Positions 1 to 61,834 of a DNA stretch of 61,834 nt are shown piece by piece. The notes below the pieces were generated by a model that worked only from the letters and a program-made list of their open reading frames with translations, was not told where the DNA came from and made no database searches. Positions within the stretch are counted from its first letter, which is position 1; the number at the start of each line of letters is the position of its first letter. The position numbers were made by a program, and so were the translations under genes. The stretch is from a virus, in the IMG/VR virus record IMGVR_UViG_3300020061_000006, positions 1 to 61,834 of that record. One strand, 5' to 3'.

Positions 1-144
1 AGCCCAGGAACGAGAAGTACCCGGTACCGGTGCCGTACTGGCCCGTGTCGCTGTTGTACGCGAAGCCGCCCACCAGAACCTTGGTCGCCGTGGTCAGCGT
101 GAAGACTCCGACGCCGTTCGCCGGCTGCTCAATGCTGCCCGTCG
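1..144. repeat. terminal overlap, copy 1 of 2
   Basis: These 144 bases recur at 61691-61834 with one difference: G at 127 against C at 61817. The simplest reading is a circular or circularly permuted molecule cut open inside a gene, with the ends of the assembly overlapping. The unit genome is then 61690 bases. A true short terminal repeat is less likely, because the reading frame runs across the junction without a break. Confidence 0.9.
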
Positions 145-925
145 GATCCACCGGAACCGCGCCGGTCTGCACAGTGCCGCCCAGTGCCTCGTTCGTCTTC
201 CAGTCGTAGGCGTTGTCTCCGTTCACGTCCGCCCACAGAAACGCGGTGCCGTACGTGTTGTTGCCCGCCGGATTGTCCGCGCCCGTGCCGGCCCTACGCG
301 AGAAATCCGCGTACAGGGTGTACTGGTAGGTGCCCGGCTGAAGCGTCACGGCCGCCGTGAGAGGCGTCGCAAAGCCGGGGTCACCGACACGCCCACCGAC
401 GTGCGTGAGGACGGTACCGTCCGCACTGAGCGGCGCGGCGGTGGTCACCGAAACCGAAGGGGCCGGGGCGGTCGAGAAATACCCCTGCACGTCCACCACC
501 ACATCAACCTTGCCGGTCGAGCCGTTGTACACGTCCACGTAGCCATTCGTGGCCACGGTACCCGTGATGTCGTTCGCGGTGTTCAGCGGCGCCTTCTGGT
601 AATTCACTGAGGAAGCGTTCGGCCGCGCCACCCCATCGGGGAACACGGTCAGGTGCCCACCGAGCGTGCCGCCGGTCGCGGTGACGTTCATGTCAGCGGC
701 AGTGATTCCCGCCGGAATGCCGTTGGCACCCGACACCTTCAGCTTCAGCGTTGCGCCGGCCGCGAGGGTGGTGTGACTGACGCGGGTGTCCAGAATCCGC
801 GTGGGGGTCACTCCGTGATACTGGCCACCCTGGTCGGTGGCGGTGTCAGCGGAAGCCGCCGAAACACTGACGAGTGCGACCAGTGCCGCGCTTGCGGTTC
901 CGAATGCCATGAGCTTGCGATTCAT
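1..925 (-). CDS. secreted LDTR-domain surface protein (N-terminal part)
   Basis: The frame starts at ATG 925 and runs off the left edge; it continues in frame at 61834-61662 once the ends are joined, giving 317 residues. Residues 1-26 form a Sec signal peptide (MNRK, a hydrophobic Ala/Val stretch, ASA cleavage). Residues 36-155 match the repeat domain of actinomycete exported proteins: PTRILDTR near 41-48, an NVTAT strand, a VFPDG turn, an SSVNY strand and a VDVQGYF ending. The rest is a beta-rich domain of unknown fold. Two lysine tRNAs lie just upstream. The family is common on the surface of Streptomyces; here it may coat infected or lysogenic cells or sit on the virion. The role is inferred; the domain match is strong. 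Confidence 0.85.
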   Translation of the reverse strand, partial: MNRKLMAFGTASAALVALVSVSAASADTATDQGGQYHGVTPTRILDTRVSHTTLAAGATLKLKVSGANGIPAGITAADMNVTATGGTLGGHLTVFPDGVARPNASSVNYQKAPLNTANDITGTVATNGYVDVYNGSTGKVDVVVDVQGYFSTAPAPSVSVTTAAPLSADGTVLTHVGGRVGDPGFATPLTAAVTLQPGTYQYTLYADFSRRAGTGADNPAGNNTYGTAFLWADVNGDNAYDWKTNEALGGTVQTGAVPVDPTGSIEQPANGVGVFTLTTATKVLVGGFAYNSDTGQYGTGTGYFSFLG

Positions 926-1027
926 TCTGTTTGCCTGCCTTTTCTCTCGTATTTGGACGGGTGCCGTGCACCTCTCCCGATAACACGGCACCCTAGAGGA
1001 AGAATCCCAAAGCGGGGCATCTTCCAG

Positions 1028-1100
1028 TGATCCGGATCGGACTTGAACCGACGACCGTGGGATTAAAAGTCCCCCGCTCTACCAACTGAGCTACCGGATC
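1028..1100 (-). tRNA. tRNA-Lys (anticodon UUU)
   Basis: A full cloverleaf reads on the minus strand: acceptor GATCCGG/CCGGATC, D-arm GCTC...GAGC, anticodon loop CTTTTAA with anticodon TTT, T-arm GTCGG-TTCAAGT-CCGAT, discriminator A. CCA is not encoded. It decodes AAA/AAG; AAA is rare in high-GC Streptomyces genes but appears freely in this phage. Confidence 0.97.
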
Positions 1101-1106
1101 GAAACG

Positions 1107-1187
1107 CTATTTCTTCGCCTTGCAGTTCGGGTAGTTGCTGGTGTGGCTGCACTTGCATGCGTCGCACCGGTAGAATTCCGGCTTCAT
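1107..1187 (-). CDS. 26-residue cysteine-rich micro-protein between two tRNAs
   Basis: ATG 1187 follows a very strong ribosome site (GGGAGGGA, about six bases before the start). The 26 residues read MKPEFYRCDACKCSH and end NCKAKK, with cysteines in a C-x2-C-x1-C ... C pattern and one histidine, enough for a single zinc knuckle. It lies wholly between tRNA-Lys(CUU) and tRNA-Lys(UUU), so its mRNA would be released when the two tRNAs are processed. No family is recognised. The strong ribosome site and clustered cysteines argue for a real gene. Confidence 0.7.
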   Translation of the reverse strand: MKPEFYRCDACKCSHTSNYPNCKAKK

Positions 1188-1212
1188 TATCCCTCCCTCA
1201 CTATGTCTTGCG

Positions 1213-1285
1213 TGACTCCGATCGGACTCGAACCGATGACATCCCGATTAAGAATCGGGCGCTCTACCAACTGAGCTACGGAGTC
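1213..1285 (-). tRNA. tRNA-Lys (anticodon CUU)
   Basis: Minus-strand cloverleaf: acceptor GACTCCG/CGGAGTC, D-arm GCTC...GAGC, anticodon stem CCCGA/TCGGG with loop TTCTTAA (anticodon CTT), T-arm ATCGG-TTCGAGT-CCGAT, discriminator A, no encoded CCA. It is the second lysine tRNA within 200 bases and reads AAG. Confidence 0.97.
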
Positions 1286-1487
1286 AAAGCGATGCGCGCC
1301 CCTATCAGCCACGCGTCGCCCCGAGACGCACCGCATTGCACTGCGATTGATCGCGCCTCTATCCTTTTTGCCGGCATCCCTGGACTAGTGGGACTGGACT
1401 GCAATTCGAGCGAACGGAGGGGAAGGCTCGAATCGCATGCCGGCGGGACTGGGCTCGCATTGTGGGGAGTTACCCTAGCGACTTGCG

Positions 1488-1509
1488 CCGTCCGATTATT
1501 CTCGGACGG
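1488..1509 (-). terminator. hairpin after the 59-residue gene
   Basis: An 8-bp perfect stem (CCGTCCGA/TCGGACGG) with a 6-base loop lies just after the stop at 1522. There is no clear T-run, so it is terminator-like rather than a textbook intrinsic terminator. Confidence 0.45.
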
Positions 1510-1521
1510 ACCCATGGCCGA

Positions 1522-1701
1522 TCAGTAGGTCAGCGAGCCATCGCCGATACCGAACGCGATGTCGTCGTACGCCTGCCCGCCATCCGCCTTCAGCTCCTTC
1601 AGCTCGGTCAGCGAGACCTTTCGGCCGCCATCCGACTCGAAGAACGCCTTCAGCTCGGCCGGCTTCACCTTCGGACGCGCGGTGACAACAGTGTTCGCCA
1701 T
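1522..1701 (-). CDS. 59-residue charged protein, unknown function
   Basis: ATG 1701 has a GAGGAG ribosome site eight bases upstream. The product (MANTVVTARPKVKPAEL...) has a central helical stretch rich in Leu, Lys and Glu and ends in GIGDGSLTY. No signal, membrane segment or known domain is visible. It lies two bases downstream of the DUF4258-like gene and is probably co-transcribed with it. Confidence 0.7.
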   Translation of the reverse strand: MANTVVTARPKVKPAELKAFFESDGGRKVSLTELKELKADGGQAYDDIAFGIGDGSLTY

Positions 1702-1703
1702 GA

Positions 1704-1988
1704 TTATTCTCCTCGGGTACGTTTGAGATCTTCTTCTAGGTCACGGGTGAATCGTTCACCCATTTTGCCGTCCGCATCTCTGCGATTCCACAATGCGGTG
1801 ACTACGCGCTTCTCCGTGAAGCTCACCACTAGGACGGCTTTACCGCGAATGTAGTAAGTGCAGTCATCGTCATACAGACGACTTGGGGATGTGCGCTCCG
1901 GGTTGTTGAGTATGAGCTTCACGTCATCCGCCGTAAGCGCCATGTCGAGAATGCGCTCAAGTGCGTGATGAGAGAACGTGAATTCCAT
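1704..1988 (-). CDS. DUF4258-like protein
   Basis: 94 residues from ATG 1988, which overlaps the upstream stop as TAATG. The order of elements matches DUF4258: an early His with HALERI, then ADDVKLIL, then NPERT, a beta hairpin with a YYIRGKAVLVV strand, and a conserved VVTALW strand. Relatives are small RelE-fold-like proteins, sometimes paired with antitoxins. No obvious antitoxin lies beside it, so toxin activity is not claimed. The C-terminus is a charged helix. Confidence 0.75.
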   Translation of the reverse strand: MEFTFSHHALERILDMALTADDVKLILNNPERTSPSRLYDDDCTYYIRGKAVLVVSFTEKRVVTALWNRRDADGKMGERFTRDLEEDLKRTRGE

Positions 1989-2287
1989 TACGCACCCATG
2001 TTGGCCATGAGGTGATCGTTGGTGTCCACCAGCTCCACAGGGCCGGCCGCTGCCGCGAGACGGACAAGCGTCTCCACGGGGATGCAACCGCACTCGCCGA
2101 CCGTGTGGCAGAAGCCGGGAACTCGACACTGCGGGTTGTTGGCCTGCCACGCGTCGCGGGCCTGCCGGTATGCGGCGGTGCGCTCGTACGGGGTACCCTG
2201 GCTCGCTCGCAGCCACGCATCCTCGCGCTTGATTTCCTTCAAGCTGCAAGCCGATCCCTTGCCGTACCTGCCGTGCCATGCACCCAT
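1988..2287 (-). CDS. hypothetical protein, cysteine cluster
   Basis: 99 residues. The middle has a helix followed by NNPQCRVPGFC and a CGC motif, which loosely recalls the first half of an HNH zinc site (ANPLC...C). The DHI and HxxC halves are missing, apart from a TNDH near the end. It is translationally coupled by TAATG to the DUF4258-like gene. Function unknown; a degenerate HNH protein is possible but weak. Confidence 0.6.
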   Translation of the reverse strand: MGAWHGRYGKGSACSLKEIKREDAWLRASQGTPYERTAAYRQARDAWQANNPQCRVPGFCHTVGECGCIPVETLVRLAAAAGPVELVDTNDHLMANMGA

Positions 2288-2346
2288 AACGCTCCACCCC
2301 TTTGCTGAGATAAAAAAGAGCGCTCCGACGATGCGGAACGCCTGGG

Positions 2347-2419
2347 CTCCCCGGACGGGAATCGAACCTGTAACCTACGGATTAACAATCCGCCGCTCTG
2401 CCTATTGAGCTACCGGGGA
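2347..2419 (-). tRNA. tRNA-Asn (anticodon GUU)
   Basis: Cloverleaf on the minus strand: acceptor TCCCCGG/CCGGGGA, D-arm GCTC...GAGC, anticodon stem GCGGA/TCCGT with loop TTGTTAA (anticodon GTT), T-arm ACAGG-TTCGATT-CCCGT, discriminator G, no encoded CCA. Confidence 0.96.
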
Positions 2420-2490
2420 TTAAGGACCCCGAAGTCTAGGGGGTCCCCATCGATTAGCAGATGGACCGTGGGGGGTGACGGTTCACTCTG

Positions 2491-2649
2491 TTAGTCAAGA
2501 TTGAGCAGGCTGCGCAACTTCTCTAGATCTTCGCCTTTTGGTGCCGGCCGAGACTCTATGTACTTCTCCCATTCTTCTTCAGTTTTTATGGACCGAACAA
2601 CTGTTCCCTCTATGAAGAACGGTTCCGAGACGTGTCTCCGATAAGGCAT
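2491..2649 (-). CDS. 52-residue acidic protein downstream of the integrase
   Basis: ATG 2649 follows a GGGGGT ribosome site. The product begins MPYRRHVSEPFF and is rich in Glu/Lys with an EEEWEKY helix, ending LRSLLNLD. It is the first frame after the integrase terminator. Its place next to a serine integrase makes a directionality or accessory role possible, but no sequence feature shows this. It was chosen over the overlapping frame from 2660, which stops after 25 codons. Confidence 0.6.
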   Translation of the reverse strand: MPYRRHVSEPFFIEGTVVRSIKTEEEWEKYIESRPAPKGEDLEKLRSLLNLD

Positions 2650-2672
2650 GCATCATACCCCCTGGACGCCAA

Positions 2673-2720
2673 ACGGGTCGGCATCTCAAGAGCAACGTTG
2701 CTCTAAAAATGCCGACCCGT
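2673..2720 (-). terminator. nested hairpin ending the integrase transcript
   Basis: A 12-bp outer stem (ACGGGTCGGCAT/ATGCCGACCCGT) encloses a second perfect hairpin (AGAGCAA-CG-TTGCTCT). It begins ten bases after the integrase stop codon. The outer descending arm includes a short T-run inside the loop. The two-tier structure could terminate transcription or stabilise the mRNA end. Confidence 0.7.
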
Positions 2721-2729
2721 CAATACTAT

Positions 2730-4196
2730 TTACTTGTTGACTTCTGCGTCATCCAGGGTTTCACGCCACACGAGTCGATCTTCGATCGGCGCCCCGACGC
2801 CAGGCGTCGGATTTGGCATGATCGTTGGCTGACCCATATATGCCGGAGTCAAGACGATGTTGCAAATTTCGCGGCGCACGCTGACCTCGGACTCTGCCCA
2901 ACGCTCCGCCACCGAACCCTCACCATCCAGTAGGCCGACTAGCTGAGGGGGCAGCGTTAGCTTTCGTTCAACAGACTCAAGCTCAATGATCTGCTTTTCG
3001 AGTCTTTCTACGGCTTCGGCCAGCATTACGATTGCCGTAGTGCTGGTCGTCTTCTTCGAAGCCGTTTGGTTCTCTTCACGTTCCGTGCGCGCCTGTGCGA
3101 TCTTCGCACGAATCTTGGCCACCTCGGGATCATTTCCCGACTTAGCGCGCAGTTGCTCTATGATGTCCGGCCGACTTAGCCACCGCAACATTCTTGGAAT
3201 CACGAGCGCATCAACGAGTTTCTTAGGAATCGATGCATGCCCGAAGTCTTTGCACTTATAGAGATCTGCACTGACATTTGTTTTGCCGTTGCATATCCCA
3301 CACTTAAGCGCGGCGGTAAGCGGATGGACAGCCCTGCCGGTCCGATTGTTCCAACGGGTCGGGTCACGCAGAATTCTTTGAACAGCCCAGAAGTCTTCCT
3401 CTTCTACGATGCCGTCCCATGTCCCATTGCGCATTACTCCGTCATGAAGCCGCTTGCCGATGTATACGACCTTCAGCGCCATATCGCGGAGCTGCATACG
3501 CGAGAGCTTTCCACCACTCTTGTTCAGGTAGCCCTTGTTCCAAAACTCCCTTTCGACTGACTTGAGGGACCTACCTGACTTGAGGAGACGAAACAGCTCT
3601 CGAATCACCTTTGCCCTTGAGGTGCTGCCGTAGCGTGGCTCTTCGTCTGCAAGCCACGTGTCCAGGCGGCCCGTGTCCGAATCGTAGATCGGTCGCATGC
3701 CATACGGGGCACGTCCGTGCGGCCGGCCTTTCAACGCCTCTTCGGCTGCCGTCTCCTTCGTGCGAAGGTGAATCATCCACGATTCATAAGCGCTTTTGTT
3801 TGCCTGGTCGATGAGCGCGCTTCGATCCGATCCGTCCGCCGGGTCGTAAAGCCGATGCTGCGTCGTCACGTAGAGCTTGAGCCCCTTAGCCGCCATGGTG
3901 TTAATCATGGTCAGCCACTCTTCCTCTTGACGAGAAAAGCGCGAAGACTCCCAGATCTGCAATCCGTCAGCATCAAAGGTGTCGGATCTCATGTCTAACA
4001 TCATCGACTCGAAATCTTCGCGCCGGCGCTTCTCCGTTCCGTCATAGGACCGCGAAGCCGATCTACTGGCGTCCGTGTAGATCTTCCCTAGATCGAACTC
4101 CAACTTCTCGCGTTCGCGGCGGTTCTGGTCGCCCTGTCGCTGGATCGATGTACCGCCGGTTTTCTTACTCAACCGCCTGTACTCGTTCAACCTCAT
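2730..4196 (-). CDS. int: large serine integrase
   Basis: About 488 residues, the usual size of phage large serine recombinases. The N-terminal resolvase domain holds YRRLS, with the likely nucleophile Ser10 (counting from ATG 4196), then GTSIQRQ and DQNRR, and the arginine-rich ESSRFSRQ motif. The recombinase domain follows (GRAPYGMRP, KVVYIGKRL). A zinc ribbon (CGIC...YKC...GHASI) comes next, then a long coiled coil (AEAVERLEKQI) of the type that controls synapsis. An alternative ATG lies at 4217. Ribosome sites are weak for both; 4196 puts the usual short lead before the catalytic serine. It catalyses attP x attB integration and shows that the phage is temperate. Confidence 0.93.
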   Translation of the reverse strand: MRLNEYRRLSKKTGGTSIQRQGDQNRREREKLEFDLGKIYTDASRSASRSYDGTEKRRREDFESMMLDMRSDTFDADGLQIWESSRFSRQEEEWLTMINTMAAKGLKLYVTTQHRLYDPADGSDRSALIDQANKSAYESWMIHLRTKETAAEEALKGRPHGRAPYGMRPIYDSDTGRLDTWLADEEPRYGSTSRAKVIRELFRLLKSGRSLKSVEREFWNKGYLNKSGGKLSRMQLRDMALKVVYIGKRLHDGVMRNGTWDGIVEEEDFWAVQRILRDPTRWNNRTGRAVHPLTAALKCGICNGKTNVSADLYKCKDFGHASIPKKLVDALVIPRMLRWLSRPDIIEQLRAKSGNDPEVAKIRAKIAQARTEREENQTASKKTTSTTAIVMLAEAVERLEKQIIELESVERKLTLPPQLVGLLDGEGSVAERWAESEVSVRREICNIVLTPAYMGQPTIMPNPTPGVGAPIEDRLVWRETLDDAEVNK

Positions 4197-4217
4197 GCGT
4201 CCAGTGTGGCAGACCAT

Positions 4218-4444
4218 CCACTTCTAGGAACAGCACTCCACTGACAGGCTTTCCAAATCTACACAGTGTGTTAGGAAGGTGTGTCCAAGGACTGACTTTC
4301 CTAGTAGGCGAAGAAAAAAGCCGAACATGCCGGTTGTCATTTCGAGACGGAACAGGGCAAGACCGGCATGCACTCCAAGGGCGGTAGGAGTACATGCCGG
4401 CCTACGGGCGACGCGTGAAGGGGGTACGACACACGGCGCCCGGC
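4218..4444. other. intergenic DNA upstream of int, candidate attP
   Basis: No credible gene. At 4225-4303, inverted CTAGGAA...TTCCTAG arms flank two copies of an ACTGAC-TTTCC-like motif (about 4240-4256 and 4287-4300). Serine-integrase attP sites are often a 40-60 bp imperfect inverted repeat next to int, so this is the best candidate seen. Further right, CATGCCGG occurs three times, twice direct and once inverted (4327-4405). The assignment is inference. Confidence 0.3.
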
Positions 4445-4639
4445 TTAGGGGTCGTGGCGTCGCTCCACGGCAAGCCACTCGCGGGCTAGCTCTACACCGC
4501 GTCCACACGGCGCGTCGCTCGCACAGTCCCTACACCGCGCCGTGTGGCGCATCAGCCGCGCAAGCTCCGGCGAGCGGTCCCACGGGCGAACCTCGCGGAT
4601 CGACGGCCGGCCATGAGGAAGCACCTCGGGCAGGTTCAC
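4445..4639 (-). CDS. 64-residue C-x2-C-x5-C protein
   Basis: Starts at GTG 4639, overlapping the upstream TGA as GTGA. The core CRDCASDAPCGRGVEL follows the pattern C-x2-C-x5-C-x2-G-x2-L, found in many small Streptomyces plasmid and chromosomal proteins; the upstream gene carries nearly the same motif. A single zinc or iron ligand set is likely. Function unknown. Confidence 0.7.
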   Translation of the reverse strand: MNLPEVLPHGRPSIREVRPWDRSPELARLMRHTARCRDCASDAPCGRGVELAREWLAVERRHDP

Positions 4640-4848
4640 AGGTGCTCACCACTTACGGAGCGAACGAACGCGCGTTCCTGCTCTTCGCGCCGCAAATCGT
4701 TCCTTGCCAACACGACACGCACATCATTCGCGACGCGTCGCAGGGCATCGCCGATATCACAAATGCCATTGCCCTGGCACGCCACACATTTGGTTTCGTG
4801 GTTTTCGAGCAACAGGAACGACCAGTGTTGTGTTGTCTGGTCGCTCAT
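4636..4848 (-). CDS. 70-residue C-x2-C-x4-C protein
   Basis: ATG 4848 overlaps the stop of the membrane gene (ATGA). The motif CVACQGNGICDIGDAL matches that of the next gene downstream, so the two are probably distant paralogues. The C-terminal half is a charged helix (RRVANDVRVVLARND). Function unknown; co-translated with both neighbours. Confidence 0.7.
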   Translation of the reverse strand: MSDQTTQHWSFLLLENHETKCVACQGNGICDIGDALRRVANDVRVVLARNDLRREEQERAFVRSVSGEHL

Positions 4849-4988
4849 CGACTTGCCTTCATGGCTGAGCGGTAGCCGTCGCGGATGCTTGTAATCAGCG
4901 TGCTGATTCCGGCCAGTAGCACCATGCCGATGCCGACGGCAAGTGCCAGCGCGACAGCGCCCAAAATGATGAACAATAGTAGAAACAT
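4845..4988 (-). CDS. 47-residue single-span membrane protein
   Basis: ATG 4988 is preceded by AAAGGGGGTAC, the extended ribosome site used by several genes of this phage. Residues 2-30 are hydrophobic (LLLFIILGAVALALAV...), followed by a basic tail, so an N-out/C-in anchor is likely. The upstream in-frame ATG at 5051 would add 21 residues and ignore the strong ribosome site. It heads the three-gene unit 4988-4445. Function unknown. Confidence 0.75.
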   Translation of the reverse strand: MFLLLFIILGAVALALAVGIGMVLLAGISTLITSIRDGYRSAMKASR

Positions 4989-5021
4989 GATGTACCCCCT
5001 TTCCAATGATCTAATTGTCCA

Positions 5022-5063
5022 TGTGTAGGCACGGAGCCTTCTCGGGATCACCGTGCCTACACA
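5022..5063. other. strong 13-bp hairpin
   Basis: Perfect inverted arms TGTGTAGGCACGG and CCGTGCCTACACA with a 16-base loop, between the 104-residue gene and the membrane gene. Neither strand has a T-run after it. It could end the upstream transcript, protect an mRNA 5' end, or be a protein-binding site. Confidence 0.6.
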
Positions 5064-5085
5064 AAGCCAATCAATCGGTTAAAGC

Positions 5086-5189
5086 CGAACGGCGCAGGGA
5101 CCCTTAACGCTGAACACTATCGCGAAGCGAAACGAGATAGAGACGCGCTCGAAGGGGTTTGTCTCGCATGCCATCCTCTGCGCCGTTCG
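5086..5189 (-). ncRNA. candidate structured RNA element
   Basis: A 12-bp perfect outer stem (CGAACGGCGCAG 5086-5097 with CTGCGCCGTTCG 5178-5189, extendable by wobble pairs) closes a 104-base element with internal helices: ACCCTT/AAGGGGT (5100-5105 with 5152-5158), CTATC/GATAG (5117-5121 with 5136-5140) and GAGAC/GTCTC (5140-5144 with 5161-5165). It has no ORF and starts 12 bases after the stop at 5202. No known RNA family is recognised. Strand is inferred from the flanking minus-strand genes. Confidence 0.4.
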
Positions 5190-5201
5190 ACATCCAAGGG
5201 G

Positions 5202-5516
5202 TCACGACTCTTCGGGAGCCTTGACCGTCATTTCACCATCCGCCAACCACTTAAGCATTTCCGGGATAGCGGTCAGTTTCGTCTTTTCCCGTACCGCAGG
5301 GTCCGGGATGAACGCCTGTGCTGCGCGCTCAAGTATGACCGTCCAACGGGCCTCTTGCTCGGCTGCCCGTAGCTGGAAATCGATCATCTTCTCTGCGTTG
5401 CCGAAAACCGTGAGCGGAATACCGCAGCACATGTACTTGCGGTTTCCGTTGTCATCCAACCCTAGCGTTGCCGCTTCCGAGATTAAGTGACCGCACGGCA
5501 TCGCCGGTTTGGTCAT
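5202..5516 (-). CDS. hypothetical protein with N-terminal zinc-type motif
   Basis: 104 residues from ATG 5516, with the ribosome site GAAGGGGGTACGA. The N-terminus has PCGHLI and then YMCCG, a C-x-H ... C-C arrangement like a treble-clef knuckle. The remainder is helical (AEKMIDFQLRAAEQEARW) and ends in an acidic tail. Soluble, function unknown. Confidence 0.75.
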   Translation of the reverse strand: MTKPAMPCGHLISEAATLGLDDNGNRKYMCCGIPLTVFGNAEKMIDFQLRAAEQEARWTVILERAAQAFIPDPAVREKTKLTAIPEMLKWLADGEMTVKAPEES

Positions 5517-5531
5517 TTCGTACCCCCTTCA

Positions 5532-5568
5532 GCTAGGGCCGGCGGACTGCGTGTCCGTAAGCCCTAGC
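5532..5568 (-). promoter_or_regulatory. leader hairpin before the 104-residue gene
   Basis: GCTAGGGC/GCCCTAGC arms enclose a second small stem (GGAC/GTCC). On the mRNA the structure ends just before the AAGGGGGTAC ribosome site of the gene at 5516, so it could tune translation or shield a processed 5' end. Confidence 0.4.
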
Positions 5569-5570
5569 CA

Positions 5571-5597
5571 AAATACAAGCGGATGCTAATCCGCTTG
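5571..5597 (-). terminator. intrinsic terminator
   Basis: On the minus strand an 8-bp stem CAAGCGGA/TCCGCTTG with a 6-base loop is followed by TATTTT. It would end any transcript coming from the 5598-6350 block before the 104-residue gene. Confidence 0.65.
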
Positions 5598-6350
5598 CTT
5601 GGCCGCATCTTCCTCCGGACTGATTCCGGCATCCAATGCTCTTTGGCATATACGATCGGGGCCTGTATGTCATATTTGCGCTAGCGGCGCGGGGAGTGAA
5701 TGGTTCGCTCAACCCTGAATCGCTGACTAGTCAGTCGCTAGACTGTCTGCTCTCCGCAATCGTATCCAGAGTATTTCCGGTTACTCCGGTCACCTTATCT
5801 TTTGCCTTACACAGTCACCCGCGTCTCGATCCACATCATCTGCCTCCCGGCGATGACCGATCCCCAACTCGAAGGTTTGCGACTGCCCAGACGCTTCCCA
5901 GCGTTGGTGTGGCAATCTAACTCAGCTCACGTCTCCCGACGAATCCTGTTAGCTATTGTCTGAAGTGAGACTCTAACTTCGAATCTCTCAAACGGTCCAA
6001 GCTGGATTCCTTACGGTTTCCCTCTTGCCCTAGCTTGCCATTCTGAGTTTCAGGACCGAAGTCCCTTTGCCCTGATCGGCTTGCTTGATACGAATGTCCA
6101 CCCTGCGGTCCCGGTTGTCAAGTCACGGGGAGATCACGGTACTTGTGTGATCATTTGGGACGCCTGAGGACCTGAACCTACATGCACGTGCATGGGAATC
6201 GACGCTGTCGGCGCCGGCGGATGCGTGGCCACTACGTCAGCGCGCGCACCCGCCTGCGCCCACGTGCGCGATGGCACACCTCCGGGCTGCCGTGCAACCC
6301 GTGGCCTGAGCTGCCCGGACACGGCCGCTCAGGCCCTTGGATCATGGAAG
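5598..6350. other. 750-base region without a clear gene, rich in inverted repeats
   Basis: No frame here combines a start codon, a ribosome site and protein-like composition. A short open minus frame (about 5590-5668, reading ICQRALDAGISPEEDAAKQAD) looks coding but has no ATG or GTG, so it may be a truncated gene end. Minus-strand structure includes a UUCG-type hairpin (GGGAC-TTCG-GTCC at 6055-6067), an AAGCTaGG/CCAGCTT stem around 6000-6040, GCGTCT/AGACGC arms, and a perfect palindrome CTGACTAGTCAG at 5723-5734. It could encode a structured RNA or be a repressor-operator or decaying region. Confidence 0.5.
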
Positions 6351-6381
6351 CGGCCCGACCCTTCGCGTGAGGGGTCGGGCC
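6351..6381 (-). terminator. terminator of the lsr2-like gene
   Basis: GGCCCGACCC and GGGGTCGGGCC arms form an 11-bp GC-rich stem with the loop TTCGCGTGA, starting about 20 bases after the stop at 6400. T-run is weak. It separates the lsr2-like gene from the non-coding block. Confidence 0.75.
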
Positions 6382-6399
6382 GGCTGTCCGTCAGCATTG

Positions 6400-6906
6400 C
6401 TACTCGGAACGCCAGTTGGGATTGGCCTTGACGTACGCTTCCGTAATCTTCTCCGGAATGCGGCCCCGGTCCTTCACGTCGTGACCCATGCTCCGCGCCC
6501 ACGGACGCACCTTCTCCGGATCCGGACCATCGGACGTGGAAGTGGAACGCCTCTTGACCGCAGCAGCCGACCGCACGGTCATCTCGCGCGACGAATCGAT
6601 GAAGGGCTTGAGGCTCTTCAGAAGCTTGTCGCGGTTCGCCTTGCCGAGGTCGATCTCGCGGTGATTGACCACCCACGTGGTGCCGGTGACCTTTTCTTCG
6701 TCGTCGGCATCCTCATGCAAGGGCACCTCCTCCGGGTAGGAAAAGCGGATGGTCTCCACACCCTCACCGACGCGCACGTCCACGTCATCCACGCACTCCA
6801 CCTTCCAATAGGTGGAGTGCGACGTACCCATGATTACCGTCGGTGCTTCGATCACGCCATCTTCGTCTTTCCGGCTCTCGTCCACCGGAGTCACGCGCTG
6901 TGCCAT
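6400..6906 (-). CDS. lsr2: Lsr2-family nucleoid-associated silencer
   Basis: 168 residues. The N-terminal half has the Lsr2 dimerisation strands: VDDVD...VETIRF, then REIDLGKANRDKLLKSLKPF. The C-terminal half is the DNA-binding domain (RPWARSMGHDVKDRGRIPEKI) with the minor-groove R-G-R hook at residues 147-149. Host Lsr2 proteins are about 110 residues; this one is longer because of an insert between the two N-terminal strands (PLHEDADDEEK...) and an extended linker. It is a single-gene unit with its own promoter and terminator, and the divergent region upstream is visibly AT-richer, as expected of Lsr2-bound DNA. Likely roles are silencing phage or host genes, or interfering with host Lsr2 by mixed dimers. 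The family match is strong; the role is inferred. Confidence 0.92.
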   Translation of the reverse strand: MAQRVTPVDESRKDEDGVIEAPTVIMGTSHSTYWKVECVDDVDVRVGEGVETIRFSYPEEVPLHEDADDEEKVTGTTWVVNHREIDLGKANRDKLLKSLKPFIDSSREMTVRSAAAVKRRSTSTSDGPDPEKVRPWARSMGHDVKDRGRIPEKITEAYVKANPNWRSE

Positions 6907-6937
6907 TACTGCTCCCCTTCATCGATTCCGTGTCGCG

Positions 6938-6969
6938 ATGCTAGCACACGAAATGCCGAGGTGCGTCAA
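6938..6969 (-). promoter_or_regulatory. candidate promoter for the lsr2-like gene
   Basis: On the minus strand TTGACG (6969-6964) is followed by TGCTAGCAT; reading TGCTAG as -10 gives a 17-base spacer, TAGCAT gives 20. The gene begins about 32 bases downstream with a GGGGAG ribosome site. Confidence 0.5.
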
Positions 6970-7324
6970 GGGGGTTCCGTGGTCCAAAACTGCATTGCAT
7001 GAGTATGCGTTGGGCATTATGAGTATTAACTACACAGAGTCTAAATTACTTAACAGTACGTATGCGATCTTGTTTAAATGGCGCCTACCGGCCTATCGGC
7101 ATTGGGTAGGTCCAGCCACCCCACCCCATTGCTCAAAGTCGCTTAGGCGCCGTTAATGCTGGTCAAAGGCTATGGCCTGAGGAGCGTTTCGACCGCCAAT
7201 GACATTGGATAGGATTAGATGTTGACGCATAGGGCTATGCAATGCTACGTCGTTGATCGTTCAATGGCATTGGTTGGCAAGCTCAACCGTTACAAAGAAA
7301 TCCCTCGCGTGCGCGTGATGCCAC

Positions 7325-7353
7325 TTGACTTCAATGCGCGCAATGGCTATCTT
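7325..7353 (+). promoter_or_regulatory. sigma-70-type promoter of the forward island
   Basis: TTGACT (7325-7330), exactly 17 bases, TATCTT (7348-7353). The first forward gene starts 34 bases later behind the ribosome site GAAGGGGGTACGAG. Confidence 0.75.
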
Positions 7354-7386
7354 TGAAACGGAAGAGAAACGCGAAGGGGGTACGAG

Positions 7387-7575
7387 ATGCGCGTGCGGGT
7401 GGTCATCACGGTAGACATGGACGATGAAGCGGTTTCAGACTGGTACGAGACGTTCGGCGTCGCACAGGGGAAGCGCGAAGTTTCGCGCGACGTGAAGCAG
7501 TACCTCGGCAACGCGGCGCAGCAGGTCGGAGTATTCGGCAACGGCGAGGTAACCGCAAACATCACGTGGGAGTGA
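7387..7575 (+). CDS. 62-residue forward-strand protein, unknown function
   Basis: One of very few rightward genes. ATG 7387 follows the extended ribosome site AAGGGGGTACGAG. The product starts with a beta strand (MRVRVVITVDMDDEAV) and has an acidic DWYETF segment. This layout resembles small phage proteins of Streptomyces of unknown role. It is transcribed from the promoter at 7325 and followed three bases later by a second gene. Expression from the prophage is plausible because the unit points away from the lytic operons. Confidence 0.75.
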   Translation: MRVRVVITVDMDDEAVSDWYETFGVAQGKREVSRDVKQYLGNAAQQVGVFGNGEVTANITWE

Positions 7576-7577
7576 AC

Positions 7578-7739
7578 GTGAACGAATCTATGATCGAGCG
7601 GCTGTCGCTAGCGCTAAAAGATCTCAACGAAGCAATCGAACGGCTCGACCCGAAGACGACGGATCGCGGAGCGCTTGCGCGGCTCACTAGCGCGTATGCG
7701 CGAATTGAGTTCATCAAAGAACAGCTTGAGGCGTACTGA
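7578..7739 (+). CDS. 53-residue helical protein
   Basis: GTG 7578 has GGGAG six bases upstream; an internal ATG at 7590 is the alternative start. The product (MNESMIERLSLALKDL...) is almost entirely amphipathic helix and ends IEFIKEQLEAY. It may form a small coiled-coil dimer. It is the second and last gene of the first forward island and ends 11 bases before a strong terminator. Confidence 0.75.
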   Translation: MNESMIERLSLALKDLNEAIERLDPKTTDRGALARLTSAYARIEFIKEQLEAY

Positions 7740-7750
7740 CCTGACAACGC

Positions 7751-7797
7751 AAAAAGAGCGGCACCCAACCCGAGAAGGGAAGGGTGCCGCTCTTTTT
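7751..7797. terminator. bidirectional terminator between convergent units
   Basis: AAAAAGAGCGGCACCC and its inverse GGGTGCCGCTCTTTTT form a long stem with A-run and T-run on either side, so it works in both directions. It separates the forward island from the leftward lysis cassette. Confidence 0.92.
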
Positions 7798-7803
7798 GCT
7801 GTG

Positions 7804-8559
7804 CTAGCCGAGAGGCCGGCCGGTCACGAGAGTGAAGTAATGCTCAAGCTGAGCGCGAGAAATGCCCTGCCTGTCAACATTATCCTTGAAGAAGTCCGGA
7901 CCGAAGATAACCCACGCCTCATCCCAGTATTTGCGGAAGAAACGACTAGTCAGCTTCTGAAGCCGGCCCCACGTGACGGATACGTAGCCGTTCTTGTCAT
8001 AGGCGCCCAGCGTGACACAGTGGCCACCTACGCTCTCGCTACCGGGAACCACGTCCCACGCTTCGCCATTATTGAACTGCTCCTCTGCCGTGTCGGGCAC
8101 GTCAAAGCCAGTGTAGATCTGACCGAACAGATTGATGGCTGTCTTGACTTCCTTCTCATCGCGCACGTTAACCTTCGCGAATGCAAGGATCTTCTCGCCA
8201 TTGAATCCGTGTTTCTGCCAGAACTCCAAAACATCCTGACACATTGCGCCCTGGTCGGTGTTCGGGTCGCGGGGATCGTAACCGAAGTTCTCATAGAACT
8301 TGATTGCGTCCTCTTCGGTGATTACCAGGACAATGCCCTGATTAGCCCACACGTCGCCAATCCGCTTGTGGCCGACTCCGGCACACGTGCAATCACCCAC
8401 CTTGTCATTGCCGAGCATTCCCCACGCATCGGCTGGCACGTCGCTTATCCAGTCGCACGACTCGGGCGGTGCGGGAATCGTCGGTGGAAGAAGGCGGGCA
8501 AGCCTCACATGCGGACGGCTATGGTCGGCCGGCTTGCGACCGTACTTGAGGCCAGTCAC
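7804..8559 (-). CDS. papain-like cysteine peptidase in the lysis cassette
   Basis: 251 residues from GTG 8559, which overlaps the holin stop (GTGA). A probable catalytic Cys57 lies in GDCTCAG, and His180 in GGHCVTLGAYDKNG with a following VTWG, the Cys...GGH...WG order of papain-type peptidases. There is no signal peptide. It is the last gene of the lysis cassette after holin and endolysin. It might cleave a peptide cross-bridge with the endolysin, or act on host proteins. The fold assignment rests on these motifs only. Confidence 0.75.
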   Translation of the reverse strand: MTGLKYGRKPADHSRPHVRLARLLPPTIPAPPESCDWISDVPADAWGMLGNDKVGDCTCAGVGHKRIGDVWANQGIVLVITEEDAIKFYENFGYDPRDPNTDQGAMCQDVLEFWQKHGFNGEKILAFAKVNVRDEKEVKTAINLFGQIYTGFDVPDTAEEQFNNGEAWDVVPGSESVGGHCVTLGAYDKNGYVSVTWGRLQKLTSRFFRKYWDEAWVIFGPDFFKDNVDRQGISRAQLEHYFTLVTGRPLG

Positions 8560-8765
8560 TTGACCGCACTCGGCTTCTGAGTGTCGCCAATCGGCTTCAC
8601 GACGAAACCGTACACGGCACGGAAAGCCGCACCGACCGCAGCGGCAACGCCCGCGTGCGTAAAGTCAAATCCGGACGCGATGAAGTCGGAAGCGCCGGCG
8701 CCAACCGCTAGGACAACGACCTCTTCGAAGAAGCGCTTAGTAAACTTGGGCATTTGCATCGTCAT
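8556..8765 (-). CDS. holin-like membrane protein
   Basis: 69 residues with a basic N-terminus (MPKFTKRFFEE) and two hydrophobic segments (VVVLAVGAGASDFIA and AGVAAAVGAAFRAVYGFVV) joined by a short acidic turn, then a polar tail. Length and layout fit two-span class II holins such as the r1t type. It lies directly after the endolysin (ATGA overlap) and before the peptidase. It would time lysis by opening the membrane to the endolysin. Confidence 0.8.
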   Translation of the reverse strand: MTMQMPKFTKRFFEEVVVLAVGAGASDFIASGFDFTHAGVAAAVGAAFRAVYGFVVKPIGDTQKPSAVK

Positions 8766-9649
8766 TCACCAATCGTGATTTTGAGATCTTCGAGCGCGGA
8801 CTTGAGTTGTGCAATGAAGCCGGCGGGGTCTTTCAGCGCGGTGAGAATTGCATCGGTGTTCACCTTTGCACTGTGCGCGTCGCTGCCCGTGTTCTGCACG
8901 TAGGACTGAAAAGCCCAGAAAGGATTAGTCTTAGGATTCGGCTCGCCGGGGCCGGCGACCAATACGCCATCCGTCTTCATCATCTTTACATATACGGCGT
9001 CGGCGATATCGGGAACTAGGGCCGCCTTGAGTAGAGCGATGTCCGCTGCGGTAATAGCCATGTCGATTTCCCCATTTGCCCATGCTTTAAGTTCTGCTAC
9101 GGTATTGAAATTGGCTACATCTCGGTCCATGCCGCCGCTTATGGCGTACTGGTGGAATACCCATGGATGCTGGACATTCGGATTGCCGATAGCATGGTTC
9201 GGATCTGCAATCCAAAGGAAGTCACCACAGTACGACGATGTGTCAATGGCGGTCCAGAAGTTCACATTGCAGTAAAGGCCAACCCTGTTATTGGGGCACA
9301 GTTTCTTTACCGCCTTGATGAAGGCGTCTTTCTCAGCGGATGTAGCATGCTTCTTCGTATTGGGATCGGTTTCCCAATCGCACGCAAGCATGTCTCCATC
9401 CTTGAGCCTTCCGACCGCCTTAGCTTCCTTCACGAAATACTCAGCTTGCGCCTGAGTGCTTCCCGTGTGCTGGAAGTGGTAAAGCCCTGGAAGCAGACCA
9501 GCGGAGCGCGTATGCGCCACCTGGCCGGCACCATTCGGGTTGAGGTAGGTAGTTCCCTCCGTCATTTTTACGAATGCATAGGAGAGCCCTGTCACGCTGA
9601 ACGCAGTTGACTGGTAGCCGGCTACGTCAACGCCTTTGGGTTGTGCCAT
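8762..9649 (-). CDS. lysA: endolysin, GH25 muramidase
   Basis: 295 residues. Residues 1-195 form a glycoside hydrolase family 25 barrel: GVDVAGYQ with Asp8, YAFVKMTEGTTY, GLYHF near 55-59, and CDWETD with the acid Glu93. The remaining 100 residues are predominantly helical (ITAADIALLKAAL...) and probably bind the cell wall or oligomerise. There is no signal peptide, so release needs a holin. It hydrolyses the glycan chain of peptidoglycan at lysis. Confidence 0.93.
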   Translation of the reverse strand: MAQPKGVDVAGYQSTAFSVTGLSYAFVKMTEGTTYLNPNGAGQVAHTRSAGLLPGLYHFQHTGSTQAQAEYFVKEAKAVGRLKDGDMLACDWETDPNTKKHATSAEKDAFIKAVKKLCPNNRVGLYCNVNFWTAIDTSSYCGDFLWIADPNHAIGNPNVQHPWVFHQYAISGGMDRDVANFNTVAELKAWANGEIDMAITAADIALLKAALVPDIADAVYVKMMKTDGVLVAGPGEPNPKTNPFWAFQSYVQNTGSDAHSAKVNTDAILTALKDPAGFIAQLKSALEDLKITIGE

Positions 9650-9654
9650 GGGGA

Positions 9655-10074
9655 TTACCCCAATCTAGGTGCGGACCCCTTGAATTGAGAACAGTTCAGA
9701 GCGTCGTACCCCTCGTTGATCACTTTGTACGTACGGTCATAGACTGCTTTGTCCGGAGAGACTGCGCGCGCCTTGGTCGTATTGCCATCTATGAGAAGCT
9801 GGTATAGCGGACAGAGCGCCTTCTGCCGGCCTACGGTCTCACTGGTATTAAGACGGTTGGTATTGGAGACAACTCCGGAATACGCAAAGCCAGCGAGTAC
9901 GGCAACGGCGACCAGGATCGCGCCCAGGACGATCAGCCACCAAATCATTGATCGGTTCCGCTTAGTCTGTTTGGCTAGGACGACTTGTCTATTGGTTGCC
10001 TCTCGGTCGAGAGCTGCAACCATTCCCGCTAGGTCTTTTGCTGCTTCCGCTAGCCTATCGACTGGATTCGCCAT
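9655..10074 (-). CDS. single-span membrane protein near the lysis genes
   Basis: 139 residues. An N-terminal helix (about 1-40) is followed by a membrane span (MIWWLIVLGAILVAVAVLAGF) and an outer domain with two cysteines (ALCPLY and ALNCSQF) that could form a disulfide. It ends five bases before the endolysin start. A role in lysis, for example as a second holin component, is possible; in many actinophages such proteins are only recorded as membrane proteins. Confidence 0.75.
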   Translation of the reverse strand: MANPVDRLAEAAKDLAGMVAALDREATNRQVVLAKQTKRNRSMIWWLIVLGAILVAVAVLAGFAYSGVVSNTNRLNTSETVGRQKALCPLYQLLIDGNTTKARAVSPDKAVYDRTYKVINEGYDALNCSQFKGSAPRLG

Positions 10075-10186
10075 GGTGCTCTACCTCAAGCCTCTTGAGT
10101 TCATCACGGAGCGCCTGCGTATTGCTCACGAGTGAATTAGCTAGGCGTATCAGTTTCGCTAGTTCCTGTCTCACAATCTCCGGCAT
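10055..10186 (-). CDS. 43-residue coiled-coil protein
   Basis: ATG 10186; MPEIVRQELAKLIRLANSL continues as a heptad-like helix ending VEHHGESSR. It overlaps the end of the upstream gene (10137) by 50 bases and the start of the membrane gene (10074) by 20 bases, in different frames. A purely helical Leu-rich product with no membrane span; it may pair with the coiled coils of its neighbours. Confidence 0.6.
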   Translation of the reverse strand: MPEIVRQELAKLIRLANSLVSNTQALRDELKRLEVEHHGESSR

Positions 10187-10325
10187 TGGGTCTCACTTCC
10201 ATGCGAAGGCTATCGGCCGCTGCGGTTAGGGCGATTGAGAATGCCTCAAGCTTTCCTATCGTCTTAAGCATGTCGTCTCGAATGGATTGGGATTGGGCAA
10301 TGAGCTCATCTATATTCTCGGTCAT
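10137..10325 (-). CDS. 62-residue helical protein
   Basis: ATG 10325 behind TAGGGGGTCATAAATGGT. MTENIDELIAQSQSIRDDML continues as an amphipathic helix; the tail is polar and Thr/Ser-rich. It sits among small membrane and coiled-coil proteins upstream of the endolysin. Function unknown. Confidence 0.65.
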   Translation of the reverse strand: MTENIDELIAQSQSIRDDMLKTIGKLEAFSIALTAAADSLRMEVRPNAGDCETGTSETDTPS

Positions 10326-10330
10326 ACCAT

Positions 10331-10600
10331 TTATGACCCCCTACGGACAGCGGACAAAGCGTCCCCTACCGCGCGGTTAGAATCGATCATGGCTTGCGAT
10401 GCTTTCCCCAATACCGTCACATACTCGGTACGTACCAATTCGTTAAGCTCTCTGAGCTGACCCTCTAGCCTATCGGCGCGCGTCTTTTCGTCATCATAGG
10501 CTTTCTGCAATCGGTTATACATGACCTTGACCGCCCCTACGGCCAATAGTGCAAGTACCCCCAACGCGCCGTATTGCAAAAGAACATCGCTCAGTTCCAT
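10331..10600 (-). CDS. membrane-anchored coiled-coil protein (holin candidate)
   Basis: 89 residues: a span at about 9-28 (YGALGVLALLAVGAVKVMY) followed by a charged coiled coil (LQKAYDDEKTRADRLEGQL). The layout recalls BhlA/UviB-type holins. The ribosome site is AAGGGGGTACTAG. It may be an alternative or accessory holin to the protein at 8556; which is the holin cannot be told from sequence. Confidence 0.7.
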   Translation of the reverse strand: MELSDVLLQYGALGVLALLAVGAVKVMYNRLQKAYDDEKTRADRLEGQLRELNELVRTEYVTVLGKASQAMIDSNRAVGDALSAVRRGS

Positions 10601-10647
10601 GTCGTCATTTTCTAGTACCCCCTTGAAATGGACTGGACTACATTAGG

Positions 10648-11274
10648 TCAAATCAAGAGCCAAGTTCCCGGACCATAACCCGAAGGATTGGCAGACTCAC
10701 TCCATCCACATATCATGCGATGACCAAGCGATTCCCAATATTCCTGCGCTTCTGCTTTTGCGCCCGACTCATCAGATATGTCGGCTACTAGGTCATGCGA
10801 AGGATATCCGCCATCGCTAGAAAAGGAAGACTGCCAATGATCCAAACCATCCATAGTTATTCCGGCTTGAGCGAATGACTGAACACTCGTACTGAAATCT
10901 ATATTCCCGGAAACGCTATCAGTCATTGCCAGAAATTGATTGAATTCAGCCGGATGCTCATCCGGAGGCAGTATTCCGTCAGAAGCAAGTGAACTATAAT
11001 TCCCCTCCATATTTACCTTAAAAGACGTTATTCGAAGGCCGCCATTCGACCTTATGTAATCATCGGACTCCGCAATAGCATCATCAAAATCCGTGGCCAA
11101 TAGAGGATGTGAACTAGAGCCTGGACCGATCAAAGCCCAACTTGTTCCATCGAAAGTTATTGTCGCAGTGTAGAATCCGGAGAAATCCATATCAGTGTAT
11201 GCCTGGTTTTTGGATTCGCTCGCAATTGAGTCCACCGTTGACAGGTATGTAACGAGATCTTGTGCTGACACCAT
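10648..11274 (-). CDS. hypothetical protein beyond the tail-fibre cluster
   Basis: 208 residues, soluble, acidic, with many Ser/Asp/Gly. It begins with a helix (MVSAQDLVTYLSTVDS) then beta-rich sequence. It lies between the seven tail paralogues and the lysis cassette, seven bases after the last paralogue, so it is probably a late virion-associated protein. No domain is recognised. Confidence 0.7.
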   Translation of the reverse strand: MVSAQDLVTYLSTVDSIASESKNQAYTDMDFSGFYTATITFDGTSWALIGPGSSSHPLLATDFDDAIAESDDYIRSNGGLRITSFKVNMEGNYSSLASDGILPPDEHPAEFNQFLAMTDSVSGNIDFSTSVQSFAQAGITMDGLDHWQSSFSSDGGYPSHDLVADISDESGAKAEAQEYWESLGHRMICGWSESANPSGYGPGTWLLI

Positions 11275-11280
11275 TACTCC

Positions 11281-11820
11281 TCAGAGCGGTATTACGGCCA
11301 TTCGCCTATCGGCAAAAGTTGCAGTAGTAGTCGTTGCGGTAACGGTTCTGTATTTGGCAGTGAATACATTTGACCCGGCAGTTAGCCCGGTATGCAAAAT
11401 CGTAAAGCTTACTCTATTTCCGCTTGTGCTCTGAATTATTAGAGAAGTGCTAGGGTCGGGAGCAACAGAGGTTGCACTTGATATCTGATAGCTCATAATG
11501 CTACCCGTACTAGCGGAACTATTACTTATGTTTGCATATAGGAAAACAAGAGCACGCGTTCCGGTTGAAACTGTTACCACTGGTCCAACCGTTGCCAGGT
11601 TCGTATAGGTCGAAGAGGTTGTTCCCTCGGATGTGGCTATGTAAGCTTGTGCTGGAATTCTTTCAGCTACAGAGTTCAATCCGTCAGAAACATATATAGC
11701 ACCCGGAGTCGTAGCTATGGCGGGTACGGTCTCTAGGCTGTTGTCGCGTAGATACGTATTCAGGTCGGCTGCCGTAAGAGTTGAATTTGCCGTAAATGTC
11801 TTGGGGGCCGTCCATGTCAT
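11281..11820 (-). CDS. tandem tail/fibre paralogue 7 of 7
   Basis: 179 residues. It follows the family pattern: an N-terminal MxWTxPxTF, an LTAADLNTYLRDN helix, an ER motif, a YTNLATVGPVVTV strand, an ALVFLYA strand, a GLTAGSNVFTAKY strand and an RRMAVIPL ending. The LNxxLRDN region matches the N-terminal tag of many siphovirus minor tail proteins. Its ATG overlaps the stop of paralogue 6 (ATGA). This copy and copies 5-6 are most alike in length and motifs. Confidence 0.75.
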   Translation of the reverse strand: MTWTAPKTFTANSTLTAADLNTYLRDNSLETVPAIATTPGAIYVSDGLNSVAERIPAQAYIATSEGTTSSTYTNLATVGPVVTVSTGTRALVFLYANISNSSASTGSIMSYQISSATSVAPDPSTSLIIQSTSGNRVSFTILHTGLTAGSNVFTAKYRTVTATTTTATFADRRMAVIPL

Positions 11821-12344
11821 AGCGGAAGGACCGCCATTCGCCTATTTGAGTAGGTCGAAATGCCTGAGCCGGTAATTTGATATTTTGCAGTAAAAGTATT
11901 TGTACCTGGCGTTAGCCCTGTATGCATTATGGCTCCGCCAGACCTCTGACCGCCGGCCCTGTTAAGATTTATTGCCCATATATTAGACGCTGCTGCTATG
12001 GTATCTCCGCTAACAGCGTATGACATCCATGCCGCAGTTGCAGTGGTAAGCATGTTGGCATAAAGAAACACGAATACACTAGTGCCGCATTCAACAGTTA
12101 CGGTCGGACCAATTGATGTCATATCTCCGTACGACGTAGACGCGTAGGTGTCGGAAACGGAAATAAAATCACTGGTCGGAGTGCGCTCTTGAATAGAATT
12201 TGGCGAGTCTGATATAAGCAAGCTTCCTGGCGTTTTAGATTTGGCGGGAGACATTTCAAGCATGTTGTCTCTTAGGTATATATTCAAATCAGACGACGCA
12301 AGAACAGTATTTGAAGCGAATGTCATTGGAGAAGTCCAAGCCAT
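11817..12344 (-). CDS. tandem tail/fibre paralogue 6 of 7
   Basis: 175 residues, the shortest copy. MAWTSPMTFASN, DLNIYLRDNMLEM, a GPTVTVECG strand, an SYAVSGDT strand, GLTPGTNTFTAKY and RRMAVLPL show the family order. The central region (GDTIAAASN...) differs strongly from the other copies, as expected of surface-exposed, fast-evolving tail parts. Confidence 0.75.
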   Translation of the reverse strand: MAWTSPMTFASNTVLASSDLNIYLRDNMLEMSPAKSKTPGSLLISDSPNSIQERTPTSDFISVSDTYASTSYGDMTSIGPTVTVECGTSVFVFLYANMLTTATAAWMSYAVSGDTIAAASNIWAINLNRAGGQRSGGAIMHTGLTPGTNTFTAKYQITGSGISTYSNRRMAVLPL

Positions 12345-12357
12345 TCGAACCCCTCCT

Positions 12358-12906
12358 TTATAGTGGAAATACGGCTAGCCGTCTGTAGCGCCAATCTCCC
12401 GTAAGAGACCCAGATACTCTATATTTAGCCGTAAACGTATTCATTCCTGGCGTCAAATCACCGTGAAGAATAGCTGCCCCCCATGCCTGTCCGGCATTAG
12501 CTGACCCCTGTTGCAATTGGATTGCCCTATTGTCGGACGCATCAGATTGCGTATCGCCGCTTACTTCATAACTCATCCAAGTTGGACCGCCCGTACTGCT
12601 CCACTGTTGACAGTACAGAAAAATCAATGCACTAACAGAAGTAGCGACCGTTACGGAGGGGCCAATTGTCGCTAGGTCCGTATAGTCAGTTGAGGTCGTA
12701 GTCTCTGATGCAGTTCCATTGTCTACGTAAGCACTTATCGTAGATCGCTCAGCAATCATCCCACGGGCCACTACGGCAAAATGCGATCCAGCGTGTACGG
12801 ATCGAGCCGGCATGGTTTCCAGCATGTTGTCTCGGAGATACGTGTTCAACTGAGATGCGGTGAGAACCGAGTTCGGAACGAAGGTAATTGGGGCGGTCCA
12901 AACCAT
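12358..12906 (-). CDS. tandem tail/fibre paralogue 5 of 7
   Basis: 182 residues: MVWTAPITFVPN, QLNTYLRDNMLET, ER, YTDLATIGPSVTV, ALIFLY, SYEVSGDT, DLTPGMNTFTAKY, RRLAVFPL. A two-gene block with copy 6; separated by 13 bases. Same role as its paralogues inferred. Confidence 0.75.
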   Translation of the reverse strand: MVWTAPITFVPNSVLTASQLNTYLRDNMLETMPARSVHAGSHFAVVARGMIAERSTISAYVDNGTASETTTSTDYTDLATIGPSVTVATSVSALIFLYCQQWSSTGGPTWMSYEVSGDTQSDASDNRAIQLQQGSANAGQAWGAAILHGDLTPGMNTFTAKYRVSGSLTGDWRYRRLAVFPL

Positions 12907-12915
12907 GAATGCCCC

Positions 12916-13482
12916 CTAGAGTGGAATGACGATTATTCGGCGAGTTGCAAATGCGGCCGTACTGCCTGATGATATGGAATACTTCATAGTGAATATATTC
13001 GAGCCCGGATTCAATCCACCCTCATACATAACACTAGACGCAAATAGTGTTTGCCCAACGGCGGGCGAGCCTACCGCCGAGTTGCTTCCCGCGTATCCCA
13101 ATGACCAGTTCACAGATGCGGCAATAGTTGTTGCTCCGGATACCGCATAAGAAGCGCGAACCGATCCGGTTGTACTTGGCGTTGAAACCTCGGCCCTAAT
13201 AATTATCAATGCGGCCGATCCGGTATCAACCGTCACCGAAGGTCCTACCGTGGCCAGGTCTGTAAATGCTCCTGTAGTAGAAAGAGTTTCGCTAGTAGCC
13301 ACGAAGTTCTGAACAACGCTTCGTGCCGCTATCGCGTTGCTGCCCGTGGCCACGAAGTATTGTCCGGTTGCCGTCGCCTTGGCCGGCGATGTTTCTAGAA
13401 AGTTGTCTCGCACATGCTGATTCCACTGGGCTGCCGTTAGCGCGGTATTCGACACGGCAGTCATAGGGGAAGTCCAAACCAT
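12916..13482 (-). CDS. tandem tail/fibre paralogue 4 of 7
   Basis: 188 residues, the longest simple copy: MVWTSPMTAVSN, QWNQHVRDNFLET, ARSVVQNFV, FTDLATVGPSVTV, SYAVSGATT, GLNPGSNIFTMKY, RRIIVIPL. The FTMKY ending and QWNxxVRDN form group it with copies 1, 2 and 3 rather than 5-7, suggesting two rounds of duplication. Confidence 0.75.
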   Translation of the reverse strand: MVWTSPMTAVSNTALTAAQWNQHVRDNFLETSPAKATATGQYFVATGSNAIAARSVVQNFVATSETLSTTGAFTDLATVGPSVTVDTGSAALIIIRAEVSTPSTTGSVRASYAVSGATTIAASVNWSLGYAGSNSAVGSPAVGQTLFASSVMYEGGLNPGSNIFTMKYSISSGSTAAFATRRIIVIPL

Positions 13483-13491
13483 TGATGCCCC

Positions 13492-14034
13492 TTAGAAAGG
13501 TATGACCACTATTTCGCGCTTGCCGAACGACGCGATACCAGAGCCGGCTAGGTACTTCATGGTGAATGTATTTACGCCGGCGGTGAGACCCGTGATGCGA
13601 TGTGCCACGCTTCTCCGCGTAGTCGAGAAAGCCGTCAGCCCGTCCATAAGGCACGACCAGTCATCGGAGGGAGCCACGGTCGTTGCGCCTATTACAGAGA
13701 AGGAGAAGCGGCTACTGGAGTCCGTAGAGGAATTGCTGACCTCGGCGGACATGAACACCAGTGCCGAAGTGTCAGTGCCAGCGTTCACGGACGGCCCGAA
13801 TGTCGCCAGGTTTCCATAGCTAGTCGCCACCGTATTTTCGGTAGCCGATATGACATTGCTATTTGTAAAGGCCGATTCCACGGAGTGAGCGGCTATGTTT
13901 ATGAAGTGGGCGCCTTCATTGCCGGATCCATTGAAAGCTTCCGTCTCGGCCATGTCGTCGCGCACGGTCGCATTCCAAATAGCGGCAGTGAGGGTATCGT
14001 TAAGAACCGCAGTGTAAGGCGACGACCACGTCAC
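13492..14034 (-). CDS. tandem tail/fibre paralogue 3 of 7
   Basis: 180 residues: MTWSSPYTAVLN, IWNATVRDDMAET, YGNLATFGPSVNA, ALVFMSAEV, FSVIGATTVAPSDDW, GLTAGVNTFTMKY, KREIVVIPF. The usual RDN is RDD here. The start overlaps the stop of copy 2 (ATGA at 14031-14034). Confidence 0.75.
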   Translation of the reverse strand: MTWSSPYTAVLNDTLTAAIWNATVRDDMAETEAFNGSGNEGAHFINIAAHSVESAFTNSNVISATENTVATSYGNLATFGPSVNAGTDTSALVFMSAEVSNSSTDSSSRFSFSVIGATTVAPSDDWSCLMDGLTAFSTTRRSVAHRITGLTAGVNTFTMKYLAGSGIASFGKREIVVIPF

Positions 14035-14576
14035 AGCGGAATCACCACAATTTCACGTTGCTCGAATTGGGCAGGCGTATAAGTGGGCTGACACCTATAT
14101 TTCATTGTGAAAGTGTTGTCGCCAGCGTTTAGCAATACTCCTCGACACGAACTAATCCGCTGAGGATTATTGCTCTTCACTCCTCCACTGGACGCCATCC
14201 AATTATCGCTAGCCCCTATTGATGTCGCCCCGCTTACCTCGAAACTTGCATATGCACCTTTACCGTCGGTCGTTGCCAGGTTCCGCATGCGAGCCGAGAC
14301 AAACACAACAGCCGCCAGGCAATTGACAGTTACCGAAGGGCCGGCGGTAGTCAGGTCTGCATAGCTAGTCGATATCGTCTGTCCGGAGTCATTGGCGACG
14401 GATGAAACGAACTTACGCTCAGCCAACTGATTAGTACCGCTGACCGTAAACCAGTTCCCCGGACCGCTAGCCTTCGCCGAAGCCATTTCAAGCAGATTAT
14501 CTCTGACGCTTTGGTTGTACTGAGCGGCAGTGAGAATGTCATTCGTGGCTACCGTGATCGGAGTGGACCAAGCCAT
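14031..14576 (-). CDS. tandem tail/fibre paralogue 2 of 7
   Basis: 181 residues: MAWSTPITVATN, QYNQSVRDNLLEM, ERKF, YADLTTAGPSVTV, VVFVSARM, ASFEVSGATSIGASDNW, LNAGDNTFTMKY, QREIVVIPL. It is the closest relative of copy 1 in the order of strands and shows where the extra domain of copy 1 is inserted. Confidence 0.75.
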   Translation of the reverse strand: MAWSTPITVATNDILTAAQYNQSVRDNLLEMASAKASGPGNWFTVSGTNQLAERKFVSSVANDSGQTISTSYADLTTAGPSVTVNCLAAVVFVSARMRNLATTDGKGAYASFEVSGATSIGASDNWMASSGGVKSNNPQRISSCRGVLLNAGDNTFTMKYRCQPTYTPAQFEQREIVVIPL

Positions 14577-14587
14577 CTAGACTCCTC

Positions 14588-15667
14588 TCATAGCGGCATC
14601 ACGATTATTTCCCTGCGCCTGAATGTTCCGGTAGCACCAGATACGCCAGCGGCGTACTTCATCGTGAATACATTCGACCCTGGAGTCAGCCCGGTAACCC
14701 TGCGGCAAACACTCCAACGATTGGCGTTCGCTGCCGTCATGCCAGACGAGTAGATCGACCAGGAATCGTCGGCTGCTATCGTGGAGGCGCCTGAGACGGC
14801 AAAGCTCGCTTTCGCGTATCCACCCGACACGCCTGGCTTGGAATAGGTCACACGCAATTGTGGTTGATTAGCTTGCCCGCTGCCGGCGAAGTAGCAATAA
14901 TACGAAGTGCTGTTACTTGGTGCCTTGCCCAGAGCTACGCCCTTTGCCGTGCCGTCCCTAAATGCATTTCCTATGGAGTTGCTAACTGTGACCCATTTAG
15001 ATTGGCCATTATCGAAGTGCGTACTAGAAATGCCCGGGGTGACACTTGAATATAGCTTGCTCCCGGAAAGACTGGTATTGGTATGGGTTCCTATGTAGAC
15101 ATTTCCTCCGCCATAAGAAAAGAAGTGGAGGTTACCTAGGAAAAGCTCAGTCTTAGAGATCGTCGCGCCGGCCAGGTCTGATGCGATGGTAGTTGTATTA
15201 AACGTACACATCGAAAACTGATTGCCATTGGTAGAATCAAAAAAGCCTTGGAACATGTGCCCACTATCGAAGCCGGACCTATTCGTCCCATCAGATTCAT
15301 AGCTTGCCGAACCGGTAGTCGCATACGTGCCAACCGCGCTGATGTCTGGCACACCTGGTCCGGTATCGCTTTGCAGCTCGCAGCCAATCCAAACGATCGC
15401 CTCAGAACCGGTCGTTGCAGTGACCGCAGGGCCGGCGGTAGTTAGGTCTCCATACGCGGCATTGGAGCGAGTCTCCGCCGTGGTAACGACAGCGCTGCCT
15501 AGAACGCGCTCGGCTATCGCGTTGGCCGCAGTGCTCATGAAGTAGCCGCCGGCCGTAGCCGCCTTGCCTGACATCGTTTCGAGCATGTTGTCCCGCACGT
15601 GAGAGTTCCACTGTGCGGACGTCCACACGGCGCGTTCAGCGGCCGTCATAGGGGCAGTCCAGGCCAT
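14588..15667 (-). CDS. tandem tail/fibre paralogue 1 of 7, with nested extra domain
   Basis: 359 residues from ATG 15667 (GGGGGG ribosome site). The longer upstream frame would run through the neighbouring gene and is not used. The first about 90 residues and the last about 85 are the family domain (AWTAPMTA, WNSHVRDNMLET ... ASFAVSGASTIAADDSW, FTMKYAAG, RREIIVMPL). Between them, after the VWIGCELQ strand, lies an insert of about 170 residues resembling the DNRLRE beta-sandwich: ISKTELFLGNLHF, a KWVTVSNSIGNAF strand, GKGVALG-like turns, a final QLRVTYS strand. A nested domain of this kind is a likely receptor-binding module. Confidence 0.75.
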   Translation of the reverse strand: MAWTAPMTAAERAVWTSAQWNSHVRDNMLETMSGKAATAGGYFMSTAANAIAERVLGSAVVTTAETRSNAAYGDLTTAGPAVTATTGSEAIVWIGCELQSDTGPGVPDISAVGTYATTGSASYESDGTNRSGFDSGHMFQGFFDSTNGNQFSMCTFNTTTIASDLAGATISKTELFLGNLHFFSYGGGNVYIGTHTNTSLSGSKLYSSVTPGISSTHFDNGQSKWVTVSNSIGNAFRDGTAKGVALGKAPSNSTSYYCYFAGSGQANQPQLRVTYSKPGVSGGYAKASFAVSGASTIAADDSWSIYSSGMTAANANRWSVCRRVTGLTPGSNVFTMKYAAGVSGATGTFRRREIIVMPL

Positions 15668-15669
15668 GA

Positions 15670-15990
15670 CTAACCCCCCGTGTGTTCTGCCGTTTCGTCG
15701 CGCAACTGGGCTACCGTCTGGCCGTGCGGCACGTTCGCTCGGAGTGCGAGAACGTGGCCGGAGGGAAACCAATTGCGAGTCCTGGGCGCCACGCGCTCCT
15801 GTAGAACCTCCCAGATTTCATCTGCATTAGTAGGCCACTCGATAGAGCTGATTGTCTTGCACTCCGGGCAAGCAAAGGCGGTCTGTCCGGGATCCAGCTT
15901 TAGGGCACCGCCGCAATTTATAGGGCAATCCGCTACCCATCGATCCCAGTTGACATATGCGCGGGCCTGATTAGTGAGTAGTGTTGTCAT
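15670..15990 (-). CDS. zinc-ribbon protein in the tail operon
   Basis: 106 residues. DCPINCGGAL ... FACPECKTI gives two C-x3/2-C knuckles, a zinc ribbon, followed by EIWEVLQER and a polar tail. Similar proteins often accompany minor tail genes in Streptomyces phages. It is coupled to the upstream minor tail gene by ATGA. Confidence 0.75.
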   Translation of the reverse strand: MTTLLTNQARAYVNWDRWVADCPINCGGALKLDPGQTAFACPECKTISSIEWPTNADEIWEVLQERVAPRTRNWFPSGHVLALRANVPHGQTVAQLRDETAEHTGG

Positions 15991-18023
15991 GTCCCTAGAA
16001 GCCCTTCATCTAGGTTTGATACGTCCAGTACAAAGACGCTTGCGGCATCGTCCAGGCCATCTAGACCGAAAAGCCCCACGTCGAATCCTGCGGAAGAATC
16101 ATCGAATGTGAATGCTGGCGACACTTGCTCACGCACCTGTTCACATGAAATTACTATGGTGTGATTCTTTCCAACATCTATGACCGAGTGCTCGATCTTC
16201 TCAATAAAGAAATCGTGATCGGTGAATGTTTCAGCCTCTACCAGGTGCACGCGATCCGATATATCTCGGGTAAGAATTTCGTTCAGGCGAACATCGTTCT
16301 TGTTGTTTATCGTAATGGTAATTACCGGTAGACGCTGTGCGCGCTGGCCAAGTAGGATCGCCGCAACTGCATATGCGTCATTAAGATTCGCCCAGGGCAT
16401 ATCACCGTCATACGGCACAGGTCCGTTATTGTCAGCGACCGAATTAGCATCCTGAACAAAGACGCGATACGTACGGGCCGCAGTGATGGGCTTAGCGCGC
16501 ATGGTGAATCCATTGACGGCAGACTGAGTAATTGCTGTGATAGTTACATCTACGCTGGCACCCGAAAGTCGAGAGAGCGCGAAGTTCACCGAACCGTACT
16601 GGAGTACATAGTCTGTCGTCTCTTCAGGAATAACGGCATCAATGAATGGGCTATCAGCCTGGATAGTCAGAACCCTGGACTCGCCCGCATTCAGGACTAT
16701 TACGTCTGTGCTCGTGAACACTACGCCTATGTCTCCGGCTGCCCTTTGGTCGATATTCACATCAACCGTGTTGACAATGTCCTTCCAGCCAATGTCATAG
16801 GTCATTGGTGCCGAGAATTGCGGTTCAGGTCCGGAGTCTACGTATGTCGCCTGGACTTCTATCGAACTAGGCTGAAGAATCCTATGGTGCCTGTCTCGGA
16901 ATACAAAGTTATTCGAACTGCTGACATATGCGATTGATGGCGGACCCTCGGACTGGAGAATGCCGTTGAGAGCATCCATTCCAGTTTGACTATCTGCATA
17001 CCAGAACTGCATAATCGTGGCCCCGGGGTCTATGTCCCGTTTATCGGCCGGCCATCCTATGGCGTCTAGGATTTTGTGTATTCCATCGCCAGTACGCAAG
17101 GCTTCGAATACCTCAGTTGATACGTTCGCATTGAACTTCGATAGCATATCCAGGCAAGTGAACTGGACGGATCGATTACTCCTATCCGGAACAATAGTAT
17201 AATCGTCTAGGTATCCATTGAACAGGACGTGACTCATGCCATCATACGAAGCCTTGACGACGATTGATTTTCCGGAACCCAAAAATCCCGCGATTACCGA
17301 CCCTGGGTTATTGGGTGAGTAATCGCGGGATATATTGCTTAGCTCTATTTCCATCTGCCCCGGCGACACGGCAGAAAGGCTTCTGATTTGATCGCGGCCG
17401 TATCCGATACTTAGTGGCGTTCGGACGCCAAGAGTCTTGAGTGTGACATCCTCGCCCGGACCTACGATCATTATCTCATCGGCATATGTGATCTCTCCGC
17501 CGGCCGTGTTCGTGTTTGGCGCTATTCGAATATCTTCAGTGTCGCTCGCCGCAATAAAGTCAACGGTGAGTTCCTGCCATTCATCCGTCAGCGTGCTGGC
17601 GGACGATTGAGCTATTCCATCAACGGCGATTACGACATGCTGCCCACCGGTGGACGGGACATATACCCATGCGCTCATGGTATAGAGTCGGCCGGGTATG
17701 AGCTTAGGGAAGTTCAGAAACGCATAAGGGGATTGCGTATCACCGCCACCGCCACCACCAAATCTGCCTTGGTCAAATCCGCGACCCGATACACCGAATT
17801 TAACCTCTACTCCGGTGTCTCCACTGCCGCTAGGAGTGAAGGCAGTCCAGGTGACGCGAAGAGACTGCACTCCGATGTGAGATACGGTTGAGGAAAGGTC
17901 AAGGGCCGGCTCAAGCGTGCCAGCCGGCCCCCAACCGTCAAAGCTTCCCTCAAAAGAGCCAGCAAATAGGCCACCGTCGTTATCCCAGTCAATGAGTATC
18001 TGATACGCGGCCGTTGCTGTCAC
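15987..18023 (-). CDS. minor tail protein with carbohydrate-binding-like N-terminus
   Basis: 678 residues from GTG 18023 with GGTAGGGG upstream. Residues 18-180 form a beta-sandwich resembling CBM4/9-type modules (GSFEGSFDGW, QSLRVTW, YTMSAWVYVP, WQELTVDF). The rest resembles siphovirus tail-tip/baseplate proteins (LSAVSPGQMEIELSN, FNGYLDDYTIVPD, SVQFTCLDMLSKF). It lies directly after the tape measure and before the fibre paralogues, so it is probably the tail hub or a large tip component. Confidence 0.85.
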   Translation of the reverse strand: MTATAAYQILIDWDNDGGLFAGSFEGSFDGWGPAGTLEPALDLSSTVSHIGVQSLRVTWTAFTPSGSGDTGVEVKFGVSGRGFDQGRFGGGGGGDTQSPYAFLNFPKLIPGRLYTMSAWVYVPSTGGQHVVIAVDGIAQSSASTLTDEWQELTVDFIAASDTEDIRIAPNTNTAGGEITYADEIMIVGPGEDVTLKTLGVRTPLSIGYGRDQIRSLSAVSPGQMEIELSNISRDYSPNNPGSVIAGFLGSGKSIVVKASYDGMSHVLFNGYLDDYTIVPDRSNRSVQFTCLDMLSKFNANVSTEVFEALRTGDGIHKILDAIGWPADKRDIDPGATIMQFWYADSQTGMDALNGILQSEGPPSIAYVSSSNNFVFRDRHHRILQPSSIEVQATYVDSGPEPQFSAPMTYDIGWKDIVNTVDVNIDQRAAGDIGVVFTSTDVIVLNAGESRVLTIQADSPFIDAVIPEETTDYVLQYGSVNFALSRLSGASVDVTITAITQSAVNGFTMRAKPITAARTYRVFVQDANSVADNNGPVPYDGDMPWANLNDAYAVAAILLGQRAQRLPVITITINNKNDVRLNEILTRDISDRVHLVEAETFTDHDFFIEKIEHSVIDVGKNHTIVISCEQVREQVSPAFTFDDSSAGFDVGLFGLDGLDDAASVFVLDVSNLDEGLLGT

Positions 18024-21000
18024 TTAGCCCCTACCCTTCCTTTTTATGTTCCTATTGGCGGCAACAACCATATCCTCGAAGTCTTTCTTGCTGGATATGA
18101 TCGCCCCACGAAGATCGTAGTAGTTGTCTCCACCACCACCGCCGATATCGTGATTGGCTATAATGCGCTCACCGCCGCGCATCTTCATCAACTCAGGGCC
18201 GCGCTCTCCAACCCACGCGTAGCCTGCCGATGCACCAGGCGTGCCATTGGCATACCAGTTATGAGCCTTCTCATGGTCCCACGCTTCAGCGGGCGTTCCG
18301 TAGCGACTGCGAATATAATCAAGACCCCAAAGAATCTGAGTCTTGTAATTAGTTCGCCAGTCCTTACCAGCCGATGCCATTTTCGATGCAGGCAAACTTT
18401 GCGGAATCCCGTAAGCCCCCGAAGTGGGGTTAGTAGCCGTGTAGCTCCAACCGCTCTCCTGATTCCACAACGATTTCAGTGGACCGAATTCCTTCGATCC
18501 CCAGTTGTAGTTTCCGAGAATCCCCTTAGCGAACGACTGAGCCTTTCCAGCGGCCTTTGCGTCGTAGCCTCTATTACTTGGGCCACCATCAGACGTGATG
18601 ATTTTTCCCAAATCATCAAGGGGTATCTTGCCCGTAGTGTCAGCAATTGTCGTTCCGACGTTGTGGATAAATGATCCCACGTGCTTAAAGCCGACCTTTA
18701 GACCCTTTAGGAGACCCTGCATAAGGGCGACGCCAGCGGGATGCAGGAGTCTGCGGTCTAGCTCAATGGGTCCCTTGTGCTTCTTAATCCATTTGGCTAC
18801 TCCGGAAACCCACTTCTGGACATCGGACCAAGGGGCTTTCAATCCGTCGAAGAACCCATTGATAACGTCCGAACCCTTGCTCTTAATCCAAGTACCGGCA
18901 CTCTTGAATACTGCCGTGGTCGGATTCTTTACATGCTTTCCGATCCACGTACTAAGGCCGCTCGCTACGTTTGCAATTCCGCTTGTCAGTCCGTTGACTA
19001 TAGAACGGCCCTTCGAGTAGAGCCAACTGCCAGCCGAAGAGAAGGCGTTCTTAATGGGGATGACGACATGCTTAGAAAGCCACTTGCCAACGCCGGCAAT
19101 GGCATTGAGAATGCCGTTTAGCATGCCGGAGATAATGAACACACCACGCGTGAACATAACCTTCGATGGGGAATGCATTTCAAACAGGCTGTCAATGCTA
19201 TCCATGAACGGCTTAAAGATGTGCTTGTCTATCCACTTGCCGATACCGGTAAACAGAGAGACTATGCCGTTCAATATGCCTTCGGAGAGGCTGCGGCCTG
19301 CCGTCGCCATAAGGATTACGGCAGCAGGGAAAACCCCAAGAATATCCTTGAAGAATTTTCCTACAGCTATTATGGCTTTAGCTGATCCGCCACCCATGGC
19401 CCTTCCTACGCCTTCAATAGCGTAAAGAGCCTTGAGGTATATAGTCGCGCCCCAGCCATCTATATTCTTCAAGACGGTACCAATAAATCTGCCGAGCGCT
19501 CCCTTTGCCCCTGGTATTTCCTTTTCGAAGCCGTCAACAAAAGCCTTCTTCAGGGGCTTCCAGATGACATCAAATGCCTTAGCAAAAGGCTTACCTATAT
19601 CGCCTATGCTCTTTAGCAGGGGGGCAATAACCTTCAGAATCGGAATGTGCTCAAATACCTTGGCGAGCGGCCCTGCTATCTTACCAATTCCCACCAGGGA
19701 GAGAACGCCTATGATCGCGTCAAGCCAGTGCTTTTTCCAGAAAGATGCGCTAAATAGGTCAGTGCCCAGACTTGCCAGGAAGCCGAGTGCGAATCCTATT
19801 GCGTTACCACCGATTGACTTGCCGACATTGACCCAATCGACTTTCTTTGCAACATCGGTGATCATCTTTCCGAGGTCGGCTATACCAGACATCGCAAACA
19901 TGAAGGCAACGCCCAGGATATGCCCCAACACCTTGCCGACAGTTTTTGCGTCCAGGCCTGAAATGGCGTCCGTAATCGTCTTAGAGAGCTGATTCTTTAC
20001 AGACGGTCCCTTGGCGTTCGTCAGCTTCTTAGCCTGAGTGAGGCTGAGGTTTTCACCAGTCTGCATAATGCCGCCGGGATTCGCCTTGCCGGCAGACGCA
20101 AGAGCCTTCGCCCCCGAACCTTCGCCAGACTTGAACGTCTTTATCGGATTGAGCGTCTTAGTTATCGCCTCAGCTTGAGCCTTTGTTGTGCCAGGCTGAA
20201 TAGTCGGACGAACCGGATAGGTCGGAAGGTGGTAAGACTGGTACTTAGTCGTCTTCTTAGTAGTCGGCGAAAGCTTATCGATCAGCTTATCTACGCCAGT
20301 CGATTTCAAAGCATTGGACAGAAGATCCTCTACTTGACCTATCTTCGATTTGATAGTGTCAACGGGGATCATGTCACCTATGGCGTCCTTGAACTTTCCA
20401 GCCGCCGGCAAGCCGACCTGAACAATCCACTCCGCAAACGAAGTGACCGGAGGAAGGAGCTTGTTGCCAAGCTCAATCGACATAGTCTCTACTGCCGACT
20501 TCAGCAGATTGAATTGAGCCTGAGCGGTTTTCCTCTGGGCTGCAACAGCCGGCCCGTACTTGCCCATGCTCGCATTAACCTGATTCTGCTTCTTCTGCAA
20601 AACGTCGTAGTTGTTAACTAGCGACATAATTGCGGAAGAAGACTTGCCTCCACCGAACGCCATAGACAGCAACTGAGCTTGCTTGGTAGCGCTCAGGCCG
20701 GCGGCATCCATCTTGCTCTTAAGCAGGCCCACGGCGCCCACCAGGCCGCGCGGAGAACGCATCTCATTCGCAAGCTCTGTACCGGTAAGGCCAATCGTTT
20801 TCAGGACCTTAGAAGCAGCCTTAGAAGGAGCGCCCAGGAGTGAAATGGTCATACGGAGTCTGGTTGCAGCACTCGCTGCACCGACGCCTTCATCCGTGAA
20901 CACGGCCAGTGCTGCGCCGACGGATGAGAATGTTAGACCGAACGTTTTTGCAGTCGGGAGAATACCGGTTCCCAATGCGGAAACCATATCTTCCATCGTC

Positions 21001-21530
21001 ATATTACCGGCACCGATAATTGCGTTAACGGTAGCTGCCGATTGAGCGAAGGAGGTAGCTCCCTTAATTCCCGTACGCCATGCGCCGGCTAGAGCATTCG
21101 TTGTCGACTCAAGGTCGGCCCCACCAACGGCGGCTAGATCAGACGCCACCTTTAGGGATTTCATTGCATCGACGTTATCCATGCCGACGGATTTCAAGTG
21201 GTAAAGCGCTTCCGATAGCTTTTCTGGCCCCTGTTGTGTCGATGGAGCCAGAGCTAGGACTTGCTTGGATAGCGTCTTAACGTCGCCTGCCGTTGCGCCG
21301 GCCTGCGTCTGAATCTTCTTCATAGAAGACTCGAACTTTACGGCAGACCTAACGGACTCCGCCGCTATCAGTACGATAGGAACGGCGGCTTTCATGGCTA
21401 TTGAGCCGATGCTCTTCGCCATGCCGCCGACCTTGGAGCCGAGGGACGTAACGTCTTTCTGGGCATTCTTAATGCCCTTGTTGTTGTAGGTGCTGTATAT
21501 GGAAAAGCCTAGGGAAGTTACTGTACTCAT
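18024..21530 (-). CDS. tape measure protein with C-terminal lysozyme-like domain
   Basis: 1168 residues, the largest gene, as expected for a tape measure. Residues 60-340 carry the TP901-type tape-measure core (SVKFESSMKKIQTQAG, VALAPSTQ, LAAVGGADLESTTNAL, TDEGVGAASAATRLRMT). Long hydrophobic helical repeats occupy the centre, with repeated VGKWLSKHV-like segments between 750 and 900. Near 1020-1110 is a transglycosylase-like domain: LKSLWNQESGW with the probable catalytic Glu, then SGAYGIPQSLPASKM and WGLDYIRSRYG. This may open the peptidoglycan at infection. It ends in GERGPELMKMRGGERI, a common tape-measure tail. It overlaps the upstream gene by ATGA. Confidence 0.92.
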   Translation of the reverse strand: MSTVTSLGFSIYSTYNNKGIKNAQKDVTSLGSKVGGMAKSIGSIAMKAAVPIVLIAAESVRSAVKFESSMKKIQTQAGATAGDVKTLSKQVLALAPSTQQGPEKLSEALYHLKSVGMDNVDAMKSLKVASDLAAVGGADLESTTNALAGAWRTGIKGATSFAQSAATVNAIIGAGNMTMEDMVSALGTGILPTAKTFGLTFSSVGAALAVFTDEGVGAASAATRLRMTISLLGAPSKAASKVLKTIGLTGTELANEMRSPRGLVGAVGLLKSKMDAAGLSATKQAQLLSMAFGGGKSSSAIMSLVNNYDVLQKKQNQVNASMGKYGPAVAAQRKTAQAQFNLLKSAVETMSIELGNKLLPPVTSFAEWIVQVGLPAAGKFKDAIGDMIPVDTIKSKIGQVEDLLSNALKSTGVDKLIDKLSPTTKKTTKYQSYHLPTYPVRPTIQPGTTKAQAEAITKTLNPIKTFKSGEGSGAKALASAGKANPGGIMQTGENLSLTQAKKLTNAKGPSVKNQLSKTITDAISGLDAKTVGKVLGHILGVAFMFAMSGIADLGKMITDVAKKVDWVNVGKSIGGNAIGFALGFLASLGTDLFSASFWKKHWLDAIIGVLSLVGIGKIAGPLAKVFEHIPILKVIAPLLKSIGDIGKPFAKAFDVIWKPLKKAFVDGFEKEIPGAKGALGRFIGTVLKNIDGWGATIYLKALYAIEGVGRAMGGGSAKAIIAVGKFFKDILGVFPAAVILMATAGRSLSEGILNGIVSLFTGIGKWIDKHIFKPFMDSIDSLFEMHSPSKVMFTRGVFIISGMLNGILNAIAGVGKWLSKHVVIPIKNAFSSAGSWLYSKGRSIVNGLTSGIANVASGLSTWIGKHVKNPTTAVFKSAGTWIKSKGSDVINGFFDGLKAPWSDVQKWVSGVAKWIKKHKGPIELDRRLLHPAGVALMQGLLKGLKVGFKHVGSFIHNVGTTIADTTGKIPLDDLGKIITSDGGPSNRGYDAKAAGKAQSFAKGILGNYNWGSKEFGPLKSLWNQESGWSYTATNPTSGAYGIPQSLPASKMASAGKDWRTNYKTQILWGLDYIRSRYGTPAEAWDHEKAHNWYANGTPGASAGYAWVGERGPELMKMRGGERIIANHDIGGGGGDNYYDLRGAIISSKKDFEDMVVAANRNIKRKGRG

Positions 21531-22009
21531 ACCTTGTTCTTCCCGTTTTTGGCCACATACTTAGCAGCGTTCCGAAGAACTAGTTTCACTTCTGCAATGG
21601 CGAATGGCGCTTCCGATTTAACAGCGTTAAAGAACCAATCGCTCTTTTCCGGAATCTGACTAACCCAAATGTCGCTGTTGCCGAATACGGGGTGCCTGAA
21701 ACCCTTTGGCGAGTCAAAACCACGCGGGATGATTGCCTCAGACTTCTCCGGCATCCGCGTAACGATGCGAATGCGAGCGTTCTTTCCGGTCTTTACCTGA
21801 ACTCCCACACCACGTGCAACTGCGGCGCGGATTTTGTTCGCGTCAGTAGACCTGACCGGTAGCGATCTCGCGTTTGCTTTCGCTTTAGCGACAATAGGAG
21901 TTGCGGCGGCACGAATATCTTTTCTCAACTGAGCTGGAAGCTTTTTATCAATAGCGCGAAGAGCTTTCGCTATCTTCGCCACTTCACGCCCGGGTTTCAG
22001 ATCAGACAT
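21527..22009 (-). CDS. tail-associated protein between chaperones and tape measure
   Basis: 160 residues, basic. A helical N-terminus (ALRAIDKKLPAQLRKDIRAA) and a FRHPVFGN segment resemble HK97 gp10-like tail-completion proteins (PFKHPVFG...). Such genes more often lie with the head-tail connectors, so the place between the chaperones and tape measure is slightly unusual but is seen in actinophages. A structural or assembly role is likely. Confidence 0.7.
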   Translation of the reverse strand: MSDLKPGREVAKIAKALRAIDKKLPAQLRKDIRAAATPIVAKAKANARSLPVRSTDANKIRAAVARGVGVQVKTGKNARIRIVTRMPEKSEAIIPRGFDSPKGFRHPVFGNSDIWVSQIPEKSDWFFNAVKSEAPFAIAEVKLVLRNAAKYVAKNGKNKV

Positions 22010-22273
22010 TTAATCACCCCTAGCGGCTTGCCTCTTATATTCTGCGTGTAGCTCCCACGGGCGTATTACCGGAATGGGCTTCATGTCATCAGCTCCGCCA
22101 GATTTTGTGTTCATCTGTGCGTACGTATGAAGCATGGATTGAAGCAGTTCGTTTATTTCCGCGAACTGCTCACTAATCCACTGATCGTCAAGGCGGCCGG
22201 CAACATTCTCATATGCCTGCCATTCGGCTAGCTCAAGTGCCGTCATACGGCCGAGCATTTCCCGAACTGTCAT
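22010..22273 (-). CDS. tail assembly chaperone, T-part
   Basis: 87 residues when read alone (ATG 22273 with AGGTGGA upstream). It begins MTVREMLGRMTALELAEW, the usual signature of the downstream half of phage G/GT chaperones. The same frame is open upstream to the slippery site at 22327-22333, where it reads FRLAKSLGG before the ATG, also a family hallmark. Most of the product is therefore expected as the C-terminus of a G-T fusion that recruits tape measure and tail-tube subunits. Confidence 0.88.
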   Translation of the reverse strand: MTVREMLGRMTALELAEWQAYENVAGRLDDQWISEQFAEINELLQSMLHTYAQMNTKSGGADDMKPIPVIRPWELHAEYKRQAARGD

Positions 22274-22290
22274 TCCACCTAGAGACTTAG

Positions 22291-22710
22291 CTAGTCTGAA
22301 GTAGAACTGACGCTCGGGTCGCTGCCGAAACCCTCGGTCAGCTCCTCAACGTCCTTCTCCGACATGCCGTTCATCTCTCGCGCAATGTCGAACAAGCGCT
22401 CAAGGACGCCGGCGTTTTTCTGCCCCAGAAGAGTTACATCAATATCGGAAAAGACTCGCTTGTTGTTTTCGTCAACCATGCAAAGGGCAAGCAGACGCGC
22501 ACGGAAGTTCGTGAGATTCATTTTCTGCGTGCCGCTCTTGCCCTGCGTCACGGACTTGGCTTCGAAGTCATCTCGCTGAGTGCCAGTGAGGGAAAGAAGT
22601 CGGACCTCACCAGGTTCCGTGACTCCCTCTTCGTTCCACTCGGGAACGGGAACGTCTTTCCAGGTAAGGTCATTCGCCTTGAGAATCTGAGCCTTAGTAA
22701 AAAGCGCCAT
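22291..22710 (-). CDS. tail assembly chaperone, G-part
   Basis: 139 residues. VPVPEWNEEG, VRLLSLTGTQRDDFE, a central NFRARLLALCM strand/helix, FSDIDVTLLGQKNAGVLERLF match the first-half tail chaperones of actinophages. It stops 17 bases before the T-part ATG. Near its end, codons GAG-GGT-TTC contain the slippery heptamer GGGTTTC, so a minority of ribosomes should continue in the -1 frame. Confidence 0.9.
   Translation of the reverse strand: MALFTKAQILKANDLTWKDVPVPEWNEEGVTEPGEVRLLSLTGTQRDDFEAKSVTQGKSGTQKMNLTNFRARLLALCMVDENNKRVFSDIDVTLLGQKNAGVLERLFDIAREMNGMSEKDVEELTEGFGSDPSVSSTSD
22327..22333 (-). other. -1 ribosomal frameshift site GGGTTTC
   Basis: The minus strand reads G-GGT-TTC in the zero frame of the G-part, a canonical X-XXY-YYZ heptamer. 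A -1 slip continues RQRPERQFYFRLAKSLGG and enters the T-part frame with no stop, producing a fusion of about 230 residues spanning 22010-22710. Confidence 0.88.
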
Positions 22711-22809
22711 GATATTTTCCTATGCGGATTAGGGGAATGGCGAGGCAGTCCGCAAGGGAGACAGGCAATCCCCTGCCTCGCCATTCCGGTATATGGTGTG
22801 TGCCTGTTA

Positions 22810-23226
22810 TTAGGAGGTAGCGCGGTCGAACGTGTCGCGCTGAACCATAAAGGTGACTGAAACCTCGGAAAGGGTTCCGACATCACCGGTCAGCGGCTGG
22901 TAATCCAGTAGAATGCACGTTGCGCTGTATTCCGGGTTATCCGTACCGACTACGTCAGCGGTCGGTCGAATGTTCACATCGAACTCTGTCTCATTCTTCC
23001 AAAGAGGGTAAAGAGTCGCGTCTACCTCGGAAGCGGAAAAGTCCTGCTGAAGCTTCAGAACGATTGTGTTGTTCTGAAGGCCGGCAGCAGCCTCTCGGCC
23101 GTCTCCGCCGAAGTTAGTAATGTCGATGTTGTCTTTGGAAAGGTTTATTTCGGCGGACGAGCAATGATCCGAAAAATCCGCCGCGTTGATTGCTGTATAG
23201 CAATTCTTAAGAATGAGCCTAGACAT
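22810..23226 (-). CDS. major tail protein
   Basis: 138 residues from ATG 23226, which overlaps the upstream stop and has AGAAGG nine bases before it; the TTG at 23235 is less likely. The order of strands suits a small tail-tube subunit: ITNFGGDGREAAAGL, VLKLQQDFS, LYPLWKNE, a NPEYSATCILLDYQPL strand pair, LSEVSVTF. It is immediately upstream of the chaperones, the standard place for the tube protein. Confidence 0.85.
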   Translation of the reverse strand: MSRLILKNCYTAINAADFSDHCSSAEINLSKDNIDITNFGGDGREAAAGLQNNTIVLKLQQDFSASEVDATLYPLWKNETEFDVNIRPTADVVGTDNPEYSATCILLDYQPLTGDVGTLSEVSVTFMVQRDTFDRATS

Positions 23227-23446
23227 TGTCGGCAACCTTCTTTACTGCGGGCTTGGCCGCTGGCTTATCCGGAACTACCGGCTTGATATGGCCGGCCTCT
23301 ATCAGCGCCTCAATGGCTTCGCGCCCCATGCGCAATGCGACCTGTTCGCCGCGCTTAACTCCGTTGATTGCATGCCGCCCTATTACCTCGAAGACACCCT
23401 CAGCGGCACCTTCCGAAGGCAAGCGGTGCGCCTCTACCGCCCGCAT
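23219..23446 (-). CDS. small head-tail region protein
   Basis: 75 residues; helical N-terminus (EGVFEVIGRHAINGVKRGEQVAL) and an Ala/Lys/Pro-rich tail. It overlaps the upstream stop (TGATG) and the downstream start. It sits among connector genes; no domain recognised. Confidence 0.7.
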   Translation of the reverse strand: MRAVEAHRLPSEGAAEGVFEVIGRHAINGVKRGEQVALRMGREAIEALIEAGHIKPVVPDKPAAKPAVKKVADNV

Positions 23447-23793
23447 CAGCTCATCCTTACGAGAGCCACCGTGACGCTCGTGAGCGTTCCGGGGAGAGCT
23501 AGGGTCGCAATGCCAGGCGTATCAACTCCGGCATGCTCTTTACGAAGGGGGAGCCAGCATTCGCCAGTAGTGGCGGCAATTGTGACTGACACCGCAGGAT
23601 TGGCTACGCCATAAGAGGTTTTTCCGGCAACGGTAATTCCGAGAGTCAGAGCACTGCCACTGCCGTTCTTAATAACGACGAACGTATTGTGGCCGCTGCC
23701 AACTTCGGCAGTCATGCTCGTTGCCGGAGTATCGAGTCCGAAATTTATCTTTGTTCCTGCGTCAACCAGATTCTGCACGGTAAGGGCTGTCAT
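23446..23793 (-). CDS. beta-rich virion protein in the connector cluster
   Basis: 115 residues with alternating strands (HNTFVVIKNGSG, LTLGITVAG, AVSVTIAATTGECWLPL, TLTSVTVALVRM). The composition suggests a small Ig-like or decoration protein. No cleavage or binding motif is visible. It lies between tail terminator and tail tube genes. Confidence 0.7.
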   Translation of the reverse strand: MTALTVQNLVDAGTKINFGLDTPATSMTAEVGSGHNTFVVIKNGSGSALTLGITVAGKTSYGVANPAVSVTIAATTGECWLPLRKEHAGVDTPGIATLALPGTLTSVTVALVRMS

Positions 23794-23796
23794 GAT

Positions 23797-24225
23797 TTAA
23801 TCCCCTGCAAATATCGTCGTGAGATGGAGACAGGCTCCAATGTGGGGGATTAGAGGCTTTAGCCTCGTTGAAAGTGAACCCCCATATTCGTCCATCTTCG
23901 TAATCATCGAATCCTCAACGACTCCGCCGAGACTGGGATTTTCGAATATGATTCGGCGCAAACTTTTTTCGCTCGACCCGTCTACGTAGTCGTCCAAAGC
24001 GTTTTGTGCAAATTGGATCTCTGGGATACCGACCATAACCATGAGAGGAAATGACCAGGAGTCGAGCCCACGCCCCATGCTTTTTGTGAAGTCGGCTACG
24101 GGTGGCCCGATTACTACCGCAGGAAGGTTGGTAATATCTGCCCACACTGGATAGATGTTCAATTCCTCTAGCTCCGCGCGAATGGTCGTAGCTATTGCTT
24201 GACGAACTTCACCTAGATTCGGCAT
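23797..24225 (-). CDS. tail terminator-like protein
   Basis: 142 residues. LGEVRQAIATTIRAEL, then NIYPVWADITNLPAVVIGPP and a FPLMVMVG strand resemble the minor tail/terminator proteins that cap the siphovirus tube, two genes upstream of the tube gene. Its ATG overlaps the stop of the connector (TAATG). Confidence 0.75.
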   Translation of the reverse strand: MPNLGEVRQAIATTIRAELEELNIYPVWADITNLPAVVIGPPVADFTKSMGRGLDSWSFPLMVMVGIPEIQFAQNALDDYVDGSSEKSLRRIIFENPSLGGVVEDSMITKMDEYGGSLSTRLKPLIPHIGACLHLTTIFAGD

Positions 24226-24830
24226 TAGCTCGCCACCAATACACTTCCACGCCTGAAATTCTTCAGCTTCTTAAAAGCCAAAGTGTTTTCTCTTAGGACA
24301 ACTACGCTTCCGAATTGATCAGACCCGGCAATTCCAAGTCGTTGGTCTTTCAATTGGAACGTATCAGAAGTCATGATGAAAGCCGCTTGCCGTACTGATG
24401 CCGGCACTGCCGACCATCCCCAACGGGCCGTAACCGATACCAATTCACCCGTAGGAAAGTTACCCTTGATAGTCCAATAGGGAAATCCACCTAGCCCCTG
24501 AACGACGCCATTCGCAGGCTCAAGCACCAGCGATGAATTGTCGTAAGTGGTTCCGTCCGAATCGACTATCAATCCAACATCTGTACTGAAGTCGTCCGTT
24601 ATCAAAATGGACGGATACTTACTCCACTCGCTTCGTTCCATATTCCTTATCGACTTATACTTACGAATAGAAGCCGAACCGGAATCATTGAAGTCCCTAT
24701 GACAGTGGCGAATAATATCTATCGTCGTTGACGAAATGGCATCAGATATTTCTTCGTCGTGATCGGTCGGTTCAATGCTCATGTAGTGACGAACTTCTTC
24801 GAGCGTTAGGAAATCAGCGCCCAGGGTCAT
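24225..24830 (-). CDS. head-tail connector (adaptor) protein
   Basis: 201 residues. FLTLEEVRHYMSIEPTDHDEEI opens like gp6/gp15-type adaptors (a helical bundle reading the portal), with VSVTARWGWSAVPASVRQA in the middle, a hallmark of this family. It probably forms the ring beneath the portal. Confidence 0.85.
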   Translation of the reverse strand: MTLGADFLTLEEVRHYMSIEPTDHDEEISDAISSTTIDIIRHCHRDFNDSGSASIRKYKSIRNMERSEWSKYPSILITDDFSTDVGLIVDSDGTTYDNSSLVLEPANGVVQGLGGFPYWTIKGNFPTGELVSVTARWGWSAVPASVRQAAFIMTSDTFQLKDQRLGIAGSDQFGSVVVLRENTLAFKKLKNFRRGSVLVAS

Positions 24831-24832
24831 GG

Positions 24833-25102
24833 TTAGACCCCTGTTCGCAATACCTGAACCACTGAAGAAGAAGCCGTGATTCCGTAAAGAGCCTCGCCGC
24901 TACTCAGCTTGATAGGCCACGGCAGGTCTGCACTAGCCGCAAGCTTGTACCCATTAGATGTGGTAACCGTGGCGGAACCTATGAACAGGTCAGCAGCACC
25001 ATTGGTGATATACAGCGTCTGTCCGGACACCCCATCAGAATCAGCAACGCTTAGGAGTGTCGCCGTGGTGGAAACGGTGACCGCAGCACTTCCGGTGGCC
25101 AT
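24833..25102 (-). CDS. small beta-rich capsid-region protein
   Basis: 89 residues, Ala/Ser/Thr-rich, with strands SAAVTVSTTATLLSV, TLYITNGAADLFIG, ALYGITASSSVVQVLR. It resembles short decoration or bacterial-Ig-like phage proteins found between capsid and connector genes. Strong AAGGAG ribosome site. Confidence 0.75.
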   Translation of the reverse strand: MATGSAAVTVSTTATLLSVADSDGVSGQTLYITNGAADLFIGSATVTTSNGYKLAASADLPWPIKLSSGEALYGITASSSVVQVLRTGV

Positions 25103-25114
25103 ATGGCATACTCC

Positions 25115-25378
25115 TTACTTATCGCTTTTGGGGCTCTGCATTTTGTTGGCGGCTGCTGCCGTCTGCTTGGCCGCTGCCGGCTTCTTAGGATCCGGCTTAG
25201 GCTCTACGGGAACAGGCTCCGGTGCCGGCTCAGGCTCCGCTAGACCATTCTTCTCAAGCCACTCATCCGAAACCTCAGAGCCTGCGGAATGAACAAGGAA
25301 GCCGTGACCGCTGGGATTGTCGTCAGCCCAAACGATCTCGTTATTTCGTGTTCGCAGGATGTCTACGTCAATTTTCAT
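25115..25378 (-). CDS. head-region protein with Pro/Ala/Lys-rich tail
   Basis: 87 residues. A short folded half (VDILRTRNNEIVWADDNPSG) is followed by a disordered tail (EPEPAPEPVPVEPKPDPKK). Such tails often link head proteins or tether packaged DNA. Function unknown. Confidence 0.7.
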   Translation of the reverse strand: MKIDVDILRTRNNEIVWADDNPSGHGFLVHSAGSEVSDEWLEKNGLAEPEPAPEPVPVEPKPDPKKPAAAKQTAAAANKMQSPKSDK

Positions 25379-25389
25379 TCGACATCCCC

Positions 25390-25776
25390 TTACACGTAGT
25401 AGAGAGTCACGCGAAACTTGCCGGCCGTAGCAGTGCCCACGATTACAGCCTTTACGTTGCGCGTCGCGGTAGTCTTAAGCGACGTATCGCCGGTCGCATC
25501 AGGAATTACGTCCTTGCGGCCCGTGGTCCATGTGGTGAGATCCGCAGGCGCATAAACATCGTTGGCGCCTTCGAGCTGAACCTTTACACTAGTAGCGCCA
25601 GTAATTGCCGTAAGAACCTCAACATAGCCACTCGTCACAAAAGAACCGACAGGGACACTATTGTCGTTGCCGTTAATACCGCGCAAGGTCTTAGTTCCAG
25701 CCGTGCCGCCGTCCTTTGCGAAATCATATTCCGCAATTACTACCTTAGGGGTTGTCGTACCCTCAATGATTCCCAT
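25390..25776 (-). CDS. beta-rich virion protein
   Basis: 128 residues with strands PKVVIAEYDF, GYVEVLTAITGATSVKVQLEG and FRVTLYYV. Composition and place next to the capsid suggest a head decoration protein. It and the next gene upstream have similar lengths and both begin near an LEG or LLEGSIDG strand, so they may be distant relatives. Confidence 0.7.
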   Translation of the reverse strand: MGIIEGTTTPKVVIAEYDFAKDGGTAGTKTLRGINGNDNSVPVGSFVTSGYVEVLTAITGATSVKVQLEGANDVYAPADLTTWTTGRKDVIPDATGDTSLKTTATRNVKAVIVGTATAGKFRVTLYYV

Positions 25777-26132
25777 TAAGAAACACCCAATCCATTAATT
25801 CCGAACACGCTTACAGACACGGTAGGAGAGGTTCCGCCGCTGATATTAGAAATGTTCAGGCGAACAATTCTAGAGATCTGAACAGGGCCGTTTGACTGAG
25901 GAAAATGAGTAAATACAACGCTTGGAGCGTCCAGGTCGCTTCCGCTTCCGCCCTCAAGAACCGGGTACCAATTGACGCCATCAATCGATCCCTCAAGTAG
26001 AACCGTCGCAAAATCAGGACTACCGGTTGTACTTACCTGCATTCCAAAATATCTAACATCGGCCGCATATTCCGATTCCGTAGCGCCCGTTACGGTGGCG
26101 TCCGTTATCCAGTAAATCTTCTCGAATTCCAC
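25776..26132 (-). CDS. virion protein downstream of the capsid gene
   Basis: 118 residues from GTG 26132, which has GGAGG five bases upstream. An earlier in-frame ATG at 26201 would translate through the capsid terminator hairpin, so GTG is preferred. FGMQVSTTGSPDF, TVLLEGSIDGVNWYPV and SRIVRLNISN form a lectin-like or discoidin-like beta sandwich, common in capsid fibres and decoration proteins. Confidence 0.75.
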   Translation of the reverse strand: MEFEKIYWITDATVTGATESEYAADVRYFGMQVSTTGSPDFATVLLEGSIDGVNWYPVLEGGSGSDLDAPSVVFTHFPQSNGPVQISRIVRLNISNISGGTSPTVSVSVFGINGLGVS

Positions 26133-26145
26133 AAAGCCTCCAAAA

Positions 26146-26186
26146 GAAAGGGGGTGCAACCGCCGAAACGATTGCACCCCCTTTTG
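26146..26186 (-). terminator. intrinsic terminator after the capsid gene
   Basis: On the minus strand GGGGGTGCAA...TTGCACCCCC (10-bp stem) is followed by TTTCTTTT. It lies 45 bases after the capsid stop, so capsid mRNA can be made in excess of the downstream tail genes. Confidence 0.9.
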
Positions 26187-26225
26187 ACTTTTCTCAAACA
26201 CCAGTTCGAATGACTGGGAAAAAAA

Positions 26226-27500
26226 TTAGACGCCAGTAACCTTGCAGAAGGCGGCCGGACGGTAGACGACGAAAGCCGCACGCATGTCCGCACGCATGGC
26301 CTGTTTGCCGTTCACGAAGTAATCGGAGTGCGAGTTAGAAACCTGCACGTTGATACCGCGCTTGACGGCAAGCTCGCTGTAGTTAGCGAAGTCTCCGACG
26401 ATGATGGTGCCGGCCACTAGCGCCTGCGCCTCAGTCACCTGAAGTCCCCAGATACGCGAAACGCCGGTGTCGCTCGGGTTGCCCCAGATGTACAGACCAT
26501 CAGCAGTACGCAGAAGTCGAATACCCTGCCAGTCAAAGGGGTTGAACACCGCTGCGTTCGGCATAGCTCCACCGGTAACGCGAACGTTCGTCATGGCCTT
26601 GTAAACAGCATCCGGGGTAGCGTCGCTACCCTTTGCCTGCGTCTGGATGCCCGAGTAGGTAGTCAGACCCTTAAGGTTCGGAGCGTTGCCATCGCCAGCG
26701 AGAATCTGGGAGTCCAGACGCTGACGCACCATGAACGGAAGGCGGTTGTCAACGTAGCCACGAACCTGAGCAACATCCTCAAGCTGTTCATCCGTGATTG
26801 CGAGATAAACCGAGATCTTACGGACGGGCGAACTCTGCTCAGTAAGCTCGAAATCAGTCTGAGGATAGGCGCCACCCTCCGCGACTTCTGTGGCATTTGT
26901 TACGCCATCAGTGCCGAATCCAGTCTCTTCCATGAACACGACCGCAGACTGATTAGTAGCATTCTGCGGAACGATGTCAACGACCTGAATCGGGCGGGTC
27001 ACGAAGTCAACGACACGGCCGGTACGGATGTTCTGAGGTGCCCAGCCATCACCGGTGCTTATGTCCGTGGCAGCAGTCTTCAGCATAAGGCCCTTGAGGT
27101 CAATATCCAAGGTCGCCTCAGGACCAGAATTACCGGTCTTACCCTTGTAAGCCTGCGACTCAATAAACAGATCACCAAAAGACTTGCGCTGAGCAGGAAT
27201 ATTTGCGTTGTTGTTCTCATTGCCGCGCTCACCATCGCGGGCATTCGGCGCCTGCTGAATGCGCTGCGCAGCCTTGAGAGTTTCCTGCAAGTCGTCGTGC
27301 TTAGTGCCCAGGTCGTTAAGTTCGTGGTTCCACTCGCGAACCTGCTTGGCAACCTCGAAGGTGTTACCAGTAACAGACTTCACCTTAGTGAAGTCCATTT
27401 CCGGCCCCGCCTCAGAGATGACCGCTGAAACCTTGGCACGGAGGTTATCAATCTTGCCCTTTACTTCCTTCAGGGCGGGGAAGTCAATTTCAGTAGCCAT
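26226..27500 (-). CDS. major capsid protein, HK97 fold
   Basis: 424 residues from ATG 27500 (AGAGGAATAA upstream); the longer in-frame opening adds a basic segment overlapping the protease gene and is unlikely. Residues 5-110 are a helical delta/scaffold segment (ALKEVKGKIDNLRAKVSA). The mature part shows HK97 features: the GDGWAPQNIRTG entry, TQTDFELTEQSSPVRKISVYLAITDEQLED spine and E-loop region, and the C-terminal AMRADMRAAFVVYRPAAFCKV strand. The protease directly upstream would remove the delta domain. Confidence 0.95.
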   Translation of the reverse strand: MATEIDFPALKEVKGKIDNLRAKVSAVISEAGPEMDFTKVKSVTGNTFEVAKQVREWNHELNDLGTKHDDLQETLKAAQRIQQAPNARDGERGNENNNANIPAQRKSFGDLFIESQAYKGKTGNSGPEATLDIDLKGLMLKTAATDISTGDGWAPQNIRTGRVVDFVTRPIQVVDIVPQNATNQSAVVFMEETGFGTDGVTNATEVAEGGAYPQTDFELTEQSSPVRKISVYLAITDEQLEDVAQVRGYVDNRLPFMVRQRLDSQILAGDGNAPNLKGLTTYSGIQTQAKGSDATPDAVYKAMTNVRVTGGAMPNAAVFNPFDWQGIRLLRTADGLYIWGNPSDTGVSRIWGLQVTEAQALVAGTIIVGDFANYSELAVKRGINVQVSNSHSDYFVNGKQAMRADMRAAFVVYRPAAFCKVTGV

Positions 27501-28608
27501 TGGTATTATTCCTCTGTATTTCCATAAGATCGAAAATGGCAGCTTCGCGGGCAAGTTCCTCTTGCGGCGTGTCAACGACCGCCTTAAGGTTCTTAAGCTC
27601 ATCATTCAGCCAATCGAGCATTTCGACTGATGCGTGAGACATGGTGCGGCCCTTTGCGGCTCGCATTGCCGCAATCTCCTGCGCGCGAAGAATAAGGTCA
27701 GATACCGAAGCCAAGACAGCGGCACATTCGTCAGCGAATTTAAGCGAGGTCGAATTGGTATTCGCGCGGAGTTCAGGAACCTCGCGCTTAGCCTCTTCCA
27801 GGTGCGCGGCAAGGTGGTTGTAAACACCGCGCCGGTCGGCATCGGGGATGCCGGCCCCTCCACGTGCTCCATTAAGGATTGCAATACCCGTGATGCAAGC
27901 GCGGATATTGGCCTCACCCTTGACGGCTTCATGGTGGGGAAATTTGTAGGACTCCTTAACTTCAGGATCCTTAGTGGGGTCACACCAGGCAAAAACACTT
28001 CGGAGATCAGACACCGAAGATTCCGCAGGGATACCCTTTATCGCCTTGCTACCGTTCCATTCGCCGTCCGCAGCCTTAGTAAGGTGCGGGCGAATTGCAG
28101 CCTTGTAAGCATCGCCAGCCATTGCGGCCTGCTCCTTAGCGGCCTTAGTGCCTAGAGTGCGGGTATTAACTCCGGCACCCTGCATAACCGGCGACACTTC
28201 ATGGACCTTGACGGCATTAAGGAATCGAACGTCTTGTCCATCGAATACGCCAGGGGCTGCGTCCAGGATGTCAAATCCGTAGGACCACTCACCCAATCCA
28301 CTTTTGGCAAGTTCGGCCACGGTATTAAACGCGTCTACGCCGTGCGTGGTGTCCATGAAGAACTGCATATCTGCAATTGCTTCAGACTTAGTGGTTCGGA
28401 TAACACCCTTGCCAACGGGAAGCTGGCCGGACCAACTCTGATGACCGTAGGCGCTGACGACGATGGGTGCACCATCCTGGATTGCATCCGGAGGTGTTAC
28501 GTCGCCGTCTTTGTCAATTACGTTGAATGTCGAGAACACCGCCTCGACTTCACCCTTGGCGGCATCCTTGATTCGTATTGTGGAAGAGAAATCCTTACGG
28601 ATGGGCAT
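27490..28608 (-). CDS. prohead protease with extra C-terminal domain
   Basis: 372 residues from ATG 28608. Residues 1-165 are the HK97 U35-type protease: GEVEAVFSTFNVIDKDGDV, catalytic His in SAYGHQSW, GEWSYGFDI, and catalytic Ser in HEVSPVMQGAG. Residues 205-290 form a second conserved domain (YKFPHHEAVKGEANIRACI, GVYNHLAAHLEEA) often fused to phage proteases. A helical tail overlaps the capsid start. It matures the prohead. Confidence 0.92.
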   Translation of the reverse strand: MPIRKDFSSTIRIKDAAKGEVEAVFSTFNVIDKDGDVTPPDAIQDGAPIVVSAYGHQSWSGQLPVGKGVIRTTKSEAIADMQFFMDTTHGVDAFNTVAELAKSGLGEWSYGFDILDAAPGVFDGQDVRFLNAVKVHEVSPVMQGAGVNTRTLGTKAAKEQAAMAGDAYKAAIRPHLTKAADGEWNGSKAIKGIPAESSVSDLRSVFAWCDPTKDPEVKESYKFPHHEAVKGEANIRACITGIAILNGARGGAGIPDADRRGVYNHLAAHLEEAKREVPELRANTNSTSLKFADECAAVLASVSDLILRAQEIAAMRAAKGRTMSHASVEMLDWLNDELKNLKAVVDTPQEELAREAAIFDLMEIQRNNTNGY

Positions 28609-28637
28609 AGCAATTTCCAATCGGTACCAGGAACCGG

Positions 28638-30050
28638 TTAGTTGCCATTTGGACCATTGCCCGGAGAAGTCGGGTCTTGTCCATTGGCTGATTTAGGAGG
28701 TAGTTCAGAAAGGGGGGGTTGCATTTGTACGGAAACAAGGCCGGTATGCTGACCGGTCAAAAGGCCAAGATCCCGCGTCATCGTCGCCTGAACTGACGCG
28801 TCCGGCTTGTATCCGGATTTAATAAGCGAATCGATGGAGTTAGCCTGAATGCGGAAGATCTCCGCCAGGTCTGTTTCATCCTCGCGAAGGAAAGCCACAT
28901 CTGAGGTGTCGTACCAAAGTGCGGCTTGGCTATTAGGCGCGTTGACGACGTTCTGAAGGCTCGCCGCAGCAATGCGCCACAACGTGCGAATGGTGCCGTC
29001 AGCGAGACGCCGGCGAGCGGCTGCGTAGTTGCCAGCATTAAGGCCGGAACCCTGCAATCCCTCAGAGAAGCCAACCCACTGAGGGGGCATTCCGCCGGCT
29101 GACGCTATGCGCGACTCGCCCTTTCCGACCGTTGCGGAGAAGTCGAGCTGCCGGAAATCCATTGTCAGTGGCGTTACGTCTGCGCCACCCAAAAGGAAGA
29201 GCGTCTTATAAGCATTGAACGCCCCCTGATGGCCTGCTTTGAATTGCAAGACGAATTCGTCAAAGTCTTCTTTCGAAGTATCCTTATCGAATTTGACAGC
29301 GAGGTTCGGAACGGCGGCATGATCGAAAAATTGCTTCTTATGCAAGGTGGACGACATGTCCGCTTGAATCTCAAGCAGGATTGGCGTAAGCCACGACATG
29401 CCACGGAATCGAGCAACAGGATCCGGTGTCGGCGAATAATGGCAGACTTCATCAGGCATAAGCAGGACCGTTGGCGCTTGCCCGTTGTCCTGTTGCGGCA
29501 CACCGCTTAGCTGCGTGCTATACATGTATCCGATGATTCGCGCATCCGCCGCAAAAGGATCCTTGTTGCTGGCGAGGCTTGAACCGATAAGGATGATGAC
29601 CCAATCGGGACGCAAGCGCGTGAGCCGCAGCCCCTGGCCGGCGGCTGCCTTTCCATAGCGCCCAAGGTCGTCGGTACGCGTCCAGTACGAGTTCCCTGCG
29701 AGCGAAGCGTCCTGTTCCATACGCGCAAGCAATTCGCCTGTCGTGCCGCCTGGCCATGGCGTTTCCAATATGGAAAGCTCTGGACTGCCGAACAGATTGC
29801 CCTTATTAATCCTGTCGCGCCAAATGAAGGTACCTTCAGAAAACAGCTTCATTCGCGCATCAATTACAGAAAAAATAGTACCATTGCGCTTGTAGGCGCC
29901 TTGTGCATATCCCTCGAAATCGTTGTCTAGTCTTTCCTCGGTAGATATCCCAGAAGCGACGAAGGGGAGATTCAATAGGTCTGTCTGCCAGAACGGCGGC
30001 TGGACGAATGACTTTTTTTCCCTGCCGAATAGGCGTTTCCAGAATGCCAT
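28638..30050 (-). CDS. portal protein
   Basis: 470 residues from ATG 30050 (GGGGGTGACAACTTT upstream). MAFWKRLFG is a typical portal N-terminus; the body has FRGMSWLTPILLEI, GGMPPQWVGFSEGLQGSGLNAG and RRRLADGTIRTLW, matching HK97-type (SPP1 relatives) portals. The Pro-rich tail (PPKSANGQDPTSPGNG) is disordered. It lies between the terminase and the protease, as usual. Confidence 0.92.
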   Translation of the reverse strand: MAFWKRLFGREKKSFVQPPFWQTDLLNLPFVASGISTEERLDNDFEGYAQGAYKRNGTIFSVIDARMKLFSEGTFIWRDRINKGNLFGSPELSILETPWPGGTTGELLARMEQDASLAGNSYWTRTDDLGRYGKAAAGQGLRLTRLRPDWVIILIGSSLASNKDPFAADARIIGYMYSTQLSGVPQQDNGQAPTVLLMPDEVCHYSPTPDPVARFRGMSWLTPILLEIQADMSSTLHKKQFFDHAAVPNLAVKFDKDTSKEDFDEFVLQFKAGHQGAFNAYKTLFLLGGADVTPLTMDFRQLDFSATVGKGESRIASAGGMPPQWVGFSEGLQGSGLNAGNYAAARRRLADGTIRTLWRIAAASLQNVVNAPNSQAALWYDTSDVAFLREDETDLAEIFRIQANSIDSLIKSGYKPDASVQATMTRDLGLLTGQHTGLVSVQMQPPLSELPPKSANGQDPTSPGNGPNGN

Positions 30051-30057
30051 AAAGTTG

Positions 30058-31563
30058 TCACCCCCAAGCCATTGCAGTGGTTGTGGTTTTCTCAAATGAG
30101 AGCTTTTCGTGACCCCACAAAGCCAATGTCATGCAAACTGCGGGACTGATATCCACGTTCACGTTCGGTCGAGCCAGCGCCCAGAGTCCGGCCAAGTCGC
30201 GCTTTGATGCGCCGCGCATTGCGTTGTTAAGGTCCGTCTGATCGCGGTGCCACAGGTACGGCTCATTGTTCTTTGCCGGACAAATAGCGGAGCGCATCTT
30301 TCCGCACGCCTGAGCGTATTCACGCGCGGTAGGAGAAACGACTCTGATGCCGGCGGCTTCGAGTGCCGGCTTGAGGTCTCCGGCCTGCGATGTCATGTCG
30401 ATGATGAAAGCAATGGGCTTCCAACGCTTCTGCAATTCCTTAGCGCGCTCTACGACCCAATTGGCACCGGGGCGATAGTCAATCTCGGTTCCGTCACCAC
30501 GACTCGTTATTTCAGCGACCTTGCTGCCGTCGCCGGCATCGCCTACCGCGAGAATGCAGGAGTGCGAACGATCCGGATTCGTATCAATGGCGAAGACGAG
30601 TGGCCGCTGTGGAGCGAGGGATTCCGTAGTTCGAGCCAGCCAATGTTCCTCCGAAAGCACTTTCCATTGCTCGGTCGGATTGGGCCAGTCTCCGACGCCT
30701 AGTCGCTCCTGCTTAAACAGCACAGGACCGAGCGAACGGAATTCTTTCTCTATATGCTCCCGAGAAATGGTTATACCCATACTCGGATTAGCTATTGCCC
30801 ACGCCTCAGGATCGGTAATCGATTCGTGGTCAGGACACTTGTAATCCTTGACCTCGGGATCGCAATAGTCGTTGCAGTGATTTATGGACCATTCAAGATA
30901 TGAAAGCGAAGGATCTTCTCCCTTGAGCGCACGCGCACGCACCGCACCGAATTGCGTAGACTCCTGATTGCCGGCGGATCCCGTATACCAAAGCTGTGGA
31001 TTGCCAGTCACTGATCGAGCCGACATCGTAGGGATAAGCGCGGCAACCGCCGTATCGGCTAGGTACATCGCTTCGTCCAGGATGATTAGATCACCGGTGA
31101 AGCCACGGCCACCGCCCTTGGTCCGCGTACGGAATCTGATCTTTTGTTTGTTCTTTAGAGTGATTCCCTCATCGCCGTGCGAACGCGACACGCGCATCAC
31201 TTCGCGGTCGAGATCTGGATTACTTTCAATGAGAGTTAGCAAACGCTCGAATGCCTCAAGCGAAGTATCGAAGAGGTGCGCTGAATGTATGATGAACTTC
31301 TCGCCAAACAAAAAAAGCCCGGCAAGTTCCCGGGCTTCTAGAATGCTTCCTTTTCCATTTTGTCGAGAAACCATTAGGCCAACTTCGAAAGCTGACCACT
31401 TTCCGTCGTCTCTTACTCCGAGCGACTTTCTTAGTACCGTCTTTTCCCATTCGAACAAATGCAGACCGGCTGTTGCCGCAAGTTCTATCGCGTCATCACC
31501 GAGACTGTATGTTGTTGAAATAGGCGTATGCATGATCCGTGGATCCTGAACGCCAATCATCAT
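30058..31563 (-). CDS. terL: terminase large subunit
   Basis: 501 residues from ATG 31563 (31560 is possible); a longer upstream opening is a shadow of the small-subunit gene. Walker A VSRQNGKGS (residues 65-73) and Walker B LIILDEA mark the packaging ATPase. The nuclease half has the acidic FAIDTNPDRSHS motif and a second acidic site near IIDMTSQAGDL. The DxNPDR motif places it among actinophage terminases of the HK97 lineage. It cuts and pumps DNA into the prohead. Confidence 0.95.
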   Translation of the reverse strand: MMIGVQDPRIMHTPISTTYSLGDDAIELAATAGLHLFEWEKTVLRKSLGVRDDGKWSAFEVGLMVSRQNGKGSILEARELAGLFLFGEKFIIHSAHLFDTSLEAFERLLTLIESNPDLDREVMRVSRSHGDEGITLKNKQKIRFRTRTKGGGRGFTGDLIILDEAMYLADTAVAALIPTMSARSVTGNPQLWYTGSAGNQESTQFGAVRARALKGEDPSLSYLEWSINHCNDYCDPEVKDYKCPDHESITDPEAWAIANPSMGITISREHIEKEFRSLGPVLFKQERLGVGDWPNPTEQWKVLSEEHWLARTTESLAPQRPLVFAIDTNPDRSHSCILAVGDAGDGSKVAEITSRGDGTEIDYRPGANWVVERAKELQKRWKPIAFIIDMTSQAGDLKPALEAAGIRVVSPTAREYAQACGKMRSAICPAKNNEPYLWHRDQTDLNNAMRGASKRDLAGLWALARPNVNVDISPAVCMTLALWGHEKLSFEKTTTTAMAWG

Positions 31564-31949
31564 CTCGGCAGCTCGCTGCCCTTGGGTCGCGTCCGGCGGC
31601 TGTCCTGCCGGCGCGCGGCAGACTGCGGAGACGCTGAGGTCTCCGTCCCGCCACCCGTACGCTTGCTGACGCGGTTGCGGATGGTCGCCAGGTCCGGCAC
31701 GTCCGACGGGAGCCCCGGGGACGCCTGAGGGGCCGCAGGGGCCTTGTCCATGGCCTCGATCTTGGCCAGGCAATCCATGAGTCTATTGGTCAATGGTGCA
31801 ATCTCTTTGTAGTCCGGACCGCTTCTATTGCAGTGTTCGCATTCGTTGCCACTGAGCGCTCTGCCGAGCATGTCACGGATAGCTTTAAGAGATTCAAGCG
31901 TGTCGTCTTGCCGTAGGACGCCTAGCAGGACATCGGGTATCTCTTGCAT
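31560..31949 (-). CDS. terminase small subunit (putative)
   Basis: 129 residues from ATG 31949 (AAAGGAGCGTCT upstream). N-terminal helix (MQEIPDVLLGVLRQDDTLESLKAIRD), a CEHC knuckle (ECEHCNRSG), a second helix and a basic Arg/Ser-rich tail. Small size, position just before terL and the coupled TGA/ATG junction support a small-subunit role; sequence alone is not diagnostic. Confidence 0.75.
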   Translation of the reverse strand: MQEIPDVLLGVLRQDDTLESLKAIRDMLGRALSGNECEHCNRSGPDYKEIAPLTNRLMDCLAKIEAMDKAPAAPQASPGLPSDVPDLATIRNRVSKRTGGGTETSASPQSAARRQDSRRTRPKGSELPR

Positions 31950-31975
31950 AGACGCTCCTTTGGGTGCGGCCCCAG

Positions 31976-32596
31976 TTATCGATTTCCCTTTATGGAATTG
32001 CAAACCCTGTGCATTAGTTGAACGTTAGAAAGAAGATCATTGCCACCATTTGAAAGCGCTACGCGATGATCTATAGTCGGGCCCATAGGCAGTAGACCCG
32101 AAAGCTCCATGTCTACCGGACAATTACAATATTGACATTCGTAATTATCTCTTTCGGCTATCTCAAAGAGCGAATACTTTTCGCTATGAGCACCGATCTT
32201 CCTTGCCCTACGCGCGCGATGCTTACGCCTATCGCGTTCTGCTCTTCTCTTGTCTGCGCATGGCTCGCACAGTCTCACGCCATTTGACTTGACGGCTTCA
32301 GTTGGAAGACTGCAATCCGTGCATGGATTTACTGTTACGCCAACCATCCTGTTTTGCCTGTAATAATTTCTGTGGTATTTACGTATACTGCCGTGATTCT
32401 CTGTGGCCCATTTTTCCAAGAGATGCTTTTTGCATATTCCACTACTGCCAGCGTGAGAATCGCAATCAACGAATGAACACGCTCTATTCTTCCTACATGA
32501 CTGACACGTCATCTCGCCAGGTGGCAGAGATTTCGTACTTCGCCATAGCAGCTTTCCGCATCCGCTCGCGCATGGAACATCGGCCTTTCTGGGCAA
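31976..32596 (-). CDS. HNH endonuclease beside the terminase
   Basis: 206 residues from TTG 32596 (AAAAGGAG upstream). Several C-x2-C knuckles lie in the first 130 residues; residues 150-206 are an HNH domain: ECQYCNCPVDMEL, TIDHRVALSNGGNDL, NVQLMHRVCNSIKGNR. HNH proteins next to terminases are needed for DNA packaging in HK97-like phages, as partners of TerL at cos. It ends inside the small-subunit leader. Confidence 0.85.
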   Translation of the reverse strand: MPRKADVPCASGCGKLLWRSTKSLPPGEMTCQSCRKNRACSFVDCDSHAGSSGICKKHLLEKWATENHGSIRKYHRNYYRQNRMVGVTVNPCTDCSLPTEAVKSNGVRLCEPCADKRRAERDRRKHRARRARKIGAHSEKYSLFEIAERDNYECQYCNCPVDMELSGLLPMGPTIDHRVALSNGGNDLLSNVQLMHRVCNSIKGNR

Positions 32597-32836
32597 CGCT
32601 CATTCTCCTTTTAAATTTTATGCACGCTAACTCTTCAAGATCATTTAGGAAACACGCAATTTAGAGAGGAAATAGGTCAGGAGTGGGGGCAGGGTCAGCC
32701 ACGGTCCATGATCAGTTGCATACCCACCCCCCCACATGTATACCTATGCGTTGCCGGTACCATTTGCTCCCCTATCCACACATGTGATTGATCAATGCAA
32801 TGACATATGACAGAGCTCTGCGGTCGGCGGCTCAAG
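32597..32836. other. intergenic DNA between the HNH genes, candidate cos region
   Basis: 240 bases without a gene. It holds GGGGGCAGGG and ACCCACCCCCCCAC tracts about 30 bases apart and an ACATGTGATTGATCAATG segment. Cohesive-end sites of Streptomyces phages often lie between HNH and terminase genes and have a GC-rich overhang. No diagnostic sequence can be read. Confidence 0.25.
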
Positions 32837-33157
32837 TCACCAGCGGCGAGACGCATTAGTTGCAATGCGTACTTCTCTATTTCCTTTGGCACTGTTGCAT
32901 GTACGATGCGCCTCGCGTGCATTGCTACGCTCAAGCGCTAGATGCGGTGCCTTGCTTAGCGGTATGTGGTGGTCGAGTGTCCATGCCCACTTGTTGTTAC
33001 GGTCTATGCGGGATAGCTCCATGTCTATTGGCCGTGCACACACACAGCACACGTGGTCGCCATTCTCCTTAAGCCACTGCTTAAGCCTATTGAGCGGCCT
33101 GCCTGAGCGACCACGCCTCTTGTTGAGCGCATCCTCGCTATCGTCCACCCTGCACAC
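32837..33157 (-). CDS. second HNH endonuclease
   Basis: 106 residues from GTG 33157 (a second in-frame GTG lies nine bases on). HVCCVCARPIDMELSR, WTLDHHIPLSKAPHLA and NAREAHRTCNSAKGNR give the full H-N-H core, very like the C-terminal domain of the protein at 31976 (CNSxKGNR). The two may be paralogues. It ends the early/right arm next to the packaging region. Confidence 0.85.
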   Translation of the reverse strand: MCRVDDSEDALNKRRGRSGRPLNRLKQWLKENGDHVCCVCARPIDMELSRIDRNNKWAWTLDHHIPLSKAPHLALERSNAREAHRTCNSAKGNREVRIATNASRRW

Positions 33158-33357
33158 CTACTGCCTATACCTAGGTGGCCATTCCCCTAACTGCCCCGTC
33201 ATACATTGAATGATTCAATTGGTATTGAACGCAAAGAGGCCACCACTCGTGATCGTTACGAGTGGTGGCCTCAGTGGGCATGCCAGTGGGTACCGCTTAA
33301 GCTTCGCACCCCTTCGCGCTAGCGTCAATGTGCTACACGTGTGCTAGCGCATATGTG
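33158..33357. other. short intergenic region with terminator and repeats
   Basis: Contains the hairpin at 33236-33272 and, at 33318-33362, three copies of a TGCTAGCGC-like unit. No gene is visible. Confidence 0.5.
33236..33272 (-). terminator. 15-bp terminator hairpin
   Basis: GAGGCCACCACTCGT and ACGAGTGGTGGCCTC arms (perfect) with a 7-base loop; on the minus strand followed by TTTG. It ends the operon of the genes at 35199-33358. Confidence 0.8.
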
Positions 33358-34206
33358 CTAGCGCCCCCCTTCGTGCTGTGTAGGTAGAGGCATGCGCGCG
33401 CGCCCACGCGGTAGGGGTGGCGGGGCCGGCATCGGCTCGCCTGGTATGTACTGCGGTAGCTCTGCTAGGTCCCATCGTGGTATGCCTCGCTTGCCGCTGG
33501 CGTACGCGGTAACTCGGCCTTCCGACTTCCATCTGTACAGCGTGCCTACGGGACGACCGGTGTAGGCGACCGCTGTAGCGGTATCCACAAGTCCGCTGAT
33601 ACGCGCAAGCAGGCGTACCCATTCATGTCGCTTATAGCGGTGGCCGCATTGTACGCACGTCACATCGCTGTCGCTGTCCTCGGCTACAACGAGCATGCCG
33701 GCACATTGGCCGCACGGCGTATCAGGCAATGCCTTTTTACGCACATCATAGCCAAGCATAATTCGCGCCGCTTTGACGTGCTTACGAAATGCTTCGCGTA
33801 TCTCTAGCAGAAGCGCTGCGGATTGCGGTGTTGCCTGATCCACTCCGGCGAGCTTTACCAAATCGGCAAATGAAAAATATTCTCGCTGCGCCAATCCTAG
33901 AATAAGCCTTAGATTAGCATTCGCATAATCTAGCGAATTTGATATATCGTCTCGCAAATAAACGGCTTCGAACTTGCCAGGCGCCGACGATTCCGACTTG
34001 TTCGCCTTTTTATCTTCGCTATTTCGCACATTGCGAAGCTGAACAATTTCACTCTCAAGCTGGTTGAAAAGGCCGGCCTGTTTCACATTCGCACTGCGAT
34101 GATACTTGATTCCGTCGATTACCTCTACGAAATCAACTTTCTCATTCCACCCTGATGTCAATTGCTCGTACTGCCTTAGCACTACTTTCCACAGAAGTTC
34201 GTCCAC
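33358..34206 (-). CDS. zinc-ribbon / HTH protein
   Basis: 282 residues from GTG 34206 (AGAGGAG eight to nine bases upstream); the longer opening to 34320 overlaps two genes. N-terminal helical half. A zinc ribbon (CGQCAGML ... VTCVQCGHRY) near 195-220, then an HTH-like segment (ATAVAYTGRPVGTLYRWKSEG) of the excisionase/MerR type that ends RWDLAELPQY, and a Pro-rich tail. The order recalls proteins that read DNA with a winged helix. A regulator or recombination-accessory role is likely. Confidence 0.75.
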   Translation of the reverse strand: MDELLWKVVLRQYEQLTSGWNEKVDFVEVIDGIKYHRSANVKQAGLFNQLESEIVQLRNVRNSEDKKANKSESSAPGKFEAVYLRDDISNSLDYANANLRLILGLAQREYFSFADLVKLAGVDQATPQSAALLLEIREAFRKHVKAARIMLGYDVRKKALPDTPCGQCAGMLVVAEDSDSDVTCVQCGHRYKRHEWVRLLARISGLVDTATAVAYTGRPVGTLYRWKSEGRVTAYASGKRGIPRWDLAELPQYIPGEPMPAPPPLPRGRARMPLPTQHEGGR

Positions 34207-34330
34207 CGTTATAACTCCTCTTGTGCTGGCAAAAGCAGTGCGTTTGATCTGGACCGTTATTTTCGCAGTCCTTGTGACGATTCGGCAAATTATTATCGGC
34301 CGCGTCCTGGCACGGCTCACAGATTGGCAA
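34142..34330 (-). CDS. possible 62-residue zinc-finger protein in overlapping frame
   Basis: TTG 34330 with AGAGAGGA six bases upstream. CEPCQDAADN, then HKDCEN and THCFCQHKR provide seven possible Cys/His ligands. It overlaps the start of the HTH gene by 65 bases and the end of the upstream gene by 14. A clustered ligand set is unlikely by chance, but the TTG start and overlap keep this tentative. Confidence 0.45.
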   Translation of the reverse strand: MPICEPCQDAADNNLPNRHKDCENNGPDQTHCFCQHKRSYNGGRTSVESSAKAVRAIDIRVE

Positions 34331-34529
34331 GGAATTTCCTCTCTTTGCGCGCACGCCGCTTCTCGGCTTCCTCAACCTCACGAATCAGATTCGGCAAGTC
34401 GTGATCAACGGCCAGGGTGAACGCTTCCTTATCGTGAAAGGCGCAATCCGCTAGCCGAATACCGGGATGCCGTGTGCTGTGCATGAACTCAACAGCCATG
34501 CCTTTGAACTTGGAATAAATATCATTCAT
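34317..34529 (-). CDS. 70-residue soluble protein
   Basis: ATG 34529 (GAGG seven bases upstream) overlaps the upstream stop by eight bases. MNDIYSKFKGMAVEFMHST, then a PNLIREVEEAEKRRARKERK basic helix. Function unknown; co-translated with both neighbours. Confidence 0.7.
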   Translation of the reverse strand: MNDIYSKFKGMAVEFMHSTRHPGIRLADCAFHDKEAFTLAVDHDLPNLIREVEEAEKRRARKERKFLANL

Positions 34530-35199
34530 ATCCAACCTCACCCTTTTTAGGTTCTAGATACTCGCCACTAAGTTTGTTGATTCGCGGATATCGCGGCTTC
34601 TTCGCCGAAGCAACTCGAAGCGAAACGTCTAGCTGTTCCTCTGGACTACACGCGAAATCATGCCGCGAATACCAATTGAAGTAATCGATATAGAAAGCGA
34701 AGAACGCTCCATCTTCGATTTCCTTTTCAGTAAAGAACGTTCGGCATACGAGACACAGTTTCGGCTTGAAGATAAAAGGTTTTTCAGAACGGACAGGGGT
34801 CGCATTCCTGGCAGCTTTTTCCTTCAACTCCTGCGAGTATTTTGGCGCAACAGCCGTGGGCGCGTTGATAAAGCTCACAGGAGCCTGTGGAGGGTTTACG
34901 GTTACATCAACTCGACTCGCGTTCACGTAAGCGCCGCTACAGGGATGCGACGCCAATACAGGCATTGCACCCCATTGCGATGCGGTGTGCCTACGGAGCA
35001 ACCGCAGAGGTTTGCCAGTGCGTTCCTGTACAAGGTCGTAGGTTGAGCGTCCAGCTATGAGCGCTTCTCTGTATGCGTCCAGTGAGAGCGGGGTGAGGTC
35101 GACGGCTGTTTCTAGTCCATCGACAAATGAAACGAAAATGTAGGTCTTACATTTAGAACATTGACTCAATTCGGGTTCATTACTAATAAGACTTGTCAT
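34522..35199 (-). CDS. hypothetical protein with two C-x2-C motifs
   Basis: 225 residues. CSKCKTYIFVSFVDG at the N-terminus and LCLVCRTFFTEKEIEDGAF later suggest two zinc sites. The first resembles short Streptomyces phage proteins (DLTPLSLDAYREALIAGR). It is the first gene after the repeat array at 35360-35508. Confidence 0.7.
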   Translation of the reverse strand: MTSLISNEPELSQCSKCKTYIFVSFVDGLETAVDLTPLSLDAYREALIAGRSTYDLVQERTGKPLRLLRRHTASQWGAMPVLASHPCSGAYVNASRVDVTVNPPQAPVSFINAPTAVAPKYSQELKEKAARNATPVRSEKPFIFKPKLCLVCRTFFTEKEIEDGAFFAFYIDYFNWYSRHDFACSPEEQLDVSLRVASAKKPRYPRINKLSGEYLEPKKGEVGYE

Positions 35200-35479
35200 C
35201 GAAATGAAACCTCAGCGTCCAGTGAGCCGACTACTCTGCGCATTCGTTCCAAGATCATCTAGCACTTGTTCCACAGTTGTCGCACACACTCCGGCTGACA
35301 TACTTGGCATACATGGAATAACTTAACTACTCTCTGTGAGTGTGTCCATGATCGCTCACCAGTTATGTCAGCCGGCCCCAGTTATGCCAAGTATGCCAAG
35401 TCTGTCATGTGTGCCAGCCCTGAAACCCACAGTTGTGTCAGGGGCCTGGCATAACTGCGGATTCTGACATAACTGTAGG
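35200..35479. other. 280-base intergenic region, candidate replication origin
   Basis: No gene. It holds most of the inverted CTGRCATAACTG array, plus a weaker copy near 35295 (CTGACATACTTGG), directly downstream of a RepA-like helicase. AT-rich stretches lie at 35310-35330 (GGAATAACTTAACTAC). Confidence 0.5.
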
Positions 35480-35508
35480 TCAGAGGCCTGTAAGGGGTGG
35501 CATAACTG
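35360..35508. repeat. inverted array of 12-bp iteron-like repeats
   Basis: Six copies of CAGTTATGYCAG or its complement: CAGTTATGTCAG 35360-35371, CAGTTATGCCAAG 35379-35391, CAGTTGTGTCAG 35430-35441, then in the other orientation CTGGCATAACTG 35446-35457, CTGACATAACTG 35464-35475 and TGGCATAACTG 35498-35508. AAGTATGCCAAG (35389-35400) is a partial copy. Three copies point each way around 35443. The last copy lies within the end of the helicase gene. Confidence 0.8.
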
Positions 35509-36682
35509 CGGGAGTCTCGATCTTGGGCAGCGACCAGTAGGAGACAAGATCACGACCGAAGCCGGAGCGTTCTACTACTACGTCCAAGGACTTCCTAGCC
35601 CTATGCAAAGAGGATTCCGAAATACCCTCCTGCCTGGCCGCAGTCTTGGCGTCTTTCGCGTTTGTTTTTCCTTGCGACTCCAAAAGATCCTTAAGAAACT
35701 TCTTCGCGTCGGTCATCTGTCCGCCATCGCTCAAGCTGGACTCTGCGAGAACGTCGGAAGTTTTGACCTTTGTAGTACCGGTAATTTTGATAAAAGAAGT
35801 TGAGATAAAATTGCCATCTTCGGTGAACGAGAACGGTTCGATAGTATACGTATAGCTATCGATATTCAGGTTCCCTAGATTGCTCTTTTCCTGTGAAAGG
35901 ATGTAGCCATTTTCTACTTCAGGATCCGCAATGACGCCCATAGCCGATCGGCATACGTTACCCATTTCAGTGCTTCCCAAAATGGCATCCATAAGGTTGT
36001 TCGTCATTGCCTTGCGCGTGTGCGCCAATCCGATAGCTGCCAAATTGTTTTCAATGCACATTTTCTGAATTGCTTGCATACTGGTCCGCATGAACGATCC
36101 TGTGTCGCCCTTAATCGATTCAAGGTTTGCGCTCAGCGGGTCGAGCATCACGCACGCCGCATCGACGCTACGCGCTGCTTCCGCCATGCGCTCACAGTCT
36201 CGCGGTAGGATCACGTTGCTGTCCGGCACGGACACGAAGAAGATGCGCGACAGTTCCGCGCCGGCAGCGACCATGCGAGGCTTCACCGTTCGTTCTAGCG
36301 AATCCTCGTTGACCACATATAGCACTGACTTGGGCTTGCCGAAAAAGCTGCCGTCCATGTTGCCGGTCGTGATGTCCGCAGCGATGCGAGCGAGCATCGT
36401 TGACTTGCCTACGCCACCACGACCAGCGATTAGGGTGATCTCCCCCATGGGAACGCGCTCTTTCCAAAGCCAATGCGTCGTAAGAGACCGAATACCGGAC
36501 GCACCGGTAAGGACAATCGAGCGGCCGGCTTGCAGCTCCTTCTCTGCTTCCTCCTGCCCTTTCTTCTTAGCAATCGTCTTTTCTTTTTCGATCTCAGTAA
36601 GACGAATGCGTTTATCTTCGGCAATAAAACGTGCAACAGGATCCCGTTGTGCTGCAACCTGATCTAGTTGCGTTTCCTGCAT
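35480..36682 (-). CDS. RepA-like hexameric helicase / AAA ATPase
   Basis: 400 residues from ATG 36682; a longer opening to 36793 lies inside the upstream gene. A coiled N-terminus (RIRLTEIEKEKTIAKKK) leads to Walker A IAGRGGVGKSTML and Walker B AACVMLDPL, the order of AAA_25/RepA (RSF1010-type) helicases: GEITLIAGRGG, VLYVVNEDS, GLAHTRK. A winged-helix-like C-terminus (TAARQEGISESSLHRARKSL) fits an origin- or DNA-binding end. It ends within a repeat array, so it probably initiates replication there. Confidence 0.85.
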   Translation of the reverse strand: MQETQLDQVAAQRDPVARFIAEDKRIRLTEIEKEKTIAKKKGQEEAEKELQAGRSIVLTGASGIRSLTTHWLWKERVPMGEITLIAGRGGVGKSTMLARIAADITTGNMDGSFFGKPKSVLYVVNEDSLERTVKPRMVAAGAELSRIFFVSVPDSNVILPRDCERMAEAARSVDAACVMLDPLSANLESIKGDTGSFMRTSMQAIQKMCIENNLAAIGLAHTRKAMTNNLMDAILGSTEMGNVCRSAMGVIADPEVENGYILSQEKSNLGNLNIDSYTYTIEPFSFTEDGNFISTSFIKITGTTKVKTSDVLAESSLSDGGQMTDAKKFLKDLLESQGKTNAKDAKTAARQEGISESSLHRARKSLDVVVERSGFGRDLVSYWSLPKIETPAVMPPLTGL

Positions 36683-37062
36683 ATCGGGCAATCCGGATGA
36701 TACGGAGTCAGATCCTTCACTTGGTACTTCTCCGGCACTGACGAAAGGGTGGTGTCCGTTTTGCATTCCCGCCCCTCTCGGCAATCCTTGCAATAAACGT
36801 TAAATTCGCAATCGTCATGCGGCTTCGCGTCGAGCCGGCAGTTCGGTTCCACATCCCAACCCGCGCCCCGCGCCGCTACCTCTGCTGCGCCCCGTGTGGG
36901 CCACATGCCGGCGGTGCGAGCCGTCGCGTGGCACTCCAGTGCTTCGTTAGGCACCGCTGGGCTGTGCCCTGCCAGCACCGCGTCATAGGCTGCCTGCGGC
37001 GTGCTCAGCCACCCCTTGCACGGTCCGTCGCACCGCATCCGCCAAACCTGCTCAGCGCTCAT
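36664..37062 (-). CDS. cysteine-rich protein
   Basis: 132 residues. CDGPCKGW, CKDCREGREC and CPICRK make three zinc-type clusters. The central region is Ala/Gly-rich. Coupled to the helicase (19-base overlap) and to the next zinc protein upstream (ATGA). A DNA-binding or scaffold role is possible; function unknown. Confidence 0.7.
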   Translation of the reverse strand: MSAEQVWRMRCDGPCKGWLSTPQAAYDAVLAGHSPAVPNEALECHATARTAGMWPTRGAAEVAARGAGWDVEPNCRLDAKPHDDCEFNVYCKDCREGRECKTDTTLSSVPEKYQVKDLTPYHPDCPICRKRN

Positions 37063-37682
37063 TCTTCATCATCCGGCACGGGAGTTATGTCATGGCGCGC
37101 ATTCTGTAGCTCGCAATGGTTCCACCGCCTTTGCGCTTCATTCCACTGCACAGGCTTGCCGCATTCAAGGCAATACATGTTCGGCCCTTTAGGCGATGCC
37201 TGATGCATATTCTCAGGAAAAATCACGTGCTGCCATTTCGAATGCGTGCTACTCCACTCGATTGGAATATTGCATGTCGCGCAATGCACACAACTAGAAG
37301 GAGTGGCCGACTTCTCCAATACCCAATGCACTCCGGTAAGCTCGCAATCGCTCTGATACTTATGGAACCACCTGCCGGGCTTTGACACGTCGTTCCAATA
37401 AGCAGGCTTTTTGCATTTATCGCACACTATCCCATCGGGCCCCAGGAAGAACGACCTGGCCGGCTTGTTTGCTTCGCTAGTCTCGGCTTTCTCTTCCCGC
37501 GTCTCTTCCCAGTGAGCGCGAACGATGTTGCCGTATTCAATCTCTATGGTCGCGTTGGCGGGAACGCTATGCTCGTGCCAGCGGTTGAGAAGCTGCCTTA
37601 GGGATTCAATGCTTACGCCTTCCGTTTGAGCTACCATTTGCCTATCTAGGCAATGTTCCATCATCATTCGCACGACTATCAT
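37059..37682 (-). CDS. multi-zinc-finger protein
   Basis: 207 residues. N-terminal helical part (SIESLRQLLNRWHEH), then CDKCKKPAYWND, CVHCATCNIPIEW and YCLECGKPVQWNE: three repeats of a C-x2-C ... W unit (CxxCxxPxxW), followed by WHKY/KWQH/RWNH. The three repeats are internally similar, a tandem zinc-ribbon array. Confidence 0.75.
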   Translation of the reverse strand: MIVVRMMMEHCLDRQMVAQTEGVSIESLRQLLNRWHEHSVPANATIEIEYGNIVRAHWEETREEKAETSEANKPARSFFLGPDGIVCDKCKKPAYWNDVSKPGRWFHKYQSDCELTGVHWVLEKSATPSSCVHCATCNIPIEWSSTHSKWQHVIFPENMHQASPKGPNMYCLECGKPVQWNEAQRRWNHCELQNARHDITPVPDDEE

Positions 37683-37858
37683 TTATTCACCTTCGCGTCT
37701 GCTTTGCGTACCGCCGCAAGGACCTTATCTGCGAGTTCCGGCACCCAATCCGCGTACTTGCTCTTGGGGTCCACGTCGTCAAGGCCGTAGTTTCCGAAGT
37801 CGAACCTTCGGATAGCTTGGACGATTGCGGACAGTGGCACGTTGTATTCATCCGCCAT
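37679..37858 (-). CDS. 59-residue acidic protein
   Basis: ATG 37858; overlaps both neighbours (ATGA at 37682, ten bases with 37848). MADEYNVPLSAIVQAIRRFDF and a long amphipathic helix ending VRKADAKVNK. Function unknown. Confidence 0.65.
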   Translation of the reverse strand: MADEYNVPLSAIVQAIRRFDFGNYGLDDVDPKSKYADWVPELADKVLAAVRKADAKVNK

Positions 37859-38105
37859 CCCTGGTCGCCTCCTTATCTATACGAATCAACAGCTCTGCAC
37901 AGCTTGTGGGTATCGTGGCCGCATCCCACCAGTCCCAGTTATTTGAGTCGTCATTTCCTACGGCGAGCTTCAGCCGGTCCGCGAGTGCTTCCACGTACGC
38001 GCTTACCAGTGCGTTCGCCTCGCGCATGGGATAGATGGACTCCATTCCTCCTGCTATCGTGTCGCGCAGCTCTTCTAGGGTCAGGTTGTCTTCAGCTTCG
38101 CTCAC
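37848..38105 (-). CDS. 85-residue acidic protein
   Basis: MSEAEDNLTLEELRDTIAGG, helical, with a Trp-rich NNWDWWDAATIP turn. Coupled upstream by ATGA. Function unknown. Confidence 0.65.
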   Translation of the reverse strand: MSEAEDNLTLEELRDTIAGGMESIYPMREANALVSAYVEALADRLKLAVGNDDSNNWDWWDAATIPTSCAELLIRIDKEATRDGG

Positions 38106-38359
38106 GTCTTTACCTCCGGATCGATTGAGTCGATAACGCTTTTGGCGAACCTGGAGCTGTATTCGTCTATGTAAATGTCACACTCGTATAGCTGTAGTGC
38201 AACTTCTCGCTGCTTCTCCGCCAACGCGTGGGCATGCTCGGCAAGGATTCCGTCCGCTATGCGATCGGCTTCTTTGCTCGGCTTTCCCCAGCCTTCGAGC
38301 CATGAGAGTATTTTGTCTCTAGGGCTTTTATCGGCATACTCAACGAGTTCATCACTCAT
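38102..38359 (-). CDS. 85-residue helical protein
   Basis: ATG 38359 (GGGGGAGGGCGG upstream), overlapping the upstream TGA. MSDELVEYADKSPRDKILSW, then HALAEKQREVALQLYECDI, helical throughout. Function unknown. Confidence 0.65.
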   Translation of the reverse strand: MSDELVEYADKSPRDKILSWLEGWGKPSKEADRIADGILAEHAHALAEKQREVALQLYECDIYIDEYSSRFAKSVIDSIDPEVKT

Positions 38360-38496
38360 CCGCCCTCCCCCAACACCAGTCCGCATCTATCGCAAACTGC
38401 TACGTAGCCACCTGCGTACCAAACGTTGTACTCCGGAACGTGCTCGCGTCGCCACAAGCACACGAAGATATTCCACCTTCCGCGTAGCCATTTCAC
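38356..38496 (-). CDS. 46-residue protein with C-x2-C
   Basis: GTG 38496 behind AGGAG. MKWLRGRWNIFVCLWRREHV, then YNVWYAGG and VCDRCGLVLG. A CDRCG knuckle and many Trp/Tyr; probably zinc-bound and very small. Stop overlaps the next ATG. Confidence 0.65.
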   Translation of the reverse strand: MKWLRGRWNIFVCLWRREHVPEYNVWYAGGYVAVCDRCGLVLGEGG

Positions 38497-38497
38497 G

Positions 38498-38764
38498 TTA
38501 GCTCCTGCATAGAATGCATCGCGGCATGTATCCGGCGGTTATTTTGCGGCACAGCACGTGATGCTCAAAGTTGAGTATGCGTTCCGCCGCAGGCGGACAC
38601 GTGCATTCGACTTCGTAGTCGAGCCATCCAAGCTCGCGTGCCGCATTCGCAGCCTTCAGCCTGGTATCGAACTCGTTCCAATCCGGTTGTGCAATTTCGT
38701 CGTCTCCAAAGCCTAGGTATTGCTTGCAGCCAACGCACTGCACTCGGTAAAAGGCAACTATCAT
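38498..38764 (-). CDS. 88-residue cysteine-rich protein
   Basis: ATG 38764 behind GGAGTGCGA. MIVAFYRVQCVGCKQYLGF, then CTCPP, then CILCRS: a C-x2-C, C-x-C and C-x2-C set. Related in layout to other zinc proteins of this block. Function unknown. Confidence 0.7.
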   Translation of the reverse strand: MIVAFYRVQCVGCKQYLGFGDDEIAQPDWNEFDTRLKAANAARELGWLDYEVECTCPPAAERILNFEHHVLCRKITAGYMPRCILCRS

Positions 38765-38979
38765 TCGCACTCCACCTCTATTACTTCGCAGGCCGTGAAC
38801 TTCCAACGCCAATTGACCTTGACGAATAGCTTTCCGGTGTCGCTGAACTTGAAATCCAGGCCGTAGGGATTGAAGCGACGCAAAGCCGCACGCCTGGCCG
38901 AATCCTCCGTGGTGGAGAATGCGACCGGACGTGCGGCTTTCATCACTACGTATCCGCTACGGATTGCGTCCGGTTTCAT
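38761..38979 (-). CDS. 72-residue protein, unknown function
   Basis: Start taken as ATG 38979 (TAGGAG upstream, though 11-12 bases away); 38943 is the alternative. MKPDAIRSGYVVMKAARPVAFSTT, then RAALRRFNPYGLDFKF and a FTACEVIEVECE ending. The RRFNPYG segment is shared by short Streptomyces phage proteins. Its start overlaps the HTH gene by 23 bases. Confidence 0.6.
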   Translation of the reverse strand: MKPDAIRSGYVVMKAARPVAFSTTEDSARRAALRRFNPYGLDFKFSDTGKLFVKVNWRWKFTACEVIEVECE

Positions 38980-39715
38980 ATCGGAAATCGCTCCTAGCGG
39001 TGCGGCATGCTCGACAGCCAAGGACGTAGCGTGCGCCACTCCAGTGCTTGTCACCTATCGCCCTGTGCAGCCTGTAGCCGGCTACGGTGCCGCACTCCCC
39101 CGTGTACTGCGGCACCGCATCAGGATTGTCTATCGTGTCGTCATCCCAGCAATTCAGCGGTGCCCATTCGTGCCGCCTCGCATACTCGGATGATTTCTTG
39201 ATGACCCAATCGACAACGCCCTGACTGGCCGGAGTCACAATCTCAAACCGGTCAGTAAGCTTGTGGACTTTCTCCGCCATCGACAGCGATATGGTGTCGT
39301 ACATGCCGACGATGATCTGATTGCCCGCTACGAAAGCCGCGTGGCTTTGCTGCCCGTTGTACAGCACGTTGGTTGCTATCCAACGCTGCGAGTATCCAGC
39401 GCTGACAAGGCCCCGCAGCCGGCGACGCGTGCCGATGCTTGGGACCAGTTTGTTCGGCACGCGCTCGGGCCGCACTGACCGCAATGATTCAAGCGTAGAC
39501 GCGTAGCAGCCCACCCCTATGGTCGATACCGTCGTTGCATGGATGAAGAAGCCGTTTTCCGTGGCTTGCTCGGCTATCCTCGCATCCGTCATTCCGTATG
39601 CCCTAAGGCGGTCCCGGATTTCCCTCGCCTCACCTGAGGGAATCTGGTGGGGCTTGCCGTGAAGCCTATCCAGTCGCGACTTTTTGTCTACGCGGCTCTT
39701 GTACGTCATGGACAC
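38957..39715 (-). CDS. actinophage-type HTH DNA-binding protein
   Basis: 252 residues. The N-terminal part reads as two HTH-like helices (RDRLRAYGMTDARIAEQATENG; RRLRGLVSAGYSQRWIATNV), the middle has MYDTISLSMAEKVHKLTDRF, followed by ARRHEWAPLNCWDDDTIDNP, which matches the hallmark WAPPLAWDDDTIDDP of a family of actinobacteriophage regulators. The end holds C-x2-C (CRACR). Likely a sequence-specific repressor or activator. Confidence 0.8.
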   Translation of the reverse strand: MSMTYKSRVDKKSRLDRLHGKPHQIPSGEAREIRDRLRAYGMTDARIAEQATENGFFIHATTVSTIGVGCYASTLESLRSVRPERVPNKLVPSIGTRRRLRGLVSAGYSQRWIATNVLYNGQQSHAAFVAGNQIIVGMYDTISLSMAEKVHKLTDRFEIVTPASQGVVDWVIKKSSEYARRHEWAPLNCWDDDTIDNPDAVPQYTGECGTVAGYRLHRAIGDKHWSGARYVLGCRACRTARSDFRYETGRNP

Positions 39716-39718
39716 GAC

Positions 39719-40114
39719 TTATCCCCCTAGCGCGGCATTCAGGGCCGTTTCGATAATGACGCCTTCGCTCTGCACCGGAATCATGGTCACGGTTTGCAGC
39801 GTGAAGTCGCAAATCCACGGCAGGTCGACCAGGATGTGAGCCATTCCGTCAGGTGACCTAAGGGTAATCATGACGCGGTCGTCGTCGTAGCCCTCGAACA
39901 GGATGTCCCCCTCGCCCGCCTGGTCGCATTCCATGAGGTCTATCAGAAGATCTCGCGCGAACTTCCAGGAAATGGGAGCCGGTGTGAAGAACGTAATGGT
40001 TACGGCGATTGGGTCAGACGAGTTGTAGCTCAGCCTCGCATTAATGGATGCCGGCCGCGATCCGTCCTTGGTGGTCGAAACGAAAGCCTCGCTGTCGCTC
40101 ATGTGAATGCTCAT
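39719..40114 (-). CDS. SsgA-like (SALP) family protein
   Basis: 131 residues. SsgA/SsgB proteins are small Streptomyces regulators of septum-site choice, sporulation and cell-wall remodelling (about 130-145 residues). The match includes INARLSYNSSDPIAVTITFF (family: LRYDxxDPYAVxxxF), WKFARDLLIDLM (WxFARDLL), GEGDILFEG (GxGDVxV), MITLRSPDGMAHI (ALxSPxGxA) and a TVTMIPVQSEG ending (VPxGxE). Every conserved block is present in order. ATG 40114 has GAGG five bases upstream, and the gene is coupled to its neighbour. It might recruit or block host SsgB/FtsZ machinery. The family match is strong; the phage role is inference. Confidence 0.9.
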   Translation of the reverse strand: MSIHMSDSEAFVSTTKDGSRPASINARLSYNSSDPIAVTITFFTPAPISWKFARDLLIDLMECDQAGEGDILFEGYDDDRVMITLRSPDGMAHILVDLPWICDFTLQTVTMIPVQSEGVIIETALNAALGG

Positions 40115-41814
40115 TCGAACCTCACGTGTCTCTGCATAGCGCTGTCCTGATACTCAGTGAATCGCGTCACGACTGAAGATATGTCGCATTCACCGCCGTA
40201 CTGTCCTTCTACAGCCACACGCCAGCCACCTATCCTTTCCGTCGGGATTGGCTGAGTTTCGGGATCGGCACTCCATTCGATGTTTATGTGTTGCATCCAA
40301 TGCACATCATCCCCGAACCGCGTAGCCTTTACCTCATTGATGTTGTACTTGGTGATTCCGCACCGGTCCAGCAATGCGCGAATCTCCGGCACCGAAAAGA
40401 ACGGCTCATCAATGACAATCCCGGGAAGGCGCGTGCCTATATGAACTCCGTTCGCGTCGCGAATCACAGGGTCCGGTCGCGGTAGACCCCTAACCGTAGA
40501 GTTCATGAAGAATCGCTCAGAAATAGTGGGAGTTCGCACAATGTCCACAGCGCGCTGAAAGTCTTCCCAATTGAACGTGAACGTCTCGTCAACGACCGTG
40601 CATTGATACGCAGGCATGCCTTCGCTGGCAATAGCGTTTATCGTCACGTCGCTAATGCCTGGCACTTCTTCGCCGTTGACGCTTACGCGTTGCACCTCAT
40701 CGACTATGACGAGAACTTCGCTCGGCCCCCTGAATCTCTGCTGAACAGTCTCAGGGCTCATTGTCGAGCCTTCGTCCGGTTCGGGTGGCTCAACTTCGCT
40801 GTCTGAATCCGGCGCAATGTTCACGGTTTCCAGTAGTCTGCGCTGCCATGATTGCAGTGGCGCTCCCATTGCTGCGGCTAGATTCGCAGTAGTGATCTCA
40901 TCCCGAATAGCCGGTTGCGGCGGTCCTACTCTGGTGAACATGTCGTTCAGCCGTCGTGCTGTCTCAGGCGGAACGCGCCGATGTCTCGTGAACGCCTCTA
41001 CGGTGGCGTCAATGTCGATATCCACGCCGCTGCTCTGCGGTACGGCGTTCTGCGCGTACGCGTCCCATAGCGCTTGCAGTTCCTCGGGCGTGCCCGTGTA
41101 TCCGACGGCTTGCAGTCGAGATGCGAGTTCGGAGCACTGGCCGGCCGTCATCGCACCCGGGGCAAGCGGAGCGTGGAGCGCGTCACGTTGAAAAGAGGGA
41201 TCGTTCGCCAGTCCACTTAGCCACGAACCGGCGGTTTGGGCTCCCGGAGCCCACTGGTAATGGGATGCCCTCGGGTGCAGCAATTCGTCGCGCTCTATCA
41301 TTTCGCGTCGCCGTTGACTGCGCGCCTCTTCCTCTTCCAGGGCTCTCGCCGTATCGTGCTGGCCTACGCGCTCCAACGCCTCTTGCAGCACCGACATTCT
41401 GCGTAGCTCACCATCGCTCCGCACGGTTGGCGCTGCGGCCGGCTTGCGGTAGCCGAACACCGGATCGTGTTCGGCCCCTTCGATGTCGCGGTACTGGAGT
41501 CTGCCAGACTCACCGCTTCGGTCAATGTATAGACCGGAACGTGGATTCGATATGGATTCCCCCTCTTCGAAATTCCCCTCGTTCTGGAATGCATGACGGG
41601 GATCCTCGGGTGGTCGACTGGTCGGAGAGCGGAACGTTCCTTTGCATCTACTTTGCTCCGCGTCCTGGTCGTAATCGTCTCCGTTCCAGGGTGCGCCTTC
41701 TGCTATCCTGTTGCGGAAGTGCTTGCCGAGCACCGCACCGCGATGCGCGGACTTGACTAGGTCCACGTCGCGACCGCAGTGCCGGCAGTAACCTGTTTCG
41801 TCCGGCTCGCTCAT
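40111..41814 (-). CDS. large protein of unknown function with N-terminal zinc finger
   Basis: 567 residues, the largest gene of the right arm. Starts CRHCGRDVDLVKSAHRGAV...GKHF, a C-x2-C-x9+-H knuckle. A coiled region (QEALERVGQHDTARALEEEEA) and acidic linkers follow. The second half is beta-rich (VLVIVDEVQRVSVNGEEVPG, TFNWEDFQRAVDIV). The duplicated phrase WAPGAQTAGSWLS / LAPGAMTAGQCSE suggests an internal repeat near 180-230. No enzyme motif is visible. Confidence 0.75.
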   Translation of the reverse strand: MSEPDETGYCRHCGRDVDLVKSAHRGAVLGKHFRNRIAEGAPWNGDDYDQDAEQSRCKGTFRSPTSRPPEDPRHAFQNEGNFEEGESISNPRSGLYIDRSGESGRLQYRDIEGAEHDPVFGYRKPAAAPTVRSDGELRRMSVLQEALERVGQHDTARALEEEEARSQRRREMIERDELLHPRASHYQWAPGAQTAGSWLSGLANDPSFQRDALHAPLAPGAMTAGQCSELASRLQAVGYTGTPEELQALWDAYAQNAVPQSSGVDIDIDATVEAFTRHRRVPPETARRLNDMFTRVGPPQPAIRDEITTANLAAAMGAPLQSWQRRLLETVNIAPDSDSEVEPPEPDEGSTMSPETVQQRFRGPSEVLVIVDEVQRVSVNGEEVPGISDVTINAIASEGMPAYQCTVVDETFTFNWEDFQRAVDIVRTPTISERFFMNSTVRGLPRPDPVIRDANGVHIGTRLPGIVIDEPFFSVPEIRALLDRCGITKYNINEVKATRFGDDVHWMQHINIEWSADPETQPIPTERIGGWRVAVEGQYGGECDISSVVTRFTEYQDSAMQRHVRFE

Positions 41815-42038
41815 TTCACCTCGTTCTTAGCAAAGTTATTTAGGTATGCCTCAGGATTGGGAACACAGAAGTGCAGCATTGCCATATCAGCAATGATTCT
41901 TGAGCATATTTCCCAAGCCTTTGCGTCGGACGGATACGCCCGAACCTCTTCCGCTACTAGTGCGGCAAGTTCGGGACCACTTCGCTTCTCTTCGGCGTAT
42001 ATTCTCGCAGCGGTATCCCAAGCGTCGCTAGTCGTCAT
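41811..42038 (-). CDS. 75-residue helical protein
   Basis: MTTSDAWDTAARIYAEEKRS, then AALVAEEVRAYPSDAKAWEIC: a mostly helical acidic protein. Overlaps upstream and downstream genes. Function unknown. Confidence 0.65.
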   Translation of the reverse strand: MTTSDAWDTAARIYAEEKRSGPELAALVAEEVRAYPSDAKAWEICSRIIADMAMLHFCVPNPEAYLNNFAKNEVK

Positions 42039-42267
42039 AGCCCCACGCTTTCAGTTCGCGTTCACACCATCCGGCAGCGTCTTCGAAAGCTCGCTTAAGC
42101 GCTAGAATTTTCCCTATGTGGGAGTTGCGTTCATCGCCTTTGCGTCGCTTAGCCTTGCCGACGCCTAGCGCCCCGTGAGGCGTTTCTACCTGTGCAAAGG
42201 TTTCGGTCCCGTCGGTGACGACTAGGATTTCAAATTCGTTGGTTACTTGGAGCTTAGGTTTGGCCAT
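42028..42267 (-). CDS. DUF1876-like small protein
   Basis: 79 residues from ATG 42267. FEILVVTDGTETFAQVETPH, VGKAKRRKGDERNSHIGKIL and ALKRAFEDAAGW follow the DUF1876-type pattern of V-x-L-x-T... G-x-A-[KR]-R... D... IG... A-x-RA. These small proteins are common in Streptomyces and phages, function unknown. Confidence 0.65.
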   Translation of the reverse strand: MAKPKLQVTNEFEILVVTDGTETFAQVETPHGALGVGKAKRRKGDERNSHIGKILALKRAFEDAAGWCERELKAWGYDD

Positions 42268-42475
42268 TGAGAATGTACTCCTTAAACTCTTCGGCCTGCT
42301 CAATGATCTGTGTTTCTGTATCGCCTTCAGTCGAGAGGAACACAGCGGCTTGCAACGCAGCGGCACGCGCGGCCTGTTCATGATTCAGCCGAGAGGGCTG
42401 CCCATTCGCCGCAAGCCATTCGTCCATCTTCGGCATGTTAGTGGTGTCATCGCTCGGAAACTCAGACTTCGCCAT
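42254..42475 (-). CDS. helical protein with C-terminal EYILNG motif
   Basis: 73 residues from ATG 42475 (AGGAG upstream). DEWLAANGQPSRLNHEQAAR, then RAAALQAAVFLSTEGDTETQ, ending EFKEYILNGQT. The last 35 residues (A-x2-L-x-AA ... YILNG) resemble the end of the product at 54864, a paralogue. Function unknown. Confidence 0.65.
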   Translation of the reverse strand: MAKSEFPSDDTTNMPKMDEWLAANGQPSRLNHEQAARAAALQAAVFLSTEGDTETQIIEQAEEFKEYILNGQT

Positions 42476-42479
42476 GTCG

Positions 42480-42668
42480 TTACTCCTTAGGGATAGCGGT
42501 AGGCCAACCGGCGCCCTTGTAATCACTCGGCGTGAAAGCGCATGTGAACTGATTGGATCCGACATGTCTCCAAACTGCGCGGCCTAGCTTCTTATTGCCA
42601 AACAGGTTAAAGAAGATTTCCGCATTGCAGTGCCTACACTTTGCACGCGGATGCTCTTGCTTAGCCAC
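42480..42668 (-). CDS. 62-residue zinc-ribbon protein
   Basis: KCRHCNAEIFFNLFGNKKLG, then VWRHVGSNQFTCAF gives a C-x2-C ... H ... C set with Trp between, like small Streptomyces zinc ribbons. ATG overlap with the next gene. Function unknown. Confidence 0.7.
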   Translation of the reverse strand: MAKQEHPRAKCRHCNAEIFFNLFGNKKLGRAVWRHVGSNQFTCAFTPSDYKGAGWPTAIPKE

Positions 42669-42856
42669 TAGAAGCTTTCCTCTGCCGTCATCGCGTCCGC
42701 AACCGCGTGCAACACGGTTTCAAGGAAGCGACGCGAGCCCTCCGCAGTAACGGAAGCCACGCTCTTCGGACTTCCGTCCATGAAGTGTGACGGGCCACCG
42801 GTTACCGTGACATCTATCTGTGGAATCTCGCTGATATTAACCGTTGCTACGAACAC
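42668..42856 (-). CDS. 62-residue protein
   Basis: GTG 42856 with ACGGAGG six bases upstream is preferred to ATG 42886. VATVNISEIPQIDVTVTGGP and a C-terminal helix (RRFLETVLHAVADAM). Overlaps the upstream gene by 20 bases. Function unknown. Confidence 0.6.
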   Translation of the reverse strand: MFVATVNISEIPQIDVTVTGGPSHFMDGSPKSVASVTAEGSRRFLETVLHAVADAMTAEESF

Positions 42857-43289
42857 TGCGTTCCTCCGTAAGCTTTCCGTTGACATAGGTCTTGCCGGCC
42901 GCGCTCTTATACGTGACGTTGAACTCTTCGGGACCCTTCTCGAAAGAACTACAGCTATTCATCAGTATTGATGTCACTTCAATAGGGTTACTACTAATCA
43001 TCACGGATATGCGGTTGTCTCCGCCAAGGTCACGCAGCCACATAAGAACTGCATTGATCAGTAGACGTTGCCGACGCTGCATTTCCACTGTGTCATCTAT
43101 GGCGTCACCAAGAATCTTTACGTTCTCGCGCGTTCTCTTGAGTTCTTCCTCAAGCTTCGCGATGCGGCATGACTTGGACTTCTCCCACTTGCGAACCCTT
43201 GCGCAAGGCCAGGGCTCTTCGCATCGCACGCAGAACTCTTCTTCAGTTTCATCGTCAAAGTCTGACGTGTGCTTCTTAGGCTCTTTCAC
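42837..43289 (-). CDS. coiled-coil protein with cysteine motif
   Basis: 150 residues from GTG 43289. FCVRCEEPWPCARVRKWEKS is a C-x2-C-x5-C knuckle followed by a long charged coiled coil (IAKLEEELKRTRENVKIL). C-terminal beta region (VMISSNPIEVTSILMNS). Function unknown. Confidence 0.65.
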   Translation of the reverse strand: MKEPKKHTSDFDDETEEEFCVRCEEPWPCARVRKWEKSKSCRIAKLEEELKRTRENVKILGDAIDDTVEMQRRQRLLINAVLMWLRDLGGDNRISVMISSNPIEVTSILMNSCSSFEKGPEEFNVTYKSAAGKTYVNGKLTEERSVRSNG

Positions 43290-43746
43290 TACAGCACCAA
43301 TTCCCGTCGTAGTCCTGCTTGCGTTCGCCGTAGCTTCGGGCTGCCCTGGTCGCCTCCATGGTCCCGAGCAATACGGCGCCGCAATCGTCTTCCGTTGATC
43401 CGTCAACGCGGAACACCACGTAGTCGCGTCCGATGTACTCGACCGTCCGGCACGTATAACTGTCACGACCGAAGTAGCCGCCGGCATAGCCGTGCACCCG
43501 GTTCCCTACGCGTAGCGCACTGTCTACGGTGCGCCTTTCCAGGTTGTCTACTCTGGAGATTTTGAGGACAACCGAGAAAAACGGCCGGCGGTCCAACGCA
43601 TCGAAGAAGCTTGCCGTATCGACCGCAGGCATTCTGTGATCTATCTGGAGATCGGGAATCCCACTGCCCGCGTACTCTGTTCCGTTCGCTCCCGCGACGC
43701 GAAACGTCACTGGCCCGTCGCCCTGCTGAATGAACTCAAACGCCAT
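43276..43746 (-). CDS. 156-residue beta-rich protein
   Basis: ATG 43746 (GAGGAAG upstream). Strands VTFRVAGANGTEYAG, FFSVVLKISRVDNLE, DYVVFRVDGSTED. VGNRVHGYAGGYF suggests a compact beta barrel. No known family recognised. Confidence 0.65.
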   Translation of the reverse strand: MAFEFIQQGDGPVTFRVAGANGTEYAGSGIPDLQIDHRMPAVDTASFFDALDRRPFFSVVLKISRVDNLERRTVDSALRVGNRVHGYAGGYFGRDSYTCRTVEYIGRDYVVFRVDGSTEDDCGAVLLGTMEATRAARSYGERKQDYDGNWCCSERA

Positions 43747-44011
43747 TGCGCTTCCTCTCGTATGTACTCTCTATCGCGTTGCAATGCTCTTCATTGGTAA
43801 GCACGTGGCGATGCACATACCGCCGTACGAAGAGGTGTCTCTGAACGTTTCGCATGGTGTGCTGAAATGACATCGTTCCGCCGTAGTAGGTCGAGCCGGC
43901 GAGCGAGCACGCGAGGCAAACCCAAAGCCAACGGCCGGCTACCCGTGGCGGCTTGTACCGCTGACCGATGCTGATGGGCTGATAGCGGATGACAATGAAC
44001 GGGATTGGCAT
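43736..44011 (-). CDS. 91-residue protein with hydrophobic segment
   Basis: ATG 44011 with GGGGAGGAA directly upstream. MPIPFIVIRYQPISIGQRYK, then WLWVCLACSLAGSTYYGG, a short hydrophobic stretch that could be a half-span, and a His/Arg-rich end. First gene of the leftward unit that runs back-to-back with the forward island. Confidence 0.65.
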   Translation of the reverse strand: MPIPFIVIRYQPISIGQRYKPPRVAGRWLWVCLACSLAGSTYYGGTMSFQHTMRNVQRHLFVRRYVHRHVLTNEEHCNAIESTYERKRNGV

Positions 44012-44026
44012 TTCCTCCCCTAGGGC

Positions 44027-44055
44027 TTGCATTGGCGTTGGCGGTCTGCTTTAAT
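44027..44055 (+). promoter_or_regulatory. forward promoter P1
   Basis: TTGCAT (44027-44032), 17 bases, TTTAAT (44050-44055), then AGAGACATCGC. P2 shares both the -35 element and the AGAGACATCGC start region. Confidence 0.75.
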
Positions 44056-44096
44056 AGAGACATCGCAAAGGTCGGACGCAAAGGGGAACGGAAATC

Positions 44097-44312
44097 ATGA
44101 CGCACAGGAAGCTTTCGCAGGGTCAGGCCAAATCGCTTCGTGAAACCGCCAGCGTGATAGGTCGAATCCCAGGTGCGACCAACACGCTTAAGTCTCTCGT
44201 TCGTCGCGGCTTGGCGACTTGGAGTTACGAGAGCAACAGTGGCACGGTTCGCAAGTGCGCCATCCTCACCGATGCCGGAATCATTGCTCGCAAGGAATTG
44301 CGCTCCGCGTAA
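44097..44312 (+). CDS. 71-residue winged-helix-like protein (cassette 1)
   Basis: ATG 44097 with AAGGGGAACGG upstream. GQAKSLRETASVIGRIPGAT, LKSLVRRGLATW and a KCAILTDAGIIARKEL ending follow MarR/winged-helix layout (helix, recognition helix, beta wing, LTDAG turn). It is read against the surrounding operons from its own promoter and ends in its own terminator. A small DNA-binding regulator is plausible. Confidence 0.75.
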   Translation: MTHRKLSQGQAKSLRETASVIGRIPGATNTLKSLVRRGLATWSYESNSGTVRKCAILTDAGIIARKELRSA

Positions 44313-44318
44313 TCGGCA

Positions 44319-44341
44319 ACCCCCTAGGGAAACCGGGGGGC
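44319..44341 (+). terminator. terminator of cassette 1
   Basis: CCCCC ... GGGGG stem with loop TAGGGAAACC, starting eight bases after the stop. Followed by CATTGCTCTG rather than a T-run. Confidence 0.7.
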
Positions 44342-44367
44342 ATTGCTCTGTCCAATGACTTGCATTG
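44335..44367 (+). repeat. 33-bp terminator-promoter repeat, copy 1
   Basis: Identical to 44732-44764. The repeat starts in the descending arm of the cassette 1 terminator and ends in the -35 region of P2, so it copies a terminator-promoter joint between cassettes. Confidence 0.9.
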
Positions 44368-44388
44368 GCCTATCCGGCTATGCAATAA
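44360..44388 (+). promoter_or_regulatory. forward promoter P2
   Basis: TTGCAT (44360-44365), 17 bases, CAATAA (44383-44388), then AGAGACATCGC as in P1. Confidence 0.75.
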
Positions 44389-44427
44389 TAGAGACATCGC
44401 AAGGGAAACACTGAAAGGGCGGGCACC

Positions 44428-44700
44428 ATGACTCGCAAGGTAACTGCACAGAAGGCCACGTTCGGCGGCTCCAAGGCACTGGTCGTCACCGCATTGCACA
44501 CAGCAAAGATCACCGGAGCGCGTGACGTTTACACCCTGTGGGTTGAGGACGCGCCCGCGAAGAACGGCGGATACGCGGCGGGCACCATCACTCACCGCTG
44601 GATTGACGGAGACGGCCGTTACGCGGACAAGCACGAAGCGACCGAAACGAAGGTTGTCACGCGCGAGTCGCTTCCCGCCGACGTGCGGGACAAGTTCTGA
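44428..44700 (+). CDS. 90-residue protein (cassette 2)
   Basis: ATG 44428 with GAAAGGGCGGG upstream. Beta-rich: KALVVTALHTAKITGARDVY, TLWVEDAPAKNGGYAAGTIT and a charged KHEATETKVVTRE stretch. Basic protein of unknown fold. Own promoter and terminator. Confidence 0.75.
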   Translation: MTRKVTAQKATFGGSKALVVTALHTAKITGARDVYTLWVEDAPAKNGGYAAGTITHRWIDGDGRYADKHEATETKVVTRESLPADVRDKF

Positions 44701-44712
44701 TCAATGCAATCC

Positions 44713-44738
44713 GCCCCCCGGCTTCCAAAGCGGGGGGC
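44713..44738 (+). terminator. terminator of cassette 2
   Basis: GCCCCCCG/CGGGGGGC, an 8-bp perfect stem with a 10-base loop, beginning 12 bases after the stop at 44700. Confidence 0.75.
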
Positions 44739-44764
44739 ATTGCTCTGTCCAATGACTTGCATTG
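44732..44764 (+). repeat. 33-bp terminator-promoter repeat, copy 2
   Basis: Identical to 44335-44367; joins the cassette 2 terminator to the -35 region of P3. The two copies differ in the -10 region that follows. Confidence 0.9.
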
Positions 44765-44785
44765 CAGCATTCGAGCTGTCATACT
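44757..44785 (+). promoter_or_regulatory. forward promoter P3
   Basis: TTGCAT (44757-44762), 17 bases, CATACT (44780-44785). Confidence 0.7.
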
Positions 44786-44815
44786 CGAATCAACGCGAAG
44801 CGATAGGAGAAGAAA

Positions 44816-45058
44816 ATGGGTTACACGGGAACCTGGCAGACCGAGTGGGTAAAGACGGAAGCCGGCGAGATGAAGCGCACGTACGGCGGTCGGACCGTGT
44901 CCGTTCTGCCGAACGGAACCGTGTGGGCAAAGACTTCGCGAGCCAACAACATGGTTCGCAATGGAAGTGACGGCCAAGAGGCCGGAATGAAGTGGGCTGA
45001 CGGGCGCTACTCGCTCAAGAGTATTTCAGAACGGGAAGAGCACTTGCGCCAATCCTGA
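44816..45058 (+). CDS. 80-residue protein (cassette 3)
   Basis: ATG 44816 with GATAGGAGAAG upstream. MGYTGTWQTEWVKTEAGEMK, a TVSVLPNGTVWAKTSRANNM strand pair, and a basic KSISEREEHLRQ tail. Beta-rich, no family recognised. It ends 11 bases before a terminator. Confidence 0.75.
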   Translation: MGYTGTWQTEWVKTEAGEMKRTYGGRTVSVLPNGTVWAKTSRANNMVRNGSDGQEAGMKWADGRYSLKSISEREEHLRQS

Positions 45059-45068
45059 TCAACGCGAC

Positions 45069-45100
45069 GCGCCCCGGCGGCTACGGCTATCGGGGCGCTT
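45069..45100 (+). terminator. terminator of cassette 3
   Basis: GCGCCCCG/CGGGGCGC stem, then TT. The -35 of the following promoter begins at its end. Confidence 0.75.
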
Positions 45101-45129
45101 TGACGCGACGCGTCAGCATCCGCTAAGCT
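45100..45129 (+). promoter_or_regulatory. promoter P4 of a putative small RNA, with operator-like palindrome
   Basis: TTGACG (45100-45105), 18 bases, TAAGCT (45124-45129). The -35 and spacer hold a perfect palindrome TGACGCG-A-CGCGTCA (45101-45115), a candidate operator. Confidence 0.65.
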
Positions 45130-45135
45130 TCGCAT

Positions 45136-45224
45136 GTTCGGCCGTTCTCCAAGGTGCGGCCGGATGAGAGAAGCCACGCTCCGGATTAAAGGTCTCGCCA
45201 CCTCCGGAGCGTGGCTTCTCGTTT
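45136..45224 (+). ncRNA. candidate phage small RNA
   Basis: Between P4 and a 17-bp perfect terminator stem (GAGAAGCCACGCTCCGG 45168-45184 with its inverse 45204-45220, then TTT) there is no ORF with a ribosome site. The roughly 90-base transcript would start with a GGCCG...CGGCC hairpin (45140-45162) and end in the terminator. The long stem is also placed to terminate the leftward gene at 45229, so it may simply be a bidirectional terminator; the promoter supports an RNA. Confidence 0.5.
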
Positions 45225-45228
45225 GCCC

Positions 45229-45414
45229 TCAGCCTTCCGCGTGCTCCGCATCGGTCATCAGGTCGGATTCCCACACGATCGTTCGAGCGCCATTATCCCA
45301 GTCGACTTCTACGCGCACAATCGTGGTAAATGCAAGATTAAGTGATTCGGCCTCACTCATCACGCGGCCTTTGCTGTTGTCATACCAAACGCTGTCACCG
45401 ACCGCGAATCGCAT
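45229..45414 (-). CDS. 61-residue protein following TerD
   Basis: ATG 45414 overlaps the TerD stop (TGATG). MRFAVGDSVWYDNSKGRVMS begins as an SH3-like beta barrel, with VEVDWDNGARTIVWESDL next; the layout resembles small phage SH3-type proteins that bind DNA or RNA. Function unknown. Confidence 0.7.
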   Translation of the reverse strand: MRFAVGDSVWYDNSKGRVMSEAESLNLAFTTIVRVEVDWDNGARTIVWESDLMTDAEHAEG

Positions 45415-46076
45415 CAGAACCGCATCGCGGCTGTCAGGAATTCGTCCACGTCGCCTGCCTTGAACTCGAAGCTGTCGTCAACGACCCTCAGTGTCCAGCC
45501 TTGCGCGTCGCGCTCAAGGACCGCCACGGCGAGCATGCGCTTGGGACGCAACAGCGTCGGCTCCACGAAAGCAACCGGGGTCTTTGCGCCGTCCGAGCTA
45601 TCGTAAACCGTCACAATCATGTTCTTGATTTTGCGAACATCCGCACCACGCTTGAAGGCGCCACACGTGAGCAGGATCCGCGTCACGCGCTGAGGGATTT
45701 CTTCGAGCTTGAACGTCAGCGTTTCGTCGTCTCCCTCCCCCTCGCCGGTGAGGTTGTCTCCACTGGACGTGACCGCGCCGGCGCCACCCTGCGAATCGTT
45801 CTTGAAAGCGTCCGTCGAGTCGAGCCCCACATACTTGATGGGCTTGTTGCCGACCATGCACACGCCAATAGCGTCCGCATCGCTCGCATTCGCTTCGTCC
45901 ATGAGCGCGCGTCGCGCAATACCGGACAGAGAAGCGAACCGGGACTTCTTAATGCCGTCCATATCCCACGCGGCGCCGACTTCCAGAACCTTCATTCCGT
46001 AGAGCGGATTCTGTCCATCGCCCGGAGTGAGGTTCGTCAGTGCCGCGCGATTCTCCGGCTTCAGCATGTCTGTCAT
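45414..46076 (-). CDS. TerD-family stress protein
   Basis: 220 residues. The domain matches TerD/TerZ/CABP1: an opening with VGAAWDMDG, a DADAIGVCMVG strand, then the hallmark GDNLTGEGEGDDETLTFKL calcium-binding stretch, EEIPQRVTRILLTC, and VFVEPTLL-like strands ending in a WTLRVVDDSF motif. TerD proteins in Streptomyces belong to tellurite, stress and phage-defence-linked operons and bind calcium. In a phage it may counter host Ter-based defence or support survival of lysogens. The remaining genes of a host ter operon are absent. Confidence 0.85.
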   Translation of the reverse strand: MTDMLKPENRAALTNLTPGDGQNPLYGMKVLEVGAAWDMDGIKKSRFASLSGIARRALMDEANASDADAIGVCMVGNKPIKYVGLDSTDAFKNDSQGGAGAVTSSGDNLTGEGEGDDETLTFKLEEIPQRVTRILLTCGAFKRGADVRKIKNMIVTVYDSSDGAKTPVAFVEPTLLRPKRMLAVAVLERDAQGWTLRVVDDSFEFKAGDVDEFLTAAMRF

Positions 46077-46111
46077 TGTGCTGCCTATCCTTATCTGTAT
46101 TTGGGCACAAA

Positions 46112-46145
46112 GAAGCGGTCCGACCGCGAAAGGCCGGACCGCTTC
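46112..46145 (-). terminator. terminator after the 23-residue ORF
   Basis: GAAGCGGTCCG/CGGACCGCTTC, an 11-bp stem, then TTTG on the minus strand, eight bases after the stop at 46153 and upstream of TerD. It can insulate TerD from the genes to its right. Confidence 0.8.
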
Positions 46146-46152
46146 TGTTCAA

Positions 46153-46224
46153 CTAGCCCTTTGGATTCCCCTTCATCCATCCGGACTTGATTTCTTCCCC
46201 TTCTCTTTCCTCTTCCGTGGGCAT
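46153..46224 (-). CDS. 23-residue acidic micro-ORF (possible leader)
   Basis: ATG 46224 with GGAAGGATAGCG upstream. MPTEEEREGEEIKSGWMKGN... is extremely Glu/Lys-rich. It lies directly before a terminator and then TerD, so it could be a leader peptide whose translation affects read-through, or a stand-alone small protein. Confidence 0.5.
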   Translation of the reverse strand: MPTEEEREGEEIKSGWMKGNPKG

Positions 46225-46296
46225 CGCTATCCTTCCGATAGGTTGCGATCACACTATCAGAAGTCGTGAATACATTTAGGGCATGAGAATATTTGA

Positions 46297-46785
46297 TCAG
46301 AACTGATCACGTCTATCACACCCCATACAGTCGAGCGGGCCGGCAGGGCACGGGCAGCTCTGCTCAGCCGCAGGCGTCGCGTCGCTTAGGATCGTTCCCA
46401 CAGAAGTCATTGCGGGGCTAACGAATCGCGATCGCTGCGGCTCCCACGTGGAGGACGCGCCGGCCGGCTCGGCGGGCGGTGTGCCTGGCTCGGGGTCGCC
46501 GTAGGCGTGCCACTGCCCCGCGTCCCAGGCCCAGCGTCGGCCGCAGGCACAGCGGCGGTACCCGACGCGGTGCGGCTGGAAGTACGACCACCACGGCCGC
46601 CAGTGCGGATGCCGGCGGAGGCACCGCACGATAAACCGGCTATCGAGCGACATGACGCGCTCGCCTGCTTCCAGGCGTATCACCTGCCCGCCGTATTGGA
46701 GTAGGCCGGCCGCAGCTTCTTCCATGGACACGCCTGTCATAGCGCGCTGCCACGCGGCCCCTTGGTTAAACTTATCGCGTGTCAC
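46297..46785 (-). CDS. hypothetical protein with zinc-type motifs
   Basis: 162 residues from GTG 46785, overlapping the MazG gene by 14 bases. A Trp/Arg-rich core (HPHWRPWWSYFQPHRVGYRR, then CACGRRWAW) suggests C-x-C binding, and the C-terminus has CPCPAGPLDCMGCDRRD. Function unknown. The stop lies in a TGATCAG-AA-CTGATCA palindrome (46294-46309). Confidence 0.65.
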   Translation of the reverse strand: MTRDKFNQGAAWQRAMTGVSMEEAAAGLLQYGGQVIRLEAGERVMSLDSRFIVRCLRRHPHWRPWWSYFQPHRVGYRRCACGRRWAWDAGQWHAYGDPEPGTPPAEPAGASSTWEPQRSRFVSPAMTSVGTILSDATPAAEQSCPCPAGPLDCMGCDRRDQF

Positions 46786-47098
46786 CACTCCCCCCCAGCG
46801 TTCCGTTGGCAAGGCGACGCTCGACTTTCGAGAGATTAAGCTCCGCTATTCCATCCAGGGTGTAGCCAAGCTCATTGGCGCATGCCGAGATATACCACAA
46901 CACGTCGCCAAGCTCATCGGCTATCGCTTCCCTAAGCTCTGAATTGAGAAGCAGCCGGTCTCGCTGAATCTTCTTTACCTTGTTGGCTACCCCCCCGGCT
47001 TCACCGACCAGTCCGAGCGTCGCGTATTCCAGATTGCCGCCCACCTTGGGATAGACAGCGGCGCGTTTGGCTTGCTCCTGATAGTCATTCATTTGCAT
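46772..47098 (-). CDS. MazG-family nucleotide pyrophosphohydrolase
   Basis: 108 residues. LGLVGEAGGVANKVKKIQRD and IADELGDVLWYISACANELG match the E-x-x-E-[12-28]-E-x-x-D active site of MazG-like enzymes, with LSKVERRLANG following (family: N-xx-K-x-xxR). Phage MazG proteins hydrolyse dNTPs or lower (p)ppGpp, keeping a starving host productive. ATG 47098 is preferred (AAGG six bases upstream). Confidence 0.85.
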   Translation of the reverse strand: MQMNDYQEQAKRAAVYPKVGGNLEYATLGLVGEAGGVANKVKKIQRDRLLLNSELREAIADELGDVLWYISACANELGYTLDGIAELNLSKVERRLANGTLGGSGDTR

Positions 47099-47387
47099 GA
47101 GCGGCCTTTTTGAGCGTGAGAATTACGTCTTCTGCGGTACGGTCCGGGTGGTCGTTCCAATATGGAATGAGGGCAGTGTTTTCAAGTCCTAGCATATCGC
47201 CAAGGCGGCGGACCGCCTTTTGGTGCGTCTCAAGGTGCACGAGCGGATGTACCGAATTGTGCAGCACCTTGGAAAGCGCACCTATCGCGCACACGCTTCC
47301 ATTTGCGTCCGTCAGCTTTCCTTTGCACCAGCCGTGTTCGCTGATGTATTCGGCAGCATCCGCAAGAACCTTACCGACTTCGTCCAT
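47085..47387 (-). CDS. DUF6197-like protein
   Basis: 100 residues from ATG 47387 (GGAGGAAAGGCTA). VLADAAEYISEHGWCKGKLT, GSVCAIGALSKVL and IPYWNDHPDRTAEDVILTL follow the DUF6197 pattern (L-x2-AA ... GW-x2-G ... C-x2-GA ... WND...T-x-x-D-V). Found in actinomycetes and their phages; function unknown. Confidence 0.7.
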   Translation of the reverse strand: MDEVGKVLADAAEYISEHGWCKGKLTDANGSVCAIGALSKVLHNSVHPLVHLETHQKAVRRLGDMLGLENTALIPYWNDHPDRTAEDVILTLKKAAHANE

Positions 47388-47446
47388 TAGCCTTTCCTCC
47401 ACTTCGCCATGATTTCCTCGGCGTGCTTCTTTGCGTCTTGGTCGCA
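47387..47446 (-). other. in-frame coding extension behind an amber codon
   Basis: Directly after the TAG at 47449-47447 the same frame continues for 19 protein-like codons (CDQDAKKHAEEIMAKWRKG) and stops with TAA overlapping the next ATG as TAATG, exactly the junction used between genes here. It is either lost by nonsense mutation or reached by read-through. Confidence 0.6.
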
Positions 47447-47653
47447 CTAGAGGTCATTTGCTTCTAGCACCTTCTTTACGTTGTCCCAAATCCAATCGGG
47501 CACAACTCCCATGGTGAGAAATAGAGCTTGCTCGATCTGTTCCAAGGTGTAGCCACGAACCGGAACTACTTCTGTTAGGTCTGGCTTTTCGCACCAATGC
47601 GACCCAAGCCCCTTGCCGCATGCGCAAGCAACGTTTGTCAGGGTAAGCGTCAC
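47447..47653 (-). CDS. 68-residue zinc-type protein, probably truncated by TAG
   Basis: GTG 47653 overlaps the upstream stop as GTGA and has GGGGGG upstream. NVACACGKGLGSHWCEKPDL holds C-x-C ... H-x-C ligands; a helix with EQIEQALFLTMGVVPDWIWD follows. It ends at TAG 47447 but the frame is open for 19 more coding-like codons, so the intact protein was probably 88 residues. Confidence 0.65.
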   Translation of the reverse strand: MTLTLTNVACACGKGLGSHWCEKPDLTEVVPVRGYTLEQIEQALFLTMGVVPDWIWDNVKKVLEANDL

Positions 47654-47886
47654 CACAGCCCCCCTGTCAGGAAGTGCACCGAAAGCCACGCCATGCCTGC
47701 CAGCAACGCGAAGCGTCGCGCTCGGATGAAATGTGCGTTCGCCGGCTGCTTGGGATTGCCGGTAGCGAACCATTTCCATACGTGTTCGCTGAGCGTATCG
47801 CCAGGCGTTTTGTTAAGCAGGCCAGGTATCTCGATAGCGAGGAAAGCCGCGATCCAGGTAAGCCAAGCAATGGTCCATCCGCTCAC
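47650..47886 (-). CDS. 78-residue membrane protein
   Basis: GTG 47886. Two hydrophobic segments (WTIAWLTWIAAFLAIEIPGLL and ARRFALLAGMAWLSVHFL) flank a TPGDTLSEHVWKW loop; two-span membrane protein resembling small phage proteins of this type. Function unknown. Confidence 0.7.
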   Translation of the reverse strand: MSGWTIAWLTWIAAFLAIEIPGLLNKTPGDTLSEHVWKWFATGNPKQPANAHFIRARRFALLAGMAWLSVHFLTGGLW

Positions 47887-47893
47887 TGTATGC

Positions 47894-48079
47894 TCATTCC
47901 GCTATGTCTACGTGCTCAAGTTCACCCGTAGGCGTGAACACGAAGTCAACAATGAAGTACGGATATCCGCCCACCTTAGGCATTCCGTATTCGAGCCGTA
48001 CTTTGCTATTCTCGTCTACGCTCGGCTTGAGTTCCATTTCCGCGAATAGCTCTAGCAGTCTGTCTCGCTGAGATCTCAT
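47894..48079 (-). CDS. 61-residue soluble protein
   Basis: MRSQRDRLLELFAEMELKPS, then VRLEYGMPKVGGYPYFIVDF. A beta hairpin with a helix; function unknown. Overlaps upstream stop (ATGA). Confidence 0.65.
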   Translation of the reverse strand: MRSQRDRLLELFAEMELKPSVDENSKVRLEYGMPKVGGYPYFIVDFVFTPTGELEHVDIAE

Positions 48080-48390
48080 ATCCGCTCAACCTTCAGGATC
48101 TTTACCGGCCCGTCGCACTTCATGCATTCTAGCGGAGCCTCGCCGAACCAATCAGCCCAGATTCCGTCTCGAAGCTTCAGCACCGCCAAATGTTCTGCGC
48201 ACACAGGAAGAGCCGGAGTCTCGCATTCACTGTCCAAGAGGTGCCCGTAATACACGAGGTATTCCGCAAGCTTGGGGCAGGGATCTTCCACCAGTGTTTC
48301 CAGAAAGCAGGGAATCACATTGTCATGCATGGCGAGCTTGGCACGCCAAATGTCAAGCTCCCGCTTTACGTTGCTCTGCTTCTCGGTCAT
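48076..48390 (-). CDS. 104-residue cysteine-containing protein
   Basis: MTEKQSNVKRELDIWRAKLA, a VIPCFLETLVEDPCPKLAEY helix pair and a CMKCDGPVKILKV ending with C-x2-C. ATG overlaps the stop of the 13-codon micro-ORF. Function unknown. Confidence 0.7.
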   Translation of the reverse strand: MTEKQSNVKRELDIWRAKLAMHDNVIPCFLETLVEDPCPKLAEYLVYYGHLLDSECETPALPVCAEHLAVLKLRDGIWADWFGEAPLECMKCDGPVKILKVERI

Positions 48391-48428
48391 ATGTGCTCAC
48401 CGCAGTCCATGGACGACCAGATACTCAC
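48387..48428 (-). CDS. 13-codon linking ORF
   Basis: GTG 48428 overlaps the stop of the 37-residue gene (GTGA) and its own TGA overlaps the next ATG (ATGA). MSIWSSMDCGEHI is too short to judge; its main effect may be to pass ribosomes on and couple translation of the neighbours. Confidence 0.4.
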   Translation of the reverse strand: MSIWSSMDCGEHI

Positions 48429-48538
48429 GACCGCCAGCCTTCCGACATGGCCTTGTACAGCTTCTTCACGACCTTGCAGAACAGAAAGGCTGCACCAAAT
48501 ATAGCCGCGCCTATCAGCATGCTGAGGAATTGATTCAC
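48425..48538 (-). CDS. 37-residue membrane protein
   Basis: GTG 48538, overlapping the upstream stop. MNQFLSMLIGAAIFGAAFLF is one membrane span, followed by a basic KVVKKLYKAMSEGW tail. Confidence 0.65.
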   Translation of the reverse strand: MNQFLSMLIGAAIFGAAFLFCKVVKKLYKAMSEGWRS

Positions 48539-48693
48539 CAGTAGTTCCCGCTTCCACCTTCGTCAGTTTCCGTCACTTCGTTTTCTTCGCGTAGCACCGC
48601 GTCTTTCTGCGCCTTTATCATGCCGGCTACGAACGCGATGCACAGCGCAACCACCACCAGTGCGGCCGCTATGCAGAATGCAGCCCAGCTCAC
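48535..48693 (-). CDS. 52-residue membrane protein
   Basis: GTG 48693 overlaps the upstream TGA. MSWAAFCIAAALVVVALCIA with FVAGMI forms one span; a charged tail (AVLREENEVTETDEGG) follows. Confidence 0.7.
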   Translation of the reverse strand: MSWAAFCIAAALVVVALCIAFVAGMIKAQKDAVLREENEVTETDEGGSGNYW

Positions 48694-48839
48694 TGGTCGC
48701 CACCCTCGTATTCGGCAACGCGCCGCTCAAGGTCAGCTATCGCGGCGCGCTGCCTTTCCTTACGGGCCGCCTTTGCTACCGACACCGAAAGCGTCAGGAT
48801 TGCGGCCGCCACGATGATTGATATTACGCTGAGCGTCAT
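48690..48839 (-). CDS. 49-residue membrane-anchored helix
   Basis: ATG 48839 overlaps the upstream TAA as TAATG. MTLSVISIIVAAAILTLSVS is the span; the basic helix KAARKERQRAAIADLERRVA follows and could be a coiled coil. Confidence 0.7.
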   Translation of the reverse strand: MTLSVISIIVAAAILTLSVSVAKAARKERQRAAIADLERRVAEYEGGDQ

Positions 48840-49123
48840 TACTCGCCATCCGCCTTACTGCTGTAGTGCTTAACGATGTGAACCGCGCCCCTGTCCAGGT
48901 TCTCGCGAACGGTCGGCATGGCCTCTTCGATGCGCCGTCGAGCCATGGCGGGATCAAATTCGGTCGGCAGCTCGCCTAGCATCGCAACGCGCAGCTTCTC
49001 TCGCGTCGCATTGCGTCGCAGGTTCTGTGCCATGCGAGCGATGGCCCAGACGACGAACGCGGTGCACAGCAGGAGTGTTAGGAACCACAGAAACGCGGCT
49101 GTAGCCTCAATTAGCGTATTCAT
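48839..49123 (-). CDS. 94-residue single-span membrane protein
   Basis: MNTLIEATAAFLWFLTLLLC with TAFVVWAIARM is the N-terminal span; then a charged cytoplasmic part (AQNLRRNATREKLRVAML) and MARRRIEEAMPTVRENLDRG. First of a chain of five tiny genes joined by stop-start overlaps. Confidence 0.7.
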   Translation of the reverse strand: MNTLIEATAAFLWFLTLLLCTAFVVWAIARMAQNLRRNATREKLRVAMLGELPTEFDPAMARRRIEEAMPTVRENLDRGAVHIVKHYSSKADGE

Positions 49124-49836
49124 TAAAGTCCTCTTTGATATGCGGAACGGATCTCTTCCTTGACGATTGGCTTTCCCAGGAACTCGTTAGCTATATATTG
49201 TGAATAAGCTGGTGGAATCGCTTCGGCCAGCGTCACCTTGTCTGTTATCCAGTCAATCCCCATGGCGCTCTGCCATTCTTCAATGGTGCCTTTGTTTCCG
49301 CCCGTTCCATACACAGGGAAGTAATACCCTTCCGTCGTGTACGTTCCGCGAACGGCACGACCGGCCCCCTTAGTCGGTCCTACGTGCTCCACATGCCTTA
49401 GCGTCTGCGGCAAGAATCCGCCGCATTCTATGATCCGATGGCGGACCACTCGCAACCCGAACATCTCGCCGCAAAGCATCAGGTCGCTACGCATGGGGCC
49501 CGTCTTCTCCATGGGCGGAACGTTCTCCATGGCGAATGGGACGCGAGCTTTCATCAGGGCTTTACGCGTCTGGGAGATCAGGATTCTGTATTTCGCTCGC
49601 TGTGCAGCGGGTGTAATCGTGCTCGCGCCCTGACATGGAGGACTTGCCCAAGCGAAGTCATATTCGTGAGCATGGTCCAATGCGAATTGGACAGCATTAG
49701 CTAGTATGAAATCGTCTCCGCAATACTCAGGCTGATTGAAGAAGTCAACACCCGTTACGTGAAATCCAGCCCGTTGCAGTCCCTTAGTCGCCCCTCCCCC
49801 GCCGCAATAAAGATCCAACACCCTGAGTCTAGGCAA
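49123..49836 (-). CDS. C5 cytosine DNA methyltransferase
   Basis: 237 residues from TTG 49836 (GGGGAGGAAGC upstream). Motif I is DLYCGGGGATKGLQRAGF, motif IV ASPPCQGAS with nucleophile Cys68, motif VI ENVP, and RHRIIE stands where motif VIII QxRxR is expected. No cognate nuclease lies beside it, so it is an orphan methylase, probably protecting phage DNA from host restriction or marking DNA. The recognition sequence cannot be read. Confidence 0.9.
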   Translation of the reverse strand: MPRLRVLDLYCGGGGATKGLQRAGFHVTGVDFFNQPEYCGDDFILANAVQFALDHAHEYDFAWASPPCQGASTITPAAQRAKYRILISQTRKALMKARVPFAMENVPPMEKTGPMRSDLMLCGEMFGLRVVRHRIIECGGFLPQTLRHVEHVGPTKGAGRAVRGTYTTEGYYFPVYGTGGNKGTIEEWQSAMGIDWITDKVTLAEAIPPAYSQYIANEFLGKPIVKEEIRSAYQRGL

Positions 49837-50722
49837 GCTTCCTCCCCTGTAGCCGGTAGGCAGATCTTATCGTCTGCTCCGCTTGGCGTTGCCCCCCGTC
49901 GCCACCGTTCAGAACGTACGCGTTGCCAAGCACCGATACGGCTTCTTCTTCGGGAATGGAGTCGTTGCACGCCGCGCGTGCAGCCCAAAGCAATGCGTTG
50001 TTTCGGTTGCCGTCGGGTGCGGTCAGTACGGCTTCTTCCAGGCCGCTGATATGGCCCCCTGAGGCCGGCCTGACGAACTCCGACAGCGACGCGGGCACAA
50101 CGTCCCGCGCCCCGTCGGTGCAGTACCGCACAAGCCATTCGGGAGCGTCCGCAACGGGCAGGTCGTTCTCTACGACGTAGCCACCTTTTTCCGTGCATGA
50201 GCCGGCGCCCAGGACGTAGCCGCCATCCTTGCCGCCGTTGCCGCGCACATCGCACAAGCCTTTGAAGATGGACGCCTGGCTTGACAGTACGTCTTCCGGC
50301 CACCGGTAGTAGTAGTGAATGCCTAGGCTTCCGGTGCAAACTGAATAGGTATTCCGTACTTCAGCCCAGTCCGCACCGCACTCCGTGGCGAGATACTCAA
50401 ATACACCAGTTCCGTCAACCATCGGTCCGCGTGTGTCGTGCAGTTCTGCAAATCGTGATCCTGCCAACTGATATTCTCGCTTAGGCATGTCACAATCGAC
50501 GACAAAGAGATTCGACGGCTTACACGCGATTCCGACATTAGCCTCAGGGCTCCACTGCCAGTAGTTCAGGACGGCTGCTAGGTCATTGGTGGACCGCTCA
50601 CCCCATTTAAGCGTCCAGGGCTTGTCTTCCCGGATCTTGTGCGGCGTCTTTTCCAGCGGCTGCACCGGAAACACATACCATCCGCGCTGAATCGCACGCA
50701 CCGCGTCAGCTAGGAGGTTCAT
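49829..50722 (-). CDS. primase-polymerase (AEP superfamily)
   Basis: 297 residues. Prim-Pol features in order: AIQRGWYVFPVQPLEKTPHK, LKWGERST, NVGIACKPSNLFVVDCDM with catalytic Asp76/Asp78, GIHYYYRWPED, and CDVRGNGGYVLGAGS. A helical C-terminus (NNALLWAARAACND) follows. There is no separate DnaG or polymerase in the window, so this enzyme probably makes primers, possibly extending them. Coupled to the methylase gene. Confidence 0.88.
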   Translation of the reverse strand: MNLLADAVRAIQRGWYVFPVQPLEKTPHKIREDKPWTLKWGERSTNDLAAVLNYWQWSPEANVGIACKPSNLFVVDCDMPKREYQLAGSRFAELHDTRGPMVDGTGVFEYLATECGADWAEVRNTYSVCTGSLGIHYYYRWPEDVLSSQASIFKGLCDVRGNGGKDGGYVLGAGSCTEKGGYVVENDLPVADAPEWLVRYCTDGARDVVPASLSEFVRPASGGHISGLEEAVLTAPDGNRNNALLWAARAACNDSIPEEEAVSVLGNAYVLNGGDGGQRQAEQTIRSAYRLQGRKLA

Positions 50723-50723
50723 C

Positions 50724-50996
50724 CTATGCCAGGATCCTGCATTTTTGACTGCAATACTTTCGCGGCTTGGTAGACGATATGTAAGTGAATTCGGAGTGGC
50801 AAGTTGGACACGTAGCCTTTATCAATGTTCCGCTCTTAATTCCTCCATATCTCTTTCTATGATTTGCTGCCACACATTTTTTACAGTAGGACTGAAGTCC
50901 ACTTTTTACATACGGATTCTTACTGAACTCAGATGATAGCTTGTCCTCAAGGCACTGAGCGCACATCTTATGAGTTACGGTAACCTCGGTCCCCAT
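50724..50996 (-). CDS. zinc-ribbon protein
   Basis: 90 residues. KMCAQCLEDKLSSEFSKN, then SYCKKCVAANHRKRYG, CPTCHSEFTYI and YCSQKCRI: two treble-clef-like pairs (C-x2-C ... C-x2-C, C-x2-C ... C-x3-C). The first pair resembles the zinc half of HNH nucleases, but no HNH core is present. Function unknown. Confidence 0.75.
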   Translation of the reverse strand: MGTEVTVTHKMCAQCLEDKLSSEFSKNPYVKSGLQSYCKKCVAANHRKRYGGIKSGTLIKATCPTCHSEFTYISSTKPRKYCSQKCRILA

Positions 50997-51089
50997 CTAA
51001 TCGCACCTCACGCAATAGCCCTTGCTGTCGAGCTTCTGCCTATGATGCTTTCTGCGCCATGCACGCCAGAGTCGCATTACTTGCCCCAT
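50997..51089 (-). CDS. 30-residue basic micro-protein
   Basis: ATG 51089 with GGTGAG eight bases upstream; its TAG is followed at once by the next ATG. MGQVMRLWRAWRRKHHRQKL then GYCVRCD: very basic with a terminal C-x2-C. Could bind nucleic acid. Confidence 0.6.
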   Translation of the reverse strand: MGQVMRLWRAWRRKHHRQKLDSKGYCVRCD

Positions 51090-51104
51090 TTCGGATACTC
51101 ACCG

Positions 51105-51305
51105 CTACGGCTTGTAAATCTCGACAACGGTAGGACTGTAGTCCCGCGCATCTTTGCGTGCCGCAGATCTCGCACCGCGTAGCGTAACCGTGTTGGCTAT
51201 AATGCAGTTGGTCGGGTATCCCCCGTTGCGTGTCACGCGGTATCGGAAAGGCCAGGTTCCCGACCACTTGGCAAACCTGGTTATCGTGTAGCCATCTTTT
51301 TCCAT
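51105..51305 (-). CDS. 66-residue protein
   Basis: ATG 51305 with GAAAGG upstream. MEKDGYTITRFAKWSGTWPF, then a NCIIANTVTLRG strand, and VVEIYKP at the end. Chosen over the overlapping frame at 51267 because it has a ribosome site. Function unknown. Confidence 0.6.
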   Translation of the reverse strand: MEKDGYTITRFAKWSGTWPFRYRVTRNGGYPTNCIIANTVTLRGARSAARKDARDYSPTVVEIYKP

Positions 51306-51308
51306 TAC

Positions 51309-51641
51309 TCAGCGCCTTTCAGCTTGAAGTTCATCGGCAAACTTGAACGATGCATGAACACCTAGCAGGCAGCGCTCTGTATAACTAAGCATGTGCGAAC
51401 CGCAGTGTCGGCACGACCACTTCTTAAGGATCCCCTCATCCGTACTAGGGAAAGCCTCTTCCACTACGCTATCGCCGTGATGGCAATACGTCATAACACC
51501 AATTGCACTAGCGTTCGTAACTCGCAGAACTTTGCCGCGTTCATATTCGATATCAATCTTGAACCACGGAATTTCTGATATGCCACCCTTTGCAAACTCC
51601 ACATTCGACAGGTCGAAGGTTTTCGGTTCCTGCTTTTCCAT
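51309..51641 (-). CDS. 110-residue protein with cysteine cluster
   Basis: MEKQEPKTFDLSNVEFAKGG, a KIDIEYERGKVLRVTNAS strand pair, then CHHGDSV and SCRHCGSHML, a C-x2-C knuckle. Overlaps the upstream gene by 89 bases, unusually much, so the true start may lie downstream (ATG 51494). Confidence 0.6.
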   Translation of the reverse strand: MEKQEPKTFDLSNVEFAKGGISEIPWFKIDIEYERGKVLRVTNASAIGVMTYCHHGDSVVEEAFPSTDEGILKKWSCRHCGSHMLSYTERCLLGVHASFKFADELQAERR

Positions 51642-51732
51642 GCCGCTTCATCTGCCTTATGACGTGTCGAGCCCTGCTCTCCCTGCGGTATCGAACTCCC
51701 TCGCAGCGCGGACGCTCTTTCCGTTCGCCCAT
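51553..51732 (-). CDS. 59-residue Arg-rich zinc protein
   Basis: ATG 51732 overlaps the lipoprotein stop as TAATG. MGERKERPRCEGVRYRRESR leads to a basic helix and VECGVCKGWHIRNS, the C-x2-C-x-GWH motif of small Streptomyces and phage proteins. Confidence 0.7.
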   Translation of the reverse strand: MGERKERPRCEGVRYRRESRARHVIRQMKRHGKAGTENLRPVECGVCKGWHIRNSVVQD

Positions 51733-51956
51733 TAGCTCACCGAACAGTTCGGATAGCGCGAACCGATAATGCACTTCTTATAGGTGGCATGCGAGACGAC
51801 CTGCCACAACGGATTAGGGCTGTCGTCTTGGTCTATCTGCAACTTGTACGCCAGCCCGTCATGCTGTCTTTTGCTGACCACTCCACTGGTCGGAGCCTGG
51901 CAGCCGGCAAGCAATGCGGCCGCGATGATGGCTCCGGTACCCCACTTAATGTTCAC
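51732..51956 (-). CDS. small lipoprotein
   Basis: 74 residues from GTG 51956. MNIKWGTGAIIAAALLAGCQ is a lipoprotein signal with lipobox LLAGC (Cys19). The exposed part has YKLQIDQDDSPNPLWQVVSH and two further cysteines. The start codon lies two bases after the 3' end of the tRNA-like element, and no ribosome site is visible. Outer-surface phage lipoproteins often block superinfection; that role is inferred. Confidence 0.7.
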   Translation of the reverse strand: MNIKWGTGAIIAAALLAGCQAPTSGVVSKRQHDGLAYKLQIDQDDSPNPLWQVVSHATYKKCIIGSRYPNCSVS

Positions 51957-51957
51957 G

Positions 51958-52041
51958 TAGACAGGGTGGGATTCGAACCCACGTACAACCCTTCCAACCT
52001 ATCGCTAGGCTGGGCTGCTCTGGCCGCTGAGCTACCTGTCC
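51958..52041 (-). tRNA. atypical tRNA with enlarged anticodon domain
   Basis: Acceptor GGACAGG/CCTGTCT (one G-U), D-arm GCTC...GAGC, T-arm GTGGG-TTCGAAT-CCCAC and discriminator A are standard. The part between D-stem and T-stem is 34 bases instead of 23. It can fold either as a GCCC/GGGT stem with an 18-base loop or as a hairpin CCAGCCTA-GCGA-TAGGTTGG with a GNRA-type tetraloop. No 7-base anticodon loop with T33 can be drawn for a whole 5-bp stem, so no amino acid is assigned. An 11-base insertion in the anticodon loop is the simplest description. Confidence 0.55.
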
Positions 52042-52090
52042 GTCTTGCATTGCGCCTAAGCCGACTTACGCACTCGCCACACCCCTACCC

Positions 52091-52345
52091 CTACCGCGTG
52101 GCTTCCCCTGCAACCCAATTCAGGTTTACCGAACCCTTGTAATGTTTGAATTGAGTCTCGGTTCGGACCCTGCCCTCTCGCCTCAGCTTGGACAAGACAT
52201 TTTCTATGGTATGCATCCGGTATTCGATACCGCTTTCCAAAAGCCTGATTCGAATATCACCGGACATAATCCCAGGATGCGCCTTGACCGTGGCGAGGAT
52301 GTATTCCCGACTTGGGATCCCGTTGTACGTTACACCGCTTGGCAT
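52091..52345 (-). CDS. winged-helix-type small protein
   Basis: 84 residues (AAGGGGGTTGA upstream). REYILATVKAHPGIMSGDIRI, then HTIENVLSKLRREGRVRTET and a KGSVNLNWVAG wing: helix-turn-helix with wing. A small transcription factor is likely, possibly controlling the lipoprotein or membrane unit beside it. Confidence 0.75.
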   Translation of the reverse strand: MPSGVTYNGIPSREYILATVKAHPGIMSGDIRIRLLESGIEYRMHTIENVLSKLRREGRVRTETQFKHYKGSVNLNWVAGEATR

Positions 52346-52366
52346 TCAACCCCCTTATGGCAGCAC

Positions 52367-52407
52367 AAAGCCCCGGACTCCCAATGCTGCGGGAATCCGG
52401 GGCTTTG
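52367..52407. terminator. intrinsic terminator
   Basis: CAAAGCCCCGGA ... TCCGGGGCTTTG arms with A- and T-tracts at the ends, usable on both strands. It lies seven bases after the stop of the 93-residue membrane gene. Confidence 0.88.
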
Positions 52408-52413
52408 GCTTAG

Positions 52414-52695
52414 CTACTTCTCTTCGGCGTCGCGATGCTCATTCCGCCATTGAATCTCGCGGTACACGTTCGTGTATGGCCATGTGCCGATTTGCCAAAT
52501 AAGCTGAATCAACATTCCGAATACGACGACGTACCGGAACTGTTCTTCCGGAATTACGCGCTCATCCTCCATTTCCTCTCCGGCTTCTTTGACCCATTCT
52601 TTTATCGGCCACGTGTCCCATATTGTAGACGCGATACCGAAAACCAGATACACGCTGACGACGATCTGCCATGTCTGCACGCTAGATTGTCTCAT
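52414..52695 (-). CDS. 93-residue membrane protein
   Basis: Two spans: QTWQIVVSVYLVFGIASTIW and FRYVVVFGMLIQLIWQIGTW, joined by an acidic loop (KEWVKEAGEEMEDER). The C-terminus is charged. Function unknown; it has its own terminator. Confidence 0.7.
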   Translation of the reverse strand: MRQSSVQTWQIVVSVYLVFGIASTIWDTWPIKEWVKEAGEEMEDERVIPEEQFRYVVVFGMLIQLIWQIGTWPYTNVYREIQWRNEHRDAEEK

Positions 52696-52724
52696 TTGAT
52701 CTAGATAGCAGTCAAACCCGCAGG

Positions 52725-53222
52725 CTACGGCCGCACCACCCTCACGACATGCTGCGAAGCGCTGTTCTTCGAGCCGACATCCGTTGACACGTGGATTTCG
52801 GCGAGTCGCGTACCGGGCTTGTGCGCTACCACCATCATGCCGGCGCCGATGTACAGCGCGACGTGCGATGAATAGCTGGTCGATGTGCCGAACGCGAGGA
52901 TGTCACCGGGGCGCACTCCGGAGAAGTTGAGCGCCTTGCCTTTCGGCATTGTCTTCACGGAGTGCAGCCTGTGAAGCTGGTCATTGGCGACGCGGGGAAT
53001 CGAAACACCCGCAGACTTCCATGACGCGTAGGTGAGCCCTGAGCAGTCAAAGTGACTCGGACCGATACCGCCGTACACATACGTTGCGTGCGCGGAAGCT
53101 TTCGCCTTCGCGTACTTGGTTGCCGTGACGCCCTTTGCTGCGGACGCGGTAGCGAATGCGGGTGCGATCGCGACGATAGACGCCACAACTGCCGTGCCGA
53201 TTACTACTGCAATCTTTTGCAT
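52725..53222 (-). CDS. exported NlpC/P60 peptidoglycan peptidase
   Basis: 165 residues from ATG 53222; a longer upstream frame is formed of tRNA sequence and not used. Residues 1-28 are a Sec signal (MQKIAVV, hydrophobic, ATASA). Catalytic Cys60 lies in HFDCSGLTYASW, His120 in SSHVALYIG and a third polar residue in VVAHKPG. PGDILAFG is also conserved. It cleaves peptide stems of peptidoglycan outside the membrane. It lies far from the lysis cassette and has its own export signal, so a role in host wall remodelling or in a surface layer is more likely than timed lysis. Confidence 0.9.
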   Translation of the reverse strand: MQKIAVVIGTAVVASIVAIAPAFATASAAKGVTATKYAKAKASAHATYVYGGIGPSHFDCSGLTYASWKSAGVSIPRVANDQLHRLHSVKTMPKGKALNFSGVRPGDILAFGTSTSYSSHVALYIGAGMMVVAHKPGTRLAEIHVSTDVGSKNSASQHVVRVVRP

Positions 53223-53255
53223 TGGAATCCAATGATTGATGGATGGGACCCTGCG

Positions 53256-53341
53256 TGCATCCGGCTGGATTCGAACCAGCGTCCTCCCGTGCGCCCGTAA
53301 AGGCTCCGGATTGGGTGCTCTAACCACTGAGCTACGGAAGC
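53256..53341 (-). tRNA. atypical tRNA-like element
   Basis: Acceptor GCTTCCG/CGGATGC (one T-T mismatch), D-arm GCTC...GAGC, T-arm GCTGG-TTCGAAT-CCAGC, discriminator A. The central part is 35 bases and, as in the element at 51958, has no normal anticodon loop; CCC/GGG arms flank a CCG-GA-GCC-tttac-GGC-GCA-CGG hairpin. 86 bases long, which fits a class II tRNA by length, but a proper 5-bp anticodon stem is not found. Confidence 0.5.
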
Positions 53342-53378
53342 AAAAAGCGAGGCACCCCCCGAAGGGAATGCCTCGCTC
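53342..53378 (-). terminator. intrinsic terminator next to the tRNA-like element
   Basis: On the minus strand AGCGAGGCA ... TGCCTCGCT with a loop containing TTCG, then TTTTT. It ends the transcript of the AT-hook gene directly before the tRNA-like element. Confidence 0.9.
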
Positions 53379-53430
53379 TGTTGCCCTCTGCCGTATGTAA
53401 GACTCGGCTCACGCGGGTGGATGCCGCCGC

Positions 53431-53745
53431 TCAGAGGCCCATGATGGACGCGAGCTGATCGCGCGCCGCGTTGTACTCGGCCTGAGCGTCCTCCACGGAC
53501 GGACGCGGCTTCGAAGCTTCGTCCAGTGCCTTCTTCGCATCGGAGAATCGCACAGTAGCGGCCTTCACCGGATCGGGCTTGCGACCGCGCTTCGCCGGCT
53601 CCACGGCCTCAGTCTCAGCGCCGGTCTCGACAACATCGTCAACAACATCAGTCATAGCGTCTGTCTCCGTGATATCAGGGGTGGTGGTAAGCACCTCAGC
53701 CGGAGCGACTTCCGGCGTGGTGTTCTTTGCCTTGCGTGTCACCAT
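53431..53745 (-). CDS. acidic protein with AT-hook
   Basis: 104 residues from ATG 53745. The N-terminal 50 residues are Thr/Val/Asp/Glu-rich and probably disordered; AKRGRKPDPVKAATVRF contains the AT-hook core RGRKP, followed by a helix (DAQAEYNAARDQL). It likely binds AT-rich minor grooves, like Lsr2 in this phage. Confidence 0.75.
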   Translation of the reverse strand: MVTRKAKNTTPEVAPAEVLTTTPDITETDAMTDVVDDVVETGAETEAVEPAKRGRKPDPVKAATVRFSDAKKALDEASKPRPSVEDAQAEYNAARDQLASIMGL

Positions 53746-53783
53746 TGTAAGCAGACATCCATTCATAGTGCAAGTAGTTGCTA

Positions 53784-53924
53784 CTAGCGATCTTGGATCC
53801 AGACCGCCGATTTATTGCGCCTTAGCAAATCAATTGCGTATTCCATCAATAGGAATCGTGCGTACGGCGGAGCATTCATCACTACGCCATTCCGCACGAT
53901 CAGCCCTACGCAAGCGCGCTTCAT
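53784..53924 (-). CDS. 46-residue protein with APPYARF motif
   Basis: ATG 53924; an upstream in-frame opening is possible. MKRACVGLIVRNGVVMNAPP then YARFLLMEYAIDLLRRNKSA. The NGVVxxAPPxARW pattern recurs in small Streptomyces phage proteins. Ribosome site is weak. Function unknown. Confidence 0.55.
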   Translation of the reverse strand: MKRACVGLIVRNGVVMNAPPYARFLLMEYAIDLLRRNKSAVWIQDR

Positions 53925-53949
53925 TGGATAATAGATCAAACCATTGCCG

Positions 53950-54867
53950 CTACTGGGGAAACGATGCGGCAATCATCTGAAGCTGTTCCATGGACATGTC
54001 CGCAGTGACGGCAATGTTGTTTTGCTGGAGTCGCGCCACCAGCGCAGGGTCCTGGTGCGGCGCCGGCACGGTGGGCGGACCGGGCTGGTAGCCGCCCATC
54101 GGTGTCGCCGGCGGACCGGCGGGAGCCTGAGCTGCCCACTGCTGCGGGGGAGCCTGAGCGGCCGCCGGGGCCTGCGGCTGCCACTGCTGAGCGGGCTGCG
54201 GTTGGGCTGCGGCTTGCGGTGCCCACTGCTGCGCGGGAGCCTGCTGAGCGGGCGCCTGGCCCTGCGGAGCCTGCCACTGCTGCGGCGGTGCCTGAGCGGC
54301 CGGCGGAGCCCACGCCGAAGGCGCCTGTTGCCCCTGAGCTGGCGCAGCCTGAGCACCCGGAGTGTTCTGCCACTGGTCATACGGCAGCGGCTCAGCGGCC
54401 GCAGGCTGCGCCCCCCACTGCTGCTGCGGAGCTGCCGGCGCGGGAGGATCCGGCACGGGCGGGATCGGCCCGTATGTCGATATCCAATGCGCGGCCCGCG
54501 ATTCATCATCTGGAGTAAAATTCGGATCCAACCTGTACGTGGCGGATTTACCAGGCTGCGGCGGCATCTTCTGAAGGCGACCAAGTACCAATTGGCCAAC
54601 CTTGTTTTTGATTTGCGGACGCAGACCGGCGCCACCGATCGAAGCTCCGTCAATGACGACCGGACGGCCGTCCGGCGGACCCTGCAAATCGAGAATGACC
54701 ACAAAGCAATTAACCATTTCCTTGGGTCCGTCCGCCGGATCAAAGGTGATGGTTTCCGAGTAATTGGGTCGGATCAGAAAAAGCTTCCCGATCCAATCAT
54801 CATGCTTCGAAGGGGAAAAGCTCTCACTGGATCCGGGCCGACTGAATTGCGGCGGAGGTGTTGTCAC
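53950..54867 (-). CDS. protein with OB-like N-domain and Pro/Gln/Ala-rich tail
   Basis: 305 residues. Residues 20-140 look like a compact beta barrel (WIGKLFLIRPNYSETITF, MVNCFVVILDLQG, GQLVLGRLQK) shared with actinophage proteins of possible DNA-binding function. Residues 145-280 are low-complexity, with recurring QQWQAPQ, APAQQ and PPQQW units. A short helix (MSMEQLQMIAASF) ends it. The layout (folded domain, disordered tail, terminal helix) is that of single-stranded DNA-binding proteins, but the OB fold is not certain. Confidence 0.7.
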   Translation of the reverse strand: MTTPPPQFSRPGSSESFSPSKHDDWIGKLFLIRPNYSETITFDPADGPKEMVNCFVVILDLQGPPDGRPVVIDGASIGGAGLRPQIKNKVGQLVLGRLQKMPPQPGKSATYRLDPNFTPDDESRAAHWISTYGPIPPVPDPPAPAAPQQQWGAQPAAAEPLPYDQWQNTPGAQAAPAQGQQAPSAWAPPAAQAPPQQWQAPQGQAPAQQAPAQQWAPQAAAQPQPAQQWQPQAPAAAQAPPQQWAAQAPAGPPATPMGGYQPGPPTVPAPHQDPALVARLQQNNIAVTADMSMEQLQMIAASFPQ

Positions 54868-55055
54868 TTACTGCTCTCTTTCCCGTTCAGGATGTAGCTC
54901 TCAATGGAATCGGCGGACGCGATCAGATCGTCTTCGGTCGAGTAGGCACCCGTCAGGGTCGCGTGACCGAGTGCCGCCTTCAGCGCGAAAAGCCGCACGG
55001 CTTGCGTGAATGTCGGCAGGTCGTCGGATGAAACGGTCGGAAATCCTATTTCCAT
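54864..55055 (-). CDS. 63-residue helical protein with ESYILNG end
   Basis: ATG 55055. MEIGFPTVSSDDLPTFTQAV, then LKAALGHATLTGAYSTEDDL and ESYILNGKESS. The end is shared with the protein at 42254 (A-x2-L... YILNG). The GTGA/ATGA junctions link it to the next gene. Function unknown. Confidence 0.65.
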   Translation of the reverse strand: MEIGFPTVSSDDLPTFTQAVRLFALKAALGHATLTGAYSTEDDLIASADSIESYILNGKESSK

Positions 55056-55059
55056 GCTT

Positions 55060-55329
55060 TCAGTTTCCTTCGGGAAGAGGCTTGACGTAGGGACGGTTCT
55101 TGCCGGCGAGTGCACCGGTAATTCCGTAGGATCGCGCGAGCTCGCGTCGCCGTGCGCGGCTACGGTCGGTGTGCTCAAAGAGCACCACGGAACCGGTGCC
55201 TCGCATCGCAACGCGCGGCGTACGGGGATCGTCAGGTCCGGGGATTTCGAAGCCGATCGAATGGCCACCGATATCTCGGATGATGCGGTGCTGGTTATAG
55301 AACCGAGCCTCAGCCTTTTTAATCTTCAC
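55060..55329 (-). CDS. 89-residue basic protein
   Basis: GTG 55329 (AAGGG about ten bases upstream; TTG 55335 is an alternative). AEARFYNQHRIIRDIGGHSI, GPDDPRTPRVAMRGTGSVVL and an Arg-rich DRSRARRRELARSYG. Probably nucleic-acid-binding; function unknown. Confidence 0.6.
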   Translation of the reverse strand: MKIKKAEARFYNQHRIIRDIGGHSIGFEIPGPDDPRTPRVAMRGTGSVVLFEHTDRSRARRRELARSYGITGALAGKNRPYVKPLPEGN

Positions 55330-55477
55330 GGTCAATTTTCCCTTGCTCTCGAATGACGACGAACCATGAAATGATTGCCACGCATGACATAACAATGGCA
55401 AGCCAATGCCTGTCTACGGCCAGGTTAAACGCAAGCGCGCCGATTGTCGCGACCAGGACTAGCCGGTAGATTGCCAT
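55319..55477 (-). CDS. 52-residue two-span membrane protein
   Basis: ATG 55477. Spans RLVLVATIGALAFNLAV and WLAIVMSCVAIISWFVVI, then a charged REQGKIDRED tail. It lies two bases after the BldC-like gene and overlaps the next start by 11 bases. Confidence 0.7.
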   Translation of the reverse strand: MAIYRLVLVATIGALAFNLAVDRHWLAIVMSCVAIISWFVVIREQGKIDRED

Positions 55478-55479
55478 TC

Positions 55480-55677
55480 TCACGTCACGGTCGCCTGAAG
55501 CTTCGCGAATACTTCTGATTCCTTAAAGCGTCGGTGTCCGCCAAGCGTGCGAACGCTGCCCAGCTTGCCGGCCTTAGCCCAGCGCGTGACAGTCTTAGGG
55601 TCCACGTGGAACACTCGCGCAACCTCAGCCGGAGTCATCAGCCGCTCTATCGCCGGAGCTACTGTCTGCTCTGTCAT
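55480..55677 (-). CDS. bldC: BldC-family developmental regulator homologue
   Basis: 65 residues from ATG 55677 (GGAGGTGA five bases upstream); the in-frame GTG at 55686 is the ribosome site itself. Streptomyces BldC has 68 residues and is a MerR-like HTH protein that delays entry into development. Here RLMTPAEVARVF, VDPKTVTRWAKAGKLGSV and RTLGGHRRFKESEV match it block for block. Binding occurs as head-to-tail oligomers on direct repeats. A phage copy may keep infected or lysogenic cells vegetative or act as an excisionase, since the fold is shared with Xis. It is unlikely to be a repressor alone. Homology is strong; role inferred. Confidence 0.9.
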   Translation of the reverse strand: MTEQTVAPAIERLMTPAEVARVFHVDPKTVTRWAKAGKLGSVRTLGGHRRFKESEVFAKLQATVT

Positions 55678-56011
55678 TTGATTCACCTCCTCTGTAAACG
55701 ACTACTCCAGAAATCCCGAATACCATACCAACCTTGCAACCGGGGAAGAGCTTGCCTGTGCGCTCTAGGCACTCTTTCGCTTCTTCAGCCGTCTGCGGCT
55801 CATATGGCGTGCAGAACACGATGTGGTCGCCAGGCAACGCGATAACCGCTGTGCTTTGCGGTGGCGGCTTCTCGGTCAAATGTTCATCCAAGTGCTTTTC
55901 CAACGCCACGTCAGCTACGAAAACCCTGCACTCAGGACAGCGCTTACATTCATGCGCGTAATACTGAACACCGGTTAGGTAGCTTTCGCCGCACCGCGTG
56001 CACCTGGCCAC
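55625..56011 (-). CDS. zinc-finger protein
   Basis: 128 residues from GTG 56011 (GGGGAGGAA). ARCTRCGESYLTG, then HECKRCPECRVFV and LEKHLDEHL give several C-x2-C and H ligands. The C-terminal 15 residues overlap the BldC-like gene. Function unknown. Confidence 0.7.
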   Translation of the reverse strand: MARCTRCGESYLTGVQYYAHECKRCPECRVFVADVALEKHLDEHLTEKPPPQSTAVIALPGDHIVFCTPYEPQTAEEAKECLERTGKLFPGCKVGMVFGISGVVVYRGGESNDRADSSSGDRAADDSG

Positions 56012-57858
56012 TACTTCCTCCCCGGGCAGCCGCGCGTCATCGCCGGATCTCCCTTGGCGAGGAACGGACAGAACATGCAATCGTCCGCCACGTCGAAATC
56101 CTTCGCGATGCTCAGCGGTTGCGCTAGTCCTGCTTTCGACTGGACAACCTGAGCGATAGCATCCACACGCGCTATGGCCTTCTGCGCGATCTCGGGCTGA
56201 TACGGCTCAACCCATACGTAAAGGTCTTTCAGCGAGTTCTGTTCGCGAGGCCACGCGACGATAGCCACGTATTTGACCTTCTCGCCGCTGGCCACCTGGC
56301 CGTAAGCGTAGGTATGCAACTGGACGCGGTACAGCTCCGACGGCCCCTTGGTGCGGAGCTTGTCCAGAGAGAAGCGACCCATTCCCTTGTGGTCATCCAC
56401 GACCATAAGCACGCGGTCCAACAAGTCGCTTGTTCCACGTGGAACATGGACGCTCGGAAACGTCAGCGGAACCTCTATGGCGAATCGACCCGTGTTGGCG
56501 TCTGCCCAGGTGAACATTTCGGCGAGTCCCGTATGAATACACGTCCCCACGAACGCTGCCCAACCGTCCATCCCAGGATTGACAGGTGGGATGTGCATGA
56601 GGGACATTGCAAGTCGCCTGTCACACGGGCTACCAATTTCCGACGGCCCGAGCGTAGTTTGAAGCGTCCTTTCCATCCGATTAGAATAGGCATGGAAAAT
56701 TTCCTTCATCTGTGCCGCGATCTGTGCGGCAAGGCCAGTCATCGGCCGGACGTCCAGGGCTTGCGGAATTGGATCCGGCTTCACGAAAACAGTTTCGCTA
56801 TACGGAATCGGATCCCGATGGATCGGAATTACGAAGCTTTCGTCTCCGTGGCCGGCCGGCGTGAACGTCCAACATTCGTGCTTAGCTTCCTGCTCTTTGT
56901 GACAGTGCATGCAAATTCGCGGAGGAAACTGAGCAACGCAGTCCGCATCATGCGTACCGTCTGTGCGAACGCACGAATGTTCGCTCTGAACAATCTGCTC
57001 AGCGACGCGAAGGTGCTCGGCTTGCTCCGGGCTAGCCGGCGGCATCGCGGCTTCGTCAGCTTTGGGCGGAAGCTGAATCTCACCCTTGAGCTGATAGCCC
57101 TTGAGCGTCTGCGACGCGAGGTTCATACCCGGGGCAGCCGCAGGAGTCGGGATGGCAGTATCCGGTGGCGTGGACTCCGGGATGGGGGCATTCCGGGGGA
57201 ATGCGGCCGCCAACGCCTTGAACTCCAGTCCCGCTAGCTCTTCGGAAGACGGCACAGTGTGAGTGGTGTCGCTTCCCCTTGCCGGCTGGAGTGCGGACAA
57301 TGCAGTTACAGGCGGAGCCGGCGGCGGTAGCTCCGCTTGCTTCAGAACCTGAGTCGGAGACAGCACTTCTAGTGTCTCGGATGTTGTTATCCGATGATTG
57401 CTTGCGTCGCATAGCCTACCGTTCACATTGAGATGCACGCCGATAACGCCAGCCTCAATCGGTGGTTGGCGGTCGCAACCCGGTTCCGGGCACGGAATGC
57501 GAACCTCGTTCTTCTCCTCAACCTGCTTGTTGCTGAGCAATGGGGCTGGCATTGCCAGTGGATCCTTACCGGCTTTGTTCTTGCCGGAGTAGAGGCACTG
57601 CTCATCGCTGCCGGCTTCAATCACGTGCGGACGGAACGCGAGGTTTTCGTCCAGGCGTGGCTTACGACTGCACGCGGGGCACACGTCGTAATCGCGGCCC
57701 TTCTTCGGCTCATCGTCCTTAGCGTTTGATTCGCCAGCCATAATCAGTGCCGGCGCCACCTGCTTACCGGAGTTTTCGCAGTCACCATGCTTCCTCCACT
57801 TGCCTTCAGTGGTCATCAGCACATCGGTAAGGCACAGCGGGCAACGGTACTTAGCCAT
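56011..57858 (-). CDS. zinc-finger / Cas4-RecB-type nuclease fusion
   Basis: 615 residues. Residues 1-150 hold three zinc knuckles (CPLCLTDV, CPACSRKP, CPEPGCDRQ). A Pro/Ala-rich linker (about 160-270) and another zinc site (CMHCHKEQ) follow. The last about 230 residues form a PD-(D/E)XK nuclease: GPSEIGSPCDRRLA, GTCIHTGLAEM, EVPLTFP, then GTSDLLDRVLMVVDDHKG with the D...D-H-K catalytic set, and VQLHTYAYG. The cysteines GSPC ... CMFCPFLA ... GCPG are spaced as in iron-sulfur Cas4/AddB nucleases. It probably processes DNA ends in recombination or packaging, or destroys host DNA. The N-terminal zinc array on a Cas4-like nuclease is unusual. Confidence 0.85.
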   Translation of the reverse strand: MAKYRCPLCLTDVLMTTEGKWRKHGDCENSGKQVAPALIMAGESNAKDDEPKKGRDYDVCPACSRKPRLDENLAFRPHVIEAGSDEQCLYSGKNKAGKDPLAMPAPLLSNKQVEEKNEVRIPCPEPGCDRQPPIEAGVIGVHLNVNGRLCDASNHRITTSETLEVLSPTQVLKQAELPPPAPPVTALSALQPARGSDTTHTVPSSEELAGLEFKALAAAFPRNAPIPESTPPDTAIPTPAAAPGMNLASQTLKGYQLKGEIQLPPKADEAAMPPASPEQAEHLRVAEQIVQSEHSCVRTDGTHDADCVAQFPPRICMHCHKEQEAKHECWTFTPAGHGDESFVIPIHRDPIPYSETVFVKPDPIPQALDVRPMTGLAAQIAAQMKEIFHAYSNRMERTLQTTLGPSEIGSPCDRRLAMSLMHIPPVNPGMDGWAAFVGTCIHTGLAEMFTWADANTGRFAIEVPLTFPSVHVPRGTSDLLDRVLMVVDDHKGMGRFSLDKLRTKGPSELYRVQLHTYAYGQVASGEKVKYVAIVAWPREQNSLKDLYVWVEPYQPEIAQKAIARVDAIAQVVQSKAGLAQPLSIAKDFDVADDCMFCPFLAKGDPAMTRGCPGRK

Positions 57859-58111
57859 TATCGTCCGCCAATGGGCCTTTGCCGTCCGCCATAAAAAGCT
57901 CAGGGAAATTGGGGTCGTGGTCTATGATCTGAACCTTGAATTCCAGCTTATCTATCAAGCGAAACAGAAGGTGTTCCTTAACGGACTTAAGCCATTGATT
58001 GAACATCTCGGTATCCGCATGCGCTTCATTGGCTACGACGTACTGCTCAAAAACCGATCCGACACCTTCAATGACAATGGGTAGATTTAGGGTAACCCTA
58101 ACTTTCTTCAT
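57851..58111 (-). CDS. 86-residue protein
   Basis: MKKVRVTLNLPIVIEGVGSV, then EMFNQWLKSVKEHLLFRLID and KVQIIDHDPNFPEL: beta-alpha-beta, soluble. It overlaps the nuclease gene and Endo VII. Function unknown. Confidence 0.7.
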   Translation of the reverse strand: MKKVRVTLNLPIVIEGVGSVFEQYVVANEAHADTEMFNQWLKSVKEHLLFRLIDKLEFKVQIIDHDPNFPELFMADGKGPLADDNG

Positions 58112-58598
58112 TCAGCGTTTCCAATGCAATGAGTCGTAGGAGATCCTTGTAAGGTGGGGAGTTTAGATACGCGATTCCTCGGAGAAAGAACTCTTCCGAA
58201 TCCCGCGCATGGCCCAGCATGTCATTGCATGGCCGACACAGCAGACCACGTACGCAATGGCCACAAGAGAAAGGCCCATCGCAACAAGAATGATCGTGAT
58301 CAACAGATAGCTTGCGTGTCGCACCCGTAGCCCTGCGACACCATGCGCAGCGGCCGCCTTGCAATTCGTAAAGCCGGTCATACTCCCCGTCCGAGAGGCT
58401 ATACGTGTTCTTCACATACGTTTCGTGATTGTTGTCTTTGCTGCTTCGCTTAGCTTCGCGCTTATGCGTTGCACAGCGTGGCCCCGGTCGCGTCGCTTTG
58501 CGTTTCAAGGGCAATCCCTCAGCGACGCAATCAATGCATACCAGCTTCTCAGTCGGCTTCTCCGCTACTGGCATCCCCGGCAGCGGTATATTTTCCAT
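58098..58598 (-). CDS. recombination endonuclease VII
   Basis: 166 residues from ATG 58598 (GAAAGGCGG upstream). The zinc/HNH core reads GRCAWCRRATGATRKL, SVDHDHSCC, then GLLCRPCNDMLGHARDS, the Endo VII pattern C-x2-C ... DHDH ... C-x2-C-N. Resolves branched DNA during replication and packaging. A CVAEG/CIDC zinc knuckle precedes the core. Confidence 0.9.
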   Translation of the reverse strand: MENIPLPGMPVAEKPTEKLVCIDCVAEGLPLKRKATRPGPRCATHKREAKRSSKDNNHETYVKNTYSLSDGEYDRLYELQGGRCAWCRRATGATRKLSVDHDHSCCDGPFSCGHCVRGLLCRPCNDMLGHARDSEEFFLRGIAYLNSPPYKDLLRLIALETLNEES

Positions 58599-58740
58599 CG
58601 TCAAACCGCCTTTCCCTTGGGTCGATAAACCCCGGTCGCGGATCACCGCAAGACACGCACCAATCGCACACGATTACGCGGCCCTTCACGCCTATGTCGC
58701 TATTCCACAGGTGATCCGGACCTACCCCCTTGGCGCACAT
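58549..58740 (-). CDS. 63-residue protein with CDWCVSCG motif
   Basis: ATG 58740, just after the upstream stop. HLWNSDIGVKGRVIVCDWCV then SCGDPRPGF holds a C-x2-C-x2-C cluster. It overlaps Endo VII by 50 bases. Ribosome site weak. Function unknown. Confidence 0.55.
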   Translation of the reverse strand: MCAKGVGPDHLWNSDIGVKGRVIVCDWCVSCGDPRPGFIDPRERRFDDGKYTAAGDASSGEAD

Positions 58741-58746
58741 GACGTA

Positions 58747-59016
58747 CTACTCGGCCATGTAGCGAACGTATACGCGGTACTGTCCGAGCATCGTCCGTGA
58801 CTCCGCCTCGAATGAACCAGGCGGACCGAAAAACCTCTTCGTACCGCGCGCGTGGCTTATGTCGTATGCAATCGTGCTTGCCGTGCTCTGATTCTCGCAA
58901 GCTCCGAACAGTGCCCATTGGCCCGGCCTATCAAATACCAATGCGTGAGCGAACTTTAGTAGACTGTCGTCTGACCGAAGAAACGGTTCTGCCGGTTTGT
59001 CCCATATGATTTCCAC
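58747..59016 (-). CDS. 89-residue protein
   Basis: MEIIWDKPAEPFLRSDDSLL, FAHALVFDRPGQWALFGACE, ending QYRVYVRYMAE. Compact alpha/beta protein, function unknown. A Met-tRNA gene lies just upstream. Confidence 0.65.
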   Translation of the reverse strand: MEIIWDKPAEPFLRSDDSLLKFAHALVFDRPGQWALFGACENQSTASTIAYDISHARGTKRFFGPPGSFEAESRTMLGQYRVYVRYMAE

Positions 59017-59037
59017 GGTTTCCCTTCCCCTCTCCAG

Positions 59038-59111
59038 TACCCCGCATGGGACTTGAACCCATGACCTTCCGATTATGAGTCGGGTGCTCTAACCATCTGA
59101 GCTAGCGGGGC
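59038..59111 (-). tRNA. tRNA with CAU anticodon (Met-type)
   Basis: Acceptor GCCCCGC/GCGGGGT (one G-U), D-arm GCTC...GAGC, anticodon stem CCCGA/TCGGA with loop CTCATAA (CAT), T-arm ATGGG-TTCAAGT-CCCAT, discriminator A. Elongator Met or, after lysidine modification, Ile(AUA). 74 bases, no CCA. Confidence 0.95.
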
Positions 59112-59119
59112 GTTTTCAC

Positions 59120-59413
59120 CTACGCGTTGGTAATCTTCTTCACGTAGGACGTGCGCTGACACTCGGCGTAGATGACCGGGTATGTTTCCTTGAAGTAGGT
59201 CTGATCGATCCCGACCTTTTGCGTGACGACCACTGAAAGCACATTCGGAATGTGCTTCGTTTCCGCCCGCTCCTTCGAATCGGTCGAATAGCCCATCGTC
59301 ATGAGGATTGCTGCCGTGAGGCGCTTCTCCTCTTTCTCCCATGCGAGACGCGCCTCACTGGCCCTGTCTCGCTTGGCTTTGAGTTCTTTCAGGTACTGGT
59401 CGCCTTCGGTCAC
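59120..59413 (-). CDS. 97-residue coiled-coil protein
   Basis: GTG 59413, overlapping the upstream TGA. MTEGDQYLKELKAKRDRASE with EARLAWEKEEKRL is a coiled coil; the C-terminal half has NVLSVVVTQKVGIDQTYF strands. Function unknown. Confidence 0.7.
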   Translation of the reverse strand: MTEGDQYLKELKAKRDRASEARLAWEKEEKRLTAAILMTMGYSTDSKERAETKHIPNVLSVVVTQKVGIDQTYFKETYPVIYAECQRTSYVKKITNA

Positions 59414-59550
59414 TTCTTTTTCCCTTTCAATGCGTCCGCGAACGCAGTTACCGCGTCGCTCATGCCACGCGTTACGGACGATCTACCGTGCGCACGCCCT
59501 ACGCCGTACGCGATAGCGACGACGATGAGGATTGCGAGGATGGAATGCAT
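59410..59550 (-). CDS. 46-residue single-span membrane protein
   Basis: ATG 59550. MHSILAILIVVAIAYGVGRA spans the membrane; the tail is small and basic (ADALKGKKK). Ends in the GTGA overlap with the coiled-coil gene. Confidence 0.65.
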   Translation of the reverse strand: MHSILAILIVVAIAYGVGRAHGRSSVTRGMSDAVTAFADALKGKKK

Positions 59551-59552
59551 TT

Positions 59553-59828
59553 CTACTCCCCCCAATCATGCACGGTCACTCGCACGGGACGGTTGAATGT
59601 CGAGCCGTGGGAAGTCAGGCTCACAGGCGGCTCTTTATCGGTCAGTTCTCCCCAGATGGCGACCCATTGGGACGCCTTGCCGATGGTGGGGAAATGCAGC
59701 TCGACAAAGCCGTATGCTTTCAGCACGTTGTCTAGGGTGTCGCCAGGCGCCACGCTGAAGTTCTTTGGCAGCGTCCCGTCGAAGCACTCAAGCACTTTCG
59801 GATGGAGCATTTCACTTGCGATACTCAC
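59553..59828 (-). CDS. 91-residue protein
   Basis: MSIASEMLHPKVLECFDGTL, LDNVLKAYGFVELHFPT, a QWVAIWGELTDKEPPVSL strand and RPVRVTVHDWGE. Soluble alpha/beta; no motif recognised. Confidence 0.65.
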   Translation of the reverse strand: MSIASEMLHPKVLECFDGTLPKNFSVAPGDTLDNVLKAYGFVELHFPTIGKASQWVAIWGELTDKEPPVSLTSHGSTFNRPVRVTVHDWGE

Positions 59829-60189
59829 TGACGACTCCCGCCTTTATGGCAAGCGCGCGATACGCTTCCCATGCGTCGCAGTTCCAATGAAAATCCTTGG
59901 CAACTTGGTCGAGTTCCGCGAGTGTCGCCGGCAGCACGCTTAGAACCATCAGGGCTTCGAATGGACGGCTCTCACAGTGCTCGACAACCCACACACCCAA
60001 AGGCGTGCTGTAGGTCTCTGAGAGCTTCGCCCACGCTTCGGACTCCTTCGCAGCGCGTTCCTTACGCAGCGTCTTAGCGGCCGCGAGGAACGCCGAATAG
60101 TCCACCATGCTGTCAAGCGCGCTGAGAATTTCGGCGTAATACCAGTCCCATAGCCGATGGCGCTCTGCCCTGAATTCGCCTACGTTCAT
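59812..60189 (-). CDS. 125-residue helical protein
   Basis: ATG 60189, overlapping the 30-residue gene. MNVGEFRAERHRLWDWYYAE, then LAAAKTLRKERAAKESEAWAK: almost all helix. Ends AIKAGVVSEYRK. Function unknown. Confidence 0.65.
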   Translation of the reverse strand: MNVGEFRAERHRLWDWYYAEILSALDSMVDYSAFLAAAKTLRKERAAKESEAWAKLSETYSTPLGVWVVEHCESRPFEALMVLSVLPATLAELDQVAKDFHWNCDAWEAYRALAIKAGVVSEYRK

Positions 60190-60278
60190 CGCGTCCACAC
60201 CGCTATGCAGACGGCCGCGAGAACGAGGAACGCGATCTTCACGCATTCCCATGCGCTGAACTTGCGATACTCACGCAT
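60186..60278 (-). CDS. 30-residue membrane micro-protein
   Basis: ATG 60278. MREYRKFSAWECVKIAFLVL, then AAVCIAVWTR: basic head and one span. Overlaps the stop of the upstream gene and the start of the next. Confidence 0.6.
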   Translation of the reverse strand: MREYRKFSAWECVKIAFLVLAAVCIAVWTR

Positions 60279-60477
60279 GCATCTCTCCGTCACTGGTGGC
60301 CGGCGGTGTGCCCTGCTTCAGAAGACGACGCGTCGAGCTCCACAGGCTCACCTCTCGCAAGCCGAGAAGCAGCACTGCCTCGAATACCTCTTCGGCAGCG
60401 GTCGGCGTCGGACACTCCGCAGTGCCTATCTGCCCATTCCGCGACCGCCACGTAACCGTGTACCCAACTGAATCCAT
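60271..60477 (-). CDS. 68-residue protein
   Basis: ATG 60477 (GAAAGGAA upstream, after AAGGGGGTAC). MDSVGYTVTWRSRNGQIGTA, a VFEAVLLLGLREVSLWS helix/strand and a polar end. Function unknown. Its upstream terminator separates it from the last gene on the right. Confidence 0.65.
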   Translation of the reverse strand: MDSVGYTVTWRSRNGQIGTAECPTPTAAEEVFEAVLLLGLREVSLWSSTRRLLKQGTPPATSDGEMHA

Positions 60478-60512
60478 TTCCTTTCGTACCCCCTTCATGT
60501 GGACATGAAGAA

Positions 60513-60539
60513 AGCCCCTGGCGTGGATTGCCAGGGGCT
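60513..60539 (-). terminator. intrinsic terminator
   Basis: On the minus strand AGCCCCTGGC-aatccac-GCCAGGGGCT then TTCTTC, 16 bases after the stop at 60555. It closes the first leftward transcript of this arm. Confidence 0.85.
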
Positions 60540-60554
60540 GTAAGTAGCTGTAAT

Positions 60555-60737
60555 TCAGTTCTTCAGTGCTTCCGCAACCTGCGCCCAAGCGATTGCGTCG
60601 TTACGGTCCTGATTGTTTTCCGGTCGCTCTGCATTGCGATCGGAACGACGCATAGCCGCGTACGCCCGGTACTGCGCGTCATTAAGAGCAATAGCACGCT
60701 CATCACGGGGCATGCTGTACTGCCTTGACTCTTCCAC
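60555..60737 (-). CDS. 60-residue protein, first gene of the right arm
   Basis: GTG 60737 (GAAGGGTATTTC upstream) is preferred; ATG 60713 is an alternative. MEESRQYSMPRDERAIALND, then YRAYAAMRRSDRNAERPENN: helical and Arg-rich. Has its own terminator. Function unknown. Confidence 0.6.
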   Translation of the reverse strand: MEESRQYSMPRDERAIALNDAQYRAYAAMRRSDRNAERPENNQDRNDAIAWAQVAEALKN

Positions 60738-61013
60738 GAAATACCCTTCAATAGGTTGTGCTAGTGCGCGTAGGGGGAATCGAACCAACGCGTCAGACGT
60801 GAGTCTGAGGCGTCCCTAGTACGTCTACCGTCGGATCCGTGTTTCCCGTACTCTGTCGGATTGCGGACCGTGCCAGACACGCGCGGCCCTAAGCGTCGCG
60901 AACACTAGGACCTTTACCACGTCGAATCAATGCGGCCCACACCGTTGAAATGGGCTGCATCTATCGACTGCCGCTTTCTCCCGCCAAATACGGTTAGGTA
61001 AGTGGCCAACCTA

Positions 61014-61100
61014 GTCCCGGTAGCCGGATTCGAACCAGCGATATCAATTCGGGGAGCGTCTGGGGAAAGCGCCCGTCATATCCAACTGCCTACTACCGGG
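61014..61100 (-). tRNA. tRNA-like element, non-canonical
   Basis: 8-bp acceptor CCCGGTAG/CTACCGGG and a T-arm GCTGG-TTCGAAT-CCGGC are clear. The D-arm cannot be formed, and the anticodon-like GGGCG/CGCTC stem has an 11-base loop (CTTTCCCCAGA). Length 87 bases. It could be a decayed or specialised tRNA or a tRNA-mimicking RNA. Confidence 0.4.
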
Positions 61101-61153
61101 ATTGGGCTCTGCAAGCCAGGTCGGTTGCGCGTACGCTTGGCTTGCAGAGCAGT

Positions 61154-61230
61154 GCCCGCACCCGGAGTCGAACCGGGCGATTGCTTATCGATCTACCAAC
61201 CGATAAACAGAGCGTGCGCCTACCCTGGTA
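61154..61230 (-). tRNA. partial tRNA-like element
   Basis: T-arm CCCGG-TTCGACT-CCGGG is perfect and the following TGCGGGC-A resembles an acceptor 3' strand, but its 5' partner is missing. A D-loop-like GTTGGTAGAT lies within a TTATCG/CGATAA hairpin. Probably a remnant. Confidence 0.3.
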
Positions 61231-61661
61231 GGGGTGTATTCGCATGCGGGTTTGAGGGGTGGACGCTCCGGTAAGGGGTGTGGGCCGGTAGCGGAGCGCC
61301 CTATAGCAGCCGCTAGCGTTTGCTAGCCGTCACTGTATTTGTTCTGCATTGCACACAGAGGCAAGGTGCTGCAACGCGCGTAAAGGATTCCTTGCAACCA
61401 TTTATGGTCCGTCCGCACCTACCATTGCCATCATGACCCCTCAGGGGGTATTGCGGCCACGGACGCGTTACCTAGAGGTAATTCGACCACATCATTCCCG
61501 ATGCATACGTCACCGGGAAACGGGCACCTTTTGGCGTACCTACCTCCGAATGTATACCGCATTCGGCAACGGTTGTGGTGGCGGTGAGGCACGTTAGCAC
61601 TCTTCATGCTTTCGCACTGGCCCTACCTCACTCTTACCTAGTGCTAGGCCACCCATTACTA

Positions 61662-61834
61662 CTAGCCGATGCGCAGGAACGACGCGTTCGAGCCCAGGAA
61701 CGAGAAGTACCCGGTACCGGTGCCGTACTGGCCCGTGTCGCTGTTGTACGCGAAGCCGCCCACCAGAACCTTGGTCGCCGTGGTCAGCGTGAAGACTCCG
61801 ACGCCGTTCGCCGGCTCCTCAATGCTGCCCGTCG
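61662..61834 (-). CDS. secreted LDTR-domain surface protein (C-terminal part)
   Basis: Continuation of the gene at 1-925, since 61691-61834 repeats 1-144. After the repeat the frame reads GSNASFLRIG and stops at TAG 61664. The stop is in frame with ATG 925 on the closed circle, confirming the junction. In this copy base 61817 makes Glu where the left copy has Gln. Confidence 0.85.
   Translation of the reverse strand, partial: TGSIEEPANGVGVFTLTTATKVLVGGFAYNSDTGQYGTGTGYFSFLGSNASFLRIG
61691..61834. repeat. terminal overlap, copy 2 of 2
   Basis: Repeat of 1-144 with one difference (C 61817 against G 127). See the left copy. Confidence 0.9.

Follow-up and report, generated by a model that had tools for sequence, protein, structure and literature searches.

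The gene at positions 39719–40114 of a phage genome raises two questions: does it really encode an SsgA-like protein (SALP), and what would a phage do with one? Here, the window is the whole 61,834-nt virus record (IMGVR_UViG_3300020061_000006).

A diverged member of the SsgA/SsgB family

An initial annotation had assigned this stretch to the SsgA family, and the assignment holds far beyond chance. The gene, for which the annotation named no strand, lies on the minus strand and encodes 131 aa, starting from an ATG at 40114 that is preceded by a good ribosome-binding site (GTGAGG); on the plus strand, stops interrupt the same frame. Two checks proposed with the annotation, a profile search against the SsgA family and a structure prediction compared with SsgB, were run, and the assignment survived both. 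In the first, hmmscan reported SsgA (PF04686) as the sole Pfam family, with 59 bits (E 4.6e-16; curated cut-off 25 bits) over profile positions 1–98 of 98. A sequence search against the PDB returned SsgB of Thermobifida fusca at the top (3cm1, E 1.4e-8), then S. coelicolor SsgB (6slc/6suj, E 4.9e-6; the chain name in these entries reads SsgA, but the protein is SsgB). Matches to phrog_24861 (E 0.16) and MciZ (E 0.15) were rejected as noise. The five sequence blocks listed in the annotation are all present in order (YNSSDPIAV, WKFARDLL, GEGDILF, SPDGMA and IPVQSEG), except that the last one starts with I and not with V. Together with an orthologue in a prophage, described below, these matches show that the gene encodes a genuine but very diverged SALP.

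For the structural comparison, a single-sequence AlphaFold model proved too poor (pLDDT 51) and was discarded. A second model, based on a five-sequence alignment of the window SALP and four further phage SALPs, reached a pLDDT of 69 (core 76–86) and a pTM of 0.62, with secondary structure elements in the order E-E-E-E-H-E-E-E-E-H-(H). When this model was compared with the PDB by Foldseek, eight SsgB chains ranked first (E 5e-8 to 9e-6, TM about 0.56–0.71, up to 0.71 normalised by query). They were the sole matches below E 1e-3, and the next one followed at E 4e-3. The window SALP is thus predicted to take the SsgB fold, a beta-barrel with helices. The top three matches in a viral library were TunaTartare, an unnamed 154-aa protein of the same length as the Dagobah SALP, and BillNye, whose entry is named 'SsgA family sporulation/cell division regulator'. 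The fourth was an uncharacterised protein of Streptomyces phage Ibantik (BFVD A0A2U8UNC9, 14% identity, E 5.8e-6), which has an SsgB-like predicted fold and is possibly an even more diverged phage SALP.

Family membership does not make the protein an SsgB. In the numbering of S. coelicolor SsgB, it retains P34, V37, W51, R55, L57, G67, G69, D70, F107 and E120, and it carries I in place of Y35, L97 and V115 and Q in place of G118. All residues invariant in 41 host SALPs (P34, W51, R55, G67, G69, D70, and E120 where aligned) are present, while only three of the seven mutation-sensitive SsgB positions are kept (V37, L57 and E120, but not Y35, L97, V115 and G118). Among mutations of S. coelicolor SsgB, Y35H and L97P stop sporulation, whereas V115G, G118V and E120G each rotate septa via the angle of helix 3 (PMC8061694). 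Compared with SsgB of S. coelicolor and T. fusca, the FtsZ recruiter, the window protein belongs to the same Pfam family, has the same predicted fold and shares W51, R55, L57, G67, G69, D70, F107 and E120; however, it is phage-encoded, only 24–28% identical, and altered at Y35, V115 and G118. Among the SALPs of Loccivirinae phages, one group has D at position 120 and the BillNye group has K55 and A120, although the alignment is less sure here and the 115–120 region is unsure in the most diverged phage SALPs. Because septum-critical residues of SsgB are altered, the phage proteins are SALPs but do not appear to be SsgB replacements, and we do not class the window protein as an SsgB, that is, as the FtsZ-recruiting orthologue. 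That phage SALPs seem to keep the family core yet vary where mutation of SsgB blocks or rotates septa is a new observation.

The phage, its operon and a prophage counterpart

Direct repeats of 144 bp at both ends (1–144 and 61691–61834, 143/144 identical) make it probable that the record covers a phage genome of about 61.7 kb in full. The head genes for the terminase large subunit, portal, maturation protease and major capsid protein (26226–31773, minus strand) show that it belongs to a tailed phage. It also encodes a serine integrase (2730–4217, minus strand; phrog_95 integrase, E 4e-46, with Resolvase and Recombinase domains), a tape measure protein, a GH25 endolysin, an exonuclease and an endonuclease VII, and its GC content is 51–59%. 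The virus is a temperate siphovirus-type actinophage. Its nearest terminases among isolates come from Rhodococcus equi phages (48–49% identity), but the closest relative that we found is a prophage of Streptomyces sp. SID3212, detected by scanning species genomes with the window capsid protein. Based on this relative, the host is probably Streptomyces-like.

The SID3212 contig NZ_WWJY01001238.1 carries one SALP (58 bits) of the six in that genome, and an ORF comparison revealed that a complete syntenic prophage lies there, flanked by GC-rich DNA. Its head genes are 58–71% identical to those of the window (capsid 71%, portal 71%, terminase 58%). Both phages share the gene order zinc-ribbon-like gene, SALP, HTH gene (phrog_1590), small ORF and helicase, with reading frames that overlap or touch in the SALP block. 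In the window, the upstream gene (40111–41814, minus strand) encodes 567 aa with an N-terminal zinc-ribbon-like segment (CxxC), and its first 80 aa share 34% identity with the protein encoded just before the prophage SALP. Since its stop overlaps the SALP start (ATGA), translation of the two genes is probably coupled. Four bases past the SALP stop follows the GTG start, preceded by AGGGGG, of a 252-aa helix-turn-helix-type DNA-binding protein (38957–39715, minus strand; phrog_1590, E 4.1e-23), whose phage relatives are annotated as 'helix-turn-helix DNA binding domain protein'. Next come a small conserved ORF (38761–39054, minus strand; 44% identity to prophage ORF c_36380_36607) and an AAA/RecA-like replicative helicase that ends the syntenic block (35480–36793, minus strand; Pfam AAA_25, E 8.8e-22; phrog_10729; 53% identity to the prophage copy). 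A Prim-Pol (primase-polymerase) gene also lies in the early region (49829–50722, minus strand; Pfam Prim-Pol, E 3.9e-27); its product is 65% identical to the SID3212 prophage copy and 42% to the product of a gene near the SALP of phage Dagobah. We found no sigma-70-like promoter within 38.5–46.5 kb, which says little for actinophages.

The prophage SALP occupies the orthologous position, with the same upstream and downstream genes and in a related phage backbone, but it keeps Y35 and G118, which the window SALP does not. The two SALPs are only 28% identical, as are the two HTH proteins. Compared with the 71% of capsid and portal, this means that SALP and HTH protein evolve much faster than their surroundings. 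A more distant prophage, OV450 (capsid 45%), has no SALP at this point: its HTH gene comes immediately after the zinc-ribbon-like ORF, and then the small ORF. The SALP is therefore an accessory gene at a fixed place. Relatives of the HTH protein occur in 49 of 393 Streptomyces genomes, and among the best 30 loci of these 49 genomes a SALP lies beside the HTH relative only in SID3212. Other Streptomyces prophages with related helicases had no SALP in the stretch fetched. A syntenic prophage with a SALP at the same place of the operon is new here.

Several other features of the window deserve mention. Just downstream of the integrase gene lies a 48-nt imperfect palindrome (2673–2720), a candidate attP or terminator. 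At 11281–14576 (minus strand), six paralogous ORFs of 175–188 aa are arranged in tandem, and for five of them the match is to the C-terminus of the minor tail protein phrog_7565; a similar run exists in the SID3212 prophage. This array is possibly a receptor-binding repertoire or a tail decoration array. An NlpC/P60 peptidase-like protein (52725–53327, minus strand; Pfam E 6.7e-18; 34% identity to a SID3212 prophage ORF) is encoded among the early genes, a long way from those for lysis and tail. Two tRNA-like genes (51957–52041 and 53255–53341, minus strand) received unusual anticodon calls from ARAGORN (gcga and at), and both are supported by the Rfam tRNA model.

Distribution and descent of phage SALPs

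Phage SALPs as such are not new, as Streptomyces phage Dagobah was reported to encode an SsgA homologue, HUN42_00031 (Hardy et al. 2020, PMC7650747). A tblastn search of 50,697 phage records with three SALPs yielded about 30 phages with a SALP, all of them Streptomyces phages: Dagobah and 130-kb phages of Loccivirinae type (Stanwilliamsviridae), for example Sham (gp205), TunaTartare (gp213), Faust (gp210), BillNye and Wakanda (gp230). Nearly all of these SALPs are labelled 'hypothetical protein' in GenBank. The same search gave no convincing SALP outside Streptomyces phages, although the records include many Mycobacterium, Gordonia and Rhodococcus phages. A restriction to Streptomyces phages, even though the nearest terminases of the window belong to Rhodococcus phages, fits a target in SALP-bearing hosts. 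The initial annotation had described SALPs as nearly confined to sporulating actinomycetes, in agreement with the literature (PMC3814722); however, 33 of 50 evenly sampled genomes from the class to which the Streptomyces relative belongs carry one, so the family is widespread in that class.

A few candidates were rejected upon inspection. The record MT838510.1 ('Bacteriophage sp.') is a 5-kb contig that resembles an actinobacterial chromosome, with high GC, amidohydrolase-like and alpha/beta-hydrolase-like genes and a host SALP aboard; it is a contaminant within the phage collection. Microviridae gave only weak tblastn matches (E about 0.4); these overlap the capsid gene and are due to chance. 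A scan of IMG/VR with the window, SID3212 and Dagobah SALPs found no relatives. When all phage SALPs were aligned together, the result was too diverse for such a scan, and group-wise scans returned only isolate phages and one environmental 130-kb phage type.

The Dagobah SALP resembles that of the window in that it belongs to a Streptomyces phage (for the window, this host is probable) and lies within the replication region, close to a Prim-Pol gene. It is 31% identical to the window SALP and has a longer C-terminus, the HTH relative of Dagobah does not adjoin it, and the phage is otherwise a singleton. The Loccivirinae SALPs share the SsgA family motifs and a tree group with the window SALP, but they belong to 130-kb phages, and what surrounds them is not HTH and helicase genes but a conserved series of small genes, with an Lsr2 gene close by. 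In all seven annotated 130-kb phages that were examined, the SALP gene ends 0.84–0.95 kb before an Lsr2-like gene. The 130-kb Stanwilliamsviridae phages are, as far as is known, lytic, so carriage of a SALP is not tied to lysogeny.

In a tree of 54 SALPs, the 13 phage sequences separate from the 41 host SALPs sampled and form two groups: SID3212 with Dagobah, and the window with the Loccivirinae (support 96/84). Host and phage labels change only twice on the tree, compared with a mean of 11.7 after shuffling. Holding all phage SALPs as one clade was not rejected (AU p 0.42), but the branches are long (2.2 changes per site for the window SALP), which makes the placement soft. A single origin is thus possible, and the tree suggests one or two old viral lineages rather than recent captures from hosts; this separate grouping is a further new observation. 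Temperate phages often acquire host genes, and the window SALP reaches about 38% identity to host SALPs, as might be expected if a host gene had been picked up accidentally and were now decaying. We regard such a recent capture as highly improbable, because the frame is intact, the branch is long and far from all 41 sampled host SALPs, and an orthologue exists in a prophage whose capsid protein is 71% identical. Moreover, dN/dS among the Loccivirinae SALPs is about 0.12–0.3, which indicates that these genes are kept by selection.

Possible roles during infection

It seems reasonable to suppose, as the initial annotation did, that a phage SALP controls cell division or sporulation of the host. 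More specifically, we give about an even chance to an early protein that engages the SsgB–FtsZ pathway, most likely as a decoy or altered-function partner that alters septation. The protein would be made early, together with the replication proteins, and would bind a partner of the host SALPs: SsgB or SsgA themselves, FtsZ, or a SepG-like anchor. It could then delay or misdirect sporulation septation during phage replication, which would keep the hypha open and productive rather than sealed into compartments and spores. Action on host SsgB–FtsZ is favoured because of the early-operon position, the restriction to Streptomyces phages, the purifying selection in those phage SALPs where it was measurable, and the altered septum-orientation residues. 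The direction of the effect, block or promote, is not given by the sequence. A parallel is WhiB of phage TM4, reported to hinder host septation (PMC7650747). Like the SALP, it is a phage copy of an actinobacterial developmental regulator and may serve as a model for SALP action, but it belongs to an unrelated protein family and acts on whiB2 transcription.

A role in replication is an equally possible reading of an operon that also encodes a DNA-binding protein and a helicase. The strongest rival reading is that the phage replication operon has recruited the fold as a structural or regulatory subunit, for example as a partner of the HTH protein or helicase, which would then not act on host division. 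The tight, probably translationally coupled gene arrangement, its conservation in the prophage, the nearby Prim-Pol gene in Dagobah and the high divergence from host SALPs would all suit such a subunit. We nevertheless consider it unlikely, since OV450 manages with HTH gene and small ORF alone, the SALP accompanies the HTH gene only in SID3212 among the best 30 loci, the 130-kb phages have other neighbours including Lsr2 genes, and convincing matches are confined to Streptomyces phages. Overexpression of SsgA stimulates septation, and the phage protein might likewise promote septation and sporulation by an SsgA-like gain of function, with phage or prophage DNA enclosed in the spores and dispersed with them. 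The conserved core, with E120 and R55 kept in both window and SID3212, is compatible with this, as are the integrase and the prophage nature of the nearest relative. It appears quite unlikely to us, however, because SALPs also occur in the 130-kb phages, which have no known lysogenic cycle and no obvious gain from sporulating hosts, and because the window SALP has changes at Y35 and G118, on which SsgB depends.

Taking the preferred decoy reading further, phage SALPs may form an old phage-specific branch of the SsgA/SsgB proteins that evolved to capture host FtsZ recruitment, was altered at septum-orientation residues, and is used by unrelated Streptomyces phages to stop compartmentalisation and sporulation. 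We put this broader proposal forward only tentatively. The window SALP is a new, highly diverged member that has an orthologue in a prophage and comes from a temperate lineage that had not been covered, and the wider view of the mostly unlabelled phage group appears to be new as well, as far as an incomplete literature search can tell.

The approximately 30 mostly unlabelled phage SALPs vary naturally at residues that mutational work on SsgB has addressed, which makes these ideas directly testable in laboratory Streptomyces. If aimed at SsgB-dependent septation, a phage SALP would be a small tool to perturb Z-ring placement. Streptomyces development can contain phage infection in hyphae (PMC10117723), and with the same target, the protein would be a direct counter-move to this developmental containment.

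Follow-up and report, generated by a model that had tools for sequence, protein, structure and literature searches.

The moron concept is said to stem from Juhala in 2000 and from Hendrix, and the promoter early stem-loop (PeSL) was reportedly the subject of papers by Arbiol in 2010 and Comeau in 2014. Morons are usually single genes. In one account, they were described as genes that often move together with a promoter and a terminator of their own (PMC2147016), and in another, the accessory loci of prophages were described as characteristically antisense to the lytic genes (PMC7067206). In these accounts, such extra genes are transcriptionally isolated and vary in their presence between related phages. 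The PeSLs of T4-type phages were presented as composite promoter-terminator motifs that are thought to mediate the shuffling of ORFs (PMC4503421), and PeSL-like motifs were suggested for the haloarchaeal virus HGTV-1 (PMC3950731).

The window analyzed here was the whole of the 61,834-base virus record IMGVR_UViG_3300020061_000006, in which three small forward genes (c1, c2, and c3) formed an array of about 1.07 kb (44027-45098), laid out as three monocistronic units opposite the lytic early operon. With a probability of roughly 0.6, this locus is best explained as a tandem array of morons in a temperate actinophage, built at the joint between terminator and promoter, where the promoter and terminator activities are predicted and the genes would be expressed in the lysogen. 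The array joins two known ideas, morons and PeSL, and is not a new system. Like morons as characterized in the accounts above, its genes have a predicted promoter and terminator of their own and are absent from the relatives searched, and the gene calls and hairpins revealed an isolated layout that is antisense to the lytic genes. Unlike the usual moron, it comprises three genes in tandem that share regulatory DNA and a repeated joint. The resemblance to PeSL, as that source describes it, lies in the repetition of a composite of stem-loop and promoter between different small ORFs. In contrast to the lytic, T4-like phages and high copy density described for PeSL, the array belongs to what is probably a temperate actinophage, has two full joints, and occupies the strand opposite the early operon. 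Instead of a T4-like phage with T4-type early promoters, the window presented terminase, portal, and tail genes related to those of actinobacterial phages. Since the phage is not T4-like, the array may work like PeSL but is not a member of it. No such array in an actinophage was found in the open-licence literature searched.

The proteins of the window pointed to tailed phages of actinobacteria, with the terminase, portal, and capsid matched in PHROG. The nearest relatives of the terminase were those of the Rhodococcus phages Jflix2, Madraxi, Shagrat, and REQ1 (48-49%), while the primase-like protein had relatives in Streptomyces and Actinacidiphila genomes. A serine recombinase was encoded at 2730-4217, and no immunity repressor was recognized among the genes of the window; hence, it is the recombinase, together with the integrated relatives, that speaks for lysogeny. 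The window is probably a temperate actinophage, and in terms of host environment and group, a probably temperate virus of soil actinobacteria. Besides these genes, the phage was found to encode an Lsr2-like protein (6400-6906, Lsr2 DNA-binding domain E 1e-12). A run of leftward genes at 10648-15649, probably of tail or fibre type, encoded products that start alike (approximately M-WTSPMT--N--LTA--N-YLRDN-LE) and are apparently paralogous. Near both ends of the record (1027-2419 and 59037-61100), tRNA genes for Lys, Lys, and Asn and for Met and Gly were observed, which may represent phage tRNAs or host flanks.

According to the codon-model gene calls, nearly every gene of the window lies on the minus strand and is therefore leftward. 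Only five forward calls scored at least 10, including c1 (10.0), c2 (25.3), c3 (13.9), 7387-7575 (18.7), and 7566-7739 (11.1), and four further short forward calls had scores from 3.4 to 5.3. The only other well-scored forward genes, at 7264-7739, end at an 18-bp hairpin (7749-7799) with A/T-rich outer pairs, and family searches gave no convincing match for them. The array itself is located in the leftward early/replication region, which includes a primase-like gene (49829-50722) and a helicase/primase-like gene (35480-36682), and its immediate neighbors are the leftward genes at 43736-44011 (start chosen from its ribosome site) and 45229-45414 (start according to the ORF list, where the codon model placed an inner start). 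The original prediction of three small genes opposed to all neighbors was borne out by the codon-model calls, and a promoter-like site and a hairpin were identified for each gene from the motif and the folds.

The three cassette genes, all on the plus strand, encode products of 71 (c1, 44097-44312), 90 (c2, 44428-44700), and 80 (c3, 44816-45058) amino acids. Under a model trained without the array, their coding scores per codon were 0.098, 0.242, and 0.135, respectively, where none of the 61 shadow ORFs of 60-110 amino acids reached 0.098 (maximum of 0.076) and the called leftward genes in the same size range averaged 0.129 (n = 40). All three score as coding. Their codon usage resembled that of the phage's own genes; hence, a recent foreign origin is not indicated, which counts against the moron reading. 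As had been predicted for the genes between the copies of the joint, the three are different: pairwise alignments spanned only 7-18 residues with E about 0.1, which indicates that the proteins are mutually unrelated.

Among the three products, c2 had homologues in named phages. It consists of a single domain that, in Arthrobacter phages, is embedded in the longer proteins DrYang gp98 and ArV1_090, whereas gp71 of Microbacterium phage FuzzBuster likewise contains the domain by itself (tblastn E of 5e-8, 3e-5, and 1e-2, respectively, and E of 1e-13 to 1e-8 in a second search). The gene of the longer DrYang/ArV1 protein is near a gene for a ssDNA-binding protein. The predicted structure of c2 from a single sequence was too poor for use (pLDDT 62). 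For c1, no match was found in Pfam, NCBIfam, or PADLOC, and a single PHROG match had E 0.28. Its fold, predicted from a single sequence, was of low confidence (pLDDT 65) and a fold search with the model returned nothing at E 0.001 or better, while a likeness to a small winged helix-turn-helix was noticed by eye only. A candidate assignment of c1 as uL30-like (E 0.045) was dismissed as chance. For c3, the only matches were weak and IceA2-like (E 0.06 to 0.08). No convincing homologue of c1 or c3 was found in the named phages, plasmids, IMG/VR pattern scans, and genomes searched. Judged by position and size, accessory functions are the likeliest roles for all three genes.

Each gene is preceded by a putative promoter of the extended -10 type, with TG one base before the -10 element. 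These included P1 (44027-44055, TTGCAT-17-TTTAAT, TGC before the -10), P2 (44360-44389, TTGCAT-18-AATAAT, TGC before the -10), and P3 (44757-44785, TTGCAT-17-CATACT, TGT before the -10), all on the plus strand and identified from the sequence and motif statistics. The spacing of 17 bases originally proposed for all three holds for P1 and P3, but the spacer of P2 is 18 bases. The distances from the end of the -10 element to the start codon were 41 (c1), 38 (c2), and 30 (c3) bases. Of the four window occurrences of the strict motif TTGCAT-N16-19-[TAC][AT]TA[AC]T, three were in the array, while 30 dinucleotide shuffles of the window yielded zero to two occurrences each and five in total. By the rules of E. 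coli, the hexamers of P1-P3 are weak: TTGCAT agrees with TTGACA at only three of six positions, and a strict sigma-70 scan for TTGACA-like sites (9 of 12) found none. Generic promoter weights of 8.6, 9.0, and 8.5 for P1, P2, and P3 were ordinary, as a value of 8.6 is reached by 111 sites on the forward and 77 on the reverse strand of the window; hence, it is the repetition and placement of these sites, rather than their strength, that argues for promoters.

A GC-rich hairpin follows each gene on the plus strand and is its presumed terminator: T1 (44315-44347, RNA fold z of -2.4) after c1, T2 (44706-44743, z of -3.5, with none of 200 shuffles as stable) after c2, and T3 (45069-45098, z of -2.9) after c3. 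The z-scores against shuffles were modest, and none of the three hairpins has a T-tract, for which reason termination at these sites is presumed. Terminators of actinobacteria often have no T-tract. With respect to the earlier claim that each gene has its own terminator, a hairpin folding better than shuffles follows each gene, but the hairpins differ from the canonical form and a scan for canonical terminators listed none on the plus strand of the array.

The joint between terminator and promoter occurs twice as a perfect repeat of 34 bp, one base longer than the 33 bp originally reported. Copy 1 (44334-44367) runs from the 3' arm of T1 to the -35 element of P2, and copy 2 (44731-44764) from the 3' arm of T2 to the -35 element of P3, both on the plus strand; with an extension to 44330-44367 and 44727-44764, 37 of 38 positions are identical. 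A repeat of this length was not matched in any of 100 shuffles. A second repeat links the leaders of cassettes 1 and 2 (44047-44085 and 44381-44419, 77%), all three leaders can be aligned, and the 3' flanks of c2 and c3 match as well, with T2 and T3 alignable beginning at the stop codon. A comparison of P1 with P2 showed that the -35 element, the extended -10 element, and the start of the transcribed region are retained, whereas their spacers have different sequences and are unequal in length by one base. Similarly, T1 and T2 both fold despite having different 5' arms, where the perfect repeat covers only the 3' arm. Such conservation of promoter elements and of folding is the pattern expected of functional sites around unrelated genes. 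Growth of the array by duplication or recombination of the joint, as first proposed, would be the simplest history, and it agrees with the likeness of all three leaders.

Downstream of T3, an 18-bp perfect hairpin at 45168-45220 was identified by repeat and fold and is presumed to terminate transcription in both directions, from the array on one side and from the leftward TerD operon on the other. The original prediction had extended the array to 45225 and had therefore taken in this separate hairpin, which lies at the meeting point with the TerD operon. Well-scored genes converge at only one other place in the window, which is marked by the similar 18-bp hairpin at 7749-7799, and because such hairpins mark both convergent junctions, both were read as two-way terminators. 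The interval 45100-45225 may include a fourth forward unit. A tentative promoter at 45100-45129 (plus strand, TTGACG-18-TAAGCT, generic score of 10.0) is overlapped by a 15-bp inverted repeat (45101-45115) that has no second copy in the window, no gene was called before the next hairpin, and the segment 45128-45231 was very stable (z of -7.4). A small-RNA gene composed of the candidate promoter and the 18-bp hairpin is possible, and a two-way terminator explains the hairpin equally well. An Rfam scan of the array region gave one match, which was below the threshold and taken as chance.

An operator-like palindrome, CAATG-N5-CATTG, recurs around the promoters. Exact copies overlap the -35 elements of P2 (44353-44367) and P3 (44750-44764, within the joint repeat), another exact copy is upstream of the leftward gene 43276-43746 (43782-43796), and a copy with one mismatch is about 20 bp upstream of P1 (43993-44007). 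With at most one mismatch, the window had 11 sites, where shuffled sequences had 2.2 on average, for a motif that was picked after seeing the sequence. At least three palindromes within 1 kb occurred in one of 500 shuffles, where the window has four, or three when the second copy of the repeat is discounted, as two of the sites represent one duplication. Farther from the array, several of the sites coincide with start codons or lie within genes. The cassettes may share one regulator through this palindrome, which serves as a lead only, and, given its position on the -35 boxes, expression may be regulated instead of constitutive.

In the proposed mechanism, each unit would consist of an extended -10 promoter, a short leader, a small ORF, and a GC-rich hairpin, in this order. 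The host RNA polymerase would start at P1-P3 and transcribe each gene apart from the lytic cascade, the transcript of each unit would end at its own hairpin (T1-T3), and these hairpins together with that at 45168-45220 would keep transcription of each unit separate from that of the other units and of the leftward operon. The joint would be the recombining piece, duplicated or recombined in such a way that new genes end up between its copies, as proposed for PeSL, and the palindrome at the -35 elements may place the units under one regulator. We infer the promoter and terminator activities, the expression in the lysogen, the recombination at the joint, and the regulator from the nucleotide sequence.

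Several other explanations were weighed against the moron array. The cassettes could be early-lytic genes for host takeover, with host-type promoters that fire on entry and an array that is silent or irrelevant in the lysogen, as for the early regions with PeSL in T4-type phages, which we regard as possible, though improbable. The location inside the early/replication region is consistent with this explanation, as is the derivation of the closest structural parallel, PeSL, from phages described as lytic (PMC4503421); however, an orientation against the lytic genes is given as a typical trait of the accessory loci of prophages (PMC7067206). If the cassettes are early-lytic, the moron label would be wrong and the joint mechanism would stand. 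It is distinctly unlikely that the array is instead part of lysogeny control, where c1 would be a small DNA-binding protein whose targets are the palindromes at P2 and P3, the one close to P1, and the one preceding a leftward gene. While the excess of palindromes (11 against 2.2 in shuffles), their clustering (1/500), the short winged helix seen by eye in c1, and the lack of any other recognized repressor candidate in the window argue for such a role, the motif was chosen post hoc, several of its sites are at start codons or inside genes, and c1 has no family match and a poor fold model (pLDDT 65, no match at E 0.001).

Another history would involve no acquisition at the joint, but rather a tandem duplication of whole cassettes followed by divergence of the ORFs past recognition. 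The alignable leaders of all three units and 3' flanks of c2 and c3 would be expected from such duplications, yet the regulatory DNA is 77-97% identical while the proteins align over just 7-18 residues (E about 0.1), and outside homologues were found for c2 alone, which leaves this history very unlikely. That the array is a product of chance or artefact, with spurious ORFs and a repeat of neutral origin, is extremely improbable: the orphan status of c1 and c3 agrees with it, but the coding scores exceed those of all 61 shadow ORFs, c2 has homologues, and the motifs cluster.

As a tandem moron array, the locus would provide a concrete, small example of a possible route by which accessory genes build up in a temperate phage, where conservation and duplication concern the regulatory joint rather than the genes. 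Should the joint recombine, it would link the moron idea with the idea of PeSL shuffling, and accessory genes in other prophages could be sought by the signature of a stem-loop and promoter that recur between genes on the anti-operon strand. Additionally, the orphans c1 and c3 may be unstudied factors of phage-host interaction.

The distribution of the cassettes was examined in phages, viral collections, plasmids, and genomes. By tblastn, c1-c3 had no match in 15 loci of related phages and none in a set of 32 loci compiled from collections of genomes and of viruses. No c2 was found in 49 records, which are part of 93 viral-contig loci, or in 20 further records, where the control search recovered the known distant homologues (4/4, including the window). 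Pattern scans of IMG/VR for c1, c2, and c3 returned 22, 5, and 17 fitting stretches, respectively, none of which encodes a relative, and the joint repeat as an exact pattern was not found there. A pattern fitting P1 and P3 occurred in two of 157 loci, both of which are pieces of the window itself. The array DNA had no match among the named phages, and c1-c3 had none among plasmids. In whole genomes, which were samples of larger groups, c2 was found in none of 394 from the class, and c1 and c3 in none of 297 each from the family of a related host; a genome scan with the c2 alignment revealed no relative in 27 stretches. The original prediction had named a gene order fixed in all relatives as the contrary outcome, and none of the relatives searched carried the genes. 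With respect to cassette gain or exchange, no relative searched was close enough to share the joint.

The flanking genes were not syntenic, and no relative searched keeps both flanks of the array. The homologue of 45229-45414 in record G007 had no adjoining gene on the opposite strand, and a TerD homologue without an opposite-strand neighbor was observed in Dryad, Yara, L131, L145, and L148. Gene strands were listed for 25 of the 32 loci, some of which represent the same phage twice and are not independent (e.g., L127 with L142, and L146 with L147), and five of the 25 had no opposite-strand gene at all. Elsewhere in the relatives, opposite-strand genes were found at 19796-20617 of G020 (three genes), 17365-17511 of L126, 7993-8541 of L141, and 11864-12049 of L131. 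As judged from these loci, anti-operon genes vary across this phage group, and within the scope of the searches the array was confined to this phage.

A survey of intergenic repeats in 44 sequences (865,703 bases, with some overlapping or from the same phage) identified one further clear case. In G010, a related Streptomyces prophage (locus L115), two genes on the opposite strand form a unit bordered by intergenic copies of a perfect 31-bp stem-loop repeat, at positions 25385 and 26270 (5385 and 6270 of L115). Like the joint of the array, it is a perfect intergenic stem-loop repeat opposite in strand to the early operon, but its sequence is unrelated, its genes are others, and no TTGCAT promoter was recognized; it is a joint of similar kind that arose independently. 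A broader proposal, that temperate actinophages carry a general PeSL-like device for gene capture in which an anti-operon joint slots in small genes as individually transcribed units and the -35 palindrome co-regulates them automatically, is doubtful. In record G007, a dense block of short repeats was observed in an intergenic region (L119 17510-18240), which is possibly an origin or an operator array.
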